A stretch of 51,605 bases of DNA. It comes from a virus. Location of the stretch: positions 1-51,605 of the IMG/VR virus record IMGVR_UViG_3300046533_000736, one strand, 5' to 3'. Under the pieces are notes generated by a model, which worked only from the letters and a program-made list of their open reading frames with translations, did not search any database and was not told the origin of the DNA. Made by a program: the position numbers and the translations under genes. Shown piece after piece: positions 1 through 51,605 of the stretch (positions within the stretch are counted from its first letter, which is position 1; every line of letters starts with the position of its first letter).

Positions 1-116
1 GCCCGCGCTGGCGGTGCACGCCCGAAACGCACGCAGCACGCAGCAAGGCACGACCGAAGTGACAGGGTGTCACTTCGTACCACGTAGTACCCTCAACCAA
101 GAAAGGAATGTGCAAC
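1..116 (+). promoter_or_regulatory. Leader upstream of the MoxR-type ATPase gene
   Basis: No gene is seen in these 116 bases. They hold the first copy of a dispersed palindrome (55-77) and a GAAAGGA ribosome-binding site (101-107) serving the ATG at 117. I see no convincing sigma-70 promoter. The true promoter may lie left of the window, or the palindrome may be part of the control region. Confidence 0.4.
55..77. repeat. Dispersed palindrome, copy 1
   Basis: Perfect inverted repeat CGAAGTGACA-GGG-TGTCACTTCG with 10-base arms and a 3-base spacer, lying in the leader 40 bases before the first gene. The core AAGTGACA-N3-TGTCACTT recurs at 1652 and 5441, and a variant lies at 13027. Its size and symmetry suit a dimeric repressor operator or a small palindromic element. 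Confidence 0.85.
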
Positions 117-1220
117 ATGGATGTGACCGTTTGTAACTACCAAGAAGCTCTCGATTCCACCATCCGCCTGCTGAAGTCGGATGCCGTGGATGCTGTCCTG
201 ATCCAAGGCCCGCCCGGTGTCGGCAAGACCGCGATGAAGGATGCGGTCGCTGCGGCCCTCGCGTACATGCACCTGTTCATGCTCAAGCTGTCGCATCACG
301 ACGTGACTGACGTGGCGGGTATCCCGGTGCCCATTCACGATATCAAGCGCAGCCTGTTCTATCCCTCCGCTGACATGCTGCCGCCGTCCGATCTCACGGG
401 TGGGCTGCTCGTCGTGCTGGACGAGATCGGCGACTGCAACATCGCGCAGCAGAACCTCGCGTGTCAGATGGTGTTCGAGAAGGCCATCCACTCGTACACG
501 TTTCCGCAGGGCACCAAGTTTCTGCTCACCACCAACCGGGTTGGCGATCGCAGCGGTGCCAATCGGATCGTCACCAAGCTGGGCAATCGCTGCGCGGTGC
601 TGACGCTGATCCCGACCGTGGACAACCTGTTCAACTACGGCTCCGCGAATGGCTGGAATCCGGTGCTGCTGGCGTTCCTGAAGATGCACGGTGCGGAGCG
701 GATCAACCCGGAGGACAAGCGGGAGAACGCGCCGACGTATCTCAACTCGTTCGATCCGATGGCTCCGGATCAGATCAACAACCCGGTGTTCTCGTCGAGC
801 CGCAGCTTGGAATTCACGTCCAAGTATCTCAACTACGTGGATGCCAACGAGCCGAACCTTGATCCCGTGGTGCTGATGCGGGATACCGCGACGCTGGTCG
901 GCACGCCGACCGGATCGAAGCTGTCCGCGTTCCGGCGTATCGCGATCCACATGCCCAACCCGGACGACATTGCGAAGAACCCGGACGCGGTGCCGATCCC
1001 GAAGGAGGAGGAAGTGCTGTGGTCCCTCGCGCTGACGATGGTGTCGCGGGCGACGAAGGCGAACGTGGAGAATTTCGCCAAGTACCTGAAGCGTGGTCCG
1101 AAAGAATACTTCGTATTGTTCGGTCGTCAGTGCTTCGACGTGCGCTACCAGCAGACGATGCCTATCTTGAATAAAGTCCTTCAAGATCCGATCCTGAAGT
1201 CGATCCTGCTGGCGCGGTAG
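117..1220 (+). CDS. MoxR-type AAA+ ATPase
   Basis: A 367-residue AAA+ ATPase. Walker A GPPGVGKT starts at residue 31 (K37, T38), Walker B VVLDE ends at D102-E103, and a sensor-1 TTNR follows about 30 residues later. MoxR-family ATPases typically work with a VWA-domain partner to remodel or activate other proteins, and such a partner is encoded at 3046-4284. The ATG at 117 was chosen because GAAAGGA lies 9 bases before it; the in-frame ATG at 108 directly abuts that site. The role in the phage (host takeover, virion maturation or defence) is unknown. Confidence 0.9.
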   Translation: MDVTVCNYQEALDSTIRLLKSDAVDAVLIQGPPGVGKTAMKDAVAAALAYMHLFMLKLSHHDVTDVAGIPVPIHDIKRSLFYPSADMLPPSDLTGGLLVVLDEIGDCNIAQQNLACQMVFEKAIHSYTFPQGTKFLLTTNRVGDRSGANRIVTKLGNRCAVLTLIPTVDNLFNYGSANGWNPVLLAFLKMHGAERINPEDKRENAPTYLNSFDPMAPDQINNPVFSSSRSLEFTSKYLNYVDANEPNLDPVVLMRDTATLVGTPTGSKLSAFRRIAIHMPNPDDIAKNPDAVPIPKEEEVLWSLALTMVSRATKANVENFAKYLKRGPKEYFVLFGRQCFDVRYQQTMPILNKVLQDPILKSILLAR

Positions 1221-1286
1221 TAGCAGGTGTAATGCACGGGGTGCAGGGATGCATCCCGTTTCCCATAAACGAATGCAGAGGAAATC

Positions 1287-1778
1287 ATGCCACACAAGAA
1301 CCGGCAGTTGTCAGCCAACGAAGTCGCCGCACTCGACGTCATCACCAAGCACCCCGGCCTCATGCCGAAGGAAATCGTCACGCATATCGACAACAGCCAG
1401 ATGAGTCAGTCATCGATCTCGGCCTGCACGTCGCGGCTGGTCTGGCTGCGCAAGGTGAACCGAGTCAAGGTGTATGGCTCGCCCGCATTCCGTTATTACC
1501 CGATCAACCACCCGCTGCCGCAGGGACACACGCAATGGAACAACACGCTGGTCAAGGTGGATCGTACGAAGAAGGGCAACGGCGAAGCGCCCATGCCCCC
1601 GAAGCAGGCGATCGACACGCTGACGCGGGATCTGTTCACTGCCGTACCCCCAAGTGACAAAGTGTCACTTCCCAACGTGCTGATCGTGCTGCCGCTGGGC
1701 GAGAAGGAAACCATCACGGTGACGATCGAGCAGGCGCGCACGATCTGGGTGCAGTTGAATTCGATCTTCGGGAAGTAA
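1287..1778 (+). CDS. Winged-helix-like DNA-binding protein
   Basis: 163 residues. The N-terminal 70 residues (LSANEVAALDVITKHPGL..., then a stretch rich in Ser/Gln and a basic strand pair) look like a winged helix-turn-helix domain of the kind found in small transcription regulators. The middle is basic and low in complexity. The C-terminal part (about 125-163) forms a separate strand-helix unit. Palindrome copy 2 lies inside the gene and encodes PSDKVSLP at the junction of the two parts. AGAGGAAATC precedes the ATG. It could regulate the operon through the palindromes, but that is only an inference. Confidence 0.6.
   Translation: MPHKNRQLSANEVAALDVITKHPGLMPKEIVTHIDNSQMSQSSISACTSRLVWLRKVNRVKVYGSPAFRYYPINHPLPQGHTQWNNTLVKVDRTKKGNGEAPMPPKQAIDTLTRDLFTAVPPSDKVSLPNVLIVLPLGEKETITVTIEQARTIWVQLNSIFGK
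1652..1670. repeat. Dispersed palindrome, copy 2 (inside a gene)
   Basis: AAGTGACA-AAG-TGTCACTT, perfect 8-base arms, inside the winged-helix gene. It is read as P-S-D-K-V-S-L, in the same frame as copy 3 inside the HNH gene. Confidence 0.85.
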
Positions 1779-1801
1779 TATCCTTACCATAAAGGAATGA
1801 C

Positions 1802-2659
1802 ATGAACATGAACGACCTGCAACACACGCCCGCAACCCTCCACAATCACGTCGTCGAAGTGCAGTTGACCTGCTCCTTCTCATGGGGCACGGTGACGGAC
1901 ACGATCATCAGCGGCGAGGTGAACACCGCGAAGAATTCCAAGGGCGCGCTGCGCGTGCGCAAGACCCTGCTGCCCGAGGCGAGCGGCGTGCGCGTGAAGG
2001 CCCTGCAGACGGTGCTGGGCGACTTCTATACGTGGCATACGCAGAACACCATGTCCACCCCCACGAAGGGACGCCGCCTTCTTCCTGTGCCGTTCTACAT
2101 GCTGTACATGGAGGAGAAATTCGCCAACGCGAAAGCCGCAGCGGACGAAGCCCTCGAAGATCTGGTCGCGCACTTCGATGCCGACGTGCAGCTTGCGCGC
2201 AACGAATTGCAGGGCGCGTTCAACGCCGACGACTATCCGTCCGCAGAGGAGATCAAGCGGTACTACAACATGGACGTGAAATTCTTCGAGTTGCCGACGA
2301 GTGACAGACTCCTGAGATTATTGGGCGAGAAGGCCGCTGCGGACAACGACGCCTACGTCAGGCAGATGGCGCAGGTCGCGACCGAGGATGCCAAGGCGAA
2401 GCTGCGCAAGGTCGTCGAGTGCATGAACGAACGGCTTGCCAAGCCGGACAACATCTTCCGCGACACGCTGACCGAGAACATGGACGACATGCTGAGTGTC
2501 CTGCCGATGATGAATCTCACCAATGATCCGGCGTTCGATGCGATCATCACGGATGCGAAGCAGACGCTGCAGGGATGGGACCCGAACCAGCTTCGCAAGA
2601 ACCCCGTCGTGCGCTCGCAGGTTGCGAAGGCGGCGGCGGATATCCTGAGTCGGCTATGA
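1802..2659 (+). CDS. DUF3150-like protein, partner of the ATPase/VWA pair
   Basis: 285 residues, mainly helical with charged helices (about 90-260) after a beta-rich N-terminus. I see no catalytic motif. Its size, helical make-up and position between a MoxR ATPase and a VWA protein match DUF3150-type proteins of plasmids and phages, which occur in the same trio. The family call rests on context and general appearance, not on a diagnostic motif. AAAGGA lies 7 bases before the ATG. The stop overlaps the next start (ATGA). Confidence 0.6.
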   Translation: MNMNDLQHTPATLHNHVVEVQLTCSFSWGTVTDTIISGEVNTAKNSKGALRVRKTLLPEASGVRVKALQTVLGDFYTWHTQNTMSTPTKGRRLLPVPFYMLYMEEKFANAKAAADEALEDLVAHFDADVQLARNELQGAFNADDYPSAEEIKRYYNMDVKFFELPTSDRLLRLLGEKAAADNDAYVRQMAQVATEDAKAKLRKVVECMNERLAKPDNIFRDTLTENMDDMLSVLPMMNLTNDPAFDAIITDAKQTLQGWDPNQLRKNPVVRSQVAKAAADILSRL

Positions 2660-2841
2660 GGCAGAAACGCTACCGCTACAAGTACGGCACTCCGGCATGG
2701 GAGAGGGAAGCCAACGCGATGGCGCGCGGCTGGGCACCGAACATCCACGCCTGCAAGAAGTGCGGTTCGCCATGCTTCAACGGCTACTGCTGTCCATACT
2801 GTCAGGACAACAACCCGACCGATCCGCCCGAGGAGAAGTGA
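2656..2841 (+). CDS. Small zinc-ribbon-like protein
   Basis: 61 residues. A basic N-terminus (MRQKRYRYKYG) is followed by a zinc-ribbon-like Cys cluster, CKKCGSPCFNGYCCPYC, and an acidic tail. Two CxxC pairs about ten residues apart fit one structural zinc. It starts on the ATGA that ends the preceding gene and ends on a TGATG that starts the next, so translation is probably coupled. Function unknown. Confidence 0.65.
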   Translation: MRQKRYRYKYGTPAWEREANAMARGWAPNIHACKKCGSPCFNGYCCPYCQDNNPTDPPEEK

Positions 2842-3056
2842 TGCTGCACATGCTGCGGGGTACCAAGACCACCGTCTATCTCACCGACCTGATGCGACGG
2901 GTCGGCGCGATCGACGCCACTCACGCAGTCAACGAACGAGGGGAAACCGTAATCATCTTCACCCTGCACGACAGGCGTACCAAGAAGCAGGTGCTGCGCA
3001 AATCCGCGCAGTTAATCGACGATCGAAACCAAGAAAGGAATCGAGATGGGCATTAG
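2841..3056 (+). CDS. Hypothetical small basic protein
   Basis: 71 residues, basic, with one predicted strand pair (VIIFTLHDRR) and helical ends. No motif is recognised. GAGGAGAAG just upstream inside the previous gene is the ribosome-binding site. The last ten bases overlap the start of the VWA gene. Function unknown. Confidence 0.55.
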   Translation: MLHMLRGTKTTVYLTDLMRRVGAIDATHAVNERGETVIIFTLHDRRTKKQVLRKSAQLIDDRNQERNRDGH

Positions 3057-4284
3057 CAAATTCGAAATCTCCAAAGGCCGCATCGCGTTGCATTGCGGAT
3101 TCATGCTGCCGCTTCTGTCCAAGCTGAAGTGGATCGACACGCCGCATGTGCCGGTCGCCGGTACCAATGGTAAGCAGGCGTATTACAACGGCCAGCACTT
3201 CGAGGATGAACGCACGTTGGGCGAAACGATCTTCATCATCCTGCATGAGATCGGCCACCCGATGTTCGGGCACATGTCGCGGCTCGGCGGAAGGGATAGG
3301 AAACTCGCGAACATCGCGATGGACTACGCGCTCAATCAGCGCATCTGGGAAATGGTGCAGCAGATGCCCGCGCTGAAGGCCGAGTTGCCCAAGGATGCGC
3401 TGATCGATCACGCACGCTGGGGCGACATGAATTGGGAAGCGATCTACGACGTGCTGCGCAAGGAGCAGCCCGAGATCAGCGAACCGGGCGAAGGCGGCAA
3501 CGGTCAGGGTGGCAAGCAGGGGCAGCAGGGCAAGGGCAAGTACAAGATGTTCGACGAGGTGTATCCCGCAGGGCAGACGCTCGACGAGAACGGCAATCCC
3601 GTGGAAGGCAGCGGTACGAGCGACGAGGAAGCGAACACGCTCGACAAGTCGTGGCTGCTCGCCGCGCAGGCTGCGGCGACGATGGCGAAAGCGCGGGGCA
3701 TCCAAGCGGGGATGCTGGAGGAATTCATCAACGACATGATCAAGCCGAACATCGACTGGAAAACCCAGTTACAGGATCTGATCTCGCGGATCGGTCGGGA
3801 CGAATCCTCATGGCGGCGGTTCAACAAGCGGCACATTCATCGTGAGGCATATCTGCCGGGGATGTACTCGGAGCATTGCGGACCGATCGCGTTCATGCTC
3901 GACACGTCGGGCAGCATGAGCAGTGACGAGGGCAAGGCGGCGCTCGGCGCGATGAACGATATCCTTGAGGACGTGAAGCCGGAACGCATCTACTACGGCC
4001 AGTGCGATACGAAGATGCAGGGTGACGTGGAGGAGTTGACGCCGCAGGATCTGCCGCTGGTCGGGATCGAAATGAAGGGACGCGGCGGCACCGACCTGAA
4101 TCCGATCTTCGCGTGGGCGGTCGAGCATCAGCAGGAGATTGACTGCCTGATCGTGCAGACCGACGGGCACATCAGCGAGATCGCGGGTCACAACATCCCG
4201 TACGGGTTGCCGATGATCTGGATCGTGACGACGGACAACGTGACGCATTGCACGTTCGGGCATGTGATTCAGGTAACGCTGTGA
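3046..4284 (+). CDS. VWA-domain metallopeptidase-like protein (DUF2201 type)
   Basis: 412 residues with two recognisable parts. The N-terminal part carries the zinc-peptidase motif HEIGHPMFGH (H67, E68, H71, H76). A Gly/Gln-rich linker follows at about 145-200. The C-terminal von Willebrand A domain has a MIDAS motif DTSGS (D286, S288, S290), a GGTD segment and a later conserved Asp (QTDGH). This matches the DUF2201 metallopeptidase plus VWA-like arrangement. The family partners MoxR ATPases, and one lies at 117-1220. AAGAAAGGA sits 6 bases before the ATG. The target of the complex is unknown. Confidence 0.88.
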   Translation: MGISKFEISKGRIALHCGFMLPLLSKLKWIDTPHVPVAGTNGKQAYYNGQHFEDERTLGETIFIILHEIGHPMFGHMSRLGGRDRKLANIAMDYALNQRIWEMVQQMPALKAELPKDALIDHARWGDMNWEAIYDVLRKEQPEISEPGEGGNGQGGKQGQQGKGKYKMFDEVYPAGQTLDENGNPVEGSGTSDEEANTLDKSWLLAAQAAATMAKARGIQAGMLEEFINDMIKPNIDWKTQLQDLISRIGRDESSWRRFNKRHIHREAYLPGMYSEHCGPIAFMLDTSGSMSSDEGKAALGAMNDILEDVKPERIYYGQCDTKMQGDVEELTPQDLPLVGIEMKGRGGTDLNPIFAWAVEHQQEIDCLIVQTDGHISEIAGHNIPYGLPMIWIVTTDNVTHCTFGHVIQVTL

Positions 4285-4472
4285 TTATCTTTCGGATCAT
4301 GCGACAGATTGGACATAGGGATTGGTTCTTGTTGCTACGCGATCGAACCTACATGTATTCGGGACCGCAGCAATTTCTCTTGCGGGTACTTCGGGAGAAG
4401 CTGCAAGTGGAGAGAGTGAATGAGAACGATCACCATCATCATCCGCAAGGATCGAAAGAGTGGCACGTATGA
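4281..4472 (+). CDS. Array microprotein A
   Basis: 63 residues from the GTG at 4281, which overlaps the previous stop (GTGA), or 57 from the ATG at 4299. The plan is strand (VIIFRIMRQIGHRDWFLLLRD, quoted only in part: basic then W-F-L-L-L-R) followed by a helix (QQFLLRVLREKL). The tail has four consecutive His residues and overlaps the next gene by 53 bases, so the tail may matter little. First member of the tiny-gene array running to 7447. Confidence 0.5.
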   Translation: MIIFRIMRQIGHRDWFLLLRDRTYMYSGPQQFLLRVLREKLQVERVNENDHHHHPQGSKEWHV

Positions 4473-4611
4473 CCTGCACTACAACGACGGCTACGAGGGA
4501 TGGGCGTGGGCCGAACACGTGACAACGCACTTGCGAAAGGATTTGACGCATGCCCTCACCGCAGAGGAAACCGAAGGAGTTGCACGGTACGATTCGCATC
4601 AAGCACTTTGA
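4420..4611 (+). CDS. Array microprotein B
   Basis: 63 residues. A strand TITIIIRKDRK, an aromatic second strand (TYDLHYNDGYEGWAW) and a helix (VTTHLRKDLTHAL) follow the common plan of the array. TGGAGAGA precedes the ATG. The tail overlaps the next gene by 62 bases. Function unknown. Confidence 0.6.
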   Translation: MRTITIIIRKDRKSGTYDLHYNDGYEGWAWAEHVTTHLRKDLTHALTAEETEGVARYDSHQAL

Positions 4612-4960
4612 TGGGTATGGCAGCGAAGGTTTCGCTATTCGGATCAACGATCGAAGATGGTCCGTGCGTATCCATCAGCAGGGTGCAGTACGTACAGTAG
4701 GGAATTGGATCAACTACTGGACGCGCAGCGCAGCGTGGACGAAACTCAACTATGAAGGAAACAAGATGATTCGCGTACTGATCAAGAAGGAACCGCCGTT
4801 CGAATTGCACGTCGTCGTGAATCCCACGGACGCGCTGAACATCGAGAAGATCGAAGCGGACGGGCACTACCACGTGGGCGACTACGATGGCGAGAAGCAG
4901 ATCGACGAAGCCGTTGCGTCCGTCGCCACCTATCTCGAATTGGAGGAGAGCCACACGTGA
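4550..4960 (+). CDS. Array protein C/D, two-module form
   Basis: 136 residues in one frame that look like two array units end to end. Unit C (about 10-72) has GTIRIKHFDG, then EGFAIRIND and RWSVRI strands and a Trp-rich helix-like segment. Unit D begins at the internal Met at 4766 with MIRVLIKKEPPFELHVVVN and ends with a helix (IDEAVASVATYLELEE). AAAGGA lies 8 bases before the ATG at 4550, and GAAGGAAAC precedes the ATG at 4766, so the second unit may also be made alone. Confidence 0.65.
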   Translation: MPSPQRKPKELHGTIRIKHFDGYGSEGFAIRINDRRWSVRIHQQGAVRTVGNWINYWTRSAAWTKLNYEGNKMIRVLIKKEPPFELHVVVNPTDALNIEKIEADGHYHVGDYDGEKQIDEAVASVATYLELEESHT

Positions 4961-5109
4961 ACCTGCCGATCGTCATCCGGCGCTCATTGCCATACAGCAA
5001 GGGGGGCTACATCGTCGTGAGCCTGAGTCCGCTGTGGCGTCCGGACATTGCTGGCGTGCTGACCACGCTGCAGATCATGCTCGAAACGCGAGTAGGGCGG
5101 CGCGCGTGA
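4957..5109 (+). CDS. Array microprotein E
   Basis: 50 residues from a GTG that overlaps the previous stop (GTGA). Strand LPIVIRRS, second strand GGYIVVSLSPLW, then the helix DIAGVLTTLQIMLETRV. It is clearly similar to microprotein G (PIIIRRS ... helix ILTMLRTML). Function unknown. Confidence 0.65.
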   Translation: MNLPIVIRRSLPYSKGGYIVVSLSPLWRPDIAGVLTTLQIMLETRVGRRA

Positions 5110-5255
5110 CCACCTACACCATCACTCGGGTGCCGCCACCCCTGTACGGCGGCGCACCCTTCGCCATTGCCATCGACGGCGTAGGGCTGGGCAACGTGAC
5201 GACACCAGTGGCACTCAACCTGCTGCGGCTGGAGTTGATCCATGCGCTGGGATAA
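5106..5255 (+). CDS. Array microprotein F
   Basis: 49 residues from a GTG overlapping the previous stop (GTGA). Strand TYTITRV, second strand PFAIAIDGVG, then a helix TPVALNLLRLELIHAL. It has the same plan as its neighbours. Function unknown. Confidence 0.6.
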   Translation: MTTYTITRVPPPLYGGAPFAIAIDGVGLGNVTTPVALNLLRLELIHALG

Positions 5256-5412
5256 GCTGAATCCCGACAAGCCGATCATCATCCGGCGTTCCAGCGATTT
5301 CGGCTTCGCCATCTATCTCAATCATCTCAATCCGACCTATCCGCTGTATCGGGAAACCGCGCGGGGAATCCTCACCATGCTGCGCACCATGCTGAAACGG
5401 AGACTCCAATGA
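5242..5412 (+). CDS. Array microprotein G
   Basis: 56 residues. Strand KPIIIRRSSD, second strand GFAIYLNHL, helix ARGILTMLRTMLKRRL. Nearest visible relative of microprotein E, two genes upstream. It overlaps both neighbours: 14 bases with F and 4 bases with the HNH gene. Confidence 0.65.
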   Translation: MRWDKLNPDKPIIIRRSSDFGFAIYLNHLNPTYPLYRETARGILTMLRTMLKRRLQ

Positions 5413-5957
5413 TCAAACCCACCGCGATCATGGCGTCCCCAAGTGACAGTCTGTCACTTCGCGTACCCCTCGCTCGGGGTGGACGCTTCGGCAAATGGAC
5501 GCTGCTCGAACGCGAGGACGAGCGCAAGTGGCTGTGCAGGTGCGACTGCGGCGTCGTCAAGGCCGTGGATCGCAGCAACCTGCGCTCTGGGCGTAGCACG
5601 TCGTGTAATAAAGGAGCATGCCGTACCCCCTCGCGCCCGGCGTCCGCTGAAAGATTCTGGTCACACGTGAACATGACCGGTGGGGCCGGTGCCTGCTGGC
5701 CGTGGGTGGGTGCAGTGGGCAAGAAAGGGTATGGCGTGCTGTCATGGAACGGCTACACGTATTCCGCGCATCGCGTCGCAGCGTGGCTGTCCGGGATCAT
5801 CGAGGATCCCTACGAGCCGAAGAAGCTGTACGGCATCCTGATCGGGCACGAATGCGACAACAAGGTGTGCTGCAATCCTGCACACCTGCGGCGTACGACG
5901 AACGCACAGAACACGAAGGAGACATGGGAACGTATACGAAGGGGCAAAAGCAAATGA
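5409..5957 (+). CDS. HNH endonuclease with N-terminal zinc ribbon
   Basis: 182 residues. Residues about 18-70 form a zinc-ribbon-like module (GKWTLLE, then CRCDCG, then SNLRSGRSTSC), common at the front of phage HNH proteins. The C-terminal HNH_3-type domain shows SAHRVAAWLSG, then GHECDNKVCCNPAHL and an ending with TTNAQN. The last is the usual H-N-H metal and catalytic signature. Such genes are often mobile (homing-type). Here it splits the microprotein array, and palindrome copy 3 lies in its first 20 codons, adding SPSDSLSL ahead of the ribbon. Confidence 0.88.
   Translation: MIKPTAIMASPSDSLSLRVPLARGGRFGKWTLLEREDERKWLCRCDCGVVKAVDRSNLRSGRSTSCNKGACRTPSRPASAERFWSHVNMTGGAGACWPWVGAVGKKGYGVLSWNGYTYSAHRVAAWLSGIIEDPYEPKKLYGILIGHECDNKVCCNPAHLRRTTNAQNTKETWERIRRGKSK
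5441..5459. repeat. Dispersed palindrome, copy 3 (inside the HNH gene)
   Basis: AAGTGACA-GTC-TGTCACTT with perfect 8-base arms, near the 5' end of the HNH gene. It is read as P-S-D-S-L-S-L, the same frame as copy 2. Confidence 0.85.
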
Positions 5958-6148
5958 CGTCGCAACGTCGTCCTGCACGACGCATCAGCATGTGCGTTTG
6001 GGGTGACACGATGCATGCCGTGCACATCACGGTCAAATGGATACCATCCACAATCCAGACGCGGATGAAGGAAGAAGTCGCGTGGTTCTGGACGAGGGAT
6101 GAAATGGTGCCGAAACTACGCCAGCGACTCGAAAGGTATCTGAAATGA
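5954..6148 (+). CDS. Array microprotein H
   Basis: 64 residues. A basic N-terminus, a strand MHAVHITVKWIP and a long C-terminal helix (DEMVPKLRQRLERYL). Starts on the ATGA at the end of the HNH gene. Function unknown. Confidence 0.6.
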   Translation: MTSQRRPARRISMCVWGDTMHAVHITVKWIPSTIQTRMKEEVAWFWTRDEMVPKLRQRLERYLK

Positions 6149-6333
6149 AACTACGATTCTATGGCGTACGCCTGTACACCGATGCGAATACGTATGAGGC
6201 TGTCATCATCGTGCGCAAGCTGAGTGACAGCGGGTATGCGGAGGACGGCATGCGCTCGACGTCGCTGCACTCGATCCTGACGCAGGTGCGGCATCACATC
6301 CAGACGTACCTGCATACCGGCCGGCATCTATGA
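6145..6333 (+). CDS. Array microprotein I
   Basis: 62 residues. Strands KLRFYGVRLY and YEAVIIVRKL, then a helix LHSILTQVRHHIQTYL. ATGA overlap with the gene before and after. Function unknown. Confidence 0.65.
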   Translation: MKLRFYGVRLYTDANTYEAVIIVRKLSDSGYAEDGMRSTSLHSILTQVRHHIQTYLHTGRHL

Positions 6334-6485
6334 AAAAATTCACCTTCCGACATTACTGGGACACGACGGCGTGGCGCATGGTCATCCGTACCGACACGAT
6401 GCCCATACCCGAGTCCAAGCATTACGGTTCGGCGGAAGCAGTTATCGCGATGCTGGCGTACTACATTCGAAGGGTGCAGAAATGA
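6330..6485 (+). CDS. Array microprotein J
   Basis: 51 residues. Strand KKFTFRHYWD, second strand AWRMVIRTD, then a helix SAEAVIAMLAYYIRRVQ. A compact member of the array with coupled start and stop (ATGA at both ends). Confidence 0.65.
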   Translation: MKKFTFRHYWDTTAWRMVIRTDTMPIPESKHYGSAEAVIAMLAYYIRRVQK

Positions 6486-6736
6486 AACCGCCCATCTTCT
6501 GCGCTGCGGTTGGAACCAAGCTGGATGGCACGTTCCACATCTTTGTCCAACGAGCGATGCCGGTACGCAAGGGGTACTACGTGGTCACAACCGATGCAAC
6601 CAACCTATGCAAATGGATGAAAGAATGCTTGACGAAACACATCGATACGCAATGTCGCACCGCAGGGGCAAGCGCAAGTACACCTGCAAGATCATCATCC
6701 GCAGAAGCTGGCTCGCGGGTTTCGAAGCGCGGATGA
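6482..6736 (+). CDS. Array microprotein K with an unusual tail
   Basis: 84 residues. The first 56 follow the array plan: strands IFCAAVG and FHIFVQRAM, then YYVVTTD and a helix LCKWMKECLTKHI. The last 28 are Ser/Ala/Arg-rich and lie over the next gene in another frame. The tail is probably a by-product of the overlap, or the array unit is joined to the next frame by a frameshift. Confidence 0.55.
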   Translation: MKPPIFCAAVGTKLDGTFHIFVQRAMPVRKGYYVVTTDATNLCKWMKECLTKHIDTQCRTAGASASTPARSSSAEAGSRVSKRG

Positions 6737-6804
6737 AAGATGATCAGATCAACGCACTGGAGAAGCTACTACGAAAGGCGAGCGTATGGAAAAACCTGAA
6801 GTGA
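6652..6804 (+). CDS. Array microprotein L
   Basis: 50 residues from the ATG at 6652; upstream in-frame ATGs at 6607, 6613 and 6625 are possible and none has a good ribosome-binding site. Strand YTCKIIIRRSWLAGFEARM, then helix INALEKLLRKASVW. The IIIRRS segment matches microproteins E and G. It overlaps K by 85 bases or more. Confidence 0.5.
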   Translation: MSHRRGKRKYTCKIIIRRSWLAGFEARMKDDQINALEKLLRKASVWKNLK

Positions 6805-6980
6805 TCCAAGCATTGCGCGAAAGAGCCAAGCTGTTCGCGTTCGAGGATAAGTCGATCGGCATCTACGCGGAACACCAAGTCGTAACGCTGCTGCTCACCG
6901 CTGCGACCATGATCGAGGAAAGCCATGCACCGAGTCACGTTCAAGATCTACACCCGGTACAGATCCGACTCGTCCCGTGA
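6786..6980 (+). CDS. Small helical protein M in the array
   Basis: 64 residues, mostly helical (PEVIQALRERAKLFAF and HQVVTLLLTAATMIEE). It lacks the opening basic strand of its neighbours and so may not be a paralogue. The last 19 codons overlap the next gene. Function unknown. Confidence 0.55.
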   Translation: MEKPEVIQALRERAKLFAFEDKSIGIYAEHQVVTLLLTAATMIEESHAPSHVQDLHPVQIRLVP

Positions 6981-7131
6981 GCGCATTGCGCTGGGTGCTG
7001 ATAGCGTCGAGCGGTTCATTGTCGTGCGCCGGGACCCTGATGATTTTTCGGGCTGGGCATCCGCCGACGGTACCTGCGGGCACCTGCGCGATGCGCTGAA
7101 ATTCTACTTTGCCGGGCACCATCCACGATGA
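6925..7131 (+). CDS. Array microprotein N
   Basis: 68 residues. Strand HRVTFKIYTRY, second strand ERFIVVRRDPDD, then Trp/Gly turn and a helix GHLRDALKFYF. GAGGAAAG lies before the ATG. Stop overlaps the next start. Confidence 0.65.
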   Translation: MHRVTFKIYTRYRSDSSRERIALGADSVERFIVVRRDPDDFSGWASADGTCGHLRDALKFYFAGHHPR

Positions 7132-7310
7132 ACCAATACTTCATACAGATCAAATACAACCGTCCACGTACCGAATGGGAGGACGTCGAACGCCTCATTA
7201 TCAACAAAGATGACGGGTGCTGGCCTGCGTCCATCGTGCAGCAACGCCTGCACAACTGGCTCGTCATGTATTTCCACAACATTAGGAAAGGAGCCACACC
7301 ATCAAAGTGA
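7128..7310 (+). CDS. Array microprotein O
   Basis: 60 residues. Strand QYFIQIKYNR, second strand VERLIINKDDG, then helix ASIVQQRLHNWLVMYFHNI. Starts on ATGA overlapping N. Function unknown. Confidence 0.65.
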   Translation: MNQYFIQIKYNRPRTEWEDVERLIINKDDGCWPASIVQQRLHNWLVMYFHNIRKGATPSK

Positions 7311-7447
7311 TCATCAGCAGGGTCGGTAATTTCTGGCGCATGGTCACGGAAGATTCGAAAGACGGCACCGTCGAGCGGGTGTTCGTGCCCAGCGTCATCA
7401 TCAAGTTTCTACTGCACTATTTGAAAGGCAAGGACAAGGAGAAATGA
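7307..7447 (+). CDS. Array microprotein P, uncertain start codon
   Basis: 46 residues from the GTG at 7307: strand VIISRVGNFWRMVTED, then strand VERVFV and a helix SVIIKFLLHYLKG. The ribosome-binding site AAAGGAG (7287-7293) is 13 bases from that GTG but 7 bases from an in-frame ATC at 7301, which would give I/M-K-V-I-I-S. So the start could be GTG with loose spacing or a rare ATC. Confidence 0.55.
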   Translation: MIISRVGNFWRMVTEDSKDGTVERVFVPSVIIKFLLHYLKGKDKEK

Positions 7448-7448
7448 A

Positions 7449-8240
7449 ATGGCAGAAGATAATAAGGAAATGACACCATCGCTGGTGATGCGGCGGTTCT
7501 TTCATGCACTCAAGACCGAGAATCTGATGGCTGCGGAACTGCTGGCCACCCACGACAACTTCGACGGCGGCGACGTCGACTACGTTCGCACACTCAACAA
7601 GCTGGTCATCGACGGTCTGTCGACTGCGACAATCGAATGGCTGCTGACCTACGCCAAGGGATGCAATCGCCGGTTCTTTCGTCCCGGCAGCGAGTACGCG
7701 GGACGGCGGCATAATCGCGGCAACAACTGGCGTGGGTGGATCTGCGACATGGTTCGGCGCTGGATGGCCGTAGCAGGTGCGATGACCGATGAACAGCGCC
7801 GCATCGCACGGCTCACCTACGAACTCAATTGGCTGACACCCGGCTACGAATTGATGGATTCGCCGACGGGGCGCGACTGGCTGATGAAGATCAGCACGCC
7901 GGACAAGATCCTGAAGATGGCGCTGACCATGCGTACCCATTGGGAAGGCGGCAAGCACGTCAAGCAGCCGATCTGCTTCGTGCTGGTCGACACGCTGATA
8001 GCCAAGGCTCCGGTCGACCTGTCGAAGTGCGGCGATGAATTGCTGGCGCAGTACAAGAGCGACGATGCTGGACGTGCAGTCGCGCTACGGTTGATCCGGG
8101 CACGCGACACCAACATCCCGATGCCGAAGGAATTCACCGAATTCATTCAGGAAGTCGTCGAGCAGTACAAGTGGTACCAACGTGTAACTCAGGATTTGCC
8201 CACGCTAATCGGAGCCAAGACCCATGAAATCGATCCTTGA
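7449..8240 (+). CDS. Hypothetical helical protein
   Basis: 263 residues, largely helical, with several Trp and Arg residues and no recognised motif. AAGGAG (7436-7441) lies 7 bases before the ATG, the strongest ribosome-binding site in this part. It closes the microprotein array; the next gene begins inside its last codons. Function unknown. Confidence 0.75.
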   Translation: MAEDNKEMTPSLVMRRFFHALKTENLMAAELLATHDNFDGGDVDYVRTLNKLVIDGLSTATIEWLLTYAKGCNRRFFRPGSEYAGRRHNRGNNWRGWICDMVRRWMAVAGAMTDEQRRIARLTYELNWLTPGYELMDSPTGRDWLMKISTPDKILKMALTMRTHWEGGKHVKQPICFVLVDTLIAKAPVDLSKCGDELLAQYKSDDAGRAVALRLIRARDTNIPMPKEFTEFIQEVVEQYKWYQRVTQDLPTLIGAKTHEIDP

Positions 8241-8400
8241 TCCATCCTTCAAGTACGTCGACAGCGCGCACACCAACCTGCGCAAGACGTTCGAGCGTAT
8301 CCGCAGGGAGCAGCAACCGCCCCCACAACCCGCACCTGCGCTGCCGTCGAACGTCGTGCCGCTTTACACTGGTACGCCCGTACCAAACGTAACTCGTTGA
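8224..8400 (+). CDS. Hypothetical small Pro-rich protein
   Basis: 58 residues. A helical front (NLRKTFERIRREQ) is followed by a Pro/Gln-rich tail. It overlaps the previous gene by 17 bases. No motif is recognised. Confidence 0.5.
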   Translation: MKSILDPSFKYVDSAHTNLRKTFERIRREQQPPPQPAPALPSNVVPLYTGTPVPNVTR

Positions 8401-8409
8401 AAAAGTTAC
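8389..8409. promoter_or_regulatory. Short inverted repeat before the PEP-CTERM gene
   Basis: GTAACT-N9-AGTTAC overlaps the end of the preceding gene, about 50 bases before the PEP-CTERM start. It could be an operator for separate expression of that gene. The arms are only 6 bases long, so chance is possible. I see no good -10/-35 pair. Confidence 0.25.
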
Positions 8410-8461
8410 ATGGTCCGTTCGTTGCTTCACCGTGCAAGTCAACCATCCAAGGGAGCCGCCC

Positions 8462-9283
8462 ATGTTTCGAACCGCACTAGCAGTCGCCCTCCTCGGCATC
8501 ACCACGGCAGCGTCCGCAACGCTGTGCGACCTGTCGGCCAGCAAGGATCTGTCCTGCACCATCAACGGCACGATCTTCGCCAACCCGTCGAACCTGACCA
8601 ACATCGGCAGCGGCACCATCTTCCCGTTCCTGACCACGCAGGCGGTCGGCAGCGAGTCGGGCTTCACTACCGACGAACCCGCGCCGAGTCAACTGCCGCT
8701 CGACGACAAGCGCGACAACAGCAATACGTTCACCAACACGTTCGCGGATCAGAACCTCGGCACAGTGACGGTCAACGGCATCACCTACTTCGCGTTCTTC
8801 CTCGACACCAACGAGCCGGACGGCGGCACCGATCCGCTGATCTCGCTCGACAGCTTCGCCATCTTCGACACCGGCAGCACCTCGGCCTTCACCAACACCA
8901 CCAAGACCGAAACACTGGCGCAACTGGATGCCACGCCGGGCTTCAGCCTGATCTACAGCCTCGACACGCTGACGCAGGACAACACCGTGCTGCTCGACTC
9001 GTCGCTGTTCAAAGGCAGCGGCCTTGGCTTCGACATGACGATGTTGATCCCGGTATCGCTGTTCAACGGAGTCAACCCCGGCGATCGCCTCGTCGTCACC
9101 ACGCAGTTCGGCCTGAGTGGCGGCACGATCACGGGCGCTGGCACGGCGGACGGCTTCGAGGAGTGGAACGCTGCGGTCGGTGCGGTACCCCCGCCGCCGC
9201 CCCCGCCGATCCCGGAACCTGCTACGCTTGCGCTGTTGGGTATCGGCCTCATGGGTCTGTTCGGCGCACGACGCTTTCGCTGA
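8462..9283 (+). CDS. PEP-CTERM sorting-signal protein (exported)
   Basis: 273 residues. A clean signal peptide (MFRTALAVALLGITTAASA) leads into a Thr/Ser/Asp-rich beta domain of about 210 residues with few charged helices. A Pro run is followed by the C-terminal signal: IPEPATLALLG, a hydrophobic helix and a basic end, GARRFR. This is a textbook PEP-CTERM tripartite tail, recognised in Gram-negative bacteria by exosortase. The protein is expected to be exported and handled at the cell envelope or in exopolysaccharide. The ATG at 8462 starts the signal peptide directly. A strong terminator follows, so it looks like a self-contained accessory (moron-like) unit. Confidence 0.9.
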   Translation: MFRTALAVALLGITTAASATLCDLSASKDLSCTINGTIFANPSNLTNIGSGTIFPFLTTQAVGSESGFTTDEPAPSQLPLDDKRDNSNTFTNTFADQNLGTVTVNGITYFAFFLDTNEPDGGTDPLISLDSFAIFDTGSTSAFTNTTKTETLAQLDATPGFSLIYSLDTLTQDNTVLLDSSLFKGSGLGFDMTMLIPVSLFNGVNPGDRLVVTTQFGLSGGTITGAGTADGFEEWNAAVGAVPPPPPPPIPEPATLALLGIGLMGLFGARRFR

Positions 9284-9304
9284 TCTTCCTGTCTCTGTCC
9301 TTGC

Positions 9305-9333
9305 GCCGGGGTCCTCATGCCCCGGCTTTTTTT
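9305..9333 (+). terminator. Rho-independent terminator after the PEP-CTERM gene
   Basis: GCCGGGG (9305-9311) pairs with CCCCGGC (9320-9326) over an 8-base loop and is followed by seven T. It ends transcription just after the PEP-CTERM gene and before microprotein Q. Confidence 0.9.
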
Positions 9334-9343
9334 CGTGGGTCAT

Positions 9344-9361
9344 AAATGAACATCGTCATTC
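9344..9361 (+). repeat. 18-base direct repeat, copy 1 (gene start)
   Basis: AAATGAACATCGTCATTC spans the start of microprotein Q. The identical 18 bases at 9460-9477 span the start of the DNA polymerase gene, so both proteins begin MNIVI. Confidence 0.9.
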
Positions 9362-9465
9362 GGCAGGTCTACGAAAACTGGTATGCACTTATCGTCAACG
9401 GGCATCACGTCTGGACCGGCACCCGCGATGACTGCATCCACAACATGCGGCAACTATTCAAATGA
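9346..9465 (+). CDS. Array-type microprotein Q, before the polymerase
   Basis: 39 residues. Strand NIVIRQVYEN, second strand WYALIVNGHHVW, then a helix DDCIHNMRQLF. It has the compact plan of the array at 4281-7447 but stands 1.9 kb away. It ends on the ATGA that begins the polymerase gene, so the two are translationally coupled. Confidence 0.65.
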   Translation: MNIVIRQVYENWYALIVNGHHVWTGTRDDCIHNMRQLFK

Positions 9466-9477
9466 ACATCGTCATTC
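9460..9477 (+). repeat. 18-base direct repeat, copy 2 (polymerase start)
   Basis: Second copy of AAATGAACATCGTCATTC, 116 bases after the first. Confidence 0.9.
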
Positions 9478-11330
9478 TCGATTTCGAAACTTTCTGGGAT
9501 CAGGATTACACGCTGTCGAAGATCAGCACCGAGCAGTACGTGCGCGACCCTCGCTTCGAAGTGATCGGCGTTTCCATCAAACAAGGACCGGAGGCTGCGC
9601 AATGGTTCTCGGACCCGCTGGAAGTACACACCGCGCTGAACGCTATCAATTGGAGCGAGTCAGCATTACTGGCACACAATACCTACTTCGATGGTGCGAT
9701 TCTGGGATGGCACTTCGGTATTTATCCCGCGTTCTATCTGGACACGATGTCGATGGCACGCCCGCGATTCAACATGACGTGCGGTACGTCATTAGCCGCA
9801 CTTTCGAAAGCATTTGAGATCGGCGTCAAGGGCATCGACGCGGTCACGTTCAAGGGCTACCGCCGTGCCGACTTCACTGCCCACGATCTCGCGCAGTACG
9901 GACGCTACTGCTGCAACGATGTCGAGCTTACGTGGCGGCTGTTCCAGAAATTGCGCGAGCAGGGCGAACACGAATTCCACCTGATCAATCAGTACATCAA
10001 GCTGTTCGTCGAGCCGCTGCTGCAAGTGGACGACCTGCTGCTGCAGGATCATCTGCTCGAAGTGCAAGCGTATCGCGAAGCGGGCCTGAACATGGCCGCG
10101 TACGAACTCGGCATCGAACCCGAGAAGTTGAAGCAGGACGTCGTGAGCAACGAGAAATTTGCCAAGCTGCTCGAATCGATCGGCGTAGATCCGCCGAAAA
10201 AGATCAGTCCGACCACCGGCAAGGTCACGTGGGCATTCAACAAGACCGATCAGGGTTTCATCGAAATGCAGGAGGAAGCCGAGAACGATCCCGACACGCT
10301 GATCAAGACGCTGATCGGCGCGCGGGTCGAGAACAAGAGCAGCATCGAGGAAACCCGTACCAACCGGCTGATCGGCGTAGCATCGCGTGGCATGTTGCCG
10401 GTCTATCTCGGACACTACCAAGCGCACACCGGGCGTGCGGGCGGCGGCGACATGATCAACCTGCAGAACCTGCCGGTGCGCGACACCCGCTACGAGTACC
10501 CGATCCGGCAGGCGCTGTGCGCGCCGCCCGACCATGAGTGCATCAGCGCCGATCTGGCGCAGATCGAAGCGCGCATCCTCGCGTGGCTGGCCGGGCAGCA
10601 GGACGTCGTCGAAGCCTTTCGCGCGTACGACGAGGGACGTGGCCCTGACATCTACTGTGTAACAGCCAGTACCATCTTCGGACGGACGATTACACGGGGG
10701 GACGAGAAGGAACGGATGATCGGCAAGATCGTTCGGCTCGCGCTGGGCTACGGCATGTCGCACGTCAAGTTTGCCCGCGTGGCCAAGGTCAAGCAGCAGG
10801 AAGCCTACGACATCGTCACCCGGCACCGACAGGCGTCGCGGCACATCGTCGACCTGTGGGATCAGGGCAACAGCGCGCTGCGCTGCATCCTTGTGCATGA
10901 GCAGGGGGTGCTGGGCAAGCACGGCGCGCTGCGGGTGAGCAGCGAGGGAATCCACCTGCCGAAGTGGGGCCGGGTGATCCGCTACCCGAACCTGACCCAT
11001 CACGCGCGCTGCGAGGAGCATCCGGCGTTCTACACCTATCAGAACCGCAAGAAGCTGCCGAAGGTGTACGGAGCCAAGGTGATCGAGAATTGCGTGCAGG
11101 CGCTGGCCGGGATCGTCGTGGCCGAGGCATGGCTGCGGCTGGTGGCGCGCGGCCTGACGGTGGTATTGCAGGTCCATGATGAGCTAGTATGCGTAGCACA
11201 CAAGAACGACGTCGATCGGTGGCTGCCGGTGATCAAGGAAGAAATGACCCGCGTTCCCGACTGGGCACCCGGCCTGCCGGTCGCCTGTACCATCGGCCAC
11301 GACCCGCGCTATGGGTTGGCGAAAGGGTAA
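9462..11330 (+). CDS. Family A DNA polymerase with 3'-5' exonuclease
   Basis: 622 residues. The N-terminal proofreading domain has Exo I LDFET (D7, E9), an Exo II AHNTYFD segment and an Exo III YCCNDVE. The polymerase domain has motif A SADLAQIEAR (D364), motif B RMIGKIVRLALGYG (R418, K422) and motif C LQVHDE (H572, D573, E574). There is no 5'-3' exonuclease domain, as in T7-type polymerases. It should replicate the phage DNA with the primase-helicase and SSB encoded downstream. The start overlaps the microprotein Q stop. Confidence 0.96.
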   Translation: MNIVILDFETFWDQDYTLSKISTEQYVRDPRFEVIGVSIKQGPEAAQWFSDPLEVHTALNAINWSESALLAHNTYFDGAILGWHFGIYPAFYLDTMSMARPRFNMTCGTSLAALSKAFEIGVKGIDAVTFKGYRRADFTAHDLAQYGRYCCNDVELTWRLFQKLREQGEHEFHLINQYIKLFVEPLLQVDDLLLQDHLLEVQAYREAGLNMAAYELGIEPEKLKQDVVSNEKFAKLLESIGVDPPKKISPTTGKVTWAFNKTDQGFIEMQEEAENDPDTLIKTLIGARVENKSSIEETRTNRLIGVASRGMLPVYLGHYQAHTGRAGGGDMINLQNLPVRDTRYEYPIRQALCAPPDHECISADLAQIEARILAWLAGQQDVVEAFRAYDEGRGPDIYCVTASTIFGRTITRGDEKERMIGKIVRLALGYGMSHVKFARVAKVKQQEAYDIVTRHRQASRHIVDLWDQGNSALRCILVHEQGVLGKHGALRVSSEGIHLPKWGRVIRYPNLTHHARCEEHPAFYTYQNRKKLPKVYGAKVIENCVQALAGIVVAEAWLRLVARGLTVVLQVHDELVCVAHKNDVDRWLPVIKEEMTRVPDWAPGLPVACTIGHDPRYGLAKG

Positions 11331-11340
11331 AGGAGGACAA

Positions 11341-11691
11341 ATGGCACTGACACCCATGAGCATGCACGACGCCAGTGAGCGTTGTTTCATCTGCGACAAT
11401 CACCTCACCGTCGAAAACTGCGCTGTCGTTTTTGCTTGCTTCAACGGCAGCCTTACCATCGGCGATTGCTGCATCGGCATGTTCATGTCGTCGATGATTC
11501 AGGACTACGCCACACTGCTACAGCGATACCATGCCGAACATCTGATCCATGCATCGTCAGGTAAAGCGGTCGCCAAGGCGTGCGCGGAAATTTCCCGGCG
11601 TAGTTTTCAGTGGGCGGACATCATGGCCTCTCTACAAAAGCCTTCCGCAAAATTCTCGATCTCGCTGGACCAATTCGACGAGGACAAGTAA
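11341..11691 (+). CDS. Hypothetical Cys-rich protein
   Basis: 116 residues. The front half has CFICDN, then several spaced Cys (CAVVFAC, GDCC) that might bind zinc; the rest is helical. The perfect ribosome-binding site AAAGGAGG just before the ATG at 11341 fixes the start. Function unknown. Confidence 0.7.
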   Translation: MALTPMSMHDASERCFICDNHLTVENCAVVFACFNGSLTIGDCCIGMFMSSMIQDYATLLQRYHAEHLIHASSGKAVAKACAEISRRSFQWADIMASLQKPSAKFSISLDQFDEDK

Positions 11692-11886
11692 ATGAAGTGG
11701 GTGCTGCTCCTGCTGGCTATCGCGGGCTGCACCAGCGTCTATGTACAGACGGGCAACGGGCGTCTTGAAAGCAGCAGCAACATCGAGAAAAGTGGGCGCG
11801 TAGGACGCAGCAGCACAACCACCGAAATCCAACCCAAGAAGGAGAAAGACGATGGCAGCGATATCGATCCCCGGCCTGACCTATAA
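11692..11886 (+). CDS. Putative small lipoprotein
   Basis: 64 residues. MKWVLLLLAIAGC is a short signal peptide ending in a lipobox (I-A-G-C), followed by a hydrophilic Ser/Lys/Asp tail. It should be lipidated at Cys13. It resembles outer-membrane spanin subunits (Rz1-like) in size, but no inner-membrane spanin is seen beside it, so that role is only a possibility. The end overlaps the next gene by 35 bases. Confidence 0.6.
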   Translation: MKWVLLLLAIAGCTSVYVQTGNGRLESSSNIEKSGRVGRSSTTTEIQPKKEKDDGSDIDPRPDL

Positions 11887-12322
11887 CGGTAAGCCCTGCA
11901 GCTACGACGATGGTATTACCGATACGCAATCACCGCCCGCAGGCGGTGGCACCGAGCCGAAGGCCGGGGCCGGGCCAAACAGCTATCTGTACAGCAAGGT
12001 GAAAAACGGCACGCCGGACAACTTCTGGCTGGGCAAGAAGCTGTACGATTACAAGCAGGATCTCGCGTCGATGCCGGGGTCGCATCAGTTGTACTACGAC
12101 ATCCTCGTCAACAACTACGGCAAGCGGTACTCGGATGCAAATCCAGCACCCGCAGGCTATTACAAGGACGAGCCGATGAAGAAGCACATCGACGCGCTGA
12201 TCAACGACGCCAGCTACAACGGCCAGCAATTCGACATGGCGTCGTATACTGGCCCGCTGATTCCAATCTACGATCAACTGGTCGTGGACATGAAGGCCGG
12301 GCTGATCGGACCGCCCGCTTGA
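11852..12322 (+). CDS. Hypothetical protein
   Basis: 156 residues, Tyr/Pro/Gly-rich with a helical middle (YDYKQDLASMPG ... MKKHIDALIND). No motif or family is recognised. AAGAAGGAG precedes the ATG inside the lipoprotein gene. Confidence 0.6.
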   Translation: MAAISIPGLTYNGKPCSYDDGITDTQSPPAGGGTEPKAGAGPNSYLYSKVKNGTPDNFWLGKKLYDYKQDLASMPGSHQLYYDILVNNYGKRYSDANPAPAGYYKDEPMKKHIDALINDASYNGQQFDMASYTGPLIPIYDQLVVDMKAGLIGPPA

Positions 12323-12415
12323 TCAACGGCATCTATATCGCGCAGCAGTCGAGCGGACCTTCGTAAGAGGGTACGGGCGGTTCGGATGCCACCCACTTTT
12401 TCTAGGAGATTCTGC

Positions 12416-13015
12416 ATGCAACCTTTCCTCGCAATGGTTTACCCGATTGGCGGTCCCGGTGGCGGCGCGCACCCCGATCAGGGTCTGCCCGGTGGCGGCT
12501 ATCCGTCGCACGGTCTGCCGCAACCCCCGATCGATCCGGGCTTCGGTCGTCCGGGTGGCGGCTGGTCGCCGGTCGATCCCGGCTACGGTCAGGGTCGTCC
12601 CAATCGTCCCGACCAAGGGCTACCCGGCTACGGGCATCCCGATCAGGGGCTTCCCAGTTACGGCCACCCCGACCAAGGTTTGCCGGGCATGGGCGGGCAT
12701 CCCGATCAGGGGCTTCCGGGTGGTGGGGGCGGCAGCACGCTTCCCGTGTGGTCGCCGCGCTTCGGCTGGCTGATCATGCACATCGCGAATCGTCCGGACC
12801 AGAGCTTGCCGGGTAGCGGCGCGCGACCGGATCAGGGTCTGCCGGGGCAAGGCGGGCATCCGTCCACGGGACTGCCGCCGAACTACGTCAGCGGCCAGCC
12901 GGCGCCGCCACCGGGGCATGTCAGCGGTCAGCCGGTGCCGGGTGCACCGCCGCAAGCGGGGCAGTTGCCGGGGCAGACGCCTGCACCGAAGGAATATCCC
13001 GACAAGATCGGGTAA
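12416..13015 (+). CDS. PDQGLPG-repeat low-complexity protein
   Basis: 199 residues dominated by about nine units of the form (H/R)PDQGLPG with Gly spacers, such as HPDQGLPG and RPDQSLPG. A short hydrophobic stretch near residue 115-125 (FGWLIMHIAN) interrupts them. The C-terminus is Pro/Gly/Gln-rich. TAGGAGA precedes the ATG at 12416. The composition suggests an extended, flexible protein. Function unknown. Confidence 0.7.
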   Translation: MQPFLAMVYPIGGPGGGAHPDQGLPGGGYPSHGLPQPPIDPGFGRPGGGWSPVDPGYGQGRPNRPDQGLPGYGHPDQGLPSYGHPDQGLPGMGGHPDQGLPGGGGGSTLPVWSPRFGWLIMHIANRPDQSLPGSGARPDQGLPGQGGHPSTGLPPNYVSGQPAPPPGHVSGQPVPGAPPQAGQLPGQTPAPKEYPDKIG

Positions 13016-13026
13016 CGAGTCGGTCC

Positions 13027-13055
13027 CCCCGAAGCGACAACCTGTCGCTTCGGGG
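13027..13055. repeat. Dispersed palindrome, variant copy 4
   Basis: CCCCGAAGCGACA-ACC-TGTCGCTTCGGGG: perfect 13-base arms, 3-base loop, just after the repeat-protein gene. It has the layout of copies 1-3 with T-to-C changes mirrored in both arms. No T-run follows, so a terminator role is not obvious. Confidence 0.85.
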
Positions 13056-13067
13056 TTAGGAGCCAGC

Positions 13068-13220
13068 ATGAAGAAGCATCCGGGGTTTGCCGCAGTGCAG
13101 GCGAAGATCGCTGCGAGCGGGGGTTACAGTAAAAAAGCTGCAGGTGCGATCCTCGCCGCATCGTCACGCAAGGCGAGTGCTGCAGCGAAGAAGAAAAATC
13201 CGAGGCTGAAAAAAGTATGA
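13068..13220 (+). CDS. Small basic Lys/Ala-rich protein
   Basis: 50 residues: KHPGFAAVQAKIAASGGYSK, then an Ala/Ser/Lys-rich helix and basic end. I believe related small proteins recur in phages of Gram-negative hosts, but their function is not known to me. AGGAG just upstream. The stop overlaps the nuclease start. Confidence 0.65.
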   Translation: MKKHPGFAAVQAKIAASGGYSKKAAGAILAASSRKASAAAKKKNPRLKKV

Positions 13221-13903
13221 CCGTCGCCCTCGAAGCGAAGCCGATCGCGTGGTCGTACTCGGCACTGGATCAATTCCTGACCTGCCCGAAGCAATACGCG
13301 GAGATCCGCGTATTCAAGAATTTCAAGGATCTGAATACCGAGCAGCGCGACTGGGGCAACCACGTGCACTCCTGCATCGCGCTGTCGCTGACGCAGGGCG
13401 TGCCGTTGCCGTCGGATATGGATCAGTGGCAGCCGGTCGTCGAGCAGTTCCGTGCGCTGAAGGGTGAGCTTGTCGCAGCGGAAGAACAGTGGGCGTTTAC
13501 TCGTAGCCTGCAGTCGTGCGACTGGTTCAGTAAGGAAACGTGGCTACGTGTAATCATCGATGCGCTGTGGATCGACGGCAAGGTTGCGAAGGTCGTCGAC
13601 TGGAAAACCGGCAAGCGCCGGTTCGGCTCGCACCAGCTAGAATTGTTTGCGGCTGCGGTGTTCGCGCGGTTCCCGCAGGTCGACGAAGTGCGCGCGATGT
13701 TCGTGTGGCTGAAGTCGTTCCAGCAGGACAAGGAAACCTACCATCGCAAGGAATTGCCCGTACTGTGGAACCGCTTCCTGCCCGACGTGAACCGACTGGA
13801 GTACGCCCACAAGACCGCGACATGGGTACCGAAAACGTCAGGACTGTGCAGTCAGCATTGCCCGGTGACGACGTGCACGTTCAATGGCAAGAGGAGACAG
13901 TAA
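13217..13903 (+). CDS. PD-(D/E)XK nuclease, Cas4/RecB-like
   Basis: 228 residues. SYSALDQFLTCPKQY opens the fold with C23. The catalytic core has D115 (IIDALWIDG) and D128-W-K130 (VVDWKTGK), with a downstream QLELFAAAV helix. Three Cys near the end (C211, C215, C220) together with C23 would hold an iron-sulphur cluster as in Cas4 and AddB-type nucleases. It probably acts as an exonuclease in phage recombination or replication. No CRISPR genes are nearby. Confidence 0.88.
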   Translation: MTVALEAKPIAWSYSALDQFLTCPKQYAEIRVFKNFKDLNTEQRDWGNHVHSCIALSLTQGVPLPSDMDQWQPVVEQFRALKGELVAAEEQWAFTRSLQSCDWFSKETWLRVIIDALWIDGKVAKVVDWKTGKRRFGSHQLELFAAAVFARFPQVDEVRAMFVWLKSFQQDKETYHRKELPVLWNRFLPDVNRLEYAHKTATWVPKTSGLCSQHCPVTTCTFNGKRRQ

Positions 13904-14160
13904 TGAAGCTGACGCCGGAACAGGTACAAGCATTGTGCGAAATGCCCGCCAGCAAGCGAGCGGCATTCGCAAGCGGCTACGCAGCGGGTGCCGCTGACAT
14001 GCGGGAAGCGGCGGCGAAGGCGGCAGGCTGGCCTATGGACAAGCATATCCGATCCCTTCCCTTGGAACCGCCCAAAGTACAGCCTACTAAGGATCACGCC
14101 GCATTCGACCGCTATGTGAATGGCTTACCAAGGAGCAGTGATGTCGCATCCGGCCATTGA
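13903..14160 (+). CDS. Hypothetical small protein
   Basis: 85 residues with an Ala-rich helix (about 17-45). It starts on the last base of the preceding TAA. No recognised motif. Confidence 0.6.
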   Translation: MKLTPEQVQALCEMPASKRAAFASGYAAGAADMREAAAKAAGWPMDKHIRSLPLEPPKVQPTKDHAAFDRYVNGLPRSSDVASGH

Positions 14161-14359
14161 TCGCGCCCAAACGCTGGCCTGCAGTCGATCATGGTTGGAG
14201 ATCTGCAAATGCTTCGTCAGTGAGCATGACGAGCTTGTACGCTTACGAGGAGAACGTAATGCCCAGTGTCAGCGCGAAGCAAGCGAAGCTGATGGCTGCA
14301 GCGTGCCACAACCCGGCGATCGCGAAGAAACGCAAGATCAGTCAGAAGGTCGCGTGTGA
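14141..14359 (+). CDS. Possible small protein overlapping the next gene
   Basis: 72 residues from the ATG at 14141, with AAGGAG in front. The first 40 residues look protein-like (SRSWLEICKCFVSEHDELV). The last 33 lie over the next gene in another frame. It may be real with an incidental tail. Confidence 0.4.
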   Translation: MSHPAIDRAQTLACSRSWLEICKCFVSEHDELVRLRGERNAQCQREASEADGCSVPQPGDREETQDQSEGRV

Positions 14360-14417
14360 ATTCAACAAGGCTGATGCAGGAGGAAAGTTTCTAAAACAGA
14401 AAAGGAAGAAGAAATGA
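14259..14417 (+). CDS. Conserved small basic phage protein
   Basis: 52 residues: PSVSAKQAKLMAAACHNPA followed by Lys-rich helices. This AKQ..LMAAA.HNP pattern is familiar from many phages as a conserved protein of unknown function. GAGGAG lies before the ATG. Confidence 0.65.
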   Translation: MPSVSAKQAKLMAAACHNPAIAKKRKISQKVACEFNKADAGGKFLKQKRKKK

Positions 14418-14418
14418 T

Positions 14419-14712
14419 ATGCCAGCCACACCCGAAGGGAAGCTGAAAGAAAAGGTCAAGCAATTACTGAAGGACGCAGGTTTCTGGTACTTCATGCCCG
14501 TAGCAGGACGCGGTACCATCGGCATTCCTGACATCGTTGGCTGCACGCCAAAGGGCCGGTTCTTTGCAATCGAATGCAAGGCTCCGGGCGGCAAGCTGAC
14601 GCCGCTGCAGGACAAGGTGCTGGTGGACATTACTAGGCAGCATGGCTACACCTTCGTGGTGTGGCCGAGCAACCTGTATCAACTACAACAACTGATCGAG
14701 TCGATCAAATGA
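14419..14712 (+). CDS. VRR-NUC domain nuclease
   Basis: 97 residues. The compact VRR-NUC fold is indicated by GRGTIGIPDIVGC (catalytic Asp), the FFAIECKAP strand (E and K) and a following LTPLQ helix. Free-standing phage VRR-NUC proteins are thought to cut branched DNA. It directly precedes, and overlaps by 4 bases, the SNF2 helicase gene, a common phage pairing. Confidence 0.9.
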   Translation: MPATPEGKLKEKVKQLLKDAGFWYFMPVAGRGTIGIPDIVGCTPKGRFFAIECKAPGGKLTPLQDKVLVDITRQHGYTFVVWPSNLYQLQQLIESIK

Positions 14713-16244
14713 AAATAGTGGGTGACGACCTGTACATCAAGCTGCGCGATCCGCGTCAGGTTCTCGCGCTGATCCCGCATGCCGAACAGTACGACCAGCA
14801 CATCGTACGGATCCCGCACGACATCGAGGAAACGAAAGTTCTCAGGAACATAGGTATTCCGGTCCCGGCACCAATCCTCACGCGCTACCACTGGCCGGGG
14901 CTGTACCAGCCGTTCGATCACCAGCAGGAGATCGCCGCGTTCGCGACGCTGCACCCGCGCTGCTTCATCCTAGCTGACATGGGGCTGGGCAAGAGCCTCG
15001 CTGCACTGTGGGCTGCGGATCACCTGATGAATCTGGGCGTGCTGCGCAAAGTGCTGATCATGTCCACGCTCTCCTGCTTGGATGCGGTGTGGCACGCCGA
15101 GATCTTTCGGCACTTCATGCATCGCACGTCGATCGTCGTGCACGGCAGCAGGAAGCAGCGCATCGACGCGCTGAAGGAGGACGTCGACTTCTACATCATC
15201 AACCATCACGGCCTGAAGATCGTGCAGCAGGAGCTTGCCGAGCGCGACGATATCGACCTGATCATCCTCGACGAAGGGTCGGCCTATCGCAATTCGCAGA
15301 CCGACATGTACAAGACATTCCGCAAGCTGCTGCGTCCCGAGCAACGGCTGTGGATACTGACCGGGCAACCCTGCCCGAATGGTCCAGTCGATGCGTGGGC
15401 GTTGGCGCGACTTGTTTCACCGGGCAGGGTCCCGGCCTACTTCGGACGGTGGCGCGACGAAACGATGCGCAAGGTGTCGCTGTTCAAGTGGGTCGCCAAG
15501 GAGGACGCGATCGACAAGGTGCACCGCGCGCTGCAACCGGCGATCCGCTTCGCGAAAGCCGACTGCCTGACGCTGCCGCCGACGATCTATCTCGATCGCG
15601 AAACGCAAATGTCGCGCGAGCAGCAGAAGTGGTTCAGCGAAATGAAGTCGCGCCTGCTGATCTACGCGCAGGAAAACGTCATCACGGCGAACAATGCGGC
15701 GATACTCCTCTCGAAGCTTCTCCAAATTGCTGCGGGCTGCGTGCGCTCCGACAGCGAGGAATACGTGCCGCTCGACGTGACCGAACGCCTTGCCACCCTC
15801 GACGAGATCGTTGACGAAGCCAACGCCAAGAGTGTAGTATTTGTACCCTATCGTGGCGCTCTGCACCAAGTCGTAGCCCATCTGGAGAAACGCTTCACCG
15901 TGGCGAAGATCGACGGTGAGACAAGCAGGACCAAGCGCAGCGAGATCCTGCGAGCGTTCGAGTCGACGGCGCATCCGCAGGTCATCGTCGCCCATCCCAA
16001 GACGGCGGCGCACGGGCTGAATCTGGTGGCTGCGGACACGATGATCTGGTTCTCGCCAATCCACTCGCTCGACGTCTACGGGCAGGCGTGCGAGCGCATG
16101 GCGCGACCGGGGCAGAAGCTGACCACCCGCATCGTGCACATGGGCGCGACCAAGGTGGAGTGGGGCGTGTATGCCGCGCTGCGCGACAAGGACAACCTGC
16201 AGCAACGGTTGCTGAAGCTGTTCAAAGAGGAACTACAGGTGTAA
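14709..16244 (+). CDS. SNF2-type DEAD/H helicase
   Basis: 511 residues. Motif I is DMGLGKS (D90-S96, K95). Motif II is DEGS (D188-E189) instead of the usual DEAH. Motif III-like TGQPCPNGP follows, and motif VI is QACERMARPGQ (459-469). Two RecA-like lobes are spanned. The protein should be a DNA translocase that works with the VRR-NUC next to it, probably in branched-DNA processing. The start overlaps the VRR-NUC stop. Confidence 0.9.
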   Translation: MKIVGDDLYIKLRDPRQVLALIPHAEQYDQHIVRIPHDIEETKVLRNIGIPVPAPILTRYHWPGLYQPFDHQQEIAAFATLHPRCFILADMGLGKSLAALWAADHLMNLGVLRKVLIMSTLSCLDAVWHAEIFRHFMHRTSIVVHGSRKQRIDALKEDVDFYIINHHGLKIVQQELAERDDIDLIILDEGSAYRNSQTDMYKTFRKLLRPEQRLWILTGQPCPNGPVDAWALARLVSPGRVPAYFGRWRDETMRKVSLFKWVAKEDAIDKVHRALQPAIRFAKADCLTLPPTIYLDRETQMSREQQKWFSEMKSRLLIYAQENVITANNAAILLSKLLQIAAGCVRSDSEEYVPLDVTERLATLDEIVDEANAKSVVFVPYRGALHQVVAHLEKRFTVAKIDGETSRTKRSEILRAFESTAHPQVIVAHPKTAAHGLNLVAADTMIWFSPIHSLDVYGQACERMARPGQKLTTRIVHMGATKVEWGVYAALRDKDNLQQRLLKLFKEELQV

Positions 16245-16279
16245 TATGTAGTACAACGCAGTACACTAAAGGAAGAACT

Positions 16280-16672
16280 ATGGAAATTGAAACGATGCAG
16301 GATGCCCTGCTGCTTTACCGACGGATCGAAGCCAAGCAGGACGAGTTGAAAGCGAAGTACGAACTGGACAACGGCAAGTACGTTCGCGCGATGAAGCAAC
16401 TGGAAGTGGTCATGCTGCAACTGCTGCAGGCGCAGGGCGTGACCCACATGAAGATCGACGGGATCGGACTGGTGAAGCAGGTCGACAAGCGCCGCTTCGG
16501 CTGCGCCGACTGGTCGCTGTTCTACCCGTGGGTCGTCGCCAACGATCGGCCCGACCTGTTCCAGAAGCGGCTGCTGGATTCGGCAATGGAGCAGTATCTT
16601 GAGGAAAGCGGTGGCCTGCCGCCCGCGTGTAAGCTGGAAACAACCCGCACCATAACCGTACTGAAAGGGTGA
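16280..16672 (+). CDS. Conserved phage protein beside the SSB gene
   Basis: 130 residues. An N-terminal coiled-coil helix (about 5-45) is followed by a beta unit (VTHMKIDGIGLVKQVDKRRFG), a Trp-rich helix and an end with LPPACKLETTRT. This layout is familiar from phage proteins found beside single-stranded-DNA-binding genes; function not established. AAAGGAAG precedes the ATG at 16280. Confidence 0.7.
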   Translation: MEIETMQDALLLYRRIEAKQDELKAKYELDNGKYVRAMKQLEVVMLQLLQAQGVTHMKIDGIGLVKQVDKRRFGCADWSLFYPWVVANDRPDLFQKRLLDSAMEQYLEESGGLPPACKLETTRTITVLKG

Positions 16673-16673
16673 C

Positions 16674-17774
16674 ATGAACAACGCACTGGTGGTACTGCAG
16701 CAGAACGCTCTCAATCTCGTCGACGACGAGAACACCAAGGCCCTCGCGCAGTCGATCGGCGCGGGCCTGACCGGGGGTGGCTTCGGCAATCGGATCTCGC
16801 TGCGCGGGAACCGCTTCCGCTTCATCATCAACGGCACCGACGTCGGCGCGCATCGCGAGAGCTATCTGGACGTGGTGCTGCTCGCGGCGAACCCGCACGT
16901 GTCGCGGATCTATTACGCCAAACAGTTCGATCCCAGCAGCAAGGCGGAAGCGCCCGACTGCTATTCGCTCGACGGCAAGATCGCCGACCCGGAAGCGCCC
17001 AACCGGCAGAATGCCGCTGGTGGGTACAAGTGCGCGACGTGCCCGCAGAACGTCAAGGGCAGCGCGCTGCGCGGCGATTCGAAGGCCAAGGCGTGCGCGT
17101 ATAAGAAGCGGGTCATCGTGGTCGCGCCGGATTCGATCGACGGCGATCTGTTCGCGCTCGACGTGAACGCGATGTCGCTGTTCGGGGACGACCAGTCGGC
17201 GCAGAACCTGTACAACCTGAAGTCGTACATCGAAACGCTGACCGCGCATTCGATGATGGTGGTCAAGCTGGTGACGCGGCTGACGTTCGACGAACGCTCG
17301 TCGGTGCCGAAGCTGTTCTTCAGTCCGCTGCGCATCCTGACACCCGCCGAATGGGAGCAGGCGAAGGGCCGCGTGACCGAGGACGCCATCCAGTTGATGC
17401 TGGGCGATGTCGTCAACGGCGCGGAGACTGGCGAAGTGAAGCCGGAAGCAGTACGCACGGCAGCGCCAGCGGTCCCGCAGCAGCCTGCAGCGCCTGCGGT
17501 GGCACCTACCCCGCCTGCGCCTGCTGCCGCCGCGCCTGCGACCCCGCAGATGCCGCCGCTGCCCCGTCCGCGTGGCCGTCCGGCGAAGGATGCTGCACCG
17601 CCCGCACAACCTGCTGCACCCGCAGCGGCGAGTAATGGTAACGGTACAACCGAAGCACCGGCACGCGGATTCGCCGCAGGTGCTGCACCCGCACCTGCAC
17701 AAGCTGCCGCACCCACCGAGGGCGCGCCGAAATCGAAGGGGTTCACCATCGACCTTGAAGATTACGACGCGTAA
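16674..17774 (+). CDS. Putative single-stranded-DNA-binding protein
   Basis: 366 residues. The N-terminal 240 residues form a beta-rich domain with a CATC-type zinc knuckle (KCATCPQN, later KACAYKKR). A long Ala/Pro linker contains an AT-hook-like PRPRGRPAK. The last residues, FTIDLEDYDA, are an acidic, aromatic tail like those by which SSBs recruit partners. Position between the helicase and primase supports a role in coating ssDNA during replication. No OB-fold signature is visible by eye. Confidence 0.75.
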   Translation: MNNALVVLQQNALNLVDDENTKALAQSIGAGLTGGGFGNRISLRGNRFRFIINGTDVGAHRESYLDVVLLAANPHVSRIYYAKQFDPSSKAEAPDCYSLDGKIADPEAPNRQNAAGGYKCATCPQNVKGSALRGDSKAKACAYKKRVIVVAPDSIDGDLFALDVNAMSLFGDDQSAQNLYNLKSYIETLTAHSMMVVKLVTRLTFDERSSVPKLFFSPLRILTPAEWEQAKGRVTEDAIQLMLGDVVNGAETGEVKPEAVRTAAPAVPQQPAAPAVAPTPPAPAAAAPATPQMPPLPRPRGRPAKDAAPPAQPAAPAAASNGNGTTEAPARGFAAGAAPAPAQAAAPTEGAPKSKGFTIDLEDYDA

Positions 17775-17804
17775 TCAACAGCCAACAGAAAGGGGTAGCC
17801 AAGC

Positions 17805-18110
17805 ATGGGAAGCGATCCCTACAATGCGGCTGTTGACGAGTTGTCGCAGATTGGCATTGGCATCATCGAAGTAGGCGTGCCCCCGCCCAAACGTGGGGGT
17901 TTCATTACCGAGCTACGGAGCATTCTGGGTCGCATGGCCGTTCACGATTCCATCGAACTGAAGAACGTTTCTCGCACCAAGGAGAAGCAGGTGCGGGTCC
18001 GCATCACCGAGCAGGCACGCAAGCTGAAGCGCGGCTTCTCCGTCCGCGCCGAAAAACGACCCAAGGGGGATACCCACTCGCGTACGCTGCGCGTCTGGCG
18101 TATTCGGTAG
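17805..18110 (+). CDS. Hypothetical basic protein
   Basis: 101 residues, strongly basic in its last 60 (strands VRVRITEQARK and LRVWRI). Probably binds nucleic acid, but no family is recognised. Lies between the SSB and primase genes. Confidence 0.6.
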   Translation: MGSDPYNAAVDELSQIGIGIIEVGVPPPKRGGFITELRSILGRMAVHDSIELKNVSRTKEKQVRVRITEQARKLKRGFSVRAEKRPKGDTHSRTLRVWRIR

Positions 18111-18117
18111 TCTCACG

Positions 18118-18140
18118 GGGGGCCGCGCAACGCGGCCCCC
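18118..18140 (+). terminator. GC-rich hairpin before the primase-helicase gene
   Basis: GGGGGCCGCG-CAA-CGCGGCCCCC, a perfect 10-base stem with a 3-base loop, 24 bases before the primase start. No T-run follows, so it is not a classical terminator. It may attenuate transcription or shape the mRNA. Confidence 0.5.
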
Positions 18141-18163
18141 TACCAACATAAGGACCGCGCGCA

Positions 18164-20953
18164 ATGCTGTCTCTCGACGCATTCCTCGCGCGCATCTTGC
18201 CGTCCAGTGGTGACATCGTTGTGGTGGAAATGACCCCGACCGGGGCGATCCACTACGCGTTCACGTCGATTCCACAAGCCGTCGCCAAGATACGTGCGCT
18301 CGAACAGATTCGTGCCAACATCTACATCGCCATGGCCGGATTCAAACCCGGCAGCGTCAAACTCCGCAAGGGACGCAAGCAGGAGAACGTCGAACACCTG
18401 CGCTCCCTGTGGCTCGATCTCGATGTCGGCCCCGAAGCGGACAAGTACCCCACGCAGCGTGATGCTGCGGCTGCGCTCAAGACATTCATCGATACGACCG
18501 GCCTGCCCGATCCTCTCGTAGTCGGCTCTGGTGGTGGATTGCACGTGTATTGGCCGCTCGACACCGACATCGATCAGCCGACGTGGAAGCCGCTGGCGCT
18601 CGCGCTGAAGGCGCTGTGCGCCAAGCATGGGCTGAAGATCGACGTACGCTGCACGGCGGACGCCGCGCGCATCCTGCGCCCGGTGGAAACGACCAACTGG
18701 AAAACCGGCATTGCCAGACCGGTCAAAGTCAAGATCAATTCGCCCGCCTACGCGGTGAGCGATCTGCGCCCCTTGCTTGGCTTGAACGGTGTGAACATCC
18801 TGCAACGTATCCCCCACACAGGTATCAACGGTAATAGTTACGGACTAGGCTCCATCGATATAGCTGATCCGGAACAATTCGATGGTCAGAAAATTCTCGA
18901 TGGTTGTAAGCAGATGCAGTGGGCGATGCACAACGCCGACGATGTGCCCGAACCGATGTGGCGTGAAATGGTCGGCACGCTGTACAAGAGCAACGCGCCA
19001 CACCTGATTCACATGCTGTCGCAAGGTCACGCCGCGTACGATTACACCGAAACCGAATCCAAGGGTCGCCTGTGGAAGGGCCGGGGCGCAACGTGCAAAT
19101 CGTTAGAAACCCAGCATCCGGGCGGCTGCATCGGCTGTCCGCATCTGGGGGTTATCAAGTCGCCCTCAACGATCGGCTTCATCGACACGCCAGCACCGGA
19201 GATCCATATCGATCCAGCTACGGCAATGCCGCAGGGCTGGTTTCATCAGGACGGCATGTTGTGGATGCATACTGAGGAAGGATCAACCAAAATCTATTCG
19301 GGCACGATCGAAGTCGGCGACCCGTTCATGGACCGCAACAACTTCGGTATCTCGCGCCTGCTGGCCCCGATGGCAACCATCGTGAATGGTTCCCGCACCG
19401 AAGGCTATGTCGACTATGCCGCCACGCTGTCTCCCGGCGAACTGCACAAGGCGCTCACCTCCTGCGGCATCGTATTCGAACCCCGCTATCACAAGAACGC
19501 TATGGCCACTATCCGCGCATGGTTGCAGGACGTACGCAGCAAGGCTGCCGTATCACCGGCTCACCGCCAACTCGGCTGGAATTCGACCGCGATCTACGAT
19601 CACGCAGCACGTTACATTCTCGGCGAGACAACCTATCAACCCGATGGTACGACAGTACACACCCGGCTCTCCGAAAACATCAAGCCGTTCGGCAAAGACA
19701 TCCACGCGCATGGCACGCTGCAGGACTGGCAACAGGCGTATAACCTGCTCGGATTGCCCGGCTACGAAGCGCACATGGTCATGTCGTGGATCGCCTTCGG
19801 TGCACCGCTGACGCGGCTGGATGCCACGCCGCCTGCGATGGTGCATGCCTACAGCCAGAACAGCAGTCAGGGCAAGACCAGCGTGCTGAACCTGATCAAT
19901 TCGGCCTATGGCGACCCGGCGTCGGCCAGCATGTCGTGGTCGTCGAATGCGACGACTAATTCGATCCAGACGGCGCTGTCCGTCATGAACGGCATTCCGA
20001 TGGGTGTCGACGAGCTTACCCGGCTCGAACCCGACGAGCAGCACCGGCTGCTCTACGAATGCACGCAGCAGATGGGGCGCAAGCGACTGAAGCAGGACGG
20101 CACGCTGCAGGAATCGGTGATGACCAAGACGATGCTCTACAGCACTGGCAATACCAGTCTGCAGAGTATCGCATCCACGATGCAGATCGACGACACGCCG
20201 CTGCAGGCGCGGCTGGCCGAGATCGAACTGAACCTACCACCGATGACGCCGCAGGAACGCAGCACCCGGCGCATTCTCGTCGAATCCGTCCGCAACAACT
20301 TCGGCCACGCCGCGCCGGTCTACGTCGGCTACGTCGTGCGGAATCAGGAGAAGGTGTCGCGGCTGCTCGCCACCGTGCGCCAGAAACTCGAACATGCCAG
20401 CGGGGCCGAGAACATCGAACGCTTCCAGATCAGCACCTTCTCCACGATGATCACGGGCGCGCTGCTCGCCCGCAAGCTGGGACTGATCAGCCACCCGGTC
20501 GAGCGAGGCATCGAGTGGATCGTTGACTGGTTCGCGCAGCAGCGCAGCGAGCAGACCCGCGCATCGTCGCCACTGGCGATTCTGGAGCGCATGATCAGCG
20601 ATTTCCAGCTTCACGTGCTGGTGGTCACGCGGGACCAGCCGGTCCTTGTGAACATCACCGCGCCGAAGCTGGTCGATATCGTCAAGCGTCCACCGCGCGA
20701 ACTGTTCGCCCGCTACGCAATCGAGGAACAGCGCCTGTACGTACACGCGTTCAAGATCAAGCACTGGCTGGTCGAGCATCAGTTAAACGTGAAAGCCACG
20801 CTCGACGCATGGCACAAGACGGGACTGCTGCAGGATCTGCACCAGTCGGTCAACCGGCTCGGCGGCTACACCGAATACAACGTCGAGCGCCAGCGATGCT
20901 ACATCTTCGATGTAAAGACGCTGGATACCCTGCAGGACGTGCTGTCACCATGA
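18164..20953 (+). CDS. Primase-helicase fusion (AEP primase plus P-loop helicase)
   Basis: 929 residues. The N-terminal archaeo-eukaryotic primase-like domain has LWLDLDVG (D85, D87) and SGGGLHVYWPLD (H127), the metal and nucleotide motifs. A middle region carries Cys and His residues (GGCIGCPHLG). The helicase part has a P-loop NSSQGKTS (K571, T572) and a Walker-B-like GVDE (D616, E617), resembling DUF927-type helicases. It should prime and unwind DNA for the polymerase at 9462. The start follows a GC hairpin and ATAAGGA. Confidence 0.9.
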   Translation: MLSLDAFLARILPSSGDIVVVEMTPTGAIHYAFTSIPQAVAKIRALEQIRANIYIAMAGFKPGSVKLRKGRKQENVEHLRSLWLDLDVGPEADKYPTQRDAAAALKTFIDTTGLPDPLVVGSGGGLHVYWPLDTDIDQPTWKPLALALKALCAKHGLKIDVRCTADAARILRPVETTNWKTGIARPVKVKINSPAYAVSDLRPLLGLNGVNILQRIPHTGINGNSYGLGSIDIADPEQFDGQKILDGCKQMQWAMHNADDVPEPMWREMVGTLYKSNAPHLIHMLSQGHAAYDYTETESKGRLWKGRGATCKSLETQHPGGCIGCPHLGVIKSPSTIGFIDTPAPEIHIDPATAMPQGWFHQDGMLWMHTEEGSTKIYSGTIEVGDPFMDRNNFGISRLLAPMATIVNGSRTEGYVDYAATLSPGELHKALTSCGIVFEPRYHKNAMATIRAWLQDVRSKAAVSPAHRQLGWNSTAIYDHAARYILGETTYQPDGTTVHTRLSENIKPFGKDIHAHGTLQDWQQAYNLLGLPGYEAHMVMSWIAFGAPLTRLDATPPAMVHAYSQNSSQGKTSVLNLINSAYGDPASASMSWSSNATTNSIQTALSVMNGIPMGVDELTRLEPDEQHRLLYECTQQMGRKRLKQDGTLQESVMTKTMLYSTGNTSLQSIASTMQIDDTPLQARLAEIELNLPPMTPQERSTRRILVESVRNNFGHAAPVYVGYVVRNQEKVSRLLATVRQKLEHASGAENIERFQISTFSTMITGALLARKLGLISHPVERGIEWIVDWFAQQRSEQTRASSPLAILERMISDFQLHVLVVTRDQPVLVNITAPKLVDIVKRPPRELFARYAIEEQRLYVHAFKIKHWLVEHQLNVKATLDAWHKTGLLQDLHQSVNRLGGYTEYNVERQRCYIFDVKTLDTLQDVLSP

Positions 20954-21144
20954 TGCCGGACGAGCCGGAAGTCAGCGAACGGATGAACCCCGTTCAGTAC
21001 ACGTGGCACCTGCTGCAGCTATTCGCGTGGGCGCTGTGGCCGAAGAACGACTGCCCCTATTGCTGGTGGTACCGGGGCGTCGCCGTGGGTCTTTTACTTG
21101 GAGGGATCGTTACGTGGTCGACGCTGCTGATTCTGAAAAACTAG
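20950..21144 (+). CDS. Small membrane protein
   Basis: 64 residues. A Trp-rich middle (LLQLFAWALWPK, CPYCWWYRG) is followed by a hydrophobic helix (GVAVGLLLGGIVTW) near the C-terminus. One membrane helix is clear. A holin role is possible but unsupported. Starts on the ATGA ending the primase gene. Confidence 0.6.
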   Translation: MMPDEPEVSERMNPVQYTWHLLQLFAWALWPKNDCPYCWWYRGVAVGLLLGGIVTWSTLLILKN

Positions 21145-21392
21145 CAGAACGCTGTGCGGATCTGCACGACAAGGTGCGGAGCATCCTGCAGCAGGAGCCG
21201 ATACACATTCGCGTCAACGTGTTGCTGGCGAGCCTGTTTGGCGCGACCGACGGCGCACCGCATCAAACGTGGGCACCCTTCCTCGCCAACTTTCTCGTTC
21301 TGCTGGCCCAGCGCGACGGAGTATTCATCGGCGTAGCTGCAACGAACGAGGGCGAGGGTGACGAGGAGGGTGAATCCGCAACTCTACACTAG
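21114..21392 (+). CDS. Hypothetical protein at the convergence point
   Basis: 92 residues from a GTG at 21114 (GGAGGGA upstream), inside the end of the previous gene. Helical (KLAERCADLHDKVRSIL), with an acidic Gly/Glu tail. No family is recognised. Its stop shares CTAG with the stop of the minus-strand gene opposite. Confidence 0.55.
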   Translation: MVDAADSEKLAERCADLHDKVRSILQQEPIHIRVNVLLASLFGATDGAPHQTWAPFLANFLVLLAQRDGVFIGVAATNEGEGDEEGESATLH

Positions 21393-21592
21393 CGCATTCG
21401 CAGTACCGGGATGGAAATCCCACCAAACAGTACCCCTAGTAATACGATCACCGCGATCAATCCCAGCACCACCATGACCACCGTCTTGAACGGATCCGGT
21501 AGTGGGATCTGCCCAACGACCCAGTAGATCAGGTAGAAAACGAGGGCGAGTACGACAACGGTAATCAGCAGACCGATTAGTCCTTCCATCAT
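21389..21592 (-). CDS. Two-helix membrane protein, possible holin
   Basis: 67 residues, two hydrophobic helices (about 4-26 and 37-58) joined by QIPLPDPFK, with a basic end (VLRMR). Size and topology fit a small holin. The sequence also resembles a bacterial family of small membrane proteins of unknown function (Thivi_2564 type), so the holin role is inferred. It is the last minus-strand gene, after the giant polyvalent protein, with which it overlaps by 4 bases. Confidence 0.6.
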   Translation of the reverse strand: MMEGLIGLLITVVVLALVFYLIYWVVGQIPLPDPFKTVVMVVLGLIAVIVLLGVLFGGISIPVLRMR

Positions 21593-24500
21593 CCACCACC
21601 TTTCCCAGTGATGTGGTAATACTGCCGCAGCGCCTGCTGCTGCAGTTGCTGCTTCTGCGTGTTGATCGCCAGATCATCCGCCTGCGGACGCGATTTGAAA
21701 TCCTTGTACAGCGTGCTGATCTGCTTGTCGGTATCGGCGAACAACTTCTGCAGCGCGGCGAGCTTCTGCGTATCAGGCGTCGGCGTGCCGCGCCGCAACG
21801 CCTGCGGATTGGTCGCGTAGTATTTCGCTTCGAGCGTTTCCTGCTTGGCGAGATTGTAGTTGTCGTCGTCGGCGAAGCTCGTCGCCGTGGTGTCGAAACG
21901 CTTCTCGATCGGACGCAGCAGGTCAGCCCCACCACGCGTGTCAACCTGTCCCGGATACGACGGCGGCTTGCCTGACCCCAGCACGTCCGACCAGTAGTTC
22001 GTGTACCCCGTAGGATCAAACGCCGCTGCGATGTACTTCAGTTGTGCCGGTGCCACATCAGCACCCGTCGTCTGGTAGATCGCCTTCGCCGCATTCACCG
22101 CCAGCGTGTTCTCGTTCTTCGAGTACATTTCGCGCAGCGGCATCCCCGCCTTCGCATGGGCATCCTTGTTCTGCACGATCTCGCTGCCGAACGTATTCTG
22201 GTTCTTGCTGATGTCGTAGACCGGCAGCAGCACCGAGGGCGTGATCGTGCGCAGCAGGTAATCCGACAGGTTCGACTTGTAGCCGGTGATGTCCTGCTGC
22301 GGCGTGTTCAGCGGCGACACCGCCTGTGCGACGACGCGTAGCATCCGCGACCACATCTGGTCCGGAGTCGACTGCGTGTCACCCCAGATACCGTCGCCGA
22401 TCGTGTTGCCCAGCGCGTAGAACGGGGCCAGTTCCTGCGGGATCGGGTAGCCCGCCGCACCTTCGTGGAAGATGAGCATCGAGTCGCGCTTGTTCTGCTG
22501 GATCTTGCCGTACTTCGATTTGCCGTCCTTATCCTTGTCGCTGTCCCGATAGCCTATCGCCGCAGCCATCAGACCCAATCCCATCAGTCCCACCGTCGCC
22601 GCCTGCGTATACGGATTCCTCTCGTTGACCAGTTTGTCGTAGTACGTTGCCAGCCCCTGAATCTTCGCGTTGGCGAACAGGTACAGCGGTCCCAGCGGCA
22701 CCGTGCCGCGCGTTTCGAAATTGACCGTGGTGGTTTTTGCCGCGATCGCCGCGCGATGTTCCGCCGCCTGCGGCGTCATGCCCTGCGCCAGATGATGCTC
22801 GTTCACCGTGTTGAAAATGGCGAGCCGGGTACCCGATTCAAGCGCCTGCGAAAACGCCATCAGCATTTCGCGCGCCTGCCTGCCGCGCTGCTTCAGCGTG
22901 TCCGTGGTCGACGGACTGAACTTGCCGTTCACCGCAGCAGTGATCGGATCCAGCCCTGCGTACGCCTGCTGTGTCACCAGCCCACCGGCTTCCTTCGCCT
23001 GCTTGTAGATCCCCTTCGCTTCCTTGCCAAACGCTTCGGCGAACGAACTGTAGAACGCCGATCCCCACACCTGCGGCGACGCCAGATGCATGAAGAAGCG
23101 CGCCCGCGAGTATTCTTTCGACAACTGCACCGCCGTCGTGCTGATGTCACGCAGCAGGTTGAACACCGCGAAGCCGGGGTTCGCCGCCGTCTTGCCCAGC
23201 GCCATGATGTGCGACATCGTCGCCACCGCACCGATCGCCGCCGTCTTGGCTGACTGCTTCTGCGCACCACTAAACGACGACAACGAATTGAAGATCGCGT
23301 CGTCGGCGATGCTCATGTACACCCGCTGGCCGTCACCGACGAACACCTGCACCGCACGGGGATCGAGCGGACTGACCGTGTCGATGCCGTAACCCAGCGT
23401 GAAATCGCGCGGGTCGATCTTGATCTTGGTCTGCGTCGGCGTCGAGAACTTGAACACCGGCTTGCCGTTCTCGTCGACGATATTGAACATCTTCGACGCA
23501 AGCTCGTAGACGATGCCACTGATGTTGTTCTGCTCGCCGCGCATCACGGTGCGGATCATGTTCTCGCGGATGCGCTGGAACGGCACTGTGCCCATTGCGG
23601 TGGCACCTGTCGCGGTCTTGCCGCTGACCGTGCGGTCGCCAATCTGGATCGGCACCCAGTATTTGTAGGTACCCTTGATCCGGTCGACGACCGCCTTGGG
23701 CATCAGGTGGTACGCCTGCGCCATGTCGAGCGTCGCATCGCCCATCTGCTTGTACAGCATGGCGAGCTTTTCCACTTCGGCGAAATACGCAGGCGAATTT
23801 TTGCGCAAGTTGTCGTTGGACGTCTTGGCCGCAAGCTGGTCGGATTTCAGCTTGTCGAGCGCCTGCTTCGCCTCGCCGGTTTTCCAGTCGGTGTTCGGAT
23901 CAAGCATCTGCTGCTTGTGCGCCGCGCGCTCCTCGAAGTGCAGATTGGTCACATCCTTGTCGATTTCCTCCTGCGTCAGGCCGAACTTCTTTTCCATCGA
24001 CGCGCCCTGATCGGCGATCGGCTTGGCGTACTTTTGCTCCTGCTCCGCGATCTTGTTCGCCGCGTGGGTATTGCGCAGCACCGCCTGATCGTCGACCTTC
24101 AGTTCATCAGGCAGGTTCTCGTTGTGCGCGGCCATTACCGCCTTGACCTCGCGTCCCAGATCCTGCGCTCCCGCGTAGCGATTCTGGAAATAGCTCTGCA
24201 GCATGATCTTCTGCGCGCCGCCACCCAAGATCTTCGGTACCCACTTCGGCACCCGCCCGCGCTTCAGCATCAGGTCCTTCGCCGGACCGCCCGGCGTCAG
24301 CGATGCCGGTGCGGTCTGGTTGTTGGTATTGCTGCCACCACCCCCACCCGTCTGCACCTTCGCCGTGGACGATGCCGGTGCGCTGCGCTGCCCGCTCGCC
24401 CCCAACTGCGCCTGCACCGCTGCCTTGTTCGGGACGTTGGTTTTGACCGCGTTCGGATCGGTGGTGACGTTGTTGGTCGTCGACGTGTAGACGTTCCACG

Positions 24501-27500
24501 TGCCGTCGCTCTGCTCGTAGGCGACGGTCTGCAGGTTGCCTTCGTGGTCGTACCCCGGCAGGAACTCCTTGGTCGCCGTCGGCGGCGTCGGCGTCGCGGG
24601 CTGCGCTTCGTTCAGCGGGGGGATCGACACATGCCCCTGCTCGGTGATCATGTCCTCGACCTGCTGCCGCGTCAGCTTCTGGATGCGTGTCGCCTTGTCC
24701 CCCTTCGGTTCGGCGTGTGTTGCTTCGTAATAGTTGTAGGTTCCGTCCTTATTCTGGTAGGCGATCGCCGTACGCTCGCCGGTTTTCGGGTCCATTCCCG
24801 TCAGCGCATCGCTTGGCGTACCAGCGTATGCCTTGCCGATCTGTTGATTCCGCTCGGCGGCAGCCTCGTTCTGCAGATTGGCCGACAGGCTGAACACGCG
24901 CGAGTCCAGCAGGTCCTCGCCGGTCATCAGCGTTTCCGACAGCACACTGCGCACGCCCAGCAGATTCAGCACGAATTTCTTGAACGCCGACAGCGCGTTG
25001 AACGGACCGTGCGTGCTTTCACCCGGCAGCGGGATCCCGCGCAGGTGATCCTGAAACTTCGGATTGCTGAATGCCTCGGCGACGAATTCCTCGACGCTGT
25101 GGAATCCCCGTGCATCTTGCATACCCTTGCTGTCCGGGTGCGCCTTCGCATACTCGAACAACTGGTTCATCCGCGCCGCAGCGGCCTTCTGCTGGGGGGT
25201 CTGCGGATTGCGTAGCGCCGCCTGCGTCCCCGCATGGGTGACTTCGTGCAGCACCGTGGCGTCGTCGCCCTTGACCGGATCGATGGTGATGCTATTGGTG
25301 CTGGGAACGTATTCGCCCTTGACCTTGCCCGGCAACTCGCCCATCTCGATCGACGCGGTGACACCCACTTCCTGCAGGCGTCCGGCGACCGCGCGCTGCA
25401 GCGCATCGGGTGACGTCGTCTTGAGCGTTTCCAGCGCCGTGTCGACGCTGCCGTTGGTGACCGCGCGAGCGACGTCCGGCGACACGCCGCCACCCCCCGG
25501 CCCGACGTTCTGCAGATCCTCGTCGCTGACTTTCGCCGACGGCCGCCACAATTCGTTGTGATCCGCTTCGACCAGTTGCCACGCTTCGGCACGTGGTACA
25601 CCGTGGTCCTGCTCCAGCGCGTCGACCGTCTGCTTCTTGGCCGCAAGTTCCGCAGCGGCCTTGTTGACAATCTCCGGTGCCGTGGTGCCCTGCGCCTGCA
25701 CCAGCCCCCATGCCTGCGCTCGCGAGAAACCGTACTGGGCGACCAGCGAATCGGTCAGGTCCTGCTGCTGCGTCAGGGTTTCGGTATCTGCTGCAGTGCG
25801 TCGAGTACGCTTGGGGACTGCATCAGCGTTTGACTTACCTCGTCGAAGATTGCCTGTTCGTCGTCCGGTCCCAGTAGCCGCCCGGCCAAGCCCGACCGAT
25901 GCAAGCTCTTGCGCAATTGAGCTAGGACGTACGACACCTGTGGATCCTGCTTCAGCTTTTGTGCGACCGCGACGGAGCCGCTCAGATATTGCGGTGGCAT
26001 TTGAAAGTAACGCTGCGCCGATGCTGCCGGGGGCTGCTGGGGCAAGGGGGGTTGCTGCGGCACGGCCACGCTTGAGCGTGCCGACTTGCGCAGCGTCGGC
26101 GGGGGTCGCGGTCGGCTGGATAGTTTGAGCGTCCGCGACCGCGCTTGCGGCGGTGGGCGTCCCGGTGACGGTCGTTTTAGCGCGTTGGGCATTGGTGGCC
26201 TCGGGTGTTGCCGTCGTAGAACCGCGTTTAAGCGTCGCTACGGCAGGCTTGGCTGGGGTAGGTGCTGGCGGCAGCGGCGGCGCGGTGGCGCGGGCTGCCT
26301 TGTCGGCTGCTGCGACGATGTCGGCGGTTTCCTGCTCTGCGAGGACCAGCAAGCCCAGCATGCGTGGGTCGGCTTGTCCTGCCGCAACCTGCGCGATCAG
26401 CCGGTCGGCGAGGGTGCCCCCGGTCCCGGTGGCAGTGCCGGGGATGGCGGCTGCGGTGGCGACGGCGGCGCGCTGCCGGGAGCCAAGCCCGCCAAGGCCA
26501 CGTCGTCCTCCTGTGCCGAGTCCGGCGAACCCGCCCCCGCCGCCCCCTCCTGCTGCGCCGCCTTCAACAACGAGTCCACCACTGCCTGCGCGTCCTCCTG
26601 CGAGATCTGATCCTGCGGGTGTGCCAAGTTGTGTTCGTGTATCGCCTGCATTACCGCGCTGATCAGCACGTTGATTGGCAGCATTGACGGTGTCCTGAAG
26701 AATTTGGTTGGCGCGCTGGCGGATCGCCGTCTGGTTGCGTTGCGGCAGCGCCTTCAGCGCGTTGTCGACGCGGGTAGTCGATTCGCTGACGACTCGCGGT
26801 GAAAGCGATACCGCAGGTGGCGCACCCGCTGCAGTTTGTTGCTGCACGTGCTGGTCGAGCAGAGCGCCACGCTCGGCTTCCATGTTCGCATGCGCCGCCG
26901 CTGCCTGTGTCGCGTTCTGGATCGCGTCCAGCATAGCGAAGTGCGCCATCCACGCGTCGTTCGCCGCCTGCCGGTCCGCCCCGGTGCGGATGTTGAGGAC
27001 GTTGCGAATGGTGTCCTGTACCGGCGTTTCACCCTGCACCCGTGGTGTGGCTGCAGTCGGCGTACCGGCCAGCGTCGCCTGCGTCTGCTCCAGTGTCTGC
27101 TGGGCGACCAGCCGATCGTGGATGTCCTGCAACCCCTGAATCGTTGCTTCGGCCTGCTTGCCAGTGCGCCCCGACAGATTGTCGATCGCCTGCTGGATCG
27201 CCGCAGGCGCATCCTTCACATCGGTGACGGCATCGATCGGACCCAGTTCCTTTTGGTACTGGTTATCCTTGACCGTTACACCGACTTCCTGCAGTGCTGC
27301 GCGCACCCCCGCGCCGGTCAGCGTTTCACGCAACGCCGCGCGATCTTCCTCGGGCGTCGATTCGTTGGCAGGAACGGCTGCCTGCCGGGCGGCGATCGCC
27401 GCTGCCGTGTTCACCGCAAGCTGGCCTTCGGGAGTGATCGGCGTCGTCACGTCCGGCGTCACAGCAGGCGCGGGTGCAGGTGCTGCCTTCTTCAGCGTGT

Positions 27501-28764
27501 TCTCGAACGGTGCTGCAAGGCCCGCGTGGATGCCACCGGTCAAACCACCGACCACCCCACCGCCCACCGCCTGCTCCAGCGCACCCTGCGTCGTCGGACG
27601 CGTTGGGTCCGCCTGCTGCATCGCGAGATTTTCGGAGATCTGCTGGCCACCCGACTGCAGAAATTCCTCGGGGGTTTCCGCCGCGACGCCCAGCCCGATC
27701 TTCTTGGCAATGCCAGTGATCTCGCCCCGGAAGATCTTGGTCAGTGCGGCGTCGCCGATACCACCGAACGGCAGCGTCGACAGCGCGGTCAGCGCGAACG
27801 CCTTGGTATCTGCATCACTTGCAAGTTTCGTGCGCGCTTCCTTCGGCGTCATCGTCTGCAGCAACTGCTGGTACACCTGCGATTTCTGCAGCGTGTCCTC
27901 GGGCATGTTCATTATTTCCTGCGTGACGCTGCGCCCCGACTGCTCGCCTGCCGTCAGCCCTTCGAACGTGCCACCCGCCAGCCACGCCAGCACCGCCGTG
28001 CCCGCTGCTTCCAGTCCCAGTGCAGGCGCAATCGCCGTCGCCGCAGCAGCAATCGGCAGCGCAGCGGCGGATTCCGGTGCCGACTGCAGCACGCCGCTCG
28101 CATACGAGCGCCAGTCGGTGAATGCCGGTCCGATGTGCGTACCCTGTGCATCCTCGGTCAGCCACTTCTTCTGCTGTGCCGCCAGCATTTCCGGCGTCTG
28201 GTTCGCCGTGTCCTTCTTCATGACGTCATCGAGCGACGGCATGCCGAGAGCCTTGCCGGTGCTTTCGATTCCGCTCGCGACCCAGTCCGGCAGGAACCGC
28301 TGCACCAAGCCACGAAAATCCTGCGCCGCGATGTCGGTGCCGATCTTCAGTTGTCCGGCAAGTTCACCCGGAATGCTCTGCGTAACCGGACGCGGGGAAC
28401 CTGCGACGAAGTTCGCGATCGACTGCTTGACGTTCTCGGGCGGCATGCCCATGTCGGCTAACTGCTTCGGCAGCGCGACGTTCACGTACTCGTCGTACGC
28501 TTCGGTCGGCGACAGGTTCGGCATGATCTGCTGATACTGCTGCAGATTGGTGAATTCGCCCACGGGTGTGCGCGTATCCAGCGGCGGTTCCGGCGCTACC
28601 ATCGGCTGCTGCTGTGCCTGCTGATACTGCTGCACGATGGCCATCATATCCGCCGCGCTCATGCCGCCGAACGGAGCCGTTGCGTCGGTCCCGTAGGGGG
28701 ACGCCGAAGGCAGCGCAAGTGCAGCGCCGTAAGGAGTCGCTGCAGCGCCGAAGTCGTCAGCCAA
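21589..28764 (-). CDS. Giant polyvalent virion protein with metallopeptidase motif
   Basis: 2391 residues, one frame. Residues about 240-285 hold Ala-rich hydrophobic stretches. A Gly/Ala/Pro and Thr-rich middle follows. At 1172-1177 LHEVTH gives a zinc-peptidase HExxH (H1173, E1174, H1177) with a later E (EEFVAEAF). Around 1840-1890 is a segment (MSHIMALGKTAANPGFAVF) typical of LPD38-type large polyvalent proteins. Such proteins ride in the capsid and enter the host with the DNA. In short-tailed phages they act as ejected internal proteins. The targets of the peptidase are unknown. The downstream gene start overlaps its end. Confidence 0.8.
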   Translation of the reverse strand: MADDFGAAATPYGAALALPSASPYGTDATAPFGGMSAADMMAIVQQYQQAQQQPMVAPEPPLDTRTPVGEFTNLQQYQQIMPNLSPTEAYDEYVNVALPKQLADMGMPPENVKQSIANFVAGSPRPVTQSIPGELAGQLKIGTDIAAQDFRGLVQRFLPDWVASGIESTGKALGMPSLDDVMKKDTANQTPEMLAAQQKKWLTEDAQGTHIGPAFTDWRSYASGVLQSAPESAAALPIAAAATAIAPALGLEAAGTAVLAWLAGGTFEGLTAGEQSGRSVTQEIMNMPEDTLQKSQVYQQLLQTMTPKEARTKLASDADTKAFALTALSTLPFGGIGDAALTKIFRGEITGIAKKIGLGVAAETPEEFLQSGGQQISENLAMQQADPTRPTTQGALEQAVGGGVVGGLTGGIHAGLAAPFENTLKKAAPAPAPAVTPDVTTPITPEGQLAVNTAAAIAARQAAVPANESTPEEDRAALRETLTGAGVRAALQEVGVTVKDNQYQKELGPIDAVTDVKDAPAAIQQAIDNLSGRTGKQAEATIQGLQDIHDRLVAQQTLEQTQATLAGTPTAATPRVQGETPVQDTIRNVLNIRTGADRQAANDAWMAHFAMLDAIQNATQAAAAHANMEAERGALLDQHVQQQTAAGAPPAVSLSPRVVSESTTRVDNALKALPQRNQTAIRQRANQILQDTVNAANQRADQRGNAGDTRTQLGTPAGSDLAGGRAGSGGLVVEGGAAGGGGGGGFAGLGTGGRRGLGGLGSRQRAAVATAAAIPGTATGTGGTLADRLIAQVAAGQADPRMLGLLVLAEQETADIVAAADKAARATAPPLPPAPTPAKPAVATLKRGSTTATPEATNAQRAKTTVTGTPTAASAVADAQTIQPTATPADAAQVGTLKRGRAAATPLAPAAPGSIGAALLSNATAISERLRRGRTKAEAGSTGVVRPSSIAQELASVGLGRAATGTGRRTGNLRRGKSNADAVPKRTRRTAADTETLTQQQDLTDSLVAQYGFSRAQAWGLVQAQGTTAPEIVNKAAAELAAKKQTVDALEQDHGVPRAEAWQLVEADHNELWRPSAKVSDEDLQNVGPGGGGVSPDVARAVTNGSVDTALETLKTTSPDALQRAVAGRLQEVGVTASIEMGELPGKVKGEYVPSTNSITIDPVKGDDATVLHEVTHAGTQAALRNPQTPQQKAAAARMNQLFEYAKAHPDSKGMQDARGFHSVEEFVAEAFSNPKFQDHLRGIPLPGESTHGPFNALSAFKKFVLNLLGVRSVLSETLMTGEDLLDSRVFSLSANLQNEAAAERNQQIGKAYAGTPSDALTGMDPKTGERTAIAYQNKDGTYNYYEATHAEPKGDKATRIQKLTRQQVEDMITEQGHVSIPPLNEAQPATPTPPTATKEFLPGYDHEGNLQTVAYEQSDGTWNVYTSTTNNVTTDPNAVKTNVPNKAAVQAQLGASGQRSAPASSTAKVQTGGGGGSNTNNQTAPASLTPGGPAKDLMLKRGRVPKWVPKILGGGAQKIMLQSYFQNRYAGAQDLGREVKAVMAAHNENLPDELKVDDQAVLRNTHAANKIAEQEQKYAKPIADQGASMEKKFGLTQEEIDKDVTNLHFEERAAHKQQMLDPNTDWKTGEAKQALDKLKSDQLAAKTSNDNLRKNSPAYFAEVEKLAMLYKQMGDATLDMAQAYHLMPKAVVDRIKGTYKYWVPIQIGDRTVSGKTATGATAMGTVPFQRIRENMIRTVMRGEQNNISGIVYELASKMFNIVDENGKPVFKFSTPTQTKIKIDPRDFTLGYGIDTVSPLDPRAVQVFVGDGQRVYMSIADDAIFNSLSSFSGAQKQSAKTAAIGAVATMSHIMALGKTAANPGFAVFNLLRDISTTAVQLSKEYSRARFFMHLASPQVWGSAFYSSFAEAFGKEAKGIYKQAKEAGGLVTQQAYAGLDPITAAVNGKFSPSTTDTLKQRGRQAREMLMAFSQALESGTRLAIFNTVNEHHLAQGMTPQAAEHRAAIAAKTTTVNFETRGTVPLGPLYLFANAKIQGLATYYDKLVNERNPYTQAATVGLMGLGLMAAAIGYRDSDKDKDGKSKYGKIQQNKRDSMLIFHEGAAGYPIPQELAPFYALGNTIGDGIWGDTQSTPDQMWSRMLRVVAQAVSPLNTPQQDITGYKSNLSDYLLRTITPSVLLPVYDISKNQNTFGSEIVQNKDAHAKAGMPLREMYSKNENTLAVNAAKAIYQTTGADVAPAQLKYIAAAFDPTGYTNYWSDVLGSGKPPSYPGQVDTRGGADLLRPIEKRFDTTATSFADDDNYNLAKQETLEAKYYATNPQALRRGTPTPDTQKLAALQKLFADTDKQISTLYKDFKSRPQADDLAINTQKQQLQQQALRQYYHITGKGGG

Positions 28765-29887
28765 AGTTCATTCCCTTGAGCGTGGAATCGACGAGACTTT
28801 GCATATACCGGTGCGTGTCCGCGTCCTCGATACCCGTGCCGCTCGAATCACGCAAACCCATTGCCACATCCATCGGCAGTCCAGTCACCGAATCGGTTGC
28901 ACCGTACATGTGCGCGAGCATAGCCTGCACCGGGGACCGCTGCGTGCTGAACGCACTCGGCGGCGTTGCGGCGATCTCGGCCAGCGTCGGCGTTCCTCCC
29001 CCCTGCGCAAACTGCGGATAGGGGATCGGCGGCTGCGACACACTTCCGGGTGACAAGGACGCCAACTGCGACAGATCCGGCGTGCCCTGTGTCGGGCCTG
29101 CATACTGCGGCAATGGCTCCGTCGGTGTCGTCTGCGATGGCCCGATGCCCAACTGCGCCATCAGGCGTTCGACCTGATCCGACGGTCCCTGCGGTCCACC
29201 GGGCGACATGGCAAGTTGATCAGGCGAATAGCCGGGCATCTGCGGCAACGGCAATCCCGATGCATCGGTCATCCGTTGCTGCGGACCACCATACGCCATC
29301 ATGCCCATCTGCAATGGCGAAGGATTCGCACCGGGCATTTGCGGCAGCAGCCCCGGATTCGACACCCCTGCAGGGCTGTAATTCGTAGGCACCATATTTG
29401 ACGTCGTAGGTCCCTGCGCCAACTGCGTCGGTGCACCTTCAGCATCCAACTGCGCACGAATGGTGGCTGCTCTCGACGCGATGCTGTTGCCGTAGTCCGC
29501 CACCGTCGGCGAATTGGGCATGCCCCTGCTGCGAACATTCTGCTTGGGGTTGCCGCGCGAATCGGGATAGCCAACCGGACGCCCACCGTAGTACGCCTGC
29601 GCCGCGAGGTTGTAATCGCCGTTGTACTGCTGCAGCAGGTGCTGCATGTAATTCATCGCTGCAACGGCGTTGTCGGTGGGGTCGTCGATGCTGCCGTTGG
29701 GATTGGTGTTGTACTGCTGGAACGTTGGCGGCTCCATCTGGAACGCACCGCGCGCACCCGTCGACGACGTCTGGGTGTTCTTTCCCCCGGACGACTCCTG
29801 CCCCCACAACGCCAGCGCGAACTCGGGCGGCACACCTTTGCTCGCTGCAAGCTGGCGCACTTCGCCCCGGTTCAGTTGTCTGGCCAT
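28757..29887 (-). CDS. Lytic transglycosylase (virion-associated)
   Basis: 376 residues. The N-terminal SLT-type domain (about 1-130) has the catalytic Glu in WGQESSGG (E31), then GARGAFQM and NLAAQAYYGG. The rest is Pro/Gly/Gln-rich and flexible. It cuts peptidoglycan, probably as an ejected virion protein that opens the wall during DNA entry, given that it lies directly before the giant polyvalent protein gene and overlaps it by 8 bases. A role in lysis is less likely. Confidence 0.9.
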   Translation of the reverse strand: MARQLNRGEVRQLAASKGVPPEFALALWGQESSGGKNTQTSSTGARGAFQMEPPTFQQYNTNPNGSIDDPTDNAVAAMNYMQHLLQQYNGDYNLAAQAYYGGRPVGYPDSRGNPKQNVRSRGMPNSPTVADYGNSIASRAATIRAQLDAEGAPTQLAQGPTTSNMVPTNYSPAGVSNPGLLPQMPGANPSPLQMGMMAYGGPQQRMTDASGLPLPQMPGYSPDQLAMSPGGPQGPSDQVERLMAQLGIGPSQTTPTEPLPQYAGPTQGTPDLSQLASLSPGSVSQPPIPYPQFAQGGGTPTLAEIAATPPSAFSTQRSPVQAMLAHMYGATDSVTGLPMDVAMGLRDSSGTGIEDADTHRYMQSLVDSTLKGMNFG

Positions 29888-29890
29888 GGA

Positions 29891-31336
29891 CTACGGTCCT
29901 CGACGGGTCTGCCGCGAAGCAAACCGATTGCCCGACTGCGGAACAGTGAACTGCGGCGAAAGCTGTGGCGACCCCGGCCAGCCAATACTGAATTGCCCCG
30001 GTGGCGTTCCGTACGGCGTTGACGCGGGTGGAGGAGTCGCTGCAGTAATCACCGTCTGATTCTGTGGCGTCGGTCCGCCTGCATACGGAGCCCCCACAAA
30101 ACTTGCCCCGCCCGGCAAAAACGTCGAATCGTTCGGAACATTGCTCGAATAGATATCGGCAGGATCCACATAGCCTGTCATCGGGTTATATGCCGTCCCC
30201 TGCCCCGGCTGAACGTATGGTCCTCCTACAGGACGTGGGCCAAACGAATTCGTATTCGGCGGCTGACCGCCAGTAATCACCGGCTGGCCATTCACCATCT
30301 GCAGCATCAGTCCACCGGCACCACCAAATGACTGGCCCGTAGCTCCCGTCGAAGGCGTTCCTACGCTCAACCCGCGTCGCTGCGCTTGGCCATACACCAT
30401 CGACATTAGCTGCTGGCGACGTGCATCATTCGATTTCTGCTGGGCCTCGATCGTAGCAAGCGCCTGCTGCCGTTCGGGAGAATCGAATGCTGGAAGTTTC
30501 GAACGCTCAACCGCAAGTGCGTTATCTGCCTTGTCTACACTTTCGAGCGCCCCCTTGGCGAAAACCAGAATCGGATCGGCAGCCGTCTGATCCTGTCCCA
30601 GTTTGGTGGTCGTCGTTAACGCACCCAAATCACTGGTACGCTGGGCATTCGATGCATCGGCGCGAGCCTTCAAAGCATTGAACAGCGTCGGATTGGCTTC
30701 CATCTGCTGCGCGAACGCCGCCAAGTTATATGGCACCGCCACGACGTCACCGTTAGCTTTCTTCATGACGTAACCACCACTGGGTGAGGGCACGACGGTG
30801 TCGCCCTCTCCGAACATCGGATTACCGTCGGCATCCTTCATCGACATCATCGCCGTCTGCAGGAAATTCTGGGATGCCTGCTGGTTCGCACCCCGCTGCT
30901 CCGCAGGTATCAACGTTTTCACGACGTCGTCCGGCACACCGAACGGGTTGCCGTGCTGAATACGCATCTGCTCCAGCGCCATCGCATACTGCGGCGACGT
31001 CGGATCCAGACCCTGCAACGCCGCGCGACCTTCCGGCGACATGGCGTACTGATTCATCAGATAGTTACTCTGATCCGCCTGCCCAGCCAACTGGCTCTTG
31101 TATCCCCCAGCGAGATTGGTCTGCGTATCCTTGAACACGCCGCTGTTGTAATAATCGTACGGGCTGGTCCCTTCCTTCGACGCCAGTATGTTCGCCGCAT
31201 CCTCGTTCGATATGCTGGACTTCTGGATATCCTCCAGCGTTTTCATCGGCTGCAGTCCTGCATCCAGACCCTTCGGAATGGCGCTCAGAGCATTGCCGAA
31301 GCCGCCCAGTGCTTGCCAGAAATCGTCAGAAGCCAT
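29891..31336 (-). CDS. Putative internal virion protein
   Basis: 481 residues. Helical N-terminal two thirds with Gln-rich segments and a long helix about 255-310 (RQQALATIEAQQKSN), then a Gly/Pro-rich C-terminal third. No enzyme motif. Position upstream of the transglycosylase suggests an ejected or internal virion protein. Confidence 0.65.
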   Translation of the reverse strand: MASDDFWQALGGFGNALSAIPKGLDAGLQPMKTLEDIQKSSISNEDAANILASKEGTSPYDYYNSGVFKDTQTNLAGGYKSQLAGQADQSNYLMNQYAMSPEGRAALQGLDPTSPQYAMALEQMRIQHGNPFGVPDDVVKTLIPAEQRGANQQASQNFLQTAMMSMKDADGNPMFGEGDTVVPSPSGGYVMKKANGDVVAVPYNLAAFAQQMEANPTLFNALKARADASNAQRTSDLGALTTTTKLGQDQTAADPILVFAKGALESVDKADNALAVERSKLPAFDSPERQQALATIEAQQKSNDARRQQLMSMVYGQAQRRGLSVGTPSTGATGQSFGGAGGLMLQMVNGQPVITGGQPPNTNSFGPRPVGGPYVQPGQGTAYNPMTGYVDPADIYSSNVPNDSTFLPGGASFVGAPYAGGPTPQNQTVITAATPPPASTPYGTPPGQFSIGWPGSPQLSPQFTVPQSGNRFASRQTRRGP

Positions 31337-31338
31337 GA

Positions 31339-32307
31339 TTACCCCCAGTAACTCCAGTCAGGTATTGCACTCGACGAACCCGTGAAATCCCAATTGTCTG
31401 GCGCAACGTCGTACGTTGGCGCGGGTGGTCCCATAACATTGGAATAGCCATAATCAGTGGGTGGCCCCACAAGTTCAGCCGGGGGTCCAACAAAGTCAGG
31501 TTGTCCATAATAGGATGGCGAAGTATTTGCCCACCCAGAACCGGGGGCCATCGGCATGCCGGTAATCGGATTGATCGGATACGGCTGCCCACCAAAATTC
31601 TGCAGCGCATTACCTACCGGTTGTCCGCTTATGTCGACCGGCGTCATAGTGCCCGTACTTGGATCCTTCAACCAACCAAAAACACCCTTCTTTCTGAGTT
31701 GATCAAGCGTATCCGAACCCAACAGCCACGGTGCAACGGATGCAATTCCCTGCAACGCAGGCGCGAGATACGAATACCACGGCGTCGCTTTCGGACCCGC
31801 AAGCCCGGTTCCTGATGTACGGGGAAGGGCGTAGCCACCGCCGCCCCCACCGCCACCCCCACGTCCACCACCGCCACTGCTACCCCGCGCGCTGGTGATG
31901 CCGTACGGATTAGTCTGCGAATTCGCCAGATTCGCCGTCGCGATCGCGCGCTGCAGCGCCTCGTCCTCGGTGAAGCTCGACAACTGCGGCATCTGGTATC
32001 GCTGCATAGTACGATCGCGCTGCGCGAGCGAATTGGCGAACGAATTCTGGACCGAGTCCGATACCTTCTGCTGCGCTGTCGTCAGTCCCCCACCCCCGGT
32101 ACCGAAACCATAAGTAATCGCCGTCGACGTTGGATCCGGATTGGTCGTAGTCGGAATCGTGGACGTCGAACTGCGATCGGTCACCAGCGCCGACGATGGC
32201 GTGTTGTTGGGATTGACGCCGCCACTCTGCAGTGGTGACACCGTACCCGGTGCCTTCACCAGATACTTCGAAGGGTCGAACGTGGTCGACATGAACGGAG
32301 TAGCCAT
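31339..32307 (-). CDS. Low-complexity virion protein
   Basis: 322 residues. Thr/Ser/Pro-rich front, a helical segment (about 75-130), a run of Gly broken only by a few residues (about 140-155), and a Pro/Tyr-rich end. No family recognised. Same operon as the transglycosylase, so probably a virion component. Its start overlaps the stop of the preceding gene by one base. Confidence 0.6.
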   Translation of the reverse strand: MATPFMSTTFDPSKYLVKAPGTVSPLQSGGVNPNNTPSSALVTDRSSTSTIPTTTNPDPTSTAITYGFGTGGGGLTTAQQKVSDSVQNSFANSLAQRDRTMQRYQMPQLSSFTEDEALQRAIATANLANSQTNPYGITSARGSSGGGGRGGGGGGGGGYALPRTSGTGLAGPKATPWYSYLAPALQGIASVAPWLLGSDTLDQLRKKGVFGWLKDPSTGTMTPVDISGQPVGNALQNFGGQPYPINPITGMPMAPGSGWANTSPSYYGQPDFVGPPAELVGPPTDYGYSNVMGPPAPTYDVAPDNWDFTGSSSAIPDWSYWG

Positions 32308-33398
32308 CAGTACCCTCTGCCATTCCCGAAGGTGGTCGGCATATCGCCAAAGGACGAAGCCACCGGCTGCGTATCACCCGAAGGCACCAGCGATTGATTC
32401 ATCTTGCCGAAATTCTGCGGGTTGTACGACGACGTCACCTGCGTCTGGGTCGGCTTCGGCTGCGGTGGATTGGCCATCTGGTAGATCTGGTACGCACTGC
32501 TGCCCGCGCGCACGCCCTGCCCGACGTCACCCCAATTCACCTGCGTCTGGGTCGGCAGCCCGTACGCACCGGGATTGCCCATCACCGACGGATCCCAGTT
32601 GTCACCGGCTGGCAATCCGTACATCGTCGGATCACCCATTACGGTCGGACTCCAGTTATCCGTCGGAACTGGTGCGTTCACCAGTCCGGGCGCGTACGCC
32701 GTCGCCAATGCAACCGGGTCAAACTGGCCGCTACCAATCTGCTTCGCGGTAGTCAGCCCCGCGCTGCCATACCACGGCAACGAACCTGCTGATCCTGCTG
32801 CACCGCCCAGCGCCCCGGCACTCATGCCTGCAGCAAGTGCCGGGATACCAAAACCGAACGCGCCCACTGCGAGCGGTCCCAGCACGCCAAGCCAGTCAAA
32901 ACCCTGATCGCCCTTGAGATTACGTGGGTCAGTCATCACCCCGTAATTCGGATCGTTGAACAGTCGGCTCTCGTCATACACCGATTCGTTGCTGCCGTAG
33001 TTGCCCACCGAAGCCAGCCCCGGATGCACCGGAGCAGGCAGCTTCGACTGATCGTAGTTGAGCGTGTAGATCGGCTGGTTGACGCTGCCACCCTCACCCG
33101 TCGTACCCACGCCCTGCGTAAGCGTGGCATTCGGATCGAACTGCTTCGCGCGAGCAAGCGCCGCGTACATCATCGCTTCGTTGCCGGGAGTGAATACCTG
33201 TCCCGTTGGCTGCATGTTGTAAGCAGCCGGACCATCCCACCCAACCGCAGGTAGTGCCGCATTCGGATCGTACGAAACCCCGGCACCGCCTTCGCTGCCG
33301 GTCGATCCCGGCGTGCCGTACTGCCCCGATCCCATGAACGCATTCTGGTAGTTGCGTCCCAGTTCGGCCTGCGCCCGCGCGAGTTCCATCAGGTCCAT
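32307..33398 (-). CDS. Low-complexity virion protein
   Basis: 363 residues. Helical start (MDLMELARAQAELGRNYQNA), then Gly/Pro/Tyr-rich. A short Ala/Gly hydrophobic patch (about 165-195) could insert into a membrane. It resembles its downstream neighbour in composition; probably another structural or ejected protein. Confidence 0.6.
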   Translation of the reverse strand: MDLMELARAQAELGRNYQNAFMGSGQYGTPGSTGSEGGAGVSYDPNAALPAVGWDGPAAYNMQPTGQVFTPGNEAMMYAALARAKQFDPNATLTQGVGTTGEGGSVNQPIYTLNYDQSKLPAPVHPGLASVGNYGSNESVYDESRLFNDPNYGVMTDPRNLKGDQGFDWLGVLGPLAVGAFGFGIPALAAGMSAGALGGAAGSAGSLPWYGSAGLTTAKQIGSGQFDPVALATAYAPGLVNAPVPTDNWSPTVMGDPTMYGLPAGDNWDPSVMGNPGAYGLPTQTQVNWGDVGQGVRAGSSAYQIYQMANPPQPKPTQTQVTSSYNPQNFGKMNQSLVPSGDTQPVASSFGDMPTTFGNGRGY

Positions 33399-33400
33399 GG

Positions 33401-33634
33401 CTACACCATGTCGTACAGTTCACGTGCCTTGGCTTCGCTGATCACACCTGCCTCGATCAACATGCCAAGAGTCACCGACCGCCGTTTCCAGCCCGCGTAG
33501 CCAACGCCATTCGCCCCTGACGAACGTACTCCCTGTGCGATCTCAGCATGCTCCTTGAGCGGAGCCAGCACCTTCGCAATGTTCTGCGGAATCGACGGAT
33601 CGATCTGCGGAATGCCCGGACGCTTGTCAGCCAT
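33401..33634 (-). CDS. Small virion-region protein
   Basis: 77 residues. Pro-rich front (DKRPGIPQIDPSIPQ), then helices ending LIEAGVISEAKARELYDMV. No family recognised. Lies 2 bases from both neighbours. Confidence 0.6.
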   Translation of the reverse strand: MADKRPGIPQIDPSIPQNIAKVLAPLKEHAEIAQGVRSSGANGVGYAGWKRRSVTLGMLIEAGVISEAKARELYDMV

Positions 33635-33636
33635 GG

Positions 33637-35343
33637 CTACTGGGCCTGTCCTTCGGACAACTCCATGAAGCTCGTCGACACGTGGATCTCCTGCACGAAT
33701 GCCGTACCCTCGATCTCGACGATCCAGTCGGTGCGACCATGCCGTGACGGCACGCGGAATGGACGGTTGGTCGTCACGTCACGCTCGAACAGCACCTTGC
33801 CGCATTCACCATCGCACAACCGGAACTTCAGCGCCTGCTCGCCTTTGCACTGCCGGGTGATCTTCGCCGCCGCGAACGTCACTTCGTACGGAAACGCGAA
33901 CTGCTTGCTGCGCCACACGTAGGTTTCGAATTCGACGCCGCCTTCCCACTTGAACAGTTCGTTGCTCTTGAGCGTGGGATTGATCACCAGATGCAGTTGC
34001 GTTACCGGATTGGCGAAGGTCGCCGATGCGTGGTACGGAATCGTAGCCAGCTTGTCATCCTTGCTGATGACGCTGTCGTCATCCAGCCCGTACACGATGC
34101 GATCATTGAAATCGAAGATAAATCCTGATCCTGCAGGTACCACGGTTTCATCCGCAGCAAAGTAATGCGAGGATTCGTAAAAGCCGTAATAGCGGCCATC
34201 GAAGATCACGCCATGCATCGTCGACGGGTTGAACTGCTGCCACTCATCACGCGTCATCAACGCACGGGTGAGGATCTGGGTTCCGTAAAGTCCAACGAAT
34301 ACCAAGCCTTCGCCGGAAGCGTAGACAACACCTCGATCGGCACTGACCATTGACCGCTTTGATACACAAGGGTATGGGTCCGGGACTCGATCGACAGACA
34401 GGCTTCGAGGATCAGTTCCAGCAACAAGGTATGTGTACCCCGTGGTAGCGACAACGAGAGTGTTGCCGTAGGTCCCCAGTGCGACAACGGGGAAGTCGAA
34501 GATCTTTTCGTACTCAGGTGGCCAAGCATGGGGCTGATACGGCTCCGAGAACACGACACGATTATCGTGAAATGCCGCGAACGATCCGCTCGACAAGCCG
34601 ATCAAACCCTGAATATTGTTGGGCGGCGGATAGAACGTCGTCGAGATGATCGCCTCGGCGAGATCGATGTTCTTCACCGCATCAGTGACAACCGGATTGG
34701 CTTGGAGGGTTTCGATCGGCACTTCCTTGACGAACAGGAACGGCCCGCCGTTGGTACGGTAGATCCGCACCGTGGAGATGTTCACCGGCAGCGTGACGCC
34801 AGCCAGCGGGATCGTCACCGGCACGCTCTGCCCATCCGACACGTTGATGCCCACGGACGGCGGTGATGGCACGCTCTCCTCGTCGAACTTCGTGTACCAC
34901 GTGTAGATGTAGTAGCGCAGTTGCGGCGTACCTGCAGTTCCCGTCGGCGTGCCCAGCGTTGGCGGCAGCACCGGTTCCGCCACACCCAGCGGAATGCTGT
35001 TGGCAGGTGTGGGCAGCGACGCCACCGCGAGGGGGTAGGTGGTGATCTTCGGCGGACCGTCGCCCGTGTAATACAGCCGCTCCGATCCCTTGTCGAGCGT
35101 GAAGCCGGTCACGATGTCGACATCCATGCACCACGACAGCCACACGTCCTTGAACTTGTAGATCGTCTTGGCCATGCAGTCCTGTACCAGCGGGACGTCG
35201 ATCTTCGCCTTCTCGATGAACGGACGAATCTCGCCCGACCAGAGCTTCGTCAGTTCGGCGCGCGATGCCTGCCCCCCGGCCAGCAGCCGGGATGACATGC
35301 GCGGCACCAGCCCGCCGAAGTTCTGGATACGGATACTGGGCAT
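33637..35343 (-). CDS. Putative tail nozzle or stabilisation protein
   Basis: 568 residues, beta-rich. The front (IQNFGGLVPRMSSRLLAGG, then AELTKLWSGEIRPF) is like that of phage nozzle or tubular proteins of short-tailed phages. The body has repeated aromatic strand blocks with Gly turns, suggesting a beta-propeller, e.g. VFVGLYGTQ and VVALGTYGNTL. It likely forms the tail tip through which DNA is ejected. The family call is by appearance. Confidence 0.65.
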   Translation of the reverse strand: MPSIRIQNFGGLVPRMSSRLLAGGQASRAELTKLWSGEIRPFIEKAKIDVPLVQDCMAKTIYKFKDVWLSWCMDVDIVTGFTLDKGSERLYYTGDGPPKITTYPLAVASLPTPANSIPLGVAEPVLPPTLGTPTGTAGTPQLRYYIYTWYTKFDEESVPSPPSVGINVSDGQSVPVTIPLAGVTLPVNISTVRIYRTNGGPFLFVKEVPIETLQANPVVTDAVKNIDLAEAIISTTFYPPPNNIQGLIGLSSGSFAAFHDNRVVFSEPYQPHAWPPEYEKIFDFPVVALGTYGNTLVVATTGYTYLVAGTDPRSLSVDRVPDPYPCVSKRSMVSADRGVVYASGEGLVFVGLYGTQILTRALMTRDEWQQFNPSTMHGVIFDGRYYGFYESSHYFAADETVVPAGSGFIFDFNDRIVYGLDDDSVISKDDKLATIPYHASATFANPVTQLHLVINPTLKSNELFKWEGGVEFETYVWRSKQFAFPYEVTFAAAKITRQCKGEQALKFRLCDGECGKVLFERDVTTNRPFRVPSRHGRTDWIVEIEGTAFVQEIHVSTSFMELSEGQAQ

Positions 35344-36440
35344 TACTGCAACGCCAGAATCTCGACCGAGAAGAAGATCTTGTGCACTTTCAGCGTGCCC
35401 ACGCTGCCGATGTCGAAGATGAGATTCATGCCGAGCAGTGAATTAAGATGCACCAACAGCGGCGTGGTGATCGCGTTCAGCACCGTCGCGCCGGAAGTCG
35501 TGAACGTGTCGAACACGAAATCCGTCCCCCACTCGCCCGTGGGGAATGCTGGATCGCTGGTGGTCAGCACCAGCTTGCCTGCGCCATGCACACCAACTGT
35601 GCCTGCTTCAGCATTCACGCCGCACGACACGATCACCAGCGCGTCGTGGTTAACCTTGAACGCACCCGACGCATCCCAGACGAGATTCGACGCGATTGAC
35701 GGATTGGCCTGCCAGTGCACATGGTCGGCCCAGCTAAACGTCGAACCTGTGTACGCACCGGGGTTCAGCACGATGGGGGATGTGTTGGTCGTATCCCGCG
35801 TCCAGATCTCCGCACCGGACGATTCGGCCTCGCTGGAGATGCGCAGCCATGCCGTGTTGTTCCAGTACCACAACGAGCCATCCGCCGTGTTGATCGCGAA
35901 GCGCACGTTCGGGCCGGGCGGTGCTGTTGGATTCGCGCCGGTCACCACGATGCCGTTGCTGATGTTGCCAAGCTCGATCCACGCCGGGGTGTTCGGATCC
36001 CAGTACCACATCTGGTGCGTATCCACGCGCACCGCGTAGTGCACGCCACCGGGCGGCGGTGACGTCGGCGTAGTCGTAACTTGGATTGTGTCCGAGCCGA
36101 GCAGCGCAGCGTCGAACATTTCGTTGTAAAGCTGCGTCACGAAATCCGCGACCTGCGCCTTGTTCCACGCCACCTGCACGCATGCGCCTGCGGGGAATGC
36201 CTTCGCGGTGGTGCCATCCTGCCCGCGCGCCACGGGAATCGTGTCGTTGATCACCGGGCCGATGGATGTGTACTTCATCACTTCGACCGTGACGCCGTCG
36301 TTCACCGTGACGTAGCAGTAATCCCCCGGCGACAACCCGAACAGCACGCCCGATCCCGCTTCGAGCAGCAGCATCGTGTCGGACGGCGTGACCGGGCTGC
36401 GAAGCGTGGTCCGTACGAAATTGCTGAAGCTCAGAGGCAT
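35343..36440 (-). CDS. Virion protein with phage fibre-adaptor front domain
   Basis: 365 residues. The first 110 residues (SFSNFVRTTL, GVLFGLSPGDYCYVTV, ARGQDGTTAKAFPAGACV) match a domain common at the N-terminus of phage virion and fibre-linked proteins. The rest is Gly/Asn/Ser-rich beta sequence with Trp, ending as a jelly-roll-like part. It should be a tail or collar component. Overlaps the nozzle gene by 1 base. Confidence 0.7.
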   Translation of the reverse strand: MPLSFSNFVRTTLRSPVTPSDTMLLLEAGSGVLFGLSPGDYCYVTVNDGVTVEVMKYTSIGPVINDTIPVARGQDGTTAKAFPAGACVQVAWNKAQVADFVTQLYNEMFDAALLGSDTIQVTTTPTSPPPGGVHYAVRVDTHQMWYWDPNTPAWIELGNISNGIVVTGANPTAPPGPNVRFAINTADGSLWYWNNTAWLRISSEAESSGAEIWTRDTTNTSPIVLNPGAYTGSTFSWADHVHWQANPSIASNLVWDASGAFKVNHDALVIVSCGVNAEAGTVGVHGAGKLVLTTSDPAFPTGEWGTDFVFDTFTTSGATVLNAITTPLLVHLNSLLGMNLIFDIGSVGTLKVHKIFFSVEILALQ

Positions 36441-36449
36441 GATGCTCTC

Positions 36450-37124
36450 CTAGTACCAGCCAACGAACGTACCGGCGACTGGGTTGATGATGGGAAGCGT
36501 GCACGTCATGGCCGGGAAGAAGCAGCCCGCCTGACACGGATCAAACTGGAAGTCGTTCGGATTGCTATCATCGAAGTACGGTGGTACCGCACCACACATG
36601 TCATCGCATGGGCTGCAGGCGGGCGGTGACGCGCAATCGACACCACCAATCGTGCCTTCACCGATGGCGGGATAGATTGCGCAAATCTCCTTACCACAAG
36701 TCTCGATCTGCTGTTCGGTGCGGCAATCGTCGACAACGAGTTCGCACGGAGCCAGCCGAAACTTGAGCGAGAAGCAGTAATCACAGCCAAGAAAAACGTC
36801 ACCGACGTAATAGCCCGCCGCCTGCGCCAGCAGCGCATCATCGAAATAGAATCCGACGTAGCCGCGCGAATCGCGCTGCCATGCGGGATACTCCGCGACG
36901 ACGCAGTTGATCCCCTCGCGGTACATCTTGATGTTGACCGGCGTCTGGCTGGGGATGAACTGCGACGGGTTCTGCACGCTCTGCAGCATGCGGATGAACA
37001 CCTTCGCGGTGGCGGGCGACAGCGCGATCCAGTCGCAGCCGGAATAGCGTCTTGGCTTGCATGTCGATGGTGCGATCTCGCTGCCGCACCAGTTGCTGTC
37101 GTCGAGACACGGAGCGCAACTCAT
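36450..37124 (-). CDS. Cysteine-rich virion-region protein
   Basis: 224 residues with 19 Cys spread across the length (for example APC, GCDYC, PACSPCDDMC). Few are in CxxC zinc-type pairs, and several Pro/Asp surround them. No family recognised. Its place between adaptor and fibre-like genes suggests a structural role. High Cys is unusual in a cytoplasmically assembled protein unless metal-bound. Confidence 0.65.
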   Translation of the reverse strand: MSCAPCLDDSNWCGSEIAPSTCKPRRYSGCDWIALSPATAKVFIRMLQSVQNPSQFIPSQTPVNIKMYREGINCVVAEYPAWQRDSRGYVGFYFDDALLAQAAGYYVGDVFLGCDYCFSLKFRLAPCELVVDDCRTEQQIETCGKEICAIYPAIGEGTIGGVDCASPPACSPCDDMCGAVPPYFDDSNPNDFQFDPCQAGCFFPAMTCTLPIINPVAGTFVGWY

Positions 37125-37738
37125 CAGAAGTACCCCCCACGCATCATCAGCGGCCCCGCCGTACGCTGCAGCACGCGCTTATTTTTCACCCGCGTAATAT
37201 CGTTGCCGAACACCTGTGCGTACCGCTGCATCAGCCCGGCGTTGCTCCAGTCTTGCTTCGGCATGCCGAACAGGCGTGCAGCAGCCCCGTTGGCGATCGC
37301 ATCGGCCCACTCGTCGTACAGCAGGTTGGGCACTTCGCACGCATCGTTGGTCGGCTTCAGCCACAACTCGATCTCGGCGTACGCCGGATCATCCTCGTCG
37401 GGTATCGGATAGACGCTGATCGCGCGCAGGCCCCGCAGCGCGAACGAGCGCGCGCCGCAGCCGCACATGCGGCCACCCCACATGGCAGGTGCGTGCGATT
37501 CGCCACAGGTCGTTACCGACTTGATTCCGACGACGTTGGAAAGCTCCGGGATGAGCAGCGGGTAGTCGTGCACGCGTGGCTGCGTCTGCAGCGTCACCCG
37601 GAATTCCCATGCCCCGCCGCGATCGCACAGGTCGATCGCCGACTGGCGGATCGCTTCCTCGGCAATCGCAGGCGGTACGCCGGTCAGTCCGCGCAGCCCC
37701 AGTGTCAGCGGGATGAAGTCACTCAAGGCTCGGGGCAT
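37124..37738 (-). CDS. Putative head-tail connector protein
   Basis: 204 residues from the ATG at 37738 (a longer upstream frame exists, but its Arg/Ser-rich extension overlaps the preceding gene). Helical front (IPPAIAEEAIRQSAIDLC), beta middle (FRVTLQTQPRVHDYPL) and a Cys-rich turn (MCGCGARSF). Gene order places it directly after the adaptor, so a connector role is likely. Confidence 0.6.
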   Translation of the reverse strand: MPRALSDFIPLTLGLRGLTGVPPAIAEEAIRQSAIDLCDRGGAWEFRVTLQTQPRVHDYPLLIPELSNVVGIKSVTTCGESHAPAMWGGRMCGCGARSFALRGLRAISVYPIPDEDDPAYAEIELWLKPTNDACEVPNLLYDEWADAIANGAAARLFGMPKQDWSNAGLMQRYAQVFGNDITRVKNKRVLQRTAGPLMMRGGYF

Positions 37739-38408
37739 TGGCTTTCTCCGCTTCGGGGACCGGCAATCCCTGCTTCGTGCGCTGCGGACCCACCACCGAC
37801 TGGTAGAACGACTTGAAATGCATCTGCGAGTTTTGCGCCGACGTCTGCGATTCAGTATCTTTGGCAAAGGCGCGGTAGAGCATCCAGTCCTTGAACGCAT
37901 TGCGGTACGTCAGCGGTGACGCATTCGGCAGATCGATCGGTGTGTCGGGGGTCGTCACAACCTGCGGCACAATCTGCACCACCGCCTGCACGCGCACGGT
38001 CTGGCCCGGTGGCACGGGCGGGTCGACAAAGTAGAACGCATCGGTCTTGGGAGGAGCCGAGAACGACCGCACCGAGTAGGGATCGATTGCACATACACCT
38101 TTGCCGTAAGTCCGTTCGAGATTGAAATCCCCCGGCAGCACTGGCAGTCCCAGCGAGCCATCCGGGTTGATATTGAAGATGATGTCCTCCAGCGACTCGA
38201 CACCCTCGGGCAGCATCTGCTGCGCGCCCTGCCCCAGCGTCAGCGTCATGATCGTGCGGAAGATTCCCGGCTTCAGCACCGCAAGCTGCGCCAGTGCCTC
38301 GGTCAGGTAATCGCACAACTCGGCTTCCGGAAAGCGCGTGTACTCCGCACCCGGTTCGAGATCGTTCAGTTCCGTCGCCGCCGCCCGCAGGAGTTCGGAT
38401 GCAAGCAT
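37719..38408 (-). CDS. DUF6682-like phage adaptor protein
   Basis: 229 residues from the ATG at 38408. The first 70 residues (ASELLRAAATELNDLEPG, RFPEAELCDYLTEALAQLA) carry the usual signature of this head-to-tail adaptor family, followed by the LTLGQGAQQMLPEGV segment. It should join the portal ring to the tail. It overlaps the following gene by 20 bases. Confidence 0.75.
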   Translation of the reverse strand: MLASELLRAAATELNDLEPGAEYTRFPEAELCDYLTEALAQLAVLKPGIFRTIMTLTLGQGAQQMLPEGVESLEDIIFNINPDGSLGLPVLPGDFNLERTYGKGVCAIDPYSVRSFSAPPKTDAFYFVDPPVPPGQTVRVQAVVQIVPQVVTTPDTPIDLPNASPLTYRNAFKDWMLYRAFAKDTESQTSAQNSQMHFKSFYQSVVGPQRTKQGLPVPEAEKANAPSLE

Positions 38409-38410
38409 GA

Positions 38411-38635
38411 TCAGAAGAACGTCGGCTTCGCGACCGCGCGAGTCAGCGCCATCAAGCCTTCCTGCAGATGCGTCGCACCGATGCTGATCCAACGCGGATC
38501 GAGATTGGGAGCAGCACGCAGCGTAGCGATCAACTCGCCTAATTCCTCGCCCTTCATCTTGATCACGTTCATCAGCGCGATTTCTTCCGCGTCGAGTTCG
38601 CGATAACCCTTGATCTCACGGTGCTGGTTTTCCAT
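38411..38635 (-). CDS. acb2: Acb2-like anti-CBASS protein (Acb2/Tad1 hairpin domain)
   Basis: 74 residues from the ATG at 38635 (AGGAAAG in front). The sequence has the hairpin signature of Acb2: KGYREL..EEIALMN.IK in the first helix, then RWISIGATHLQEGLMALTRAV in the second. Y11 and K26 sit exactly where, from memory, Acb2 of phage PaMx33 has its cyclic-nucleotide contacts (Y11, K26). Acb2 hexamers sequester signals such as 3',3'-cGAMP and cA3, disarming CBASS. It lies inside the structural operon, between the 38616 gene and the adaptor. Identification is by motif memory; binding is untested. Confidence 0.85.
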   Translation of the reverse strand: MENQHREIKGYRELDAEEIALMNVIKMKGEELGELIATLRAAPNLDPRWISIGATHLQEGLMALTRAVAKPTFF

Positions 38636-38873
38636 TGCTTTCCTCGTCATCCTTCAGCCCGCCAGCAAGCTGCTGCTGTACGTCCTCCATGATCGGCTCG
38701 TTGGGCGGGAACGCAAAGTTCGGCTTGCGCGCCTTCGGCACCAGCGGACGTTCGCAGTATTTCAGGTCGCCACGCGCGAGCAGTTCGTCCAGATGCTCGT
38801 TGTAGTGGTACACATGTGATCCATCGGTAACATATTTCTGTTCCGATTGGGTTGATTGTGCTGCCTGTACCAT
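38616..38873 (-). CDS. Small virion-region protein
   Basis: 85 residues. Gln/Ser front, YVTDGSHVYHYNEHLDELLARGD and a Pro-rich, acidic end. No family recognised. Starts just after the strong terminator and overlaps the Acb2-like gene by 20 bases. Confidence 0.6.
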   Translation of the reverse strand: MVQAAQSTQSEQKYVTDGSHVYHYNEHLDELLARGDLKYCERPLVPKARKPNFAFPPNEPIMEDVQQQLAGGLKDDEESNGKPAP

Positions 38874-38885
38874 TGGCTACTCCTT

Positions 38886-38912
38886 AAAAGGCGGGGGGCC
38901 GAAGCCCCCCGC
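38886..38912 (-). terminator. Strong terminator after the capsid genes
   Basis: On the minus strand GCGGGGGGC-TTCG-GCCCCCCGC is followed by CTTTT: a 9-base GC stem closed by a stable UUCG tetraloop. It lies 28 bases after the decoration-like gene stop and would separate capsid mRNA from the connector and tail genes, including the Acb2-like gene. Confidence 0.85.
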
Positions 38913-38940
38913 AAAGCTGCGCGTCCGCAAAAGCCGCGCC

Positions 38941-39546
38941 CTACGCGTTGCCGTTGAAGTCGAACTGTCCCCAGTCGACGACTTCGGCAGTGAACATCGC
39001 CCCCAGCCCCGCCAGCTTCTGTCCGGTGGCAGGCACCGTCAGGATCTTCAGCGAGATGTACGACGCTTCCGATGTCGCGACGATATTGACGTCGAGCCGC
39101 GCCGTCGGCAGCGGGTTCGGCGTGACCGCCCCCAACCCCGTCAGCCCGACGATCGCCGTATCGACGCCCGCCGCCGTACGCAGCACCACGTCGAATGTCA
39201 GCCCGGTGATCAGCGTCGCCGCGAGAATCTGCGCGTAGACGAATTCGAGCCGGGTGTTCTTCGGCAGCAGGATGATGTTCAGGTGATCGCCAGCCGCGAC
39301 ATCAGCGCCACCCGCGTTCAGGTAGTCCTGATACCACTGCCAGTCGCCGTGCTTCACCTGCACGGACAGCCCGCCCTGCGGCACCATCGTTGCGTAGTTC
39401 AGTTGCCGGGTGACCTGATACGAGCGCCGACGCTGATGGTCGGCATACCCCTTGACGGAGTTCGCCGTAGGGTTGCTGCTTTGATAGATCTTGTTACCAG
39501 CCGCGCCACCGACGCCAGCTTGGTACAGATTGAAGTCCGTAGGCAT
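38941..39546 (-). CDS. Putative capsid decoration protein
   Basis: 201 residues from the ATG at 39546. Beta-rich with Gly/Ala turns (DHLNIILLPKNTRLEF, LDVNIVATSEASYISLKI). It is the gene next to the major capsid protein, so a decoration or head protein is likely. An in-frame extension upstream overlaps the capsid gene and is rejected. Confidence 0.65.
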   Translation of the reverse strand: MPTDFNLYQAGVGGAAGNKIYQSSNPTANSVKGYADHQRRRSYQVTRQLNYATMVPQGGLSVQVKHGDWQWYQDYLNAGGADVAAGDHLNIILLPKNTRLEFVYAQILAATLITGLTFDVVLRTAAGVDTAIVGLTGLGAVTPNPLPTARLDVNIVATSEASYISLKILTVPATGQKLAGLGAMFTAEVVDWGQFDFNGNA

Positions 39547-39581
39547 TGCAATTCTCCTTGGGCGATCAGTAGAAGGGGCGG

Positions 39582-40532
39582 TTAGTCGAAGTTGACGTAC
39601 AGACCCGCAGTGCCTTCCGGCTGGATCGTCTTGTATCCGTAGACGGACATCCCTTGCAGGAACACGTCCCACGAATCCTTGTCGTTGTCGATGACCCGCG
39701 TTTCCTCGATCTGCATCGCGAACGCCGTCGATCCGCGCCACCCAGCGATTACCTCGAACACCGCCTTGCCGCCATCCATCACCTGCGTGACGTTGTGCGA
39801 CAGGTAGATGTCGAACCCGGCGATCTTCGTCGGCAGCTTGCCGTTGAGGATGATGTCGGACGCGATGTTGCAGCAGGATCCGCCCAGCCCCGCGTTAGCG
39901 TTGAGCATCGGCGAATTGAGCAACGTCGGCAGCGCCTGATCCGGCAGGACGAGGAAGATGTCGTCCATCGGCAGGCACTGCTCGCGCAGCACGCCCTGAA
40001 TGCGCGACAGCACTTCCCAGATATTGGCTGACGTCGCCAGCACCGGAGCGCCCACCGTGCCCAGATCGTATGACGCGGAACGCACCCCCGCCGTCGATCC
40101 CTTGTTGGTCGGGTCGGCCTCGACGTACATGCGCGCGAGGACTTCCTGATCGATCGCTTCGGCCATGTTGTACGAAGCCGATTTCAGCAGCGAGGACTGC
40201 CATGCGTCCCAGTTGCAGATCTGCTTCATGTCGACCTTGGCGACCTTCACCGAGAATTCGAGTTCCTTGTCGACCACCATGGTGATCGGCGCGGTGTCGA
40301 TCGTATCGTGCCGGATTGTGCTGTCCTTCTGTCCTCGACGAACGCGCACTCGCGGGCTACGAAAAAATGTGATCTGGTCGCCGCAGCGATTCAGTTCACC
40401 CGTGTATTCAGTCGTCGTGATGTCTGCGTAGGTGGACGTGCAGTAGAACTGCTCGACCAGCTTCGACGAGAACATCGGGGGGATGAGGCTACCCGAGTAC
40501 GCAGGATAGCCGGATGCGCTTGGAAGGGGCAT
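39582..40532 (-). CDS. Major capsid protein
   Basis: 316 residues. HK97-like or coat-protein-5-like in order and feel: a short N-arm, an E-loop-like basic stretch (RSPRVRVRRGQKDS), a long spine helix (SLLKSASYNMAEAIDQEVLA), and a P-domain with LVLPDQALPTLL and an Ile/Val strand. A scaffold gene precedes it and a decoration-like gene follows, as usual. Identification is by context and appearance; no exact homologue is named. Confidence 0.8.
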   Translation of the reverse strand: MPLPSASGYPAYSGSLIPPMFSSKLVEQFYCTSTYADITTTEYTGELNRCGDQITFFRSPRVRVRRGQKDSTIRHDTIDTAPITMVVDKELEFSVKVAKVDMKQICNWDAWQSSLLKSASYNMAEAIDQEVLARMYVEADPTNKGSTAGVRSASYDLGTVGAPVLATSANIWEVLSRIQGVLREQCLPMDDIFLVLPDQALPTLLNSPMLNANAGLGGSCCNIASDIILNGKLPTKIAGFDIYLSHNVTQVMDGGKAVFEVIAGWRGSTAFAMQIEETRVIDNDKDSWDVFLQGMSVYGYKTIQPEGTAGLYVNFD

Positions 40533-40548
40533 TGCTCGCTCCTAATCG

Positions 40549-41631
40549 TCAGATGGTTGCGTCGCGATCGACTCGATCTTCCGACAGCGCCGCATCGAAA
40601 TTTGCCTTGTACGATTCCCAATCAGCTTTCGGCAGCTTCTTGTTGATGAATTGCCGCAGCTTGATCTGATACTCAGACGCCTTCATCCGTGGCTTCGCCC
40701 CATTGGGCCTGCCTTCGGTCTGCGCCTTGCCGGGAACTGCCAGAGAGTCGCGGGTTGGTGTGCCCTTCTTCGCGTCGTAGTACGACGTGAGGACGGCGCG
40801 AACACCGACCGCATTGTGATTGTTGTGGTAGTGCGTCAGCAGATGCCCGACCTTCATGCCCCGTCCCGGCACTTCCTGATTCAGGTACGTTTTCCACGCA
40901 TCGGTGTCACGTACCGTTTCGAAATCGGGGAAGTAAGTGAGAATTTCCTTGCGGAAGAATTCGTCACTCACCTGACGTTCATTCTGCGCCGCCGTCGCTC
41001 GGACCGATTGCTCCAGCCCCGGCAGCTTGTCGAGATCCTTCAGCCTACCCAACGCTCCTTCAATCGCCTTCATCCGGTCCAGCAATGGCTTGACTGCCGC
41101 CGCCACCTGCTTCCGCGCGAGCTTCGACACGAACGAAACGGTGTCATCGCCGAACGTCGCCAATTCCTGCGGCGTCGGATCGGGGACCTCGTTGAATTCG
41201 GACAGCGCGCGGTCAGTGGTTGACTGCGTTTCCGAACGAGATTTTTCCTCAAGCTCCCGGCGCAGCTTGTCGATATGCTCCTGCTGCTCCTGCACCGTAC
41301 GTTCGAGGAACTGGCGATTCTCCTGAACGGTTTCCATCGAGCGTTTCGTACGTTCCAGTTCCGTCTGCGACGTCGACGACCGTCCGGAATTGGTCCGTAC
41401 TTCCTGCTCCAGTTCAGCAATGCGCTCGCGTAGCTGCTGCTCGGACTCGCCACCACCTGCCGCTGCATCCCCCGGTTGCGGGCCAGCCGGTGCTGTGGAT
41501 TCTTCCGGAGCGTGGTTCTCGCCACCCCCGTTGAGCGTCGCTACGGGCGGGGCGTTCGGGTCGATACCCTGTGCACGCAAGGAGGCTTCCTCTGCCTCGC
41601 GCCGCCGTGTCACTGCTGATGGGACTGCCAT
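40549..41631 (-). CDS. Scaffold protein
   Basis: 360 residues. A Pro/Gly/Glu-rich front is followed by a long coiled coil (about 60-145: RERIAELEQEV, MRSMETVQENRQFLERTV in part) and a charged C-terminal half with helical segments. A long coiled coil directly before the capsid gene is the usual scaffold layout. Probably lost or cleaved in mature capsids. Confidence 0.85.
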   Translation of the reverse strand: MAVPSAVTRRREAEEASLRAQGIDPNAPPVATLNGGGENHAPEESTAPAGPQPGDAAAGGGESEQQLRERIAELEQEVRTNSGRSSTSQTELERTKRSMETVQENRQFLERTVQEQQEHIDKLRRELEEKSRSETQSTTDRALSEFNEVPDPTPQELATFGDDTVSFVSKLARKQVAAAVKPLLDRMKAIEGALGRLKDLDKLPGLEQSVRATAAQNERQVSDEFFRKEILTYFPDFETVRDTDAWKTYLNQEVPGRGMKVGHLLTHYHNNHNAVGVRAVLTSYYDAKKGTPTRDSLAVPGKAQTEGRPNGAKPRMKASEYQIKLRQFINKKLPKADWESYKANFDAALSEDRVDRDATI

Positions 41632-41659
41632 TCAGAACTCTCCGCTGTACAGGGCCAAT

Positions 41660-41884
41660 CTACTGACTGGAGCCTGTGGTTGGTGGATTCCATTTTTCGA
41701 CGAGGACCTTCAATGCACGGGCTTCTCCCTGATGCGTACGCCAACGATCGGCATCGGCATCCTCAAGTAAACGCCCCTGCGCCTCATGAAAAGCCTTGGT
41801 CAGGAATGCTGCGAACAACTGCCCATCCTTCGATCGCCGAAGCCGGTCGACCACATCCGCCGTTTCGCGATCGATGGGAGTCAT
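41660..41884 (-). CDS. Small helical virion-region protein
   Basis: 74 residues from the ATG at 41884, which overlaps the preceding stop (ATGA). All helical (DRETADVVDRLRRSKDG, FLTKAFHEAQGRLL), Pro-rich end. No family recognised. Confidence 0.65.
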   Translation of the reverse strand: MTPIDRETADVVDRLRRSKDGQLFAAFLTKAFHEAQGRLLEDADADRWRTHQGEARALKVLVEKWNPPTTGSSQ

Positions 41885-42033
41885 TTCCCGCAGCACCCCC
41901 CGTTCGTGCTGCCCCGCCCCTTGGCCGCTGCCTTGGGTTTCGGCAGGGACAGCGGGGGTCCCTTGTGCGACATCTGCACCGGCTTCAACGGCTTCACCAT
42001 CGTTGCCGGTTTCGTTCCGCCACCGAATGACAT
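41881..42033 (-). CDS. Small Pro/Lys-rich protein
   Basis: 50 residues: Gly/Lys/Pro-rich with a GGCCGK end. It is the first gene after the promoter at 42066-42093 and heads the capsid operon. AGGAG lies before the ATG at 42033. Confidence 0.6.
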   Translation of the reverse strand: MSFGGGTKPATMVKPLKPVQMSHKGPPLSLPKPKAAAKGRGSTNGGCCGK

Positions 42034-42065
42034 GATGATCTCCTATAAATCAATGAATTGGCGGG

Positions 42066-42093
42066 AGTGTATACCCGGTGCTACGCCTGTCAA
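42066..42093 (-). promoter_or_regulatory. Sigma-70-like promoter for the capsid operon
   Basis: On the minus strand, TTGACA (42093-42088), a 16-base spacer and TACACT (42071-42066). A perfect -35 and a 4/6 -10 precede the small gene, scaffold and capsid genes. It lies just after the stop of the gene ending at 42097. Confidence 0.65.
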
Positions 42094-42096
42094 CGC

Positions 42097-42231
42097 CTAC
42101 TTCTTTTTCTTCTTGAGGAATGCGGGGAACGTGCCCTTGCCCTTCGCGGCCTTCTTCTTGCCCTGCGCCAGCGGATTCTCGGTGTCCACCATCGGCATCA
42201 TGCCTTTGGGTGCTTTCTTTGCCTTTGCCAT
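42097..42231 (-). CDS. Small Lys-rich protein
   Basis: 44 residues, Lys-rich with Pro/Met patches and a run of five Lys at its end. AGGAG lies 7 bases before the ATG at 42231. Probably binds nucleic acid or acidic surfaces; function unknown. Confidence 0.55.
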   Translation of the reverse strand: MAKAKKAPKGMMPMVDTENPLAQGKKKAAKGKGTFPAFLKKKKK

Positions 42232-42233
42232 GG

Positions 42234-42389
42234 TCATGCTCCTATCGTAGTGTCGAGGAAAAATAGAAACGGTAACGCTACTACGCCAGCAAAATCGATG
42301 ATCACGTTGCTCGCTGCGGGCGGCACATACGTCGGCTTGCCGCCGAAGTCGAGAACCACGTTGGAAGCAACCGGGGCGCTGTAACTCAT
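42234..42389 (-). CDS. Small beta-motif virion protein
   Basis: 51 residues with two copies of a strand motif: PVASNVVLDFGG and PPAASNVIIDFAG. The pattern (A-S-N-V-V/I-x-D-F) resembles short beta motifs in phage tail proteins. Short and hydrophobic at its end. Function unknown. Confidence 0.5.
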   Translation of the reverse strand: MSYSAPVASNVVLDFGGKPTYVPPAASNVIIDFAGVVALPFLFFLDTTIGA

Positions 42390-42850
42390 GGGATTGCCAC
42401 CACCATGCAGAACACCACACCGTTGTAAACGTCGGTGAGATCGATCCCCAGCACCGTATAACGCCCGGCGGATAGCTTAGTAAAGCTGAACACCCCATCG
42501 GCTTCGGTCACCATACTGCGTATGCACAACGACGGCGATTCTTCAGGGAACAACAACACCAATGCACGAAATGGCACACCGGCCAGCACCGTATGACCGG
42601 AAAGCGTGTACACACCGACATACTGCTGCAGCCACGGCCCAAGCACACCGTAGACTTTTGCCGTTACTCCGACACCACTGCCGGATAACGCCGCAGCGTT
42701 GTAGCGCAACCAGTCAGGAGTAGCGAAATCCCCCGTAGGGAACAACCGATTCGGTCCAGCGCCACTGATCGCTGCACTGTTATAACGCAGGTGATCGGTT
42801 ACGCCGAAGTCACCCAGCGGGAACAGACGGCCTGCGGTTGAATTAGCCAC
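42386..42850 (-). CDS. Virion protein with Ig-like C-terminal domain
   Basis: 154 residues. Two related front units (RLFPLGDFGVTDHLRYNSAA and RLFPTGDFATPDWLRYNAAA), then a C-terminal beta sandwich (VLAGVPFRALVLLFPEESP ... VTEADGVFSFTKLSAGRYTV) like carboxypeptidase-regulatory or Ig-type domains. Likely exposed on the virion. Confidence 0.65.
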   Translation of the reverse strand: MANSTAGRLFPLGDFGVTDHLRYNSAAISGAGPNRLFPTGDFATPDWLRYNAAALSGSGVGVTAKVYGVLGPWLQQYVGVYTLSGHTVLAGVPFRALVLLFPEESPSLCIRSMVTEADGVFSFTKLSAGRYTVLGIDLTDVYNGVVFCMVVAIP

Positions 42851-42853
42851 GGC

Positions 42854-43894
42854 TCACCACGGCCCGCTCTGATCGACAAGGAACAGCCCCGGCACCATCG
42901 AAGATACTGAGAACGACGTGAATTGGATGCCGATCAGATTCCCCGCCACGTACTGCGTTGCAACCACCGTGTCGAAATCATTCAGGCACAAACTGGTGCT
43001 GGTGAGTGCCTGATACAAACCCGGCAGAATCGCTCGATAGTCATTCGCCGTACCACTGTTAACCAGTTCGACCACACCGACTGGACACACCCACAACGAC
43101 TGATTGATCGGACTCGGATACGTAGGCCAATACACTATCGATTGCCCGTCGTGACTAGCTGCATTCCCCGGCGAGCCACGCCCGAACACATGATCGTAAG
43201 TGCCGCCGCCAGTGGTGTTATGCATGAAGCCGCCGCCGTACATCTGCGGCGCTTGATGGATCGCCCCACCAATCTGCGTGAAAGCGCGCGGTGCCACCAC
43301 TTGCGATGCTGGAGCCGGGACATTAACCATCGGCTGAATATTGCCGAGCAGCCGCTGCGTCGTGCCAATCCCGTTCACCACATGAAAAGCGAGGAACGTA
43401 TTGAAACCGTCGCCGGGGCGCAGTGGGTTGCTATGACCGAACGCGCCCATGTAGCTGGCAACGCCGTTAGCAATGCGAATGTAAAACGTCTTATCGTTGC
43501 CGAAGATCAGCCACGCTCGCGCTGTCGCATCCGCCGTGTTGGACTTCGACCACACCACGATTGGAAATGTGGCATCAGTCGGCAGCGGGAACGGTCCGGT
43601 GCCAGTGTCCACGTCGGACATCGTTTCGTAACCGCGCACCTGCGCTTCCTTCTGTCCACCCGCGCTGACGCCTGTCTCATCAACCCGCAAATAGAACCGA
43701 TTGCTGGCAATGTTGGCGCTGCGATACACCGCCTTGTTGGTACCCGAGTACGTCTTGGCCCAACCCAGTGACGCCTTGCTGCCGTAGCCGTTCACCAGCA
43801 CCGCGTCGAGCAGTGCGATCAACGAACCCGCCGTACCGGATAACACCGGGGCGCTAGCATCGGTAGAGTTATAGAAAACGATGACGTTAGACAT
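42854..43894 (-). CDS. Tail or head fibre paralogue 1
   Basis: 346 residues from the ATG at 43894. Starts VIVFYNSTDASAPVLSGTAG and ends DQSGPW, the frame of a three-gene paralogue set with 43897 and 44823. Shared core: LLDA.LVNGYG.KA.LGWAK.YSGTN. Beta-rich, no enzyme motif. Probably virion surface or fibre protein. This copy is the most divergent and longest. Confidence 0.7.
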   Translation of the reverse strand: MSNVIVFYNSTDASAPVLSGTAGSLIALLDAVLVNGYGSKASLGWAKTYSGTNKAVYRSANIASNRFYLRVDETGVSAGGQKEAQVRGYETMSDVDTGTGPFPLPTDATFPIVVWSKSNTADATARAWLIFGNDKTFYIRIANGVASYMGAFGHSNPLRPGDGFNTFLAFHVVNGIGTTQRLLGNIQPMVNVPAPASQVVAPRAFTQIGGAIHQAPQMYGGGFMHNTTGGGTYDHVFGRGSPGNAASHDGQSIVYWPTYPSPINQSLWVCPVGVVELVNSGTANDYRAILPGLYQALTSTSLCLNDFDTVVATQYVAGNLIGIQFTSFSVSSMVPGLFLVDQSGPW

Positions 43895-43896
43895 GG

Positions 43897-44823
43897 CTAC
43901 CAAGGTCCAGTCGTGTCGAGTAACACCTGCGATGCAGTACCACTGGAGTGCGACAGAATTGCCAGCAGCGTGATACCCGTCATGCCAACCACATTGGTCA
44001 CGGTGTCGTACATGACGAATGGCCCGTTGTGCAGCGGTGCGTACATACCGCGAATGCGCCCACGAATCGGAATACCAACACTCGGCTCCGTCACATAAAT
44101 CGATCCAGCGTAGGTAGCACCGTCCGGTCCATTCGGAAACGCAATTCCTGACGAACCATAATTCACCCCCGGCAACGGCCCTACTGTAGACGCTGGAAAC
44201 GCGCTGCCGAATTGATGGTAGGGCCGCGCCAGTATGAAACAATTCGACGGCGCATTCGCACCGTAGTTAGTGCCAGTCATCAGATACGACGGTGGCGCAG
44301 ATACATTGAAAGAAGGCCCACCTTCAATGAAGGTGTTATAGGCATCGCCGGATTTGTACGAATTGAACTCACCGAAGCCGAACGAGTTCGTCGTAACCTG
44401 CGTACCCGCATCCATCATCCATAAGTAGAACGTCTTCTCGTCACCGATCAGCGTCCACGCTCGCGCCGTCGCATCTGCCGTTGCCGACTTGCGCCAGCAC
44501 AAACCCAACGACTGCTGCAACGCGGTAGGAAACATACCCGTACCGGTGTTATAGGCAGTCATCACTTCGAAGCCCATCGCCTGCGCTTCCCGCCCCACAC
44601 CCGCCGTCGCCGCGTTGTCGATAATCTGCAGGCAGTGCCGCGTGCCGCTCGCTGCGCGATACACCCCCGCATTCGTTGCGCTGTACGGCTTGGCCCAGCC
44701 CAGCGCCGCCTTCGCCCCGTAACCATTGACCAGACACGCGTCGAGTAACGTGATGAGCGTGCCGACCTGACCCGTCAGCACGGGTGCGCTGGCATCGGTG
44801 GATCTATAGACTTGAACAGTCAT
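43897..44823 (-). CDS. Tail or head fibre paralogue 2
   Basis: 308 residues from the ATG at 44823 (or 310 from 44829). Same plan as 42854 and 44823: STDASAPVLTGQVG near the start, LLDACLVNGYGAKAALGWAK core, DTTGPW end. Tandem duplication is the simplest source. Confidence 0.7.
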   Translation of the reverse strand: MTVQVYRSTDASAPVLTGQVGTLITLLDACLVNGYGAKAALGWAKPYSATNAGVYRAASGTRHCLQIIDNAATAGVGREAQAMGFEVMTAYNTGTGMFPTALQQSLGLCWRKSATADATARAWTLIGDEKTFYLWMMDAGTQVTTNSFGFGEFNSYKSGDAYNTFIEGGPSFNVSAPPSYLMTGTNYGANAPSNCFILARPYHQFGSAFPASTVGPLPGVNYGSSGIAFPNGPDGATYAGSIYVTEPSVGIPIRGRIRGMYAPLHNGPFVMYDTVTNVVGMTGITLLAILSHSSGTASQVLLDTTGPW

Positions 44824-45755
44824 TACCACGGCCCCGTGATGTCGAAGAACAGCATGCCGAGCAGGGTCGAGTTGCTGACCTGTTGCGCCATCACGGTAGT
44901 CCCGCTCAACCCGACCGGATTAGGCACTTGGTCATAAGTCGCCAAAGGCATCGCATGCATGGGCACGAAGGCACCACGGAAGCGCCCACGCACCGGCCCG
45001 CCGGTCAGCGCCTCGGCGATCATCAGCGGCGCTAGATATAGGCCGGAATCCGCCGCGTTGGGATAGATGATGCCGGTCGAACCCAAGCACGCCGTGGTGT
45101 TCAGCGGACTGAGCGAATTCAGCGCCTGCGAGGTGCCGATCTGCGTGTACGAGCGGGCGGCGTAGAAGCCAGCGGTAATCGCCGCCGCAGTGCCGATGGT
45201 TTGCGGCGAGGCGAGTCCGGTTACCACGAAGTTGGGACTGGACCCCGCACCGGCACAGATGAAGGTGTTGTAGGCGTCGGCGCTCTTGTAGGAGGTAAAT
45301 TCCCCGAAGCCGTACGGGTTCCAGTTAAAGCCTGCACCGTTAGCATTCGCAAACAAATAAAACGTCTTGGCATCACCGATCAGCGTCCACGCCCGCGCCA
45401 CCGCATCGAGCGTCTGCGACTTGAGCCAGAAGTTGCCGTTTGCCAACTGTGCAGCAGTCGGGAACAACCCGGTGCCGGTGTTATAGGCCGACATCGTTTC
45501 AAAACCGATGCCGTTAGCCATCCGCGCACCATTGGTGTCGGTGCCGTTGTCAGCCACCTGCAGATAGTGCTGGTTACCACTCGCCGCGCGATACACCGCA
45601 CTGTTCGTCGCGCTGAACGGACGCCCCCAACCAAGCGCCGCCTTACTGCCGTAGCCATTGACGAGGCAGGCATCGAGCAGCGCGACCAGCGACCCGACCG
45701 TACCCGACAATACTGGGGCGCTGGGATCAGTAGACTTGAATACCGTAAGAGCCAT
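44823..45755 (-). CDS. Tail or head fibre paralogue 3
   Basis: 310 residues. STDPSAPVLSGTVG front, LLDACLVNGYGSKAALGWGR core and DITGPW end. The closest pair is with paralogue 2. It overlaps its neighbours by one base each, as in a tandem series. Confidence 0.7.
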   Translation of the reverse strand: MALTVFKSTDPSAPVLSGTVGSLVALLDACLVNGYGSKAALGWGRPFSATNSAVYRAASGNQHYLQVADNGTDTNGARMANGIGFETMSAYNTGTGLFPTAAQLANGNFWLKSQTLDAVARAWTLIGDAKTFYLFANANGAGFNWNPYGFGEFTSYKSADAYNTFICAGAGSSPNFVVTGLASPQTIGTAAAITAGFYAARSYTQIGTSQALNSLSPLNTTACLGSTGIIYPNAADSGLYLAPLMIAEALTGGPVRGRFRGAFVPMHAMPLATYDQVPNPVGLSGTTVMAQQVSNSTLLGMLFFDITGPW

Positions 45756-46510
45756 CAGTACCCCACGGTGTACGAGATGAAGTGATACTTCGACGCCGCA
45801 GCATAGTAGACGACCGCGATGTAATCGGCCACGCTCGCCGCCACACTGGCTGTGAACGATGGGATCGTAGTGCTGAACTTCACGTTCGCAGCGAACGTCA
45901 CCAAACGCCCGCCCACGCTATCCTGCGGCAAGCGCACGCGACATACCTGTCCGTCGTAGCCACCCGTGAAACCAATGACGATGTTGCCGGTCAGCGCACC
46001 GACCAGCGCGACGTCGGTGGTACTGAGATCGATCGTAATCGACGCTGCGTACGGATAGGCAACGACGCGCGCCGTACCCGGCGCTCCAGTTGCTCCCGTT
46101 GTTCCCGCAGCACCTGTCGTGCCCGTCGCACCTACAGGACCGGGCACCGTCGAAGCAGCACCCGTGGAACCGGTCGCACCCGGCGTGCCCGTAGTACCTG
46201 TCGCTCCGGTGGGACCCACTGGGCCGGGAACCGCCGAAGCAGCCCCGGTAGCGCCCGTGGAGCCGGTCGGCCCGACCGGACCGGGAATGGTCGACGCAGC
46301 CCCCGTAGCCCCGGTAGCGCCCGGATACCCCGGTGATCCAGCGGGTCCCGTAGCGCCCGGAGGACCGGGCAAACCACTCTGTCCCGGTTCACCCGGTGGT
46401 CCCGGCTCACCCTGCGGCCCCGTATAGTCGACCTTCGGCGGCGTCGCAACGCAGACGTCCGTCGTGCAGACGTCAGAGGCGTTCGGCTTCGGTGCCCAAG
46501 GGTTCGCCAT
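45755..46510 (-). CDS. Collagen-like virion protein 1
   Basis: 251 residues. A tag front (ANPWAPK ... [14 protein letters not shown]), a Gly-X-Y collagen-like repeat (about 28-145), then a beta C-terminal domain. The tag is shared with 47443 and 48978. It likely trimerises as a fibre. Confidence 0.8.
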
Positions 46511-47443
46511 CTAAACCTCGGTGAACATCATGCCGCTACGGGAACGAACATAAAGCTGGGTGAACACTTGCTGTGACGTAAAACCGTCACCCCCTACACC
46601 CTGCAACCCCGCTACCGTAGCGTAGATCGTTTGCAAGCCCAACTTGGCATTCGCAGCGATGTTGATGGGTCCAGAATAGCCCCGATACGGATCGGCAGGG
46701 ATCGCTGAAGTCCCCGTATTGATGAGCTTCCCCGTCACCCCACCCGGAAACGTCAACCCACCACCTACCGGCAGATCGAACCGTGTCGTGTAGCTGGTCT
46801 GCGGCAGCGGCGTCAACAATTGCATCGTCAACTGCGCGAACTGACCACCCCGAAATACGCCGGGACTGACGTTCGCTGGCGGATTGGTGAGTCTGGTAGT
46901 GATCGATCCTGCGGGTGGTGCCGGATCATTGGGAGCCGTGTAGACCGTCCAATTCAGCGCACCGAAGCTGTATTGGCCATCGCCCCGTGTCGTATCAGCA
47001 TTGATCGTCGAAACCGCGATGCCGACGAACACGTTGCCGTTCGCCAGATCCGTCGATGTGAACCCGCCCTTCTTGAAGGTGTAATCGAGATTGGTTGGAT
47101 TGCCATCACCGGCAATCGTCGCCATCGGATCGTTGCTGTTCGCGCCACTGAATTCCGCGAATGTCTTGAACATGTTGACGTACGCCGTTGCCGTACGCAC
47201 CACGCCCGTCATCGTACCGACATAGAACGCAATCGAACCACTCAGACGGATTCCAGTGATCGCCTGTCCCGGAGGGAGGCCGGGGATCCCCAATTGCCAC
47301 ACACACCATGCCGATCCACCCCCTGCAGGAATAGGACGAGCCATGACTGCTGACGATGCGCTCATCGCCCAACCGACATTGCCATAAGCACTGACACTGT
47401 TGGAGTGGGCACCGGGACTGGCGCTGACGCTGGTGACGGCCAT
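46511..47443 (-). CDS. Beta-rich virion protein
   Basis: 310 residues with no collagen repeats, Gly/Ser/Thr-rich beta sequence throughout. Sits between two collagen-like genes. Probably a fibre or base protein; no family recognised. Confidence 0.6.
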   Translation of the reverse strand: MAVTSVSASPGAHSNSVSAYGNVGWAMSASSAVMARPIPAGGGSAWCVWQLGIPGLPPGQAITGIRLSGSIAFYVGTMTGVVRTATAYVNMFKTFAEFSGANSNDPMATIAGDGNPTNLDYTFKKGGFTSTDLANGNVFVGIAVSTINADTTRGDGQYSFGALNWTVYTAPNDPAPPAGSITTRLTNPPANVSPGVFRGGQFAQLTMQLLTPLPQTSYTTRFDLPVGGGLTFPGGVTGKLINTGTSAIPADPYRGYSGPINIAANAKLGLQTIYATVAGLQGVGGDGFTSQQVFTQLYVRSRSGMMFTEV

Positions 47444-48981
47444 TAGGTGTTATACGGCGTAGTCGTTGCCCAGAACGTGCCACCATCTGTCCACATGCTG
47501 ACGATCGTAGATGTCGTACCCCACACAGGCGAGCCATCCGCCCACTTCACACTCGAAGGCAAATTGATGAGTCCGTTACCGTTCACCAGAATGCGACAGA
47601 TCTGCCCAGCAAGCGCCGTCATGGTAGTGATCGTCGAACCTGCAGCCACACCGAACGTCTGCATCGTACGAAAATCCAGCGCGCCACTGTACGAAGCAAG
47701 ATAGGAATAACCACCACTGACCGCACCAGACTGCACATACCCAGTGCCGTAGATAATCCGCGCACCAAGATTAAGATTGCCACTGCCATCGATTACAAAC
47801 GAATTAGCTTCGTGCAGAATCTTGTACGACACCGCACCGTACGACCAGCCACCAACCTTCCACTGATTGTCAGTGTCAAGGCCGAATATCGCTGCAAAGA
47901 TGCCGGGTCGATGGAACGCCATCATCGACGCATCGCCTGCTGTACCTGCGGCCTGTAATTCCAATTTCGCCGGACCTGCACCCGCCACTGCAGCAATCGT
48001 TCCTGACGAACCCGTCGTAACGATCCGACCACCGCCCGTCACAGTCAGGACGCCGGGATTGACGACGGCACTACTCGCGTTGATCGCACCCGTTGTGACG
48101 CCACCCACCGTCAATACGTCGGTCGCCTTCGCGTAAGTCATCCCGGCGTCGCCACCGAACGCGCCGCTGTCGTTGAACTGCACCTGCGTATTCACACCGC
48201 CCGGTAACGGAGTCGCGCCGGTCGCGCCCGTAACACCCTGCGGACCGATGGGACCCTGAATCCCCGGCGTGCCCTGCGACCCCGGCGCACCCGGCGATCC
48301 CGTCGCCCCTTGGATACCCTGCACGCCGGGAGTGCCCTGCAGACCTGTCGTTCCCGTTGTACCGGTCGCCCCAGTCGCACCCGCCGTCCCGGCAGGCCCC
48401 GCCACCGTCGACGCAGCGCCGGTCGCACCCGTCGCGCCCGCTACACCAGTACCACCCGTAGTACCTGTAGCACCTGCCGTCCCGGTCGAACCGGTAACGC
48501 CCTGCACGCCTTGCGGACCTTGTATGCCGGGCGTGCCTGCTGGACCCTGTGCACCATTCGCGCCGTTCGGACCCTCGATCCCCTGTGGCCCCGTCGCGCC
48601 GGTCGCGCCCACCGGCCCCAGCGGCCCCTGAATCCCCTGAATGCCGATCGGTCCACGCGCGCCATCCGCGCCCGTTGCACCCACCGGACCCACCGATCCC
48701 GTAGCACCTGTCGTCCCCGTCGGACCGGGCACCGTCGAAGCAGCGCCGGTCGCACCCGTCACGCCAATCGGCCCCGCTGGGCCGGGGATGTTCGACACAC
48801 CGGGATCACCCTGCGGACCTTGCGGTCCCGCTGGCCCTTCGGGACCCTGCGGCCCCGGCAAACCGTTCATTCCCGGCGAACCCGGTTCCCCCGGAGGGCC
48901 TTGTGGTCCCGTGTAATCGACGCGCGGTGGCGAACCACCGATGGGATCACAGACCGGGGGTGCCCATGGATTGCTGCTCAT
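47443..48981 (-). CDS. Collagen-like virion protein 2
   Basis: 512 residues. Tag front (SSNPWAPP ... [14 protein letters not shown]), a long Gly-X-Y repeat region (about 20-260), then a beta domain with Ala/Thr/Val strands ([14 protein letters not shown]). Probably a long trimeric fibre. Confidence 0.8.
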
Positions 48982-50717
48982 GGCAGCCTCGCTTCCAGAT
49001 CACGCACCCGCGCGCTCAACTCCTGCACCGCCTTGATCAGCGGCGCGATGAACTCGCTGTAGTTGAGGCCGAGCGGCGCATCGGGATTTTCCCGGTTCTC
49101 GACATAACCGCCGAAGTCCACACCTGCCGCAGTGACTGCCTGCTGCACTTCCTGCGCAATCAACCCCCAATGCGTACGCACACCGGGAATTGGCGTTACC
49201 TTCATCGGCGCATCGACATCGCTGCCATCACCCGTCGGCTCCGCGATGTTGCGCTCGATGATCCACTTGTACGAGATGGGGCGCAGCGACTCGATGAATG
49301 CAAGACCCAGTGCGGAATCCTGCACATCCTTCTTCATCCGCGCATCGGAAGTCTGGATGGTGCCGGTGACTGCGTACAGCGCGGTGTAGCGATTAGCGGC
49401 AGCACCCAGCACCGTCGCATTGTCGGTGCGCGGTGTTACTGCTGGACCCTGCACATAGAACGTGCGCGTTGTCCGATCCAGTTGCCAGCTATCGCCGAGG
49501 TACGTTCCGGAGTCGTCGTAGTGCGCGAAGGCGAACGTCGCAGCAGAATCGCGCACCTGCCAGCGCAGCTTAGTAGCGTTCGTGAAACTCAGCGCATGCT
49601 GCGTGCCCGCCGCTTGTGTCGTGTCGAGCGCCAGTGTCGGAGTCGCTGCAGCACCGTTGATGTTTATTGTGTTGACTGTGGCGTAAGTGTTTAACGCACT
49701 GCCACTGATGGTGAACGAATTCGCTTCATGCAGAATCTGGTACGAATTCGCACCCAACCACGATCCACCAATGCGCCATGTGCGATCCGGCTGTACGCCG
49801 AAATAAGCAGCGAACCCACCGCTGCAATTGAACAGCATGTAGGCGGAATCAGTAGCCCCCGCGCTATTAACTGCGAATTTCCAGTTCTCGCCAGTAGCAA
49901 TAGGGCCGGTCGATCCTGCGGCGATGATCGTGCCGGTCGCCTTGTTAACCGTGAGATTTACACTTCCGCCAATCGCACCCGCGTCGTTGAACAACACCTG
50001 CGTATTCGCGCCGCCAACCGCTGGCGTTGCTCCGGTCGCACCGGTCGCACCGGTTGCACCCGCGACTCCTGTAGCACCCGTGGGACCAGCCACCGTCGAA
50101 GCAGCGCCCGTCGCCCCAGTCACCCCCGTCGCACCCGCGACACCGGTAGCACCCGTAGAACCAGTCGCACCCGCCGTCCCCGGCGTACCCGGAATCCCCT
50201 GCAGGCCGACACCCGTAGCTCCGGTAACCCCCGTCGCCCCCGCGACACCCGTCGCACCCGTAACGCCTGCAACACCGACGCCAGTGGCTCCAGTCGCCCC
50301 GGTAACCCCTGCAACGCCGACGCCAGTGGCTCCAGTCGCGCCTGTGGGACCTACAACGCCCGTCGCACCGGTTACCCCAGCCGGACCGGCCACGCCAACG
50401 CCTGTGGCCCCCGTAGCGCCCGTGGCACCGGTAGTCCCAGTCGAACCAGCGATCCCCGGCGCACCCGGCGCACCGGCAATGCCTACACCCGTAGCCCCGG
50501 TCGCGCCCGTCGCACCGGTAGCGCCCGGAGGACCACCTTCAGGACCCGTAGCACCGGTCGCACCCGTCACTCCCTGCGCACCTACAGGCCCCGGCGCACC
50601 GTTCGCACCATTCGCGCCGGGGGGTCCCGGCTCACCCTGTGGACCGGTGTAATCGACGCGGGGCGTCGGCAGGCAGTCCTCGATCGGCTTGCCCTTCGCT
50701 GCCCACGGATTGCTCAC
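48978..50717 (-). CDS. Collagen-like fibre with S74 intramolecular chaperone
   Basis: 579 residues. Tag front (SNPWAAKG ... [14 protein letters not shown]), a Gly-X-Y repeat region (about 25-230), then a beta body. The C-terminal 110 residues form a peptidase S74 intramolecular chaperone domain ([21 protein letters not shown]). Such domains trimerise the fibre and then cut themselves off. The trimeric fibre presumably reaches the host surface. Confidence 0.85.
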
Positions 50718-50720
50718 GCT

Positions 50721-51605
50721 CTAGCCCGCGCTGATGTGCAGCGCGCCAGCGGAATTCCACACCTGCCCGACGACGTGCGGATCGACGGTCGGCAGGTTCG
50801 GCAGGAACACCCCGGTACCACTAAACACCAGCCGGTCCTGCAGCGCGCCAACAGCGTCAGCATGGCGGAAGGTCGTGACCGGCCCCGGCCCGCCATAAGT
50901 CGGCGGATCCGCTGGGGTGAACGGTACCGGTGGCGGGGCGTAATTCAGCTTGAGGAAATCGATGAACACCTGATTGCCACTGGCCGTCTGCTGGATCGCC
51001 GCGCCCCCGGTCGCGTCGTTGAGCAGCGTGCTGACCGGTGCCGCATCCCACACGTCGAACTTCGCCAAGCTACGCCGTGCCGCCATCTTCGGCCCGGCGA
51101 TCGTCACATTTCCCCATAGCGTCGCGTCCTGCGAATTGCGATCGAACTGCACCGCATCGGACAGCCGCACCACGCCGTCATTGCCGTAGCAGTGCAGCGC
51201 CCACGTGATGTCCGAATAGGCCATCTGGAAGCGCAACAGGCAGCCGGGACCGTTACGCAACTCGATGCCGCTGGCCGCGTGCCCTGCGGGCCACAGCGCC
51301 CCCTTCAGCATCGACGAGCAGAACACCAGCTTCGAGAATGCGGGCGTGTCGAGCGTGTCCTGAATCGTCAGGTCGTTCGCCGTGTCGTACTGCTTGGCGA
51401 GGTAGATCTTCTGCGCATCGGCCTGCGTCAGGTAATCCATCGGGTTGATCGGCGACACCATGCCCATGCCCGCTTCGTGGGTCAGCGTGTGCAGCCGCCC
51501 GGTGATGCGCCCGACCGGCGTGCCGGTGTACACCAAGCGGTAGCGTCCCGAGATCGGGATGTACAGCAGCGTGTTGTCGGGCGTCATGCGGATCGACTGG
51601 CCGTA
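50721..51605 (-). CDS. Partial virion fibre or tail protein (window edge)
   Basis: Open through the right edge: the frame runs past the Met at 51587 to Y-G-Q-S-I-R before the window ends. The visible part (about 294 residues) is beta-rich with Trp and Gly turns and a TLTHEAGMG segment. No family recognised. It begins further right, so the true start is not seen. Confidence 0.6.
   Translation of the reverse strand, partial: YGQSIRMTPDNTLLYIPISGRYRLVYTGTPVGRITGRLHTLTHEAGMGMVSPINPMDYLTQADAQKIYLAKQYDTANDLTIQDTLDTPAFSKLVFCSSMLKGALWPAGHAASGIELRNGPGCLLRFQMAYSDITWALHCYGNDGVVRLSDAVQFDRNSQDATLWGNVTIAGPKMAARRSLAKFDVWDAAPVSTLLNDATGGAAIQQTASGNQVFIDFLKLNYAPPPVPFTPADPPTYGGPGPVTTFRHADAVGALQDRLVFSGTGVFLPNLPTVDPHVVGQVWNSAGALHISAG

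What the first reader, a model, noticed from the sequence alone, without database searches (positions are those of the whole stretch)
4281..7447. Array of about sixteen overlapping microprotein genes that look like diverged paralogues
Many of the 40-70-residue products share one plan: a strand ending in basic residues (IVIRRS, IIIRRS, IIIRRS, FIQIKY), an aromatic second strand and a C-terminal amphipathic helix (helices such as ILTMLRTML, LTTLQIML). Genes overlap stop to start, so translation is coupled. Identity between neighbours is too low to align by eye beyond E, G and L, so paralogy is an inference from layout. The function is unknown; an expanded set of small host-takeover or anti-defence proteins is one idea.
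Basis: partly seen in the sequence, partly recalled or inferred. Interest (0 to 1): 0.85.

Follow-up and report, generated by a model that had tools for sequence, protein, structure and literature searches.

The report
Phage array of diverged microprotein paralogues
A bacterial virus carries a tightly packed run of about fifteen tiny overlapping genes, at least seven of which descend from one ancestral 40-60-residue three-strand-plus-helix protein that was copied and diverged; what the proteins do is untested, but the array looks like an expandable kit of small accessory proteins.

Summary
The array is real, with corrections. Fifteen short ORFs and one HNH endonuclease lie stop-to-start on the + strand at 4281-7447. 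One short product (g3, 136 aa) is two units fused. Most genes shared with the only close relative found are under purifying selection.

Profile-profile comparison links g2, g4, g6, g9, g11, g12 and g14 into one network (4 of 120 array pairs above 20% probability; 0 of 1088 array-versus-control pairs). A leave-one-out family model also picked out a gene outside the array, g18 (9346-9465), just before DNA polymerase. Modelled with its paralogues, g18 is a confident beta-beta-beta-alpha unit (pLDDT 93). g1, g8, g10, g15, g16 and g3C fit the plan but are unproven; g13 does not belong.

The relative lacks g1, g4-g6 and g18, with clean junctions at the overlapping TGA stop/start for g1 and g4-g6. 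Several genes have run on past their ancestral stop.

No family in Pfam, PHROGs or NCBIfam matches, and no member was found in about 170 other phage loci. Best reading: a radiated set of small binding modules for host takeover or counter-defence. That function is inference only.

The parts
4281..4472 (+). g1, 63 aa; core about 46 aa then run-on tail (NENDHHHHPQG...) read through g2 in another frame; absent from L001
   Evidence: unproven family member (176/1000 shuffles score as high)
4420..4611 (+). g2, 63 aa, MRTITIIIRKDRKSGTYDLHYNDGYEGW...; core family member
   Evidence: leave-one-out HMM 2/1000 shuffles; linked to g14; dN/dS 0.31
4550..4960 (+). g3, 136 aa, two units in one frame (g3N about 4577-4744, g3C from ATG 4766)
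   Evidence: DSSP of a low-confidence model gives two successive beta-beta-beta-alpha units (pLDDT 39); g3N linked to g5 at 14.8%; dN/dS 0.20
4957..5109 (+). g4, 50 aa; core family member; absent from L001
   Evidence: g4-g6 hhalign probability 91%, 39% identity; Smith-Waterman z 11.8
5106..5255 (+). g5, 49 aa; likely member; absent from L001
   Evidence: included in A10; linked to g3N at 14.8%
5242..5412 (+). g6, 56 aa; core family member; absent from L001
   Evidence: leave-one-out score 21.1 bits, 0/1000 shuffles and 0/626 background ORFs
5409..5957 (+). HNH endonuclease, 182 aa, inside the array (follows g3 directly in L001)
   Evidence: PHROG 3593 E 8e-20; 91% identical in L001
5954..6148 (+). 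g8, 64 aa; compatible plan, unproven
   Evidence: 94% identical in L001, dN/dS 0.15
6145..6333 (+). g9, 62 aa; family member
   Evidence: leave-one-out 13/1000 shuffles; linked to g14 and g6
6330..6485 (+). g10, 51 aa; compatible, unproven; 34% identical to its positional counterpart in L001
6482..6736 (+). g11, 84 aa; family member with a run-on tail of about 28 residues over g12
   Evidence: g4-g11 probability 38.6%; tail 0 syn/6 nonsyn in its own frame, 5 syn/1 nonsyn in g12's
6652..6804 (+). g12, 50 aa (alternative ATG 6607); family member, very basic
   Evidence: g6-g12 probability 25.7%; dN/dS 0.06
6786..6980 (+). g13, 64 aa; not a family member by inspection
   Evidence: left out of the family set
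6925..7131 (+). g14, 68 aa; family member
   Evidence: leave-one-out 14/1000; linked to g2 and g9; dN/dS 0.22
7128..7310 (+). g15, 60 aa; compatible, unproven
   Evidence: dN/dS 0.43; g14-g15 6.5%
7307..7447 (+). g16, 46 aa; compatible, unproven
   Evidence: dN/dS 0.21
9346..9465 (+). g18, 39 aa, MNIVIRQVYENWYALIVNGHHVWTGTRDDCIHNMRQLFK; member outside the array, 4-nt overlap with DNA polymerase; absent from L087
   Evidence: top-two background hit in six leave-one-out runs; model pLDDT 93.1, E3-9 E12-17 E20-25 H27-38
9344..9361 (+). 18-nt direct repeat, first copy (start of g18); second copy 9460-9477 at the polymerase start
4965..4985 (+). 21-nt repeat shared by g4 and g6 (other copy 5271-5291), 90% identical
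9305..9326 (+). terminator-like hairpin plus T run between the PEP-CTERM gene and g18
   Evidence: listed first, 8 pairs with 7 G-C, T7 tail; the scan as a whole finds no more sites than shuffles do

Best explanation
The array is a gene family that radiated inside one phage lineage. An ancestral microgene for a beta-beta-beta-alpha unit of about 40-60 residues was copied within the replication-side operon, between the VWA-metallopeptidase gene and g17. The copies kept stop/start overlaps, so they are probably co-transcribed and translationally coupled. Whole genes are gained and lost with junctions at the overlapping TGA, and stop-codon loss has produced out-of-frame tails (g1, g2, g11, g13) and one in-frame fusion (g3). 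Shown: layout, purifying selection on most shared genes, paralogy of a core set, the predicted fold of one member, the run-on of g11, and gain/loss between two phages. Inferred: that every short gene except g13 belongs, that the copies arose by duplication in this lineage, and that each protein is a small binding module with its own target, together serving as a quickly changing kit for host takeover or counter-defence. Most products are basic, so some targets may be nucleic acid.
For: Paralogy: hhalign finds 7 of 120 array pairs above 10% and 4 above 20% probability; column-shuffled versions give 2 of 1200 above 10% and 0 above 20%. Array versus 68 annotated small proteins of other phages gives 3 of 1088 above 10% and 0 above 20%; control versus control gives 2 of 900 above 10% and 1 above 20%. 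g4-g6 probability is 91%. Leave-one-out HMMs recover g6, g4, g2, g9 and g14, and repeatedly rank g18, never used in training, first or second among 626 background ORFs. Fold: g18 with paralogue alignment A10, pLDDT 93.1. Selection. Run-on: the g11 tail overlapping g12 has 0 synonymous/6 nonsynonymous changes in the g11 frame and 5/1 in the g12 frame. Turnover: L001 lacks g1 and g4-g6 with junctions at GTGA, and L087 lacks g18. In the roughly syntenic Rhizobium phage RHph_TM3_14A only 400 bp separate the metallopeptidase gene from the next annotated gene.
Against: g1, g3C, g3N, g5, g8, g10, g11, g12, g15 and g16 are not individually significant in the leave-one-out test, although g11, g12, g3N and g5 have hhalign links. 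The g3 model is poor (pLDDT 39). A small beta-beta-beta-alpha unit is a common arrangement, and no fold search passes E 0.001, so shared fold alone could be convergence. Only one relative carries the array, so the direction of change (gain or loss) is unknown. No data bear directly on function or expression.
Confidence: 0.5

Rival explanations
1. A set of small nucleic-acid-binding proteins: stand-alone beta-beta-beta-alpha domains that bind phage or host DNA/RNA through the basic sheet edge (IIIRR).
For: 13 of the 17 units have pI 8.0 or above and most carry net positive charge; weak fold rows include double-stranded-RNA-binding domains, Z 2.4-4.1.
Against: No AP2 match in the window at E up to 10; Z values are in the range of common arrangements; g3C and g2 are acidic.
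Confidence: 0.25
2. Only a few genes (g4/g6 and near kin) are true duplicates; the others are unrelated small phage genes whose overlap and similar size give a false family look.
For: Only about seven genes form the significant network; six others are significant in no test; small proteins of this shape are common in phages.
Against: A leave-one-out model trained on the array finds g18 outside it; array pairs are linked far more often than array-control pairs.
Confidence: 0.3
3. Subunits of one hetero-oligomer, such as an accessory complex of the replication machinery, with copies specialised to neighbouring positions.
For: Location between the VWA gene and DNA polymerase; a member touches the polymerase start; one fusion already exists.
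Against: The relative lacks g1, g4, g5, g6 and g18, so there is no fixed set of subunits.
Confidence: 0.1
4. Antitoxin-like modules (HicB N-terminal-like) that neutralise host HicA-type toxins.
For: HicB N-terminal domain appears among fold rows with 26% identity, Z 2.7, 39 aligned.
Against: No HicB profile match in the window at E up to 10, while the same search rings in 11 of 14 control genomes; Z is in the noise range.
Confidence: 0.06

Closest known systems
Bacillus phage SPO1 host-takeover module
   Same: A cluster of 24-26 phage genes; eight products attenuated host growth when tested, and several have known host targets (PMC6873191, PMC10531801)
   Different: I know of no report that its genes form one paralogous family; phage, host and sequences unrelated; here no growth effect or early expression has been shown
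Multi-copy Acr paralogues in single archaeal virus genomes
   Same: Several uncharacterised paralogues of small anti-defence proteins in one virus genome (PMC11065993)
   Different: No sequence relation tested; no anti-defence activity known here
DUF1508/UPF0339 (NMB1088, 3bid)
   Same: Beta-beta-beta-alpha unit; the g18 model aligns with Z 4.2, rmsd 1.9, 39 residues; from general knowledge YegP has two such units in tandem, as g3 seems to
   Different: No profile match in the window; Z is in the range of common arrangements
Rhizobium phage RHph_TM3_14A replication region
   Same: Order ATPase, metallopeptidase, DNA polymerase, RecB-like exonuclease, SNF2 helicase; polymerase 33% identical
   Different: No array between metallopeptidase and polymerase

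Membership tests
DUF1508 (PF07411) | match to the family profile | tested here: not met
   no match at E up to 10 in the window, control rings in 8 of 14 genomes; none in the Pfam scan of 19 members
DUF1508 (PF07411) | beta-beta-beta-alpha fold | tested here: inconclusive
   Z 4.2, rmsd 1.9 over 39 residues to 3bid_G; Z under 8 may be only a common arrangement
HicB antitoxin (PF15919) | match to the family profile | tested here: not met
HicB antitoxin (PF15919) | N-terminal fold | tested here: inconclusive
   6g1c/6g1n Z 2.7, 26% identity
HicB antitoxin (PF15919) | adjacent HicA toxin gene | not tested
   neighbours were not scanned for HicA specifically
AP2 DNA-binding domain (PF00847) | match to the family profile | tested here: not met
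SPO1-type host-takeover module | tight cluster of many small genes | tested here: met
SPO1-type host-takeover module | early expression and effects on host growth | not testable with these tools
   needs infection RNA data and expression assays
Schitoviridae (N4-like phages) | giant virion RNA polymerase | tested here: inconclusive
   the 2391-aa protein matches a DarB-like antirestriction PHROG, not a polymerase; the record may be incomplete

The most novel reading that the evidence does not exclude
A phage 'microprotein nursery': a single small fold duplicated and diverged in an overlapping operon, where each TGA/ATG overlap is an exchange point, giving a fast-changing set of single-domain effectors, each with a different host target; stop-loss run-on then turns neighbours into larger two-unit proteins.
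Probability: 0.25. Interest if true: 0.75.

Novelty: new variant of a known kind. Interest (0 to 1): 0.55.

Why it matters
Most small early phage genes have no known relatives and are treated as unconnected orphans. Here at least seven to ten orphans can be shown to be one family, with a confident predicted fold for one member. That suggests many orphan phage microproteins may be unrecognised duplicates. The gene set differs between two close phages and the run-on and fusion steps can be read directly, so it is a tractable case of how new small phage proteins arise. If the members hit different host targets, the array would be a compact library of host inhibitors.

Tried and rejected
Named families: no member matches Pfam, PHROGs or NCBIfam convincingly. 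PDB sequence search with the family profile: nothing. Foldseek with the g3 model: meaningless at pLDDT 39. Foldseek with g18: no E under 0.001 in PDB or BFVD; several unnamed 38-62 aa phage proteins reach TM 0.75-0.83.

A BFVD row, Achromobacter phage JWDelta, led me to the 143-aa product of JJJA_0024 (row linked to gene by size only). It contains YTGTKDACLRVASKL, like WTGTRDDCIHNMRQL of g18. Its domain also occurs in larger Pbunavirus proteins. tblastn with g18 itself finds nothing significant in phages, so this stays a lead.

Wider search: family and single-gene HMMs against ORFs of about 170 loci (2 Mb) from polymerase and metallopeptidase relatives found no member, though many contigs are cut short. 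Genome-contig scan: nothing. Profile A10 cannot be used for a collection scan. A first hhalign run timed out and was rerun smaller. Several alternative protein alignments were unstable, which is why A10 was chosen for modelling.

A mechanical chain count finds at most 5 short ORFs in a row per 6-kb stretch in the window and 7 in L001, against at most 5 in other loci; this rule excludes the longer overlaps and the HNH gene, so it under-counts. Papers searched for paralogous phage microprotein arrays: none found, so absence of a precedent is weak evidence. Rfam: nothing in 1-12000.
Full report
What is there. The window is an entire IMG/VR virus record of 51,605 bases. Left of about 21 kb the genes run on the + strand: an ATPase, a VWA/DUF2201 metallopeptidase (3046-4284), the array, g17 (7449-8240, no known family), a 58-aa ORF, a PEP-CTERM protein, g18, a family A DNA polymerase (9462-11330), an exonuclease, a helicase and a primase. 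To the right, structural genes and a 2391-aa DarB-like protein run on the - strand. The metallopeptidase has relatives in N4-like phages at about 28% identity, but the polymerase and gene order are nearer to Rhizobium phage RHph_TM3_14A. I do not assign it to Schitoviridae.

The array. Between VWA and g17 are 16 ORFs, 15 of them short (46-84 aa, plus the 136-aa g3) and one HNH endonuclease of 182 aa. Ten of the 16 junctions are the 4-nt overlap RTGA. Starts have Shine-Dalgarno-like matches of at least 5 nt more often than other ATG/GTG in the region (38% versus 10%).

Are they genes? One close relative exists in IMG/VR, contig IMGVR_UViG_3300045284_000093 (L001/L002/L087; metallopeptidase 93%, polymerase 81% identical). 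Of the 11 array genes shared with it, ten have dN/dS below 0.5 and g10 has 0.61; the range starts at 0.06 for g12. g1, g4, g5, g6 and g18 have no orthologue, so their coding status rests on layout and, for g4, g5, g6 and g18, on family resemblance.

Are they paralogues? Pairwise alignment with shuffles gives g4-g6 a z of 11.8 and a trail of weaker links around the motif [IV]x[IV]R[RK]. hhalign on orthologue-pair profiles gives 7 of 120 pairs above 10% probability and 4 above 20%; shuffled columns give 2 and 0 of 1200. Against 68 annotated small proteins from seven other phage records, the array gives 3 and 0 of 1088, and controls among themselves 2 and 1 of 900. The links above 20% are g4-g6, g4-g11, g2-g14 and g6-g12; those of 10-20% are g3N-g5, g9-g14 and g6-g9. 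So g2, g4, g6, g9, g11, g12 and g14 form one network. Leave-one-out family models independently recover g2, g4, g6, g9 and g14. In six of these runs the best or second-best background ORF was one I had not considered, at 9346-9462 (g18), which proved to be a short gene overlapping the polymerase start by ATGA. Finding it without training on it is the strongest sign that the family signal is real. g1, g3C, g8, g10, g15 and g16 are not significant in any test.

Fold. g18, aligned with g2, g4, g5, g6 and g3N (A10), gives an AlphaFold2 model with mean pLDDT 93.1: strands 3-9, 12-17, 20-25 and helix 27-38. The g3 model has pLDDT 39 and is not usable as a structure, though its secondary structure shows the same order twice. 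PDB comparison gives only low-Z rows (best 4.6), among them DUF1508, double-stranded-RNA-binding domains and HicB; profile tests for DUF1508, HicB and AP2 are negative.

How it changes. L001 lacks g1 and g4-g6. In both cases the junction falls at the overlapping GTGA, so that the next gene (g2, HNH) takes over the start. L087 has no g18 before its polymerase. g18 and the polymerase share 18 nt including two bases before the start codon (9344-9361 and 9460-9477), which suggests recombination or duplication at that point. g10 is only 34% identical to its counterpart. In g11, the tail over g12 shows 0 synonymous and 6 nonsynonymous changes in its own frame but 5 and 1 in g12's, while its core shows 9 and 4: the tail is read-through, not a conserved part. 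The tails of g1, g2 and g13 look the same by inspection only. g3 is the in-frame version, with an internal AAGGA and ATG still present in both phages.

Distribution. No member was found in about 170 loci around related metallopeptidase or polymerase genes, nor with g12 in all of IMG/VR beyond the same contig. The array is therefore known from two phages. Contig ends and weak sequence signal limit this.

Function. Nothing shows what the proteins do. They are small, mostly basic, variable between close relatives and placed in the replication-side gene block. That pattern fits accessory proteins aimed at the host, as in the SPO1 host-takeover module (PMC6873191, PMC10531801), but layout is not membership. 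I put the paralogy of the core set at about 0.85 to 0.9, the claim that nearly all short genes belong at about 0.6, and host-directed function at about 0.4. These are judgements, not computed values.

Verdict. A real and unusual array; partial proof of a single family; function open.

Noticed in passing
window 8462-9283 (ORF from 8432): A phage gene for a probably exported protein with a PEP-CTERM sorting signal (TIGR02595, 24.4 bits, cut-off 16), 86% identical in the relative with dN/dS about 0.27. Such signals normally belong to bacterial exosortase substrates.
   Followed up: partly
window 9344-9361 and 9460-9477: Perfect 18-nt direct repeat joining the start of g18 to the start of DNA polymerase.
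   Followed up: partly
window 21589-28764 (- strand): 2391-aa protein with DarB-like antirestriction and other large phage profile matches.
   Followed up: no
window 47443-50717 (- strand): Two neighbouring tail-fibre-like genes with collagen repeats, one with an S74 chaperone domain.
   Followed up: no
L093 11398-11829: JWDelta JJJA_0024 (143 aa) holds a stretch resembling g18 (YTGTKDACLRVASKL); related stretches also sit in larger Pbunavirus proteins.
   Followed up: partly
window 7449-8240: g17, 263 aa, 62% identical in L001, no match in Pfam, PHROGs or NCBIfam.
   Followed up: partly
L089, L090: Two short contigs with a structural protein 87% and 72% identical to the window's (33637-35343); no array member was detected in them.
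   Followed up: partly

Follow-up and report, generated by a model that had tools for sequence, protein, structure and literature searches.

The window, the whole 51,605-nt stretch of DNA analyzed here (a 51.6-kb virus record), carries on its plus strand a gene for a 273-residue protein that ends in a PEP-CTERM sorting signal. The record is that of a phage, with matches to family-A DNA polymerase, major head protein, internal virion protein, and primase/helicase. An IMG/VR contig of 43 kb, here called G001, is syntenic with the window over most of its length. The features of the locus are the following.

7449-8240, plus strand: flanking phage gene with no family match (59% identity in G001, same order)
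8224-8400, plus strand: small gene directly upstream, 58 aa, present in G001
8353-8368, plus strand: PrsR-box-like motif 1, GTCGTGCCGCTTTACA, of the form GTCR-N6-TTTACA, with TTTACA at 8363-8368
8371-8384, no strand: palindrome GGTACGCCCGTACC between the two boxes, imperfect in G001
8411-8426, plus strand: sigma-54 -24(GG)/-12(GC) promoter-like site TGGTCCGTTCGTTGCT, 10 of 12 consensus positions
8450-8455, plus strand: ribosome-binding-site-like AGGGAG, by reading of the sequence
8462-9283, plus strand: PEP-CTERM protein gene, ATG start, 273 aa
8462-8518, plus strand: signal peptide, residues 1-19, by eye, with similar N-termini in family members
8519-9208, plus strand: exported domain (alignment A9, 20 sequences)
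9209-9280, plus strand: PEP-CTERM sorting signal, consisting of PEP, a hydrophobic helix, and RRFR (PF07589, TIGR02595)
9305-9333, plus strand: intrinsic terminator, a stem-loop plus seven T, conserved in G001
9462-11330, plus strand: flanking phage DNA polymerase, family A (81% identity in G001)

An earlier note had read a PEP-CTERM tail in this phage gene, and profile searches bear it out: the tail scores 29.5 bits against Pfam PF07589 (cut-off, 20.7) and 24.5 bits against TIGR02595 (cut-off, 16), which places it among PEP-CTERM signals by both models. In a genome-wide PEP-CTERM search the gene is the sole match in the window (E = 9.2e-8), and the controls gave matches in 0 of 14 genomes. 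The protein opens with the signal-peptide-like N-terminus MFRTALAVALLGITTAASA (judged by eye), and a proline run lies between its exported domain and the tail. Near-invariant in the exported domain across the 20 sequences of alignment A9 are C22/C32, NPxNLxNIGSG, LPLxDKRDNxNTFT, FFLDxNEP, SGLGxD, and DGFEEW. The protein belongs to none of the described PEP-CTERM subfamilies searched (NCBIfam, e.g., PepA NF033554 and THxN NF038125), the best score being 26.1 of 85 bits and confined to the tail; the PepA family itself gives 17.4 bits, its cut-off being 80. The predicted structure of the exported domain is mostly beta, at low confidence (mean pLDDT 45 at first and 56 with the 20 sequences). Its fold comparison returns a mixture of unrelated beta proteins (best VIA Z, 4.7), from which we conclude nothing, while comparison with viral structures gives none at E < 0.001, and a sequence search of solved structures gives short matches only (best E, 0.04), taken as chance. 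A 288-aa open reading frame crossing the gene on the minus strand (8477-9343) is most likely a high-GC shadow.

The gene was also said to have its own strong terminator, and this stands: an 8-bp stem with seven G-C pairs (9305-9326) is followed by seven T, and stem, T-run, and position are all kept in G001. The number of terminator-like sites in the region, one found against 1.2 expected, is not above chance.

In G001 the PEP-CTERM gene is 87% identical and lies between the counterparts of both window neighbours. A mis-joined contig, which the earlier note had named as a way for host DNA to appear here, is ruled out by this synteny, with the same gene in the same context. G001 has an insertion before the polymerase gene, and an extra gene, ParB-type by reading (L002:8960-9600), stands there between the PEP-CTERM and DNA polymerase genes. 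Between window and G001 the PEP-CTERM gene shows a dN/dS of 0.27 and a dS of 0.41, the 15 genes compared spanning 0.05-0.36 and 0.31-0.85, respectively. Judged by this dN/dS, the gene is under purifying selection, and since its dS lies within the range of the 15 genes, it has diverged and travelled with the phage. The gene might otherwise be a neutral passenger that was acquired from a host not long ago, along with promoter and terminator, and the unit does resemble a bacterial PEP-CTERM single-gene operon. We disfavor this reading as highly improbable given the constraint on the gene and its ordinary dS, the spread of its family over 18 clusters on viral contigs, and the single bacterial relative found in one genome scan at the sensitivity used.

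No exosortase was found in any of the 17 phage records searched, window included, so that both the window phage and G001 lack a match; this supports the proposal that the protein would rely on host machinery. A search for tyrosine integrase found none in the window and a match in 1 of the 16 records searched, so that there is no clear sign of a temperate lifestyle in most of these phages. Four more distant relatives by virion protein (G004 to G007), all possibly incomplete records, gave no PEP-CTERM match. Elsewhere in the window, the early arm holds an AAA ATPase gene (108-1220) and a DUF2201 metallopeptidase/VWA-like gene (3046-4284), both kept in G001 and with weak homologues in L073, and several late-arm proteins (45755-50717) contain long collagen-like Gly-X-Y repeats.

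Haft et al. 2006 (PMC1569441), in the part of that report available, describe 99 of 167 proteobacterial PEP-CTERM genes as preceded by a motif of 17 nt with TTTACA at its end, followed by a 32-92-nt spacer and a sigma-54 -24(GG)/-12(GC) motif. TTTACA is the 3' end of their motif 1, and the element, which shares its phylogenetic profile with PrsK, PrsR, and PrsT, is confined to proteobacteria there and ties expression to exopolysaccharide state (PMC1569441). The putative control region of the window falls within this layout throughout (TTTACA, spacer of 32-92 nt, GG-N10-GC, 23-221 nt to the start), with a spacer of 42 nt and a sigma-54-like site ending 35 nt before the ATG. In G001, motif 1 reads GACGCCCGCCTTTACA, the sigma-54-like site is identical, inside a 25-nt identical block upstream of the gene, and the spacer measures 52 nt, approximately one helical turn more. 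GTCRN6TTTACA matches once in the window against 0.08 expected. The sigma-54 consensus alone is at chance level in the window (10 matches at two or fewer mismatches against 12 expected), and a sigma-70 promoter scan upstream of the gene found none. The combined pattern TTTACA-N32..92-TGGN8TTGC matches once in each of the two phage genomes, window and G001, both times at the PEP-CTERM gene, and was reached by 1 of 10,000 local shuffles; shuffling of whole genomes reaches it in 11 of 300 cases for the window and 6 of 300 for G001. A second, unrelated place in G001 scores 24.0 against 25.4 at the true site.

Bacterial plasmids offer a comparison outside phages. Across six regions taken from 12 matching records (five plasmids; L037 was left out, its gene start lying outside the stretch), GTCR-N6-TTTACA is upstream of three of six PEP-CTERM genes and the full element is at one of these three; in Rhodoferax and Acidithiobacillus this form precedes PEP-CTERM genes on plasmids. 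Haft et al. found the element only in proteobacteria, as far as the available part of their report goes (PMC1569441), and the upstream element in our sequence therefore points to a proteobacterial host. To that extent the earlier suggestion that the gene hints at a host type stands.

IMG/VR viral contigs were scanned with GTCR-N6-TTTACA-N40..70-TGGNNCN5TTGC, a pattern that is blind to protein and was derived in part from the site in the window, so that the window's fit is partly circular. At least 120 stretches matched, and 80 loci are listed. A PEP-CTERM gene lies directly downstream in 12 among the 80 loci listed, which is not a rate for the collection; L046 passed the tail regex, was not PEP-CTERM on reading, and was removed, leaving 12 rather than 13. 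Among the matches listed, all 12 records exceed the TIGR02595 cut-off, and GTCG occurs in 12 of 12 PEP-CTERM loci versus 27 of 68 others. The spacers of the 12, again among the matches listed, are 41, 42, 49, 51 (four times), 61, 62, 63 (twice), and 64 nt and share a helical phase at 10.5 bp (R = 0.80, p approximately 5e-4); those of the other 68 listed loci have none (R = 0.19). The spacers of the window (42) and G001 (52) are approximately 1 bp or less off the phase of the 12 loci. For nine of the 12 loci, ten neighbouring genes in all were compared with PHROGs; eight of the nine gave matches, among them endolysin, spanin, CI-like repressor, RecT, anti-repressor, RusA, and virion protein, and the neighbour at L063 has no PHROG match.

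Some of these contigs deserve separate mention. L085 adjoins a GMC oxidoreductase-like gene (by reading) and so may represent host DNA, and the genes at the far end of G065 look bacterial on reading. G065 also carries two tandem PEP-CTERM genes (L171:5345-6874) behind a homologue of the small window gene 8224-8400, and this pair adjoins a giant open reading frame distantly similar to window 21589-28764. The same small gene is 50% identical over 30 aa to the small gene preceding a PEP-CTERM pair in L117.

A search for the gene in other phages, as had been suggested, recovered it in G001 and its family on 26 IMG/VR contigs besides the window. Locus L106, one of the 12 found with the DNA pattern, contributes a 45% identical homologue, which is the second of two adjacent PEP-CTERM genes on a 32-kb record with major head protein and endolysin matches (G060). 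A search with an alignment including this homologue recovered 25 viral loci, including G001 and G060, with identities of 42-87%; the distant L010 completes the 26. At 90% identity the family forms 18 clusters, window included and fragment L198 left out. Pfam PEP-CTERM matches 19 of the 20 aligned members, and 19 of the 20 are viral. Every clustered member has a signal-peptide-like start and a PEP-type tail, the latter being PEV in L010, and L196 is cut by the contig end. Family genes are found in the company of major head protein, terminase, tail fibre, tail protein, and helicase genes, and 6 of 10 neighbours compared with PHROGs were matched, one of these only to families of unknown function. 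Apart from G001, the family contigs share limited similarity with window genes, and their backbones differ. In L010 (7986-9524), two adjacent PEP-CTERM-type genes, one of them the distant family member with the PEV tail, adjoin terminase, tail, and endolysin-like genes.

Using a matrix derived from 11 non-family sites, we detect the control element in 8 of the 18 clusters (window, G001, L177, L180, L189, L191, L192, and L193; spacers, 41-52), either ahead of the gene itself or ahead of the leading gene where two form a cassette, and 335 kb of background contains no match, at a cut-off of 16.5 that was chosen after the scores were seen. The other 10 clusters have no element detectable by this matrix, so that other control exists in the family.

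Two further readings can be weighed against these family data. If the product were a virion or infection-stage protein, it would act in the particle or in lysis and not in the envelope of the living host, and the placement of the family gene between major head protein and tail protein genes in L181 (3733-8274) and L187 (12-4552) is in its favor. Yet every complete member has a signal-peptide-like start and a PEP-type tail, the gene elsewhere adjoins a helicase or DNA polymerase gene, and that of the window has its own promoter-like element and terminator; this reading strikes us as quite improbable. Alternatively, an abundant phage substrate could act as a decoy, saturating exosortase and blocking the display of the host's own surface proteins, which may include receptors or barriers. 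Such a role would suit the 93% identity of the tail (residues 244-273) between window and G001, as well as the two adjacent PEP-CTERM genes on one contig (L106/L177), only one of which belongs to the window protein's family. However, the exported domain is also conserved family-wide, more than a decoy would need, and we consider a decoy unlikely.

The earlier note called a PEP-CTERM gene unusual in a phage. This holds for named phages, with one weak match in 50,697 records, and does not hold for environmental phages, with 25 family loci and at least 12 DNA-pattern loci. The window protein has no match in INPHARED phages or PLSDB plasmids, nor do its relatives L181 (against phages) and L175 (against plasmids), and a tail query with the proline run has none in named phages. 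The one weak match, obtained with a tail query without the proline run, is a true PEP-CTERM protein: gp179 of Tunturiibacter phage Tunturi_5 (PP885688; L042:1958-2596), annotated as hypothetical, with 19.2 bits against the TIGR02595 cut-off of 16. The main text of the Tunturi_5 paper, in the part available, does not contain the words PEP-CTERM or exosortase (PMC11924767); by the same source, this phage and its host, Tunturiibacter psychrotolerans X4BP1, exist as cultures. Like the window phage, Tunturi_5 encodes a PEP-CTERM protein; unlike it, Tunturi_5 is an isolated jumbo phage whose host is an acidobacterium.

The single bacterial relative, found in one genome-contig scan with an early, narrow query, is a Latescibacterota MAG (37% identity). 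Of 47 Latescibacterota genomes, 15 are positive, 4 over most of the profile and 11 in the C-terminal part only; exosortase is found in three of the four carriers, the fourth being a 1.4-Mb assembly. The Latescibacterota proteins (L006, L029, L030, L031, and L032) are homologues with a PEP-CTERM tail, full-length except for one cut copy (L006), and differ in lying in bacterial genomes and in their 28-42% identity. Upstream of them we find no TTTACA/sigma-54 element, which agrees with what Haft et al. report on non-proteobacteria in the part available (PMC1569441).

Taken from its coding region, terminator, conservation, and two-box element, the cassette is built like a bacterial PEP-CTERM transcription unit. 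We think it probable that it is phage cargo relying on the PrsR/RpoN switch and the exosortase of the host to place a protein in the envelope or exopolysaccharide. In a cell with active PrsK/PrsR, PrsR bound at 8353-8368 would activate sigma-54 RNA polymerase at 8411-8426, and the gene would thus be switched on while the host produces exopolysaccharide. The product would be exported by Sec and anchored in the inner membrane through its tail until host exosortase processes it, and would then end up free in, or bound to, the outer envelope or matrix. As few of these phages show signs of being temperate, the gene would be at work in infected cells that produce exopolysaccharide. PEP-CTERM proteins are described as common in soil, sediment, and floc bacteria in the available part of PMC1569441.

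What the protein would do once outside is a matter for tentative suggestion. Our leading guess as to its purpose is that it changes the surface of the infected cell such that further phages adsorb less well. Somewhat more doubtful is that it serves not phage exclusion but the matrix, binding exopolysaccharide so that a floc or biofilm retains infected cells or progeny. According to the available part of PMC9850573, pepA of Aquincola tertiaricarbonis is RpoN1-dependent, its overexpression lowers soluble exopolysaccharide, and PepA overexpression in an rpoN1 mutant restored flocs and reduced soluble exopolysaccharide. These observations, together with the coupling of the element to exopolysaccharide state (PMC1569441), speak for a matrix factor; the score of 17.4 bits against NF033554, i.e., no family-level homology to PepA, speaks against it. 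To return to a borrowed switch and exosortase, many environmental phages could conceivably carry PrsR/sigma-54-controlled genes with exosortase-displayed products, by which the exopolysaccharide or biofilm state of the host is read and the cell is only then re-coated, presumably against rival phages; we put this forward as a speculative extension. If it is true, surface effectors of phages that depend on exosortase would form a widespread class.

Phage morons are already known. So are PEP-CTERM proteins and their sigma-54 control, the latter from Aquincola pepA in the available part of PMC9850573. A word search of the open-access (PMC) literature found no report of phage-encoded PEP-CTERM genes, which is not proof of absence; the PEP-CTERM genes in PMC12642866, in the part available, belong to Microcystis and not to phage. 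Within the literature searched, a phage-borne PEP-CTERM family with the host's regulatory element is apparently new. Such a family would provide testable substrates for PEP-CTERM function, link phage infection to exopolysaccharide state, and give a host clue for uncultured phages, namely proteobacteria with PrsK/PrsR, RpoN, and exosortase.

Morons of phages are transcriptionally autonomous cargo genes. The cassette appears moron-like in sitting among unrelated phage genes with a promoter-like element and a terminator of its own, both kept in G001, and in being present in G001 with no PEP-CTERM match in the more distant, possibly incomplete relatives. Unlike morons, it comes with no tyrosine integrase found in the window, and its promoter-like element is of the enhancer-dependent sigma-54 type.

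With the bacterial PEP-CTERM/exosortase (EpsH) system, as described in the available part of PMC1569441, the gene shares a signal-peptide-like start, a variable exported domain, a PEP-hydrophobic-basic tail, and a single-gene unit, and its TTTACA box, spacer, and sigma-54 site all lie inside the spacing ranges published there. It departs from that system in being phage-encoded without an exosortase, with an exported-domain family mainly on viral contigs, and from bacterial PEP-CTERM units in that the window gene has a short intergenic stretch upstream, overlapping a small phage gene. Aquincola pepA, in the accessible portion of its report (PMC9850573), differs in standing on a bacterial chromosome beside prsT and in an exported domain that is of another family by NCBIfam score. 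It nevertheless shares with the window gene an RpoN-type promoter (there TGGCAC / CTGCTT), a stem-loop terminator, and a PEP-CTERM tail.
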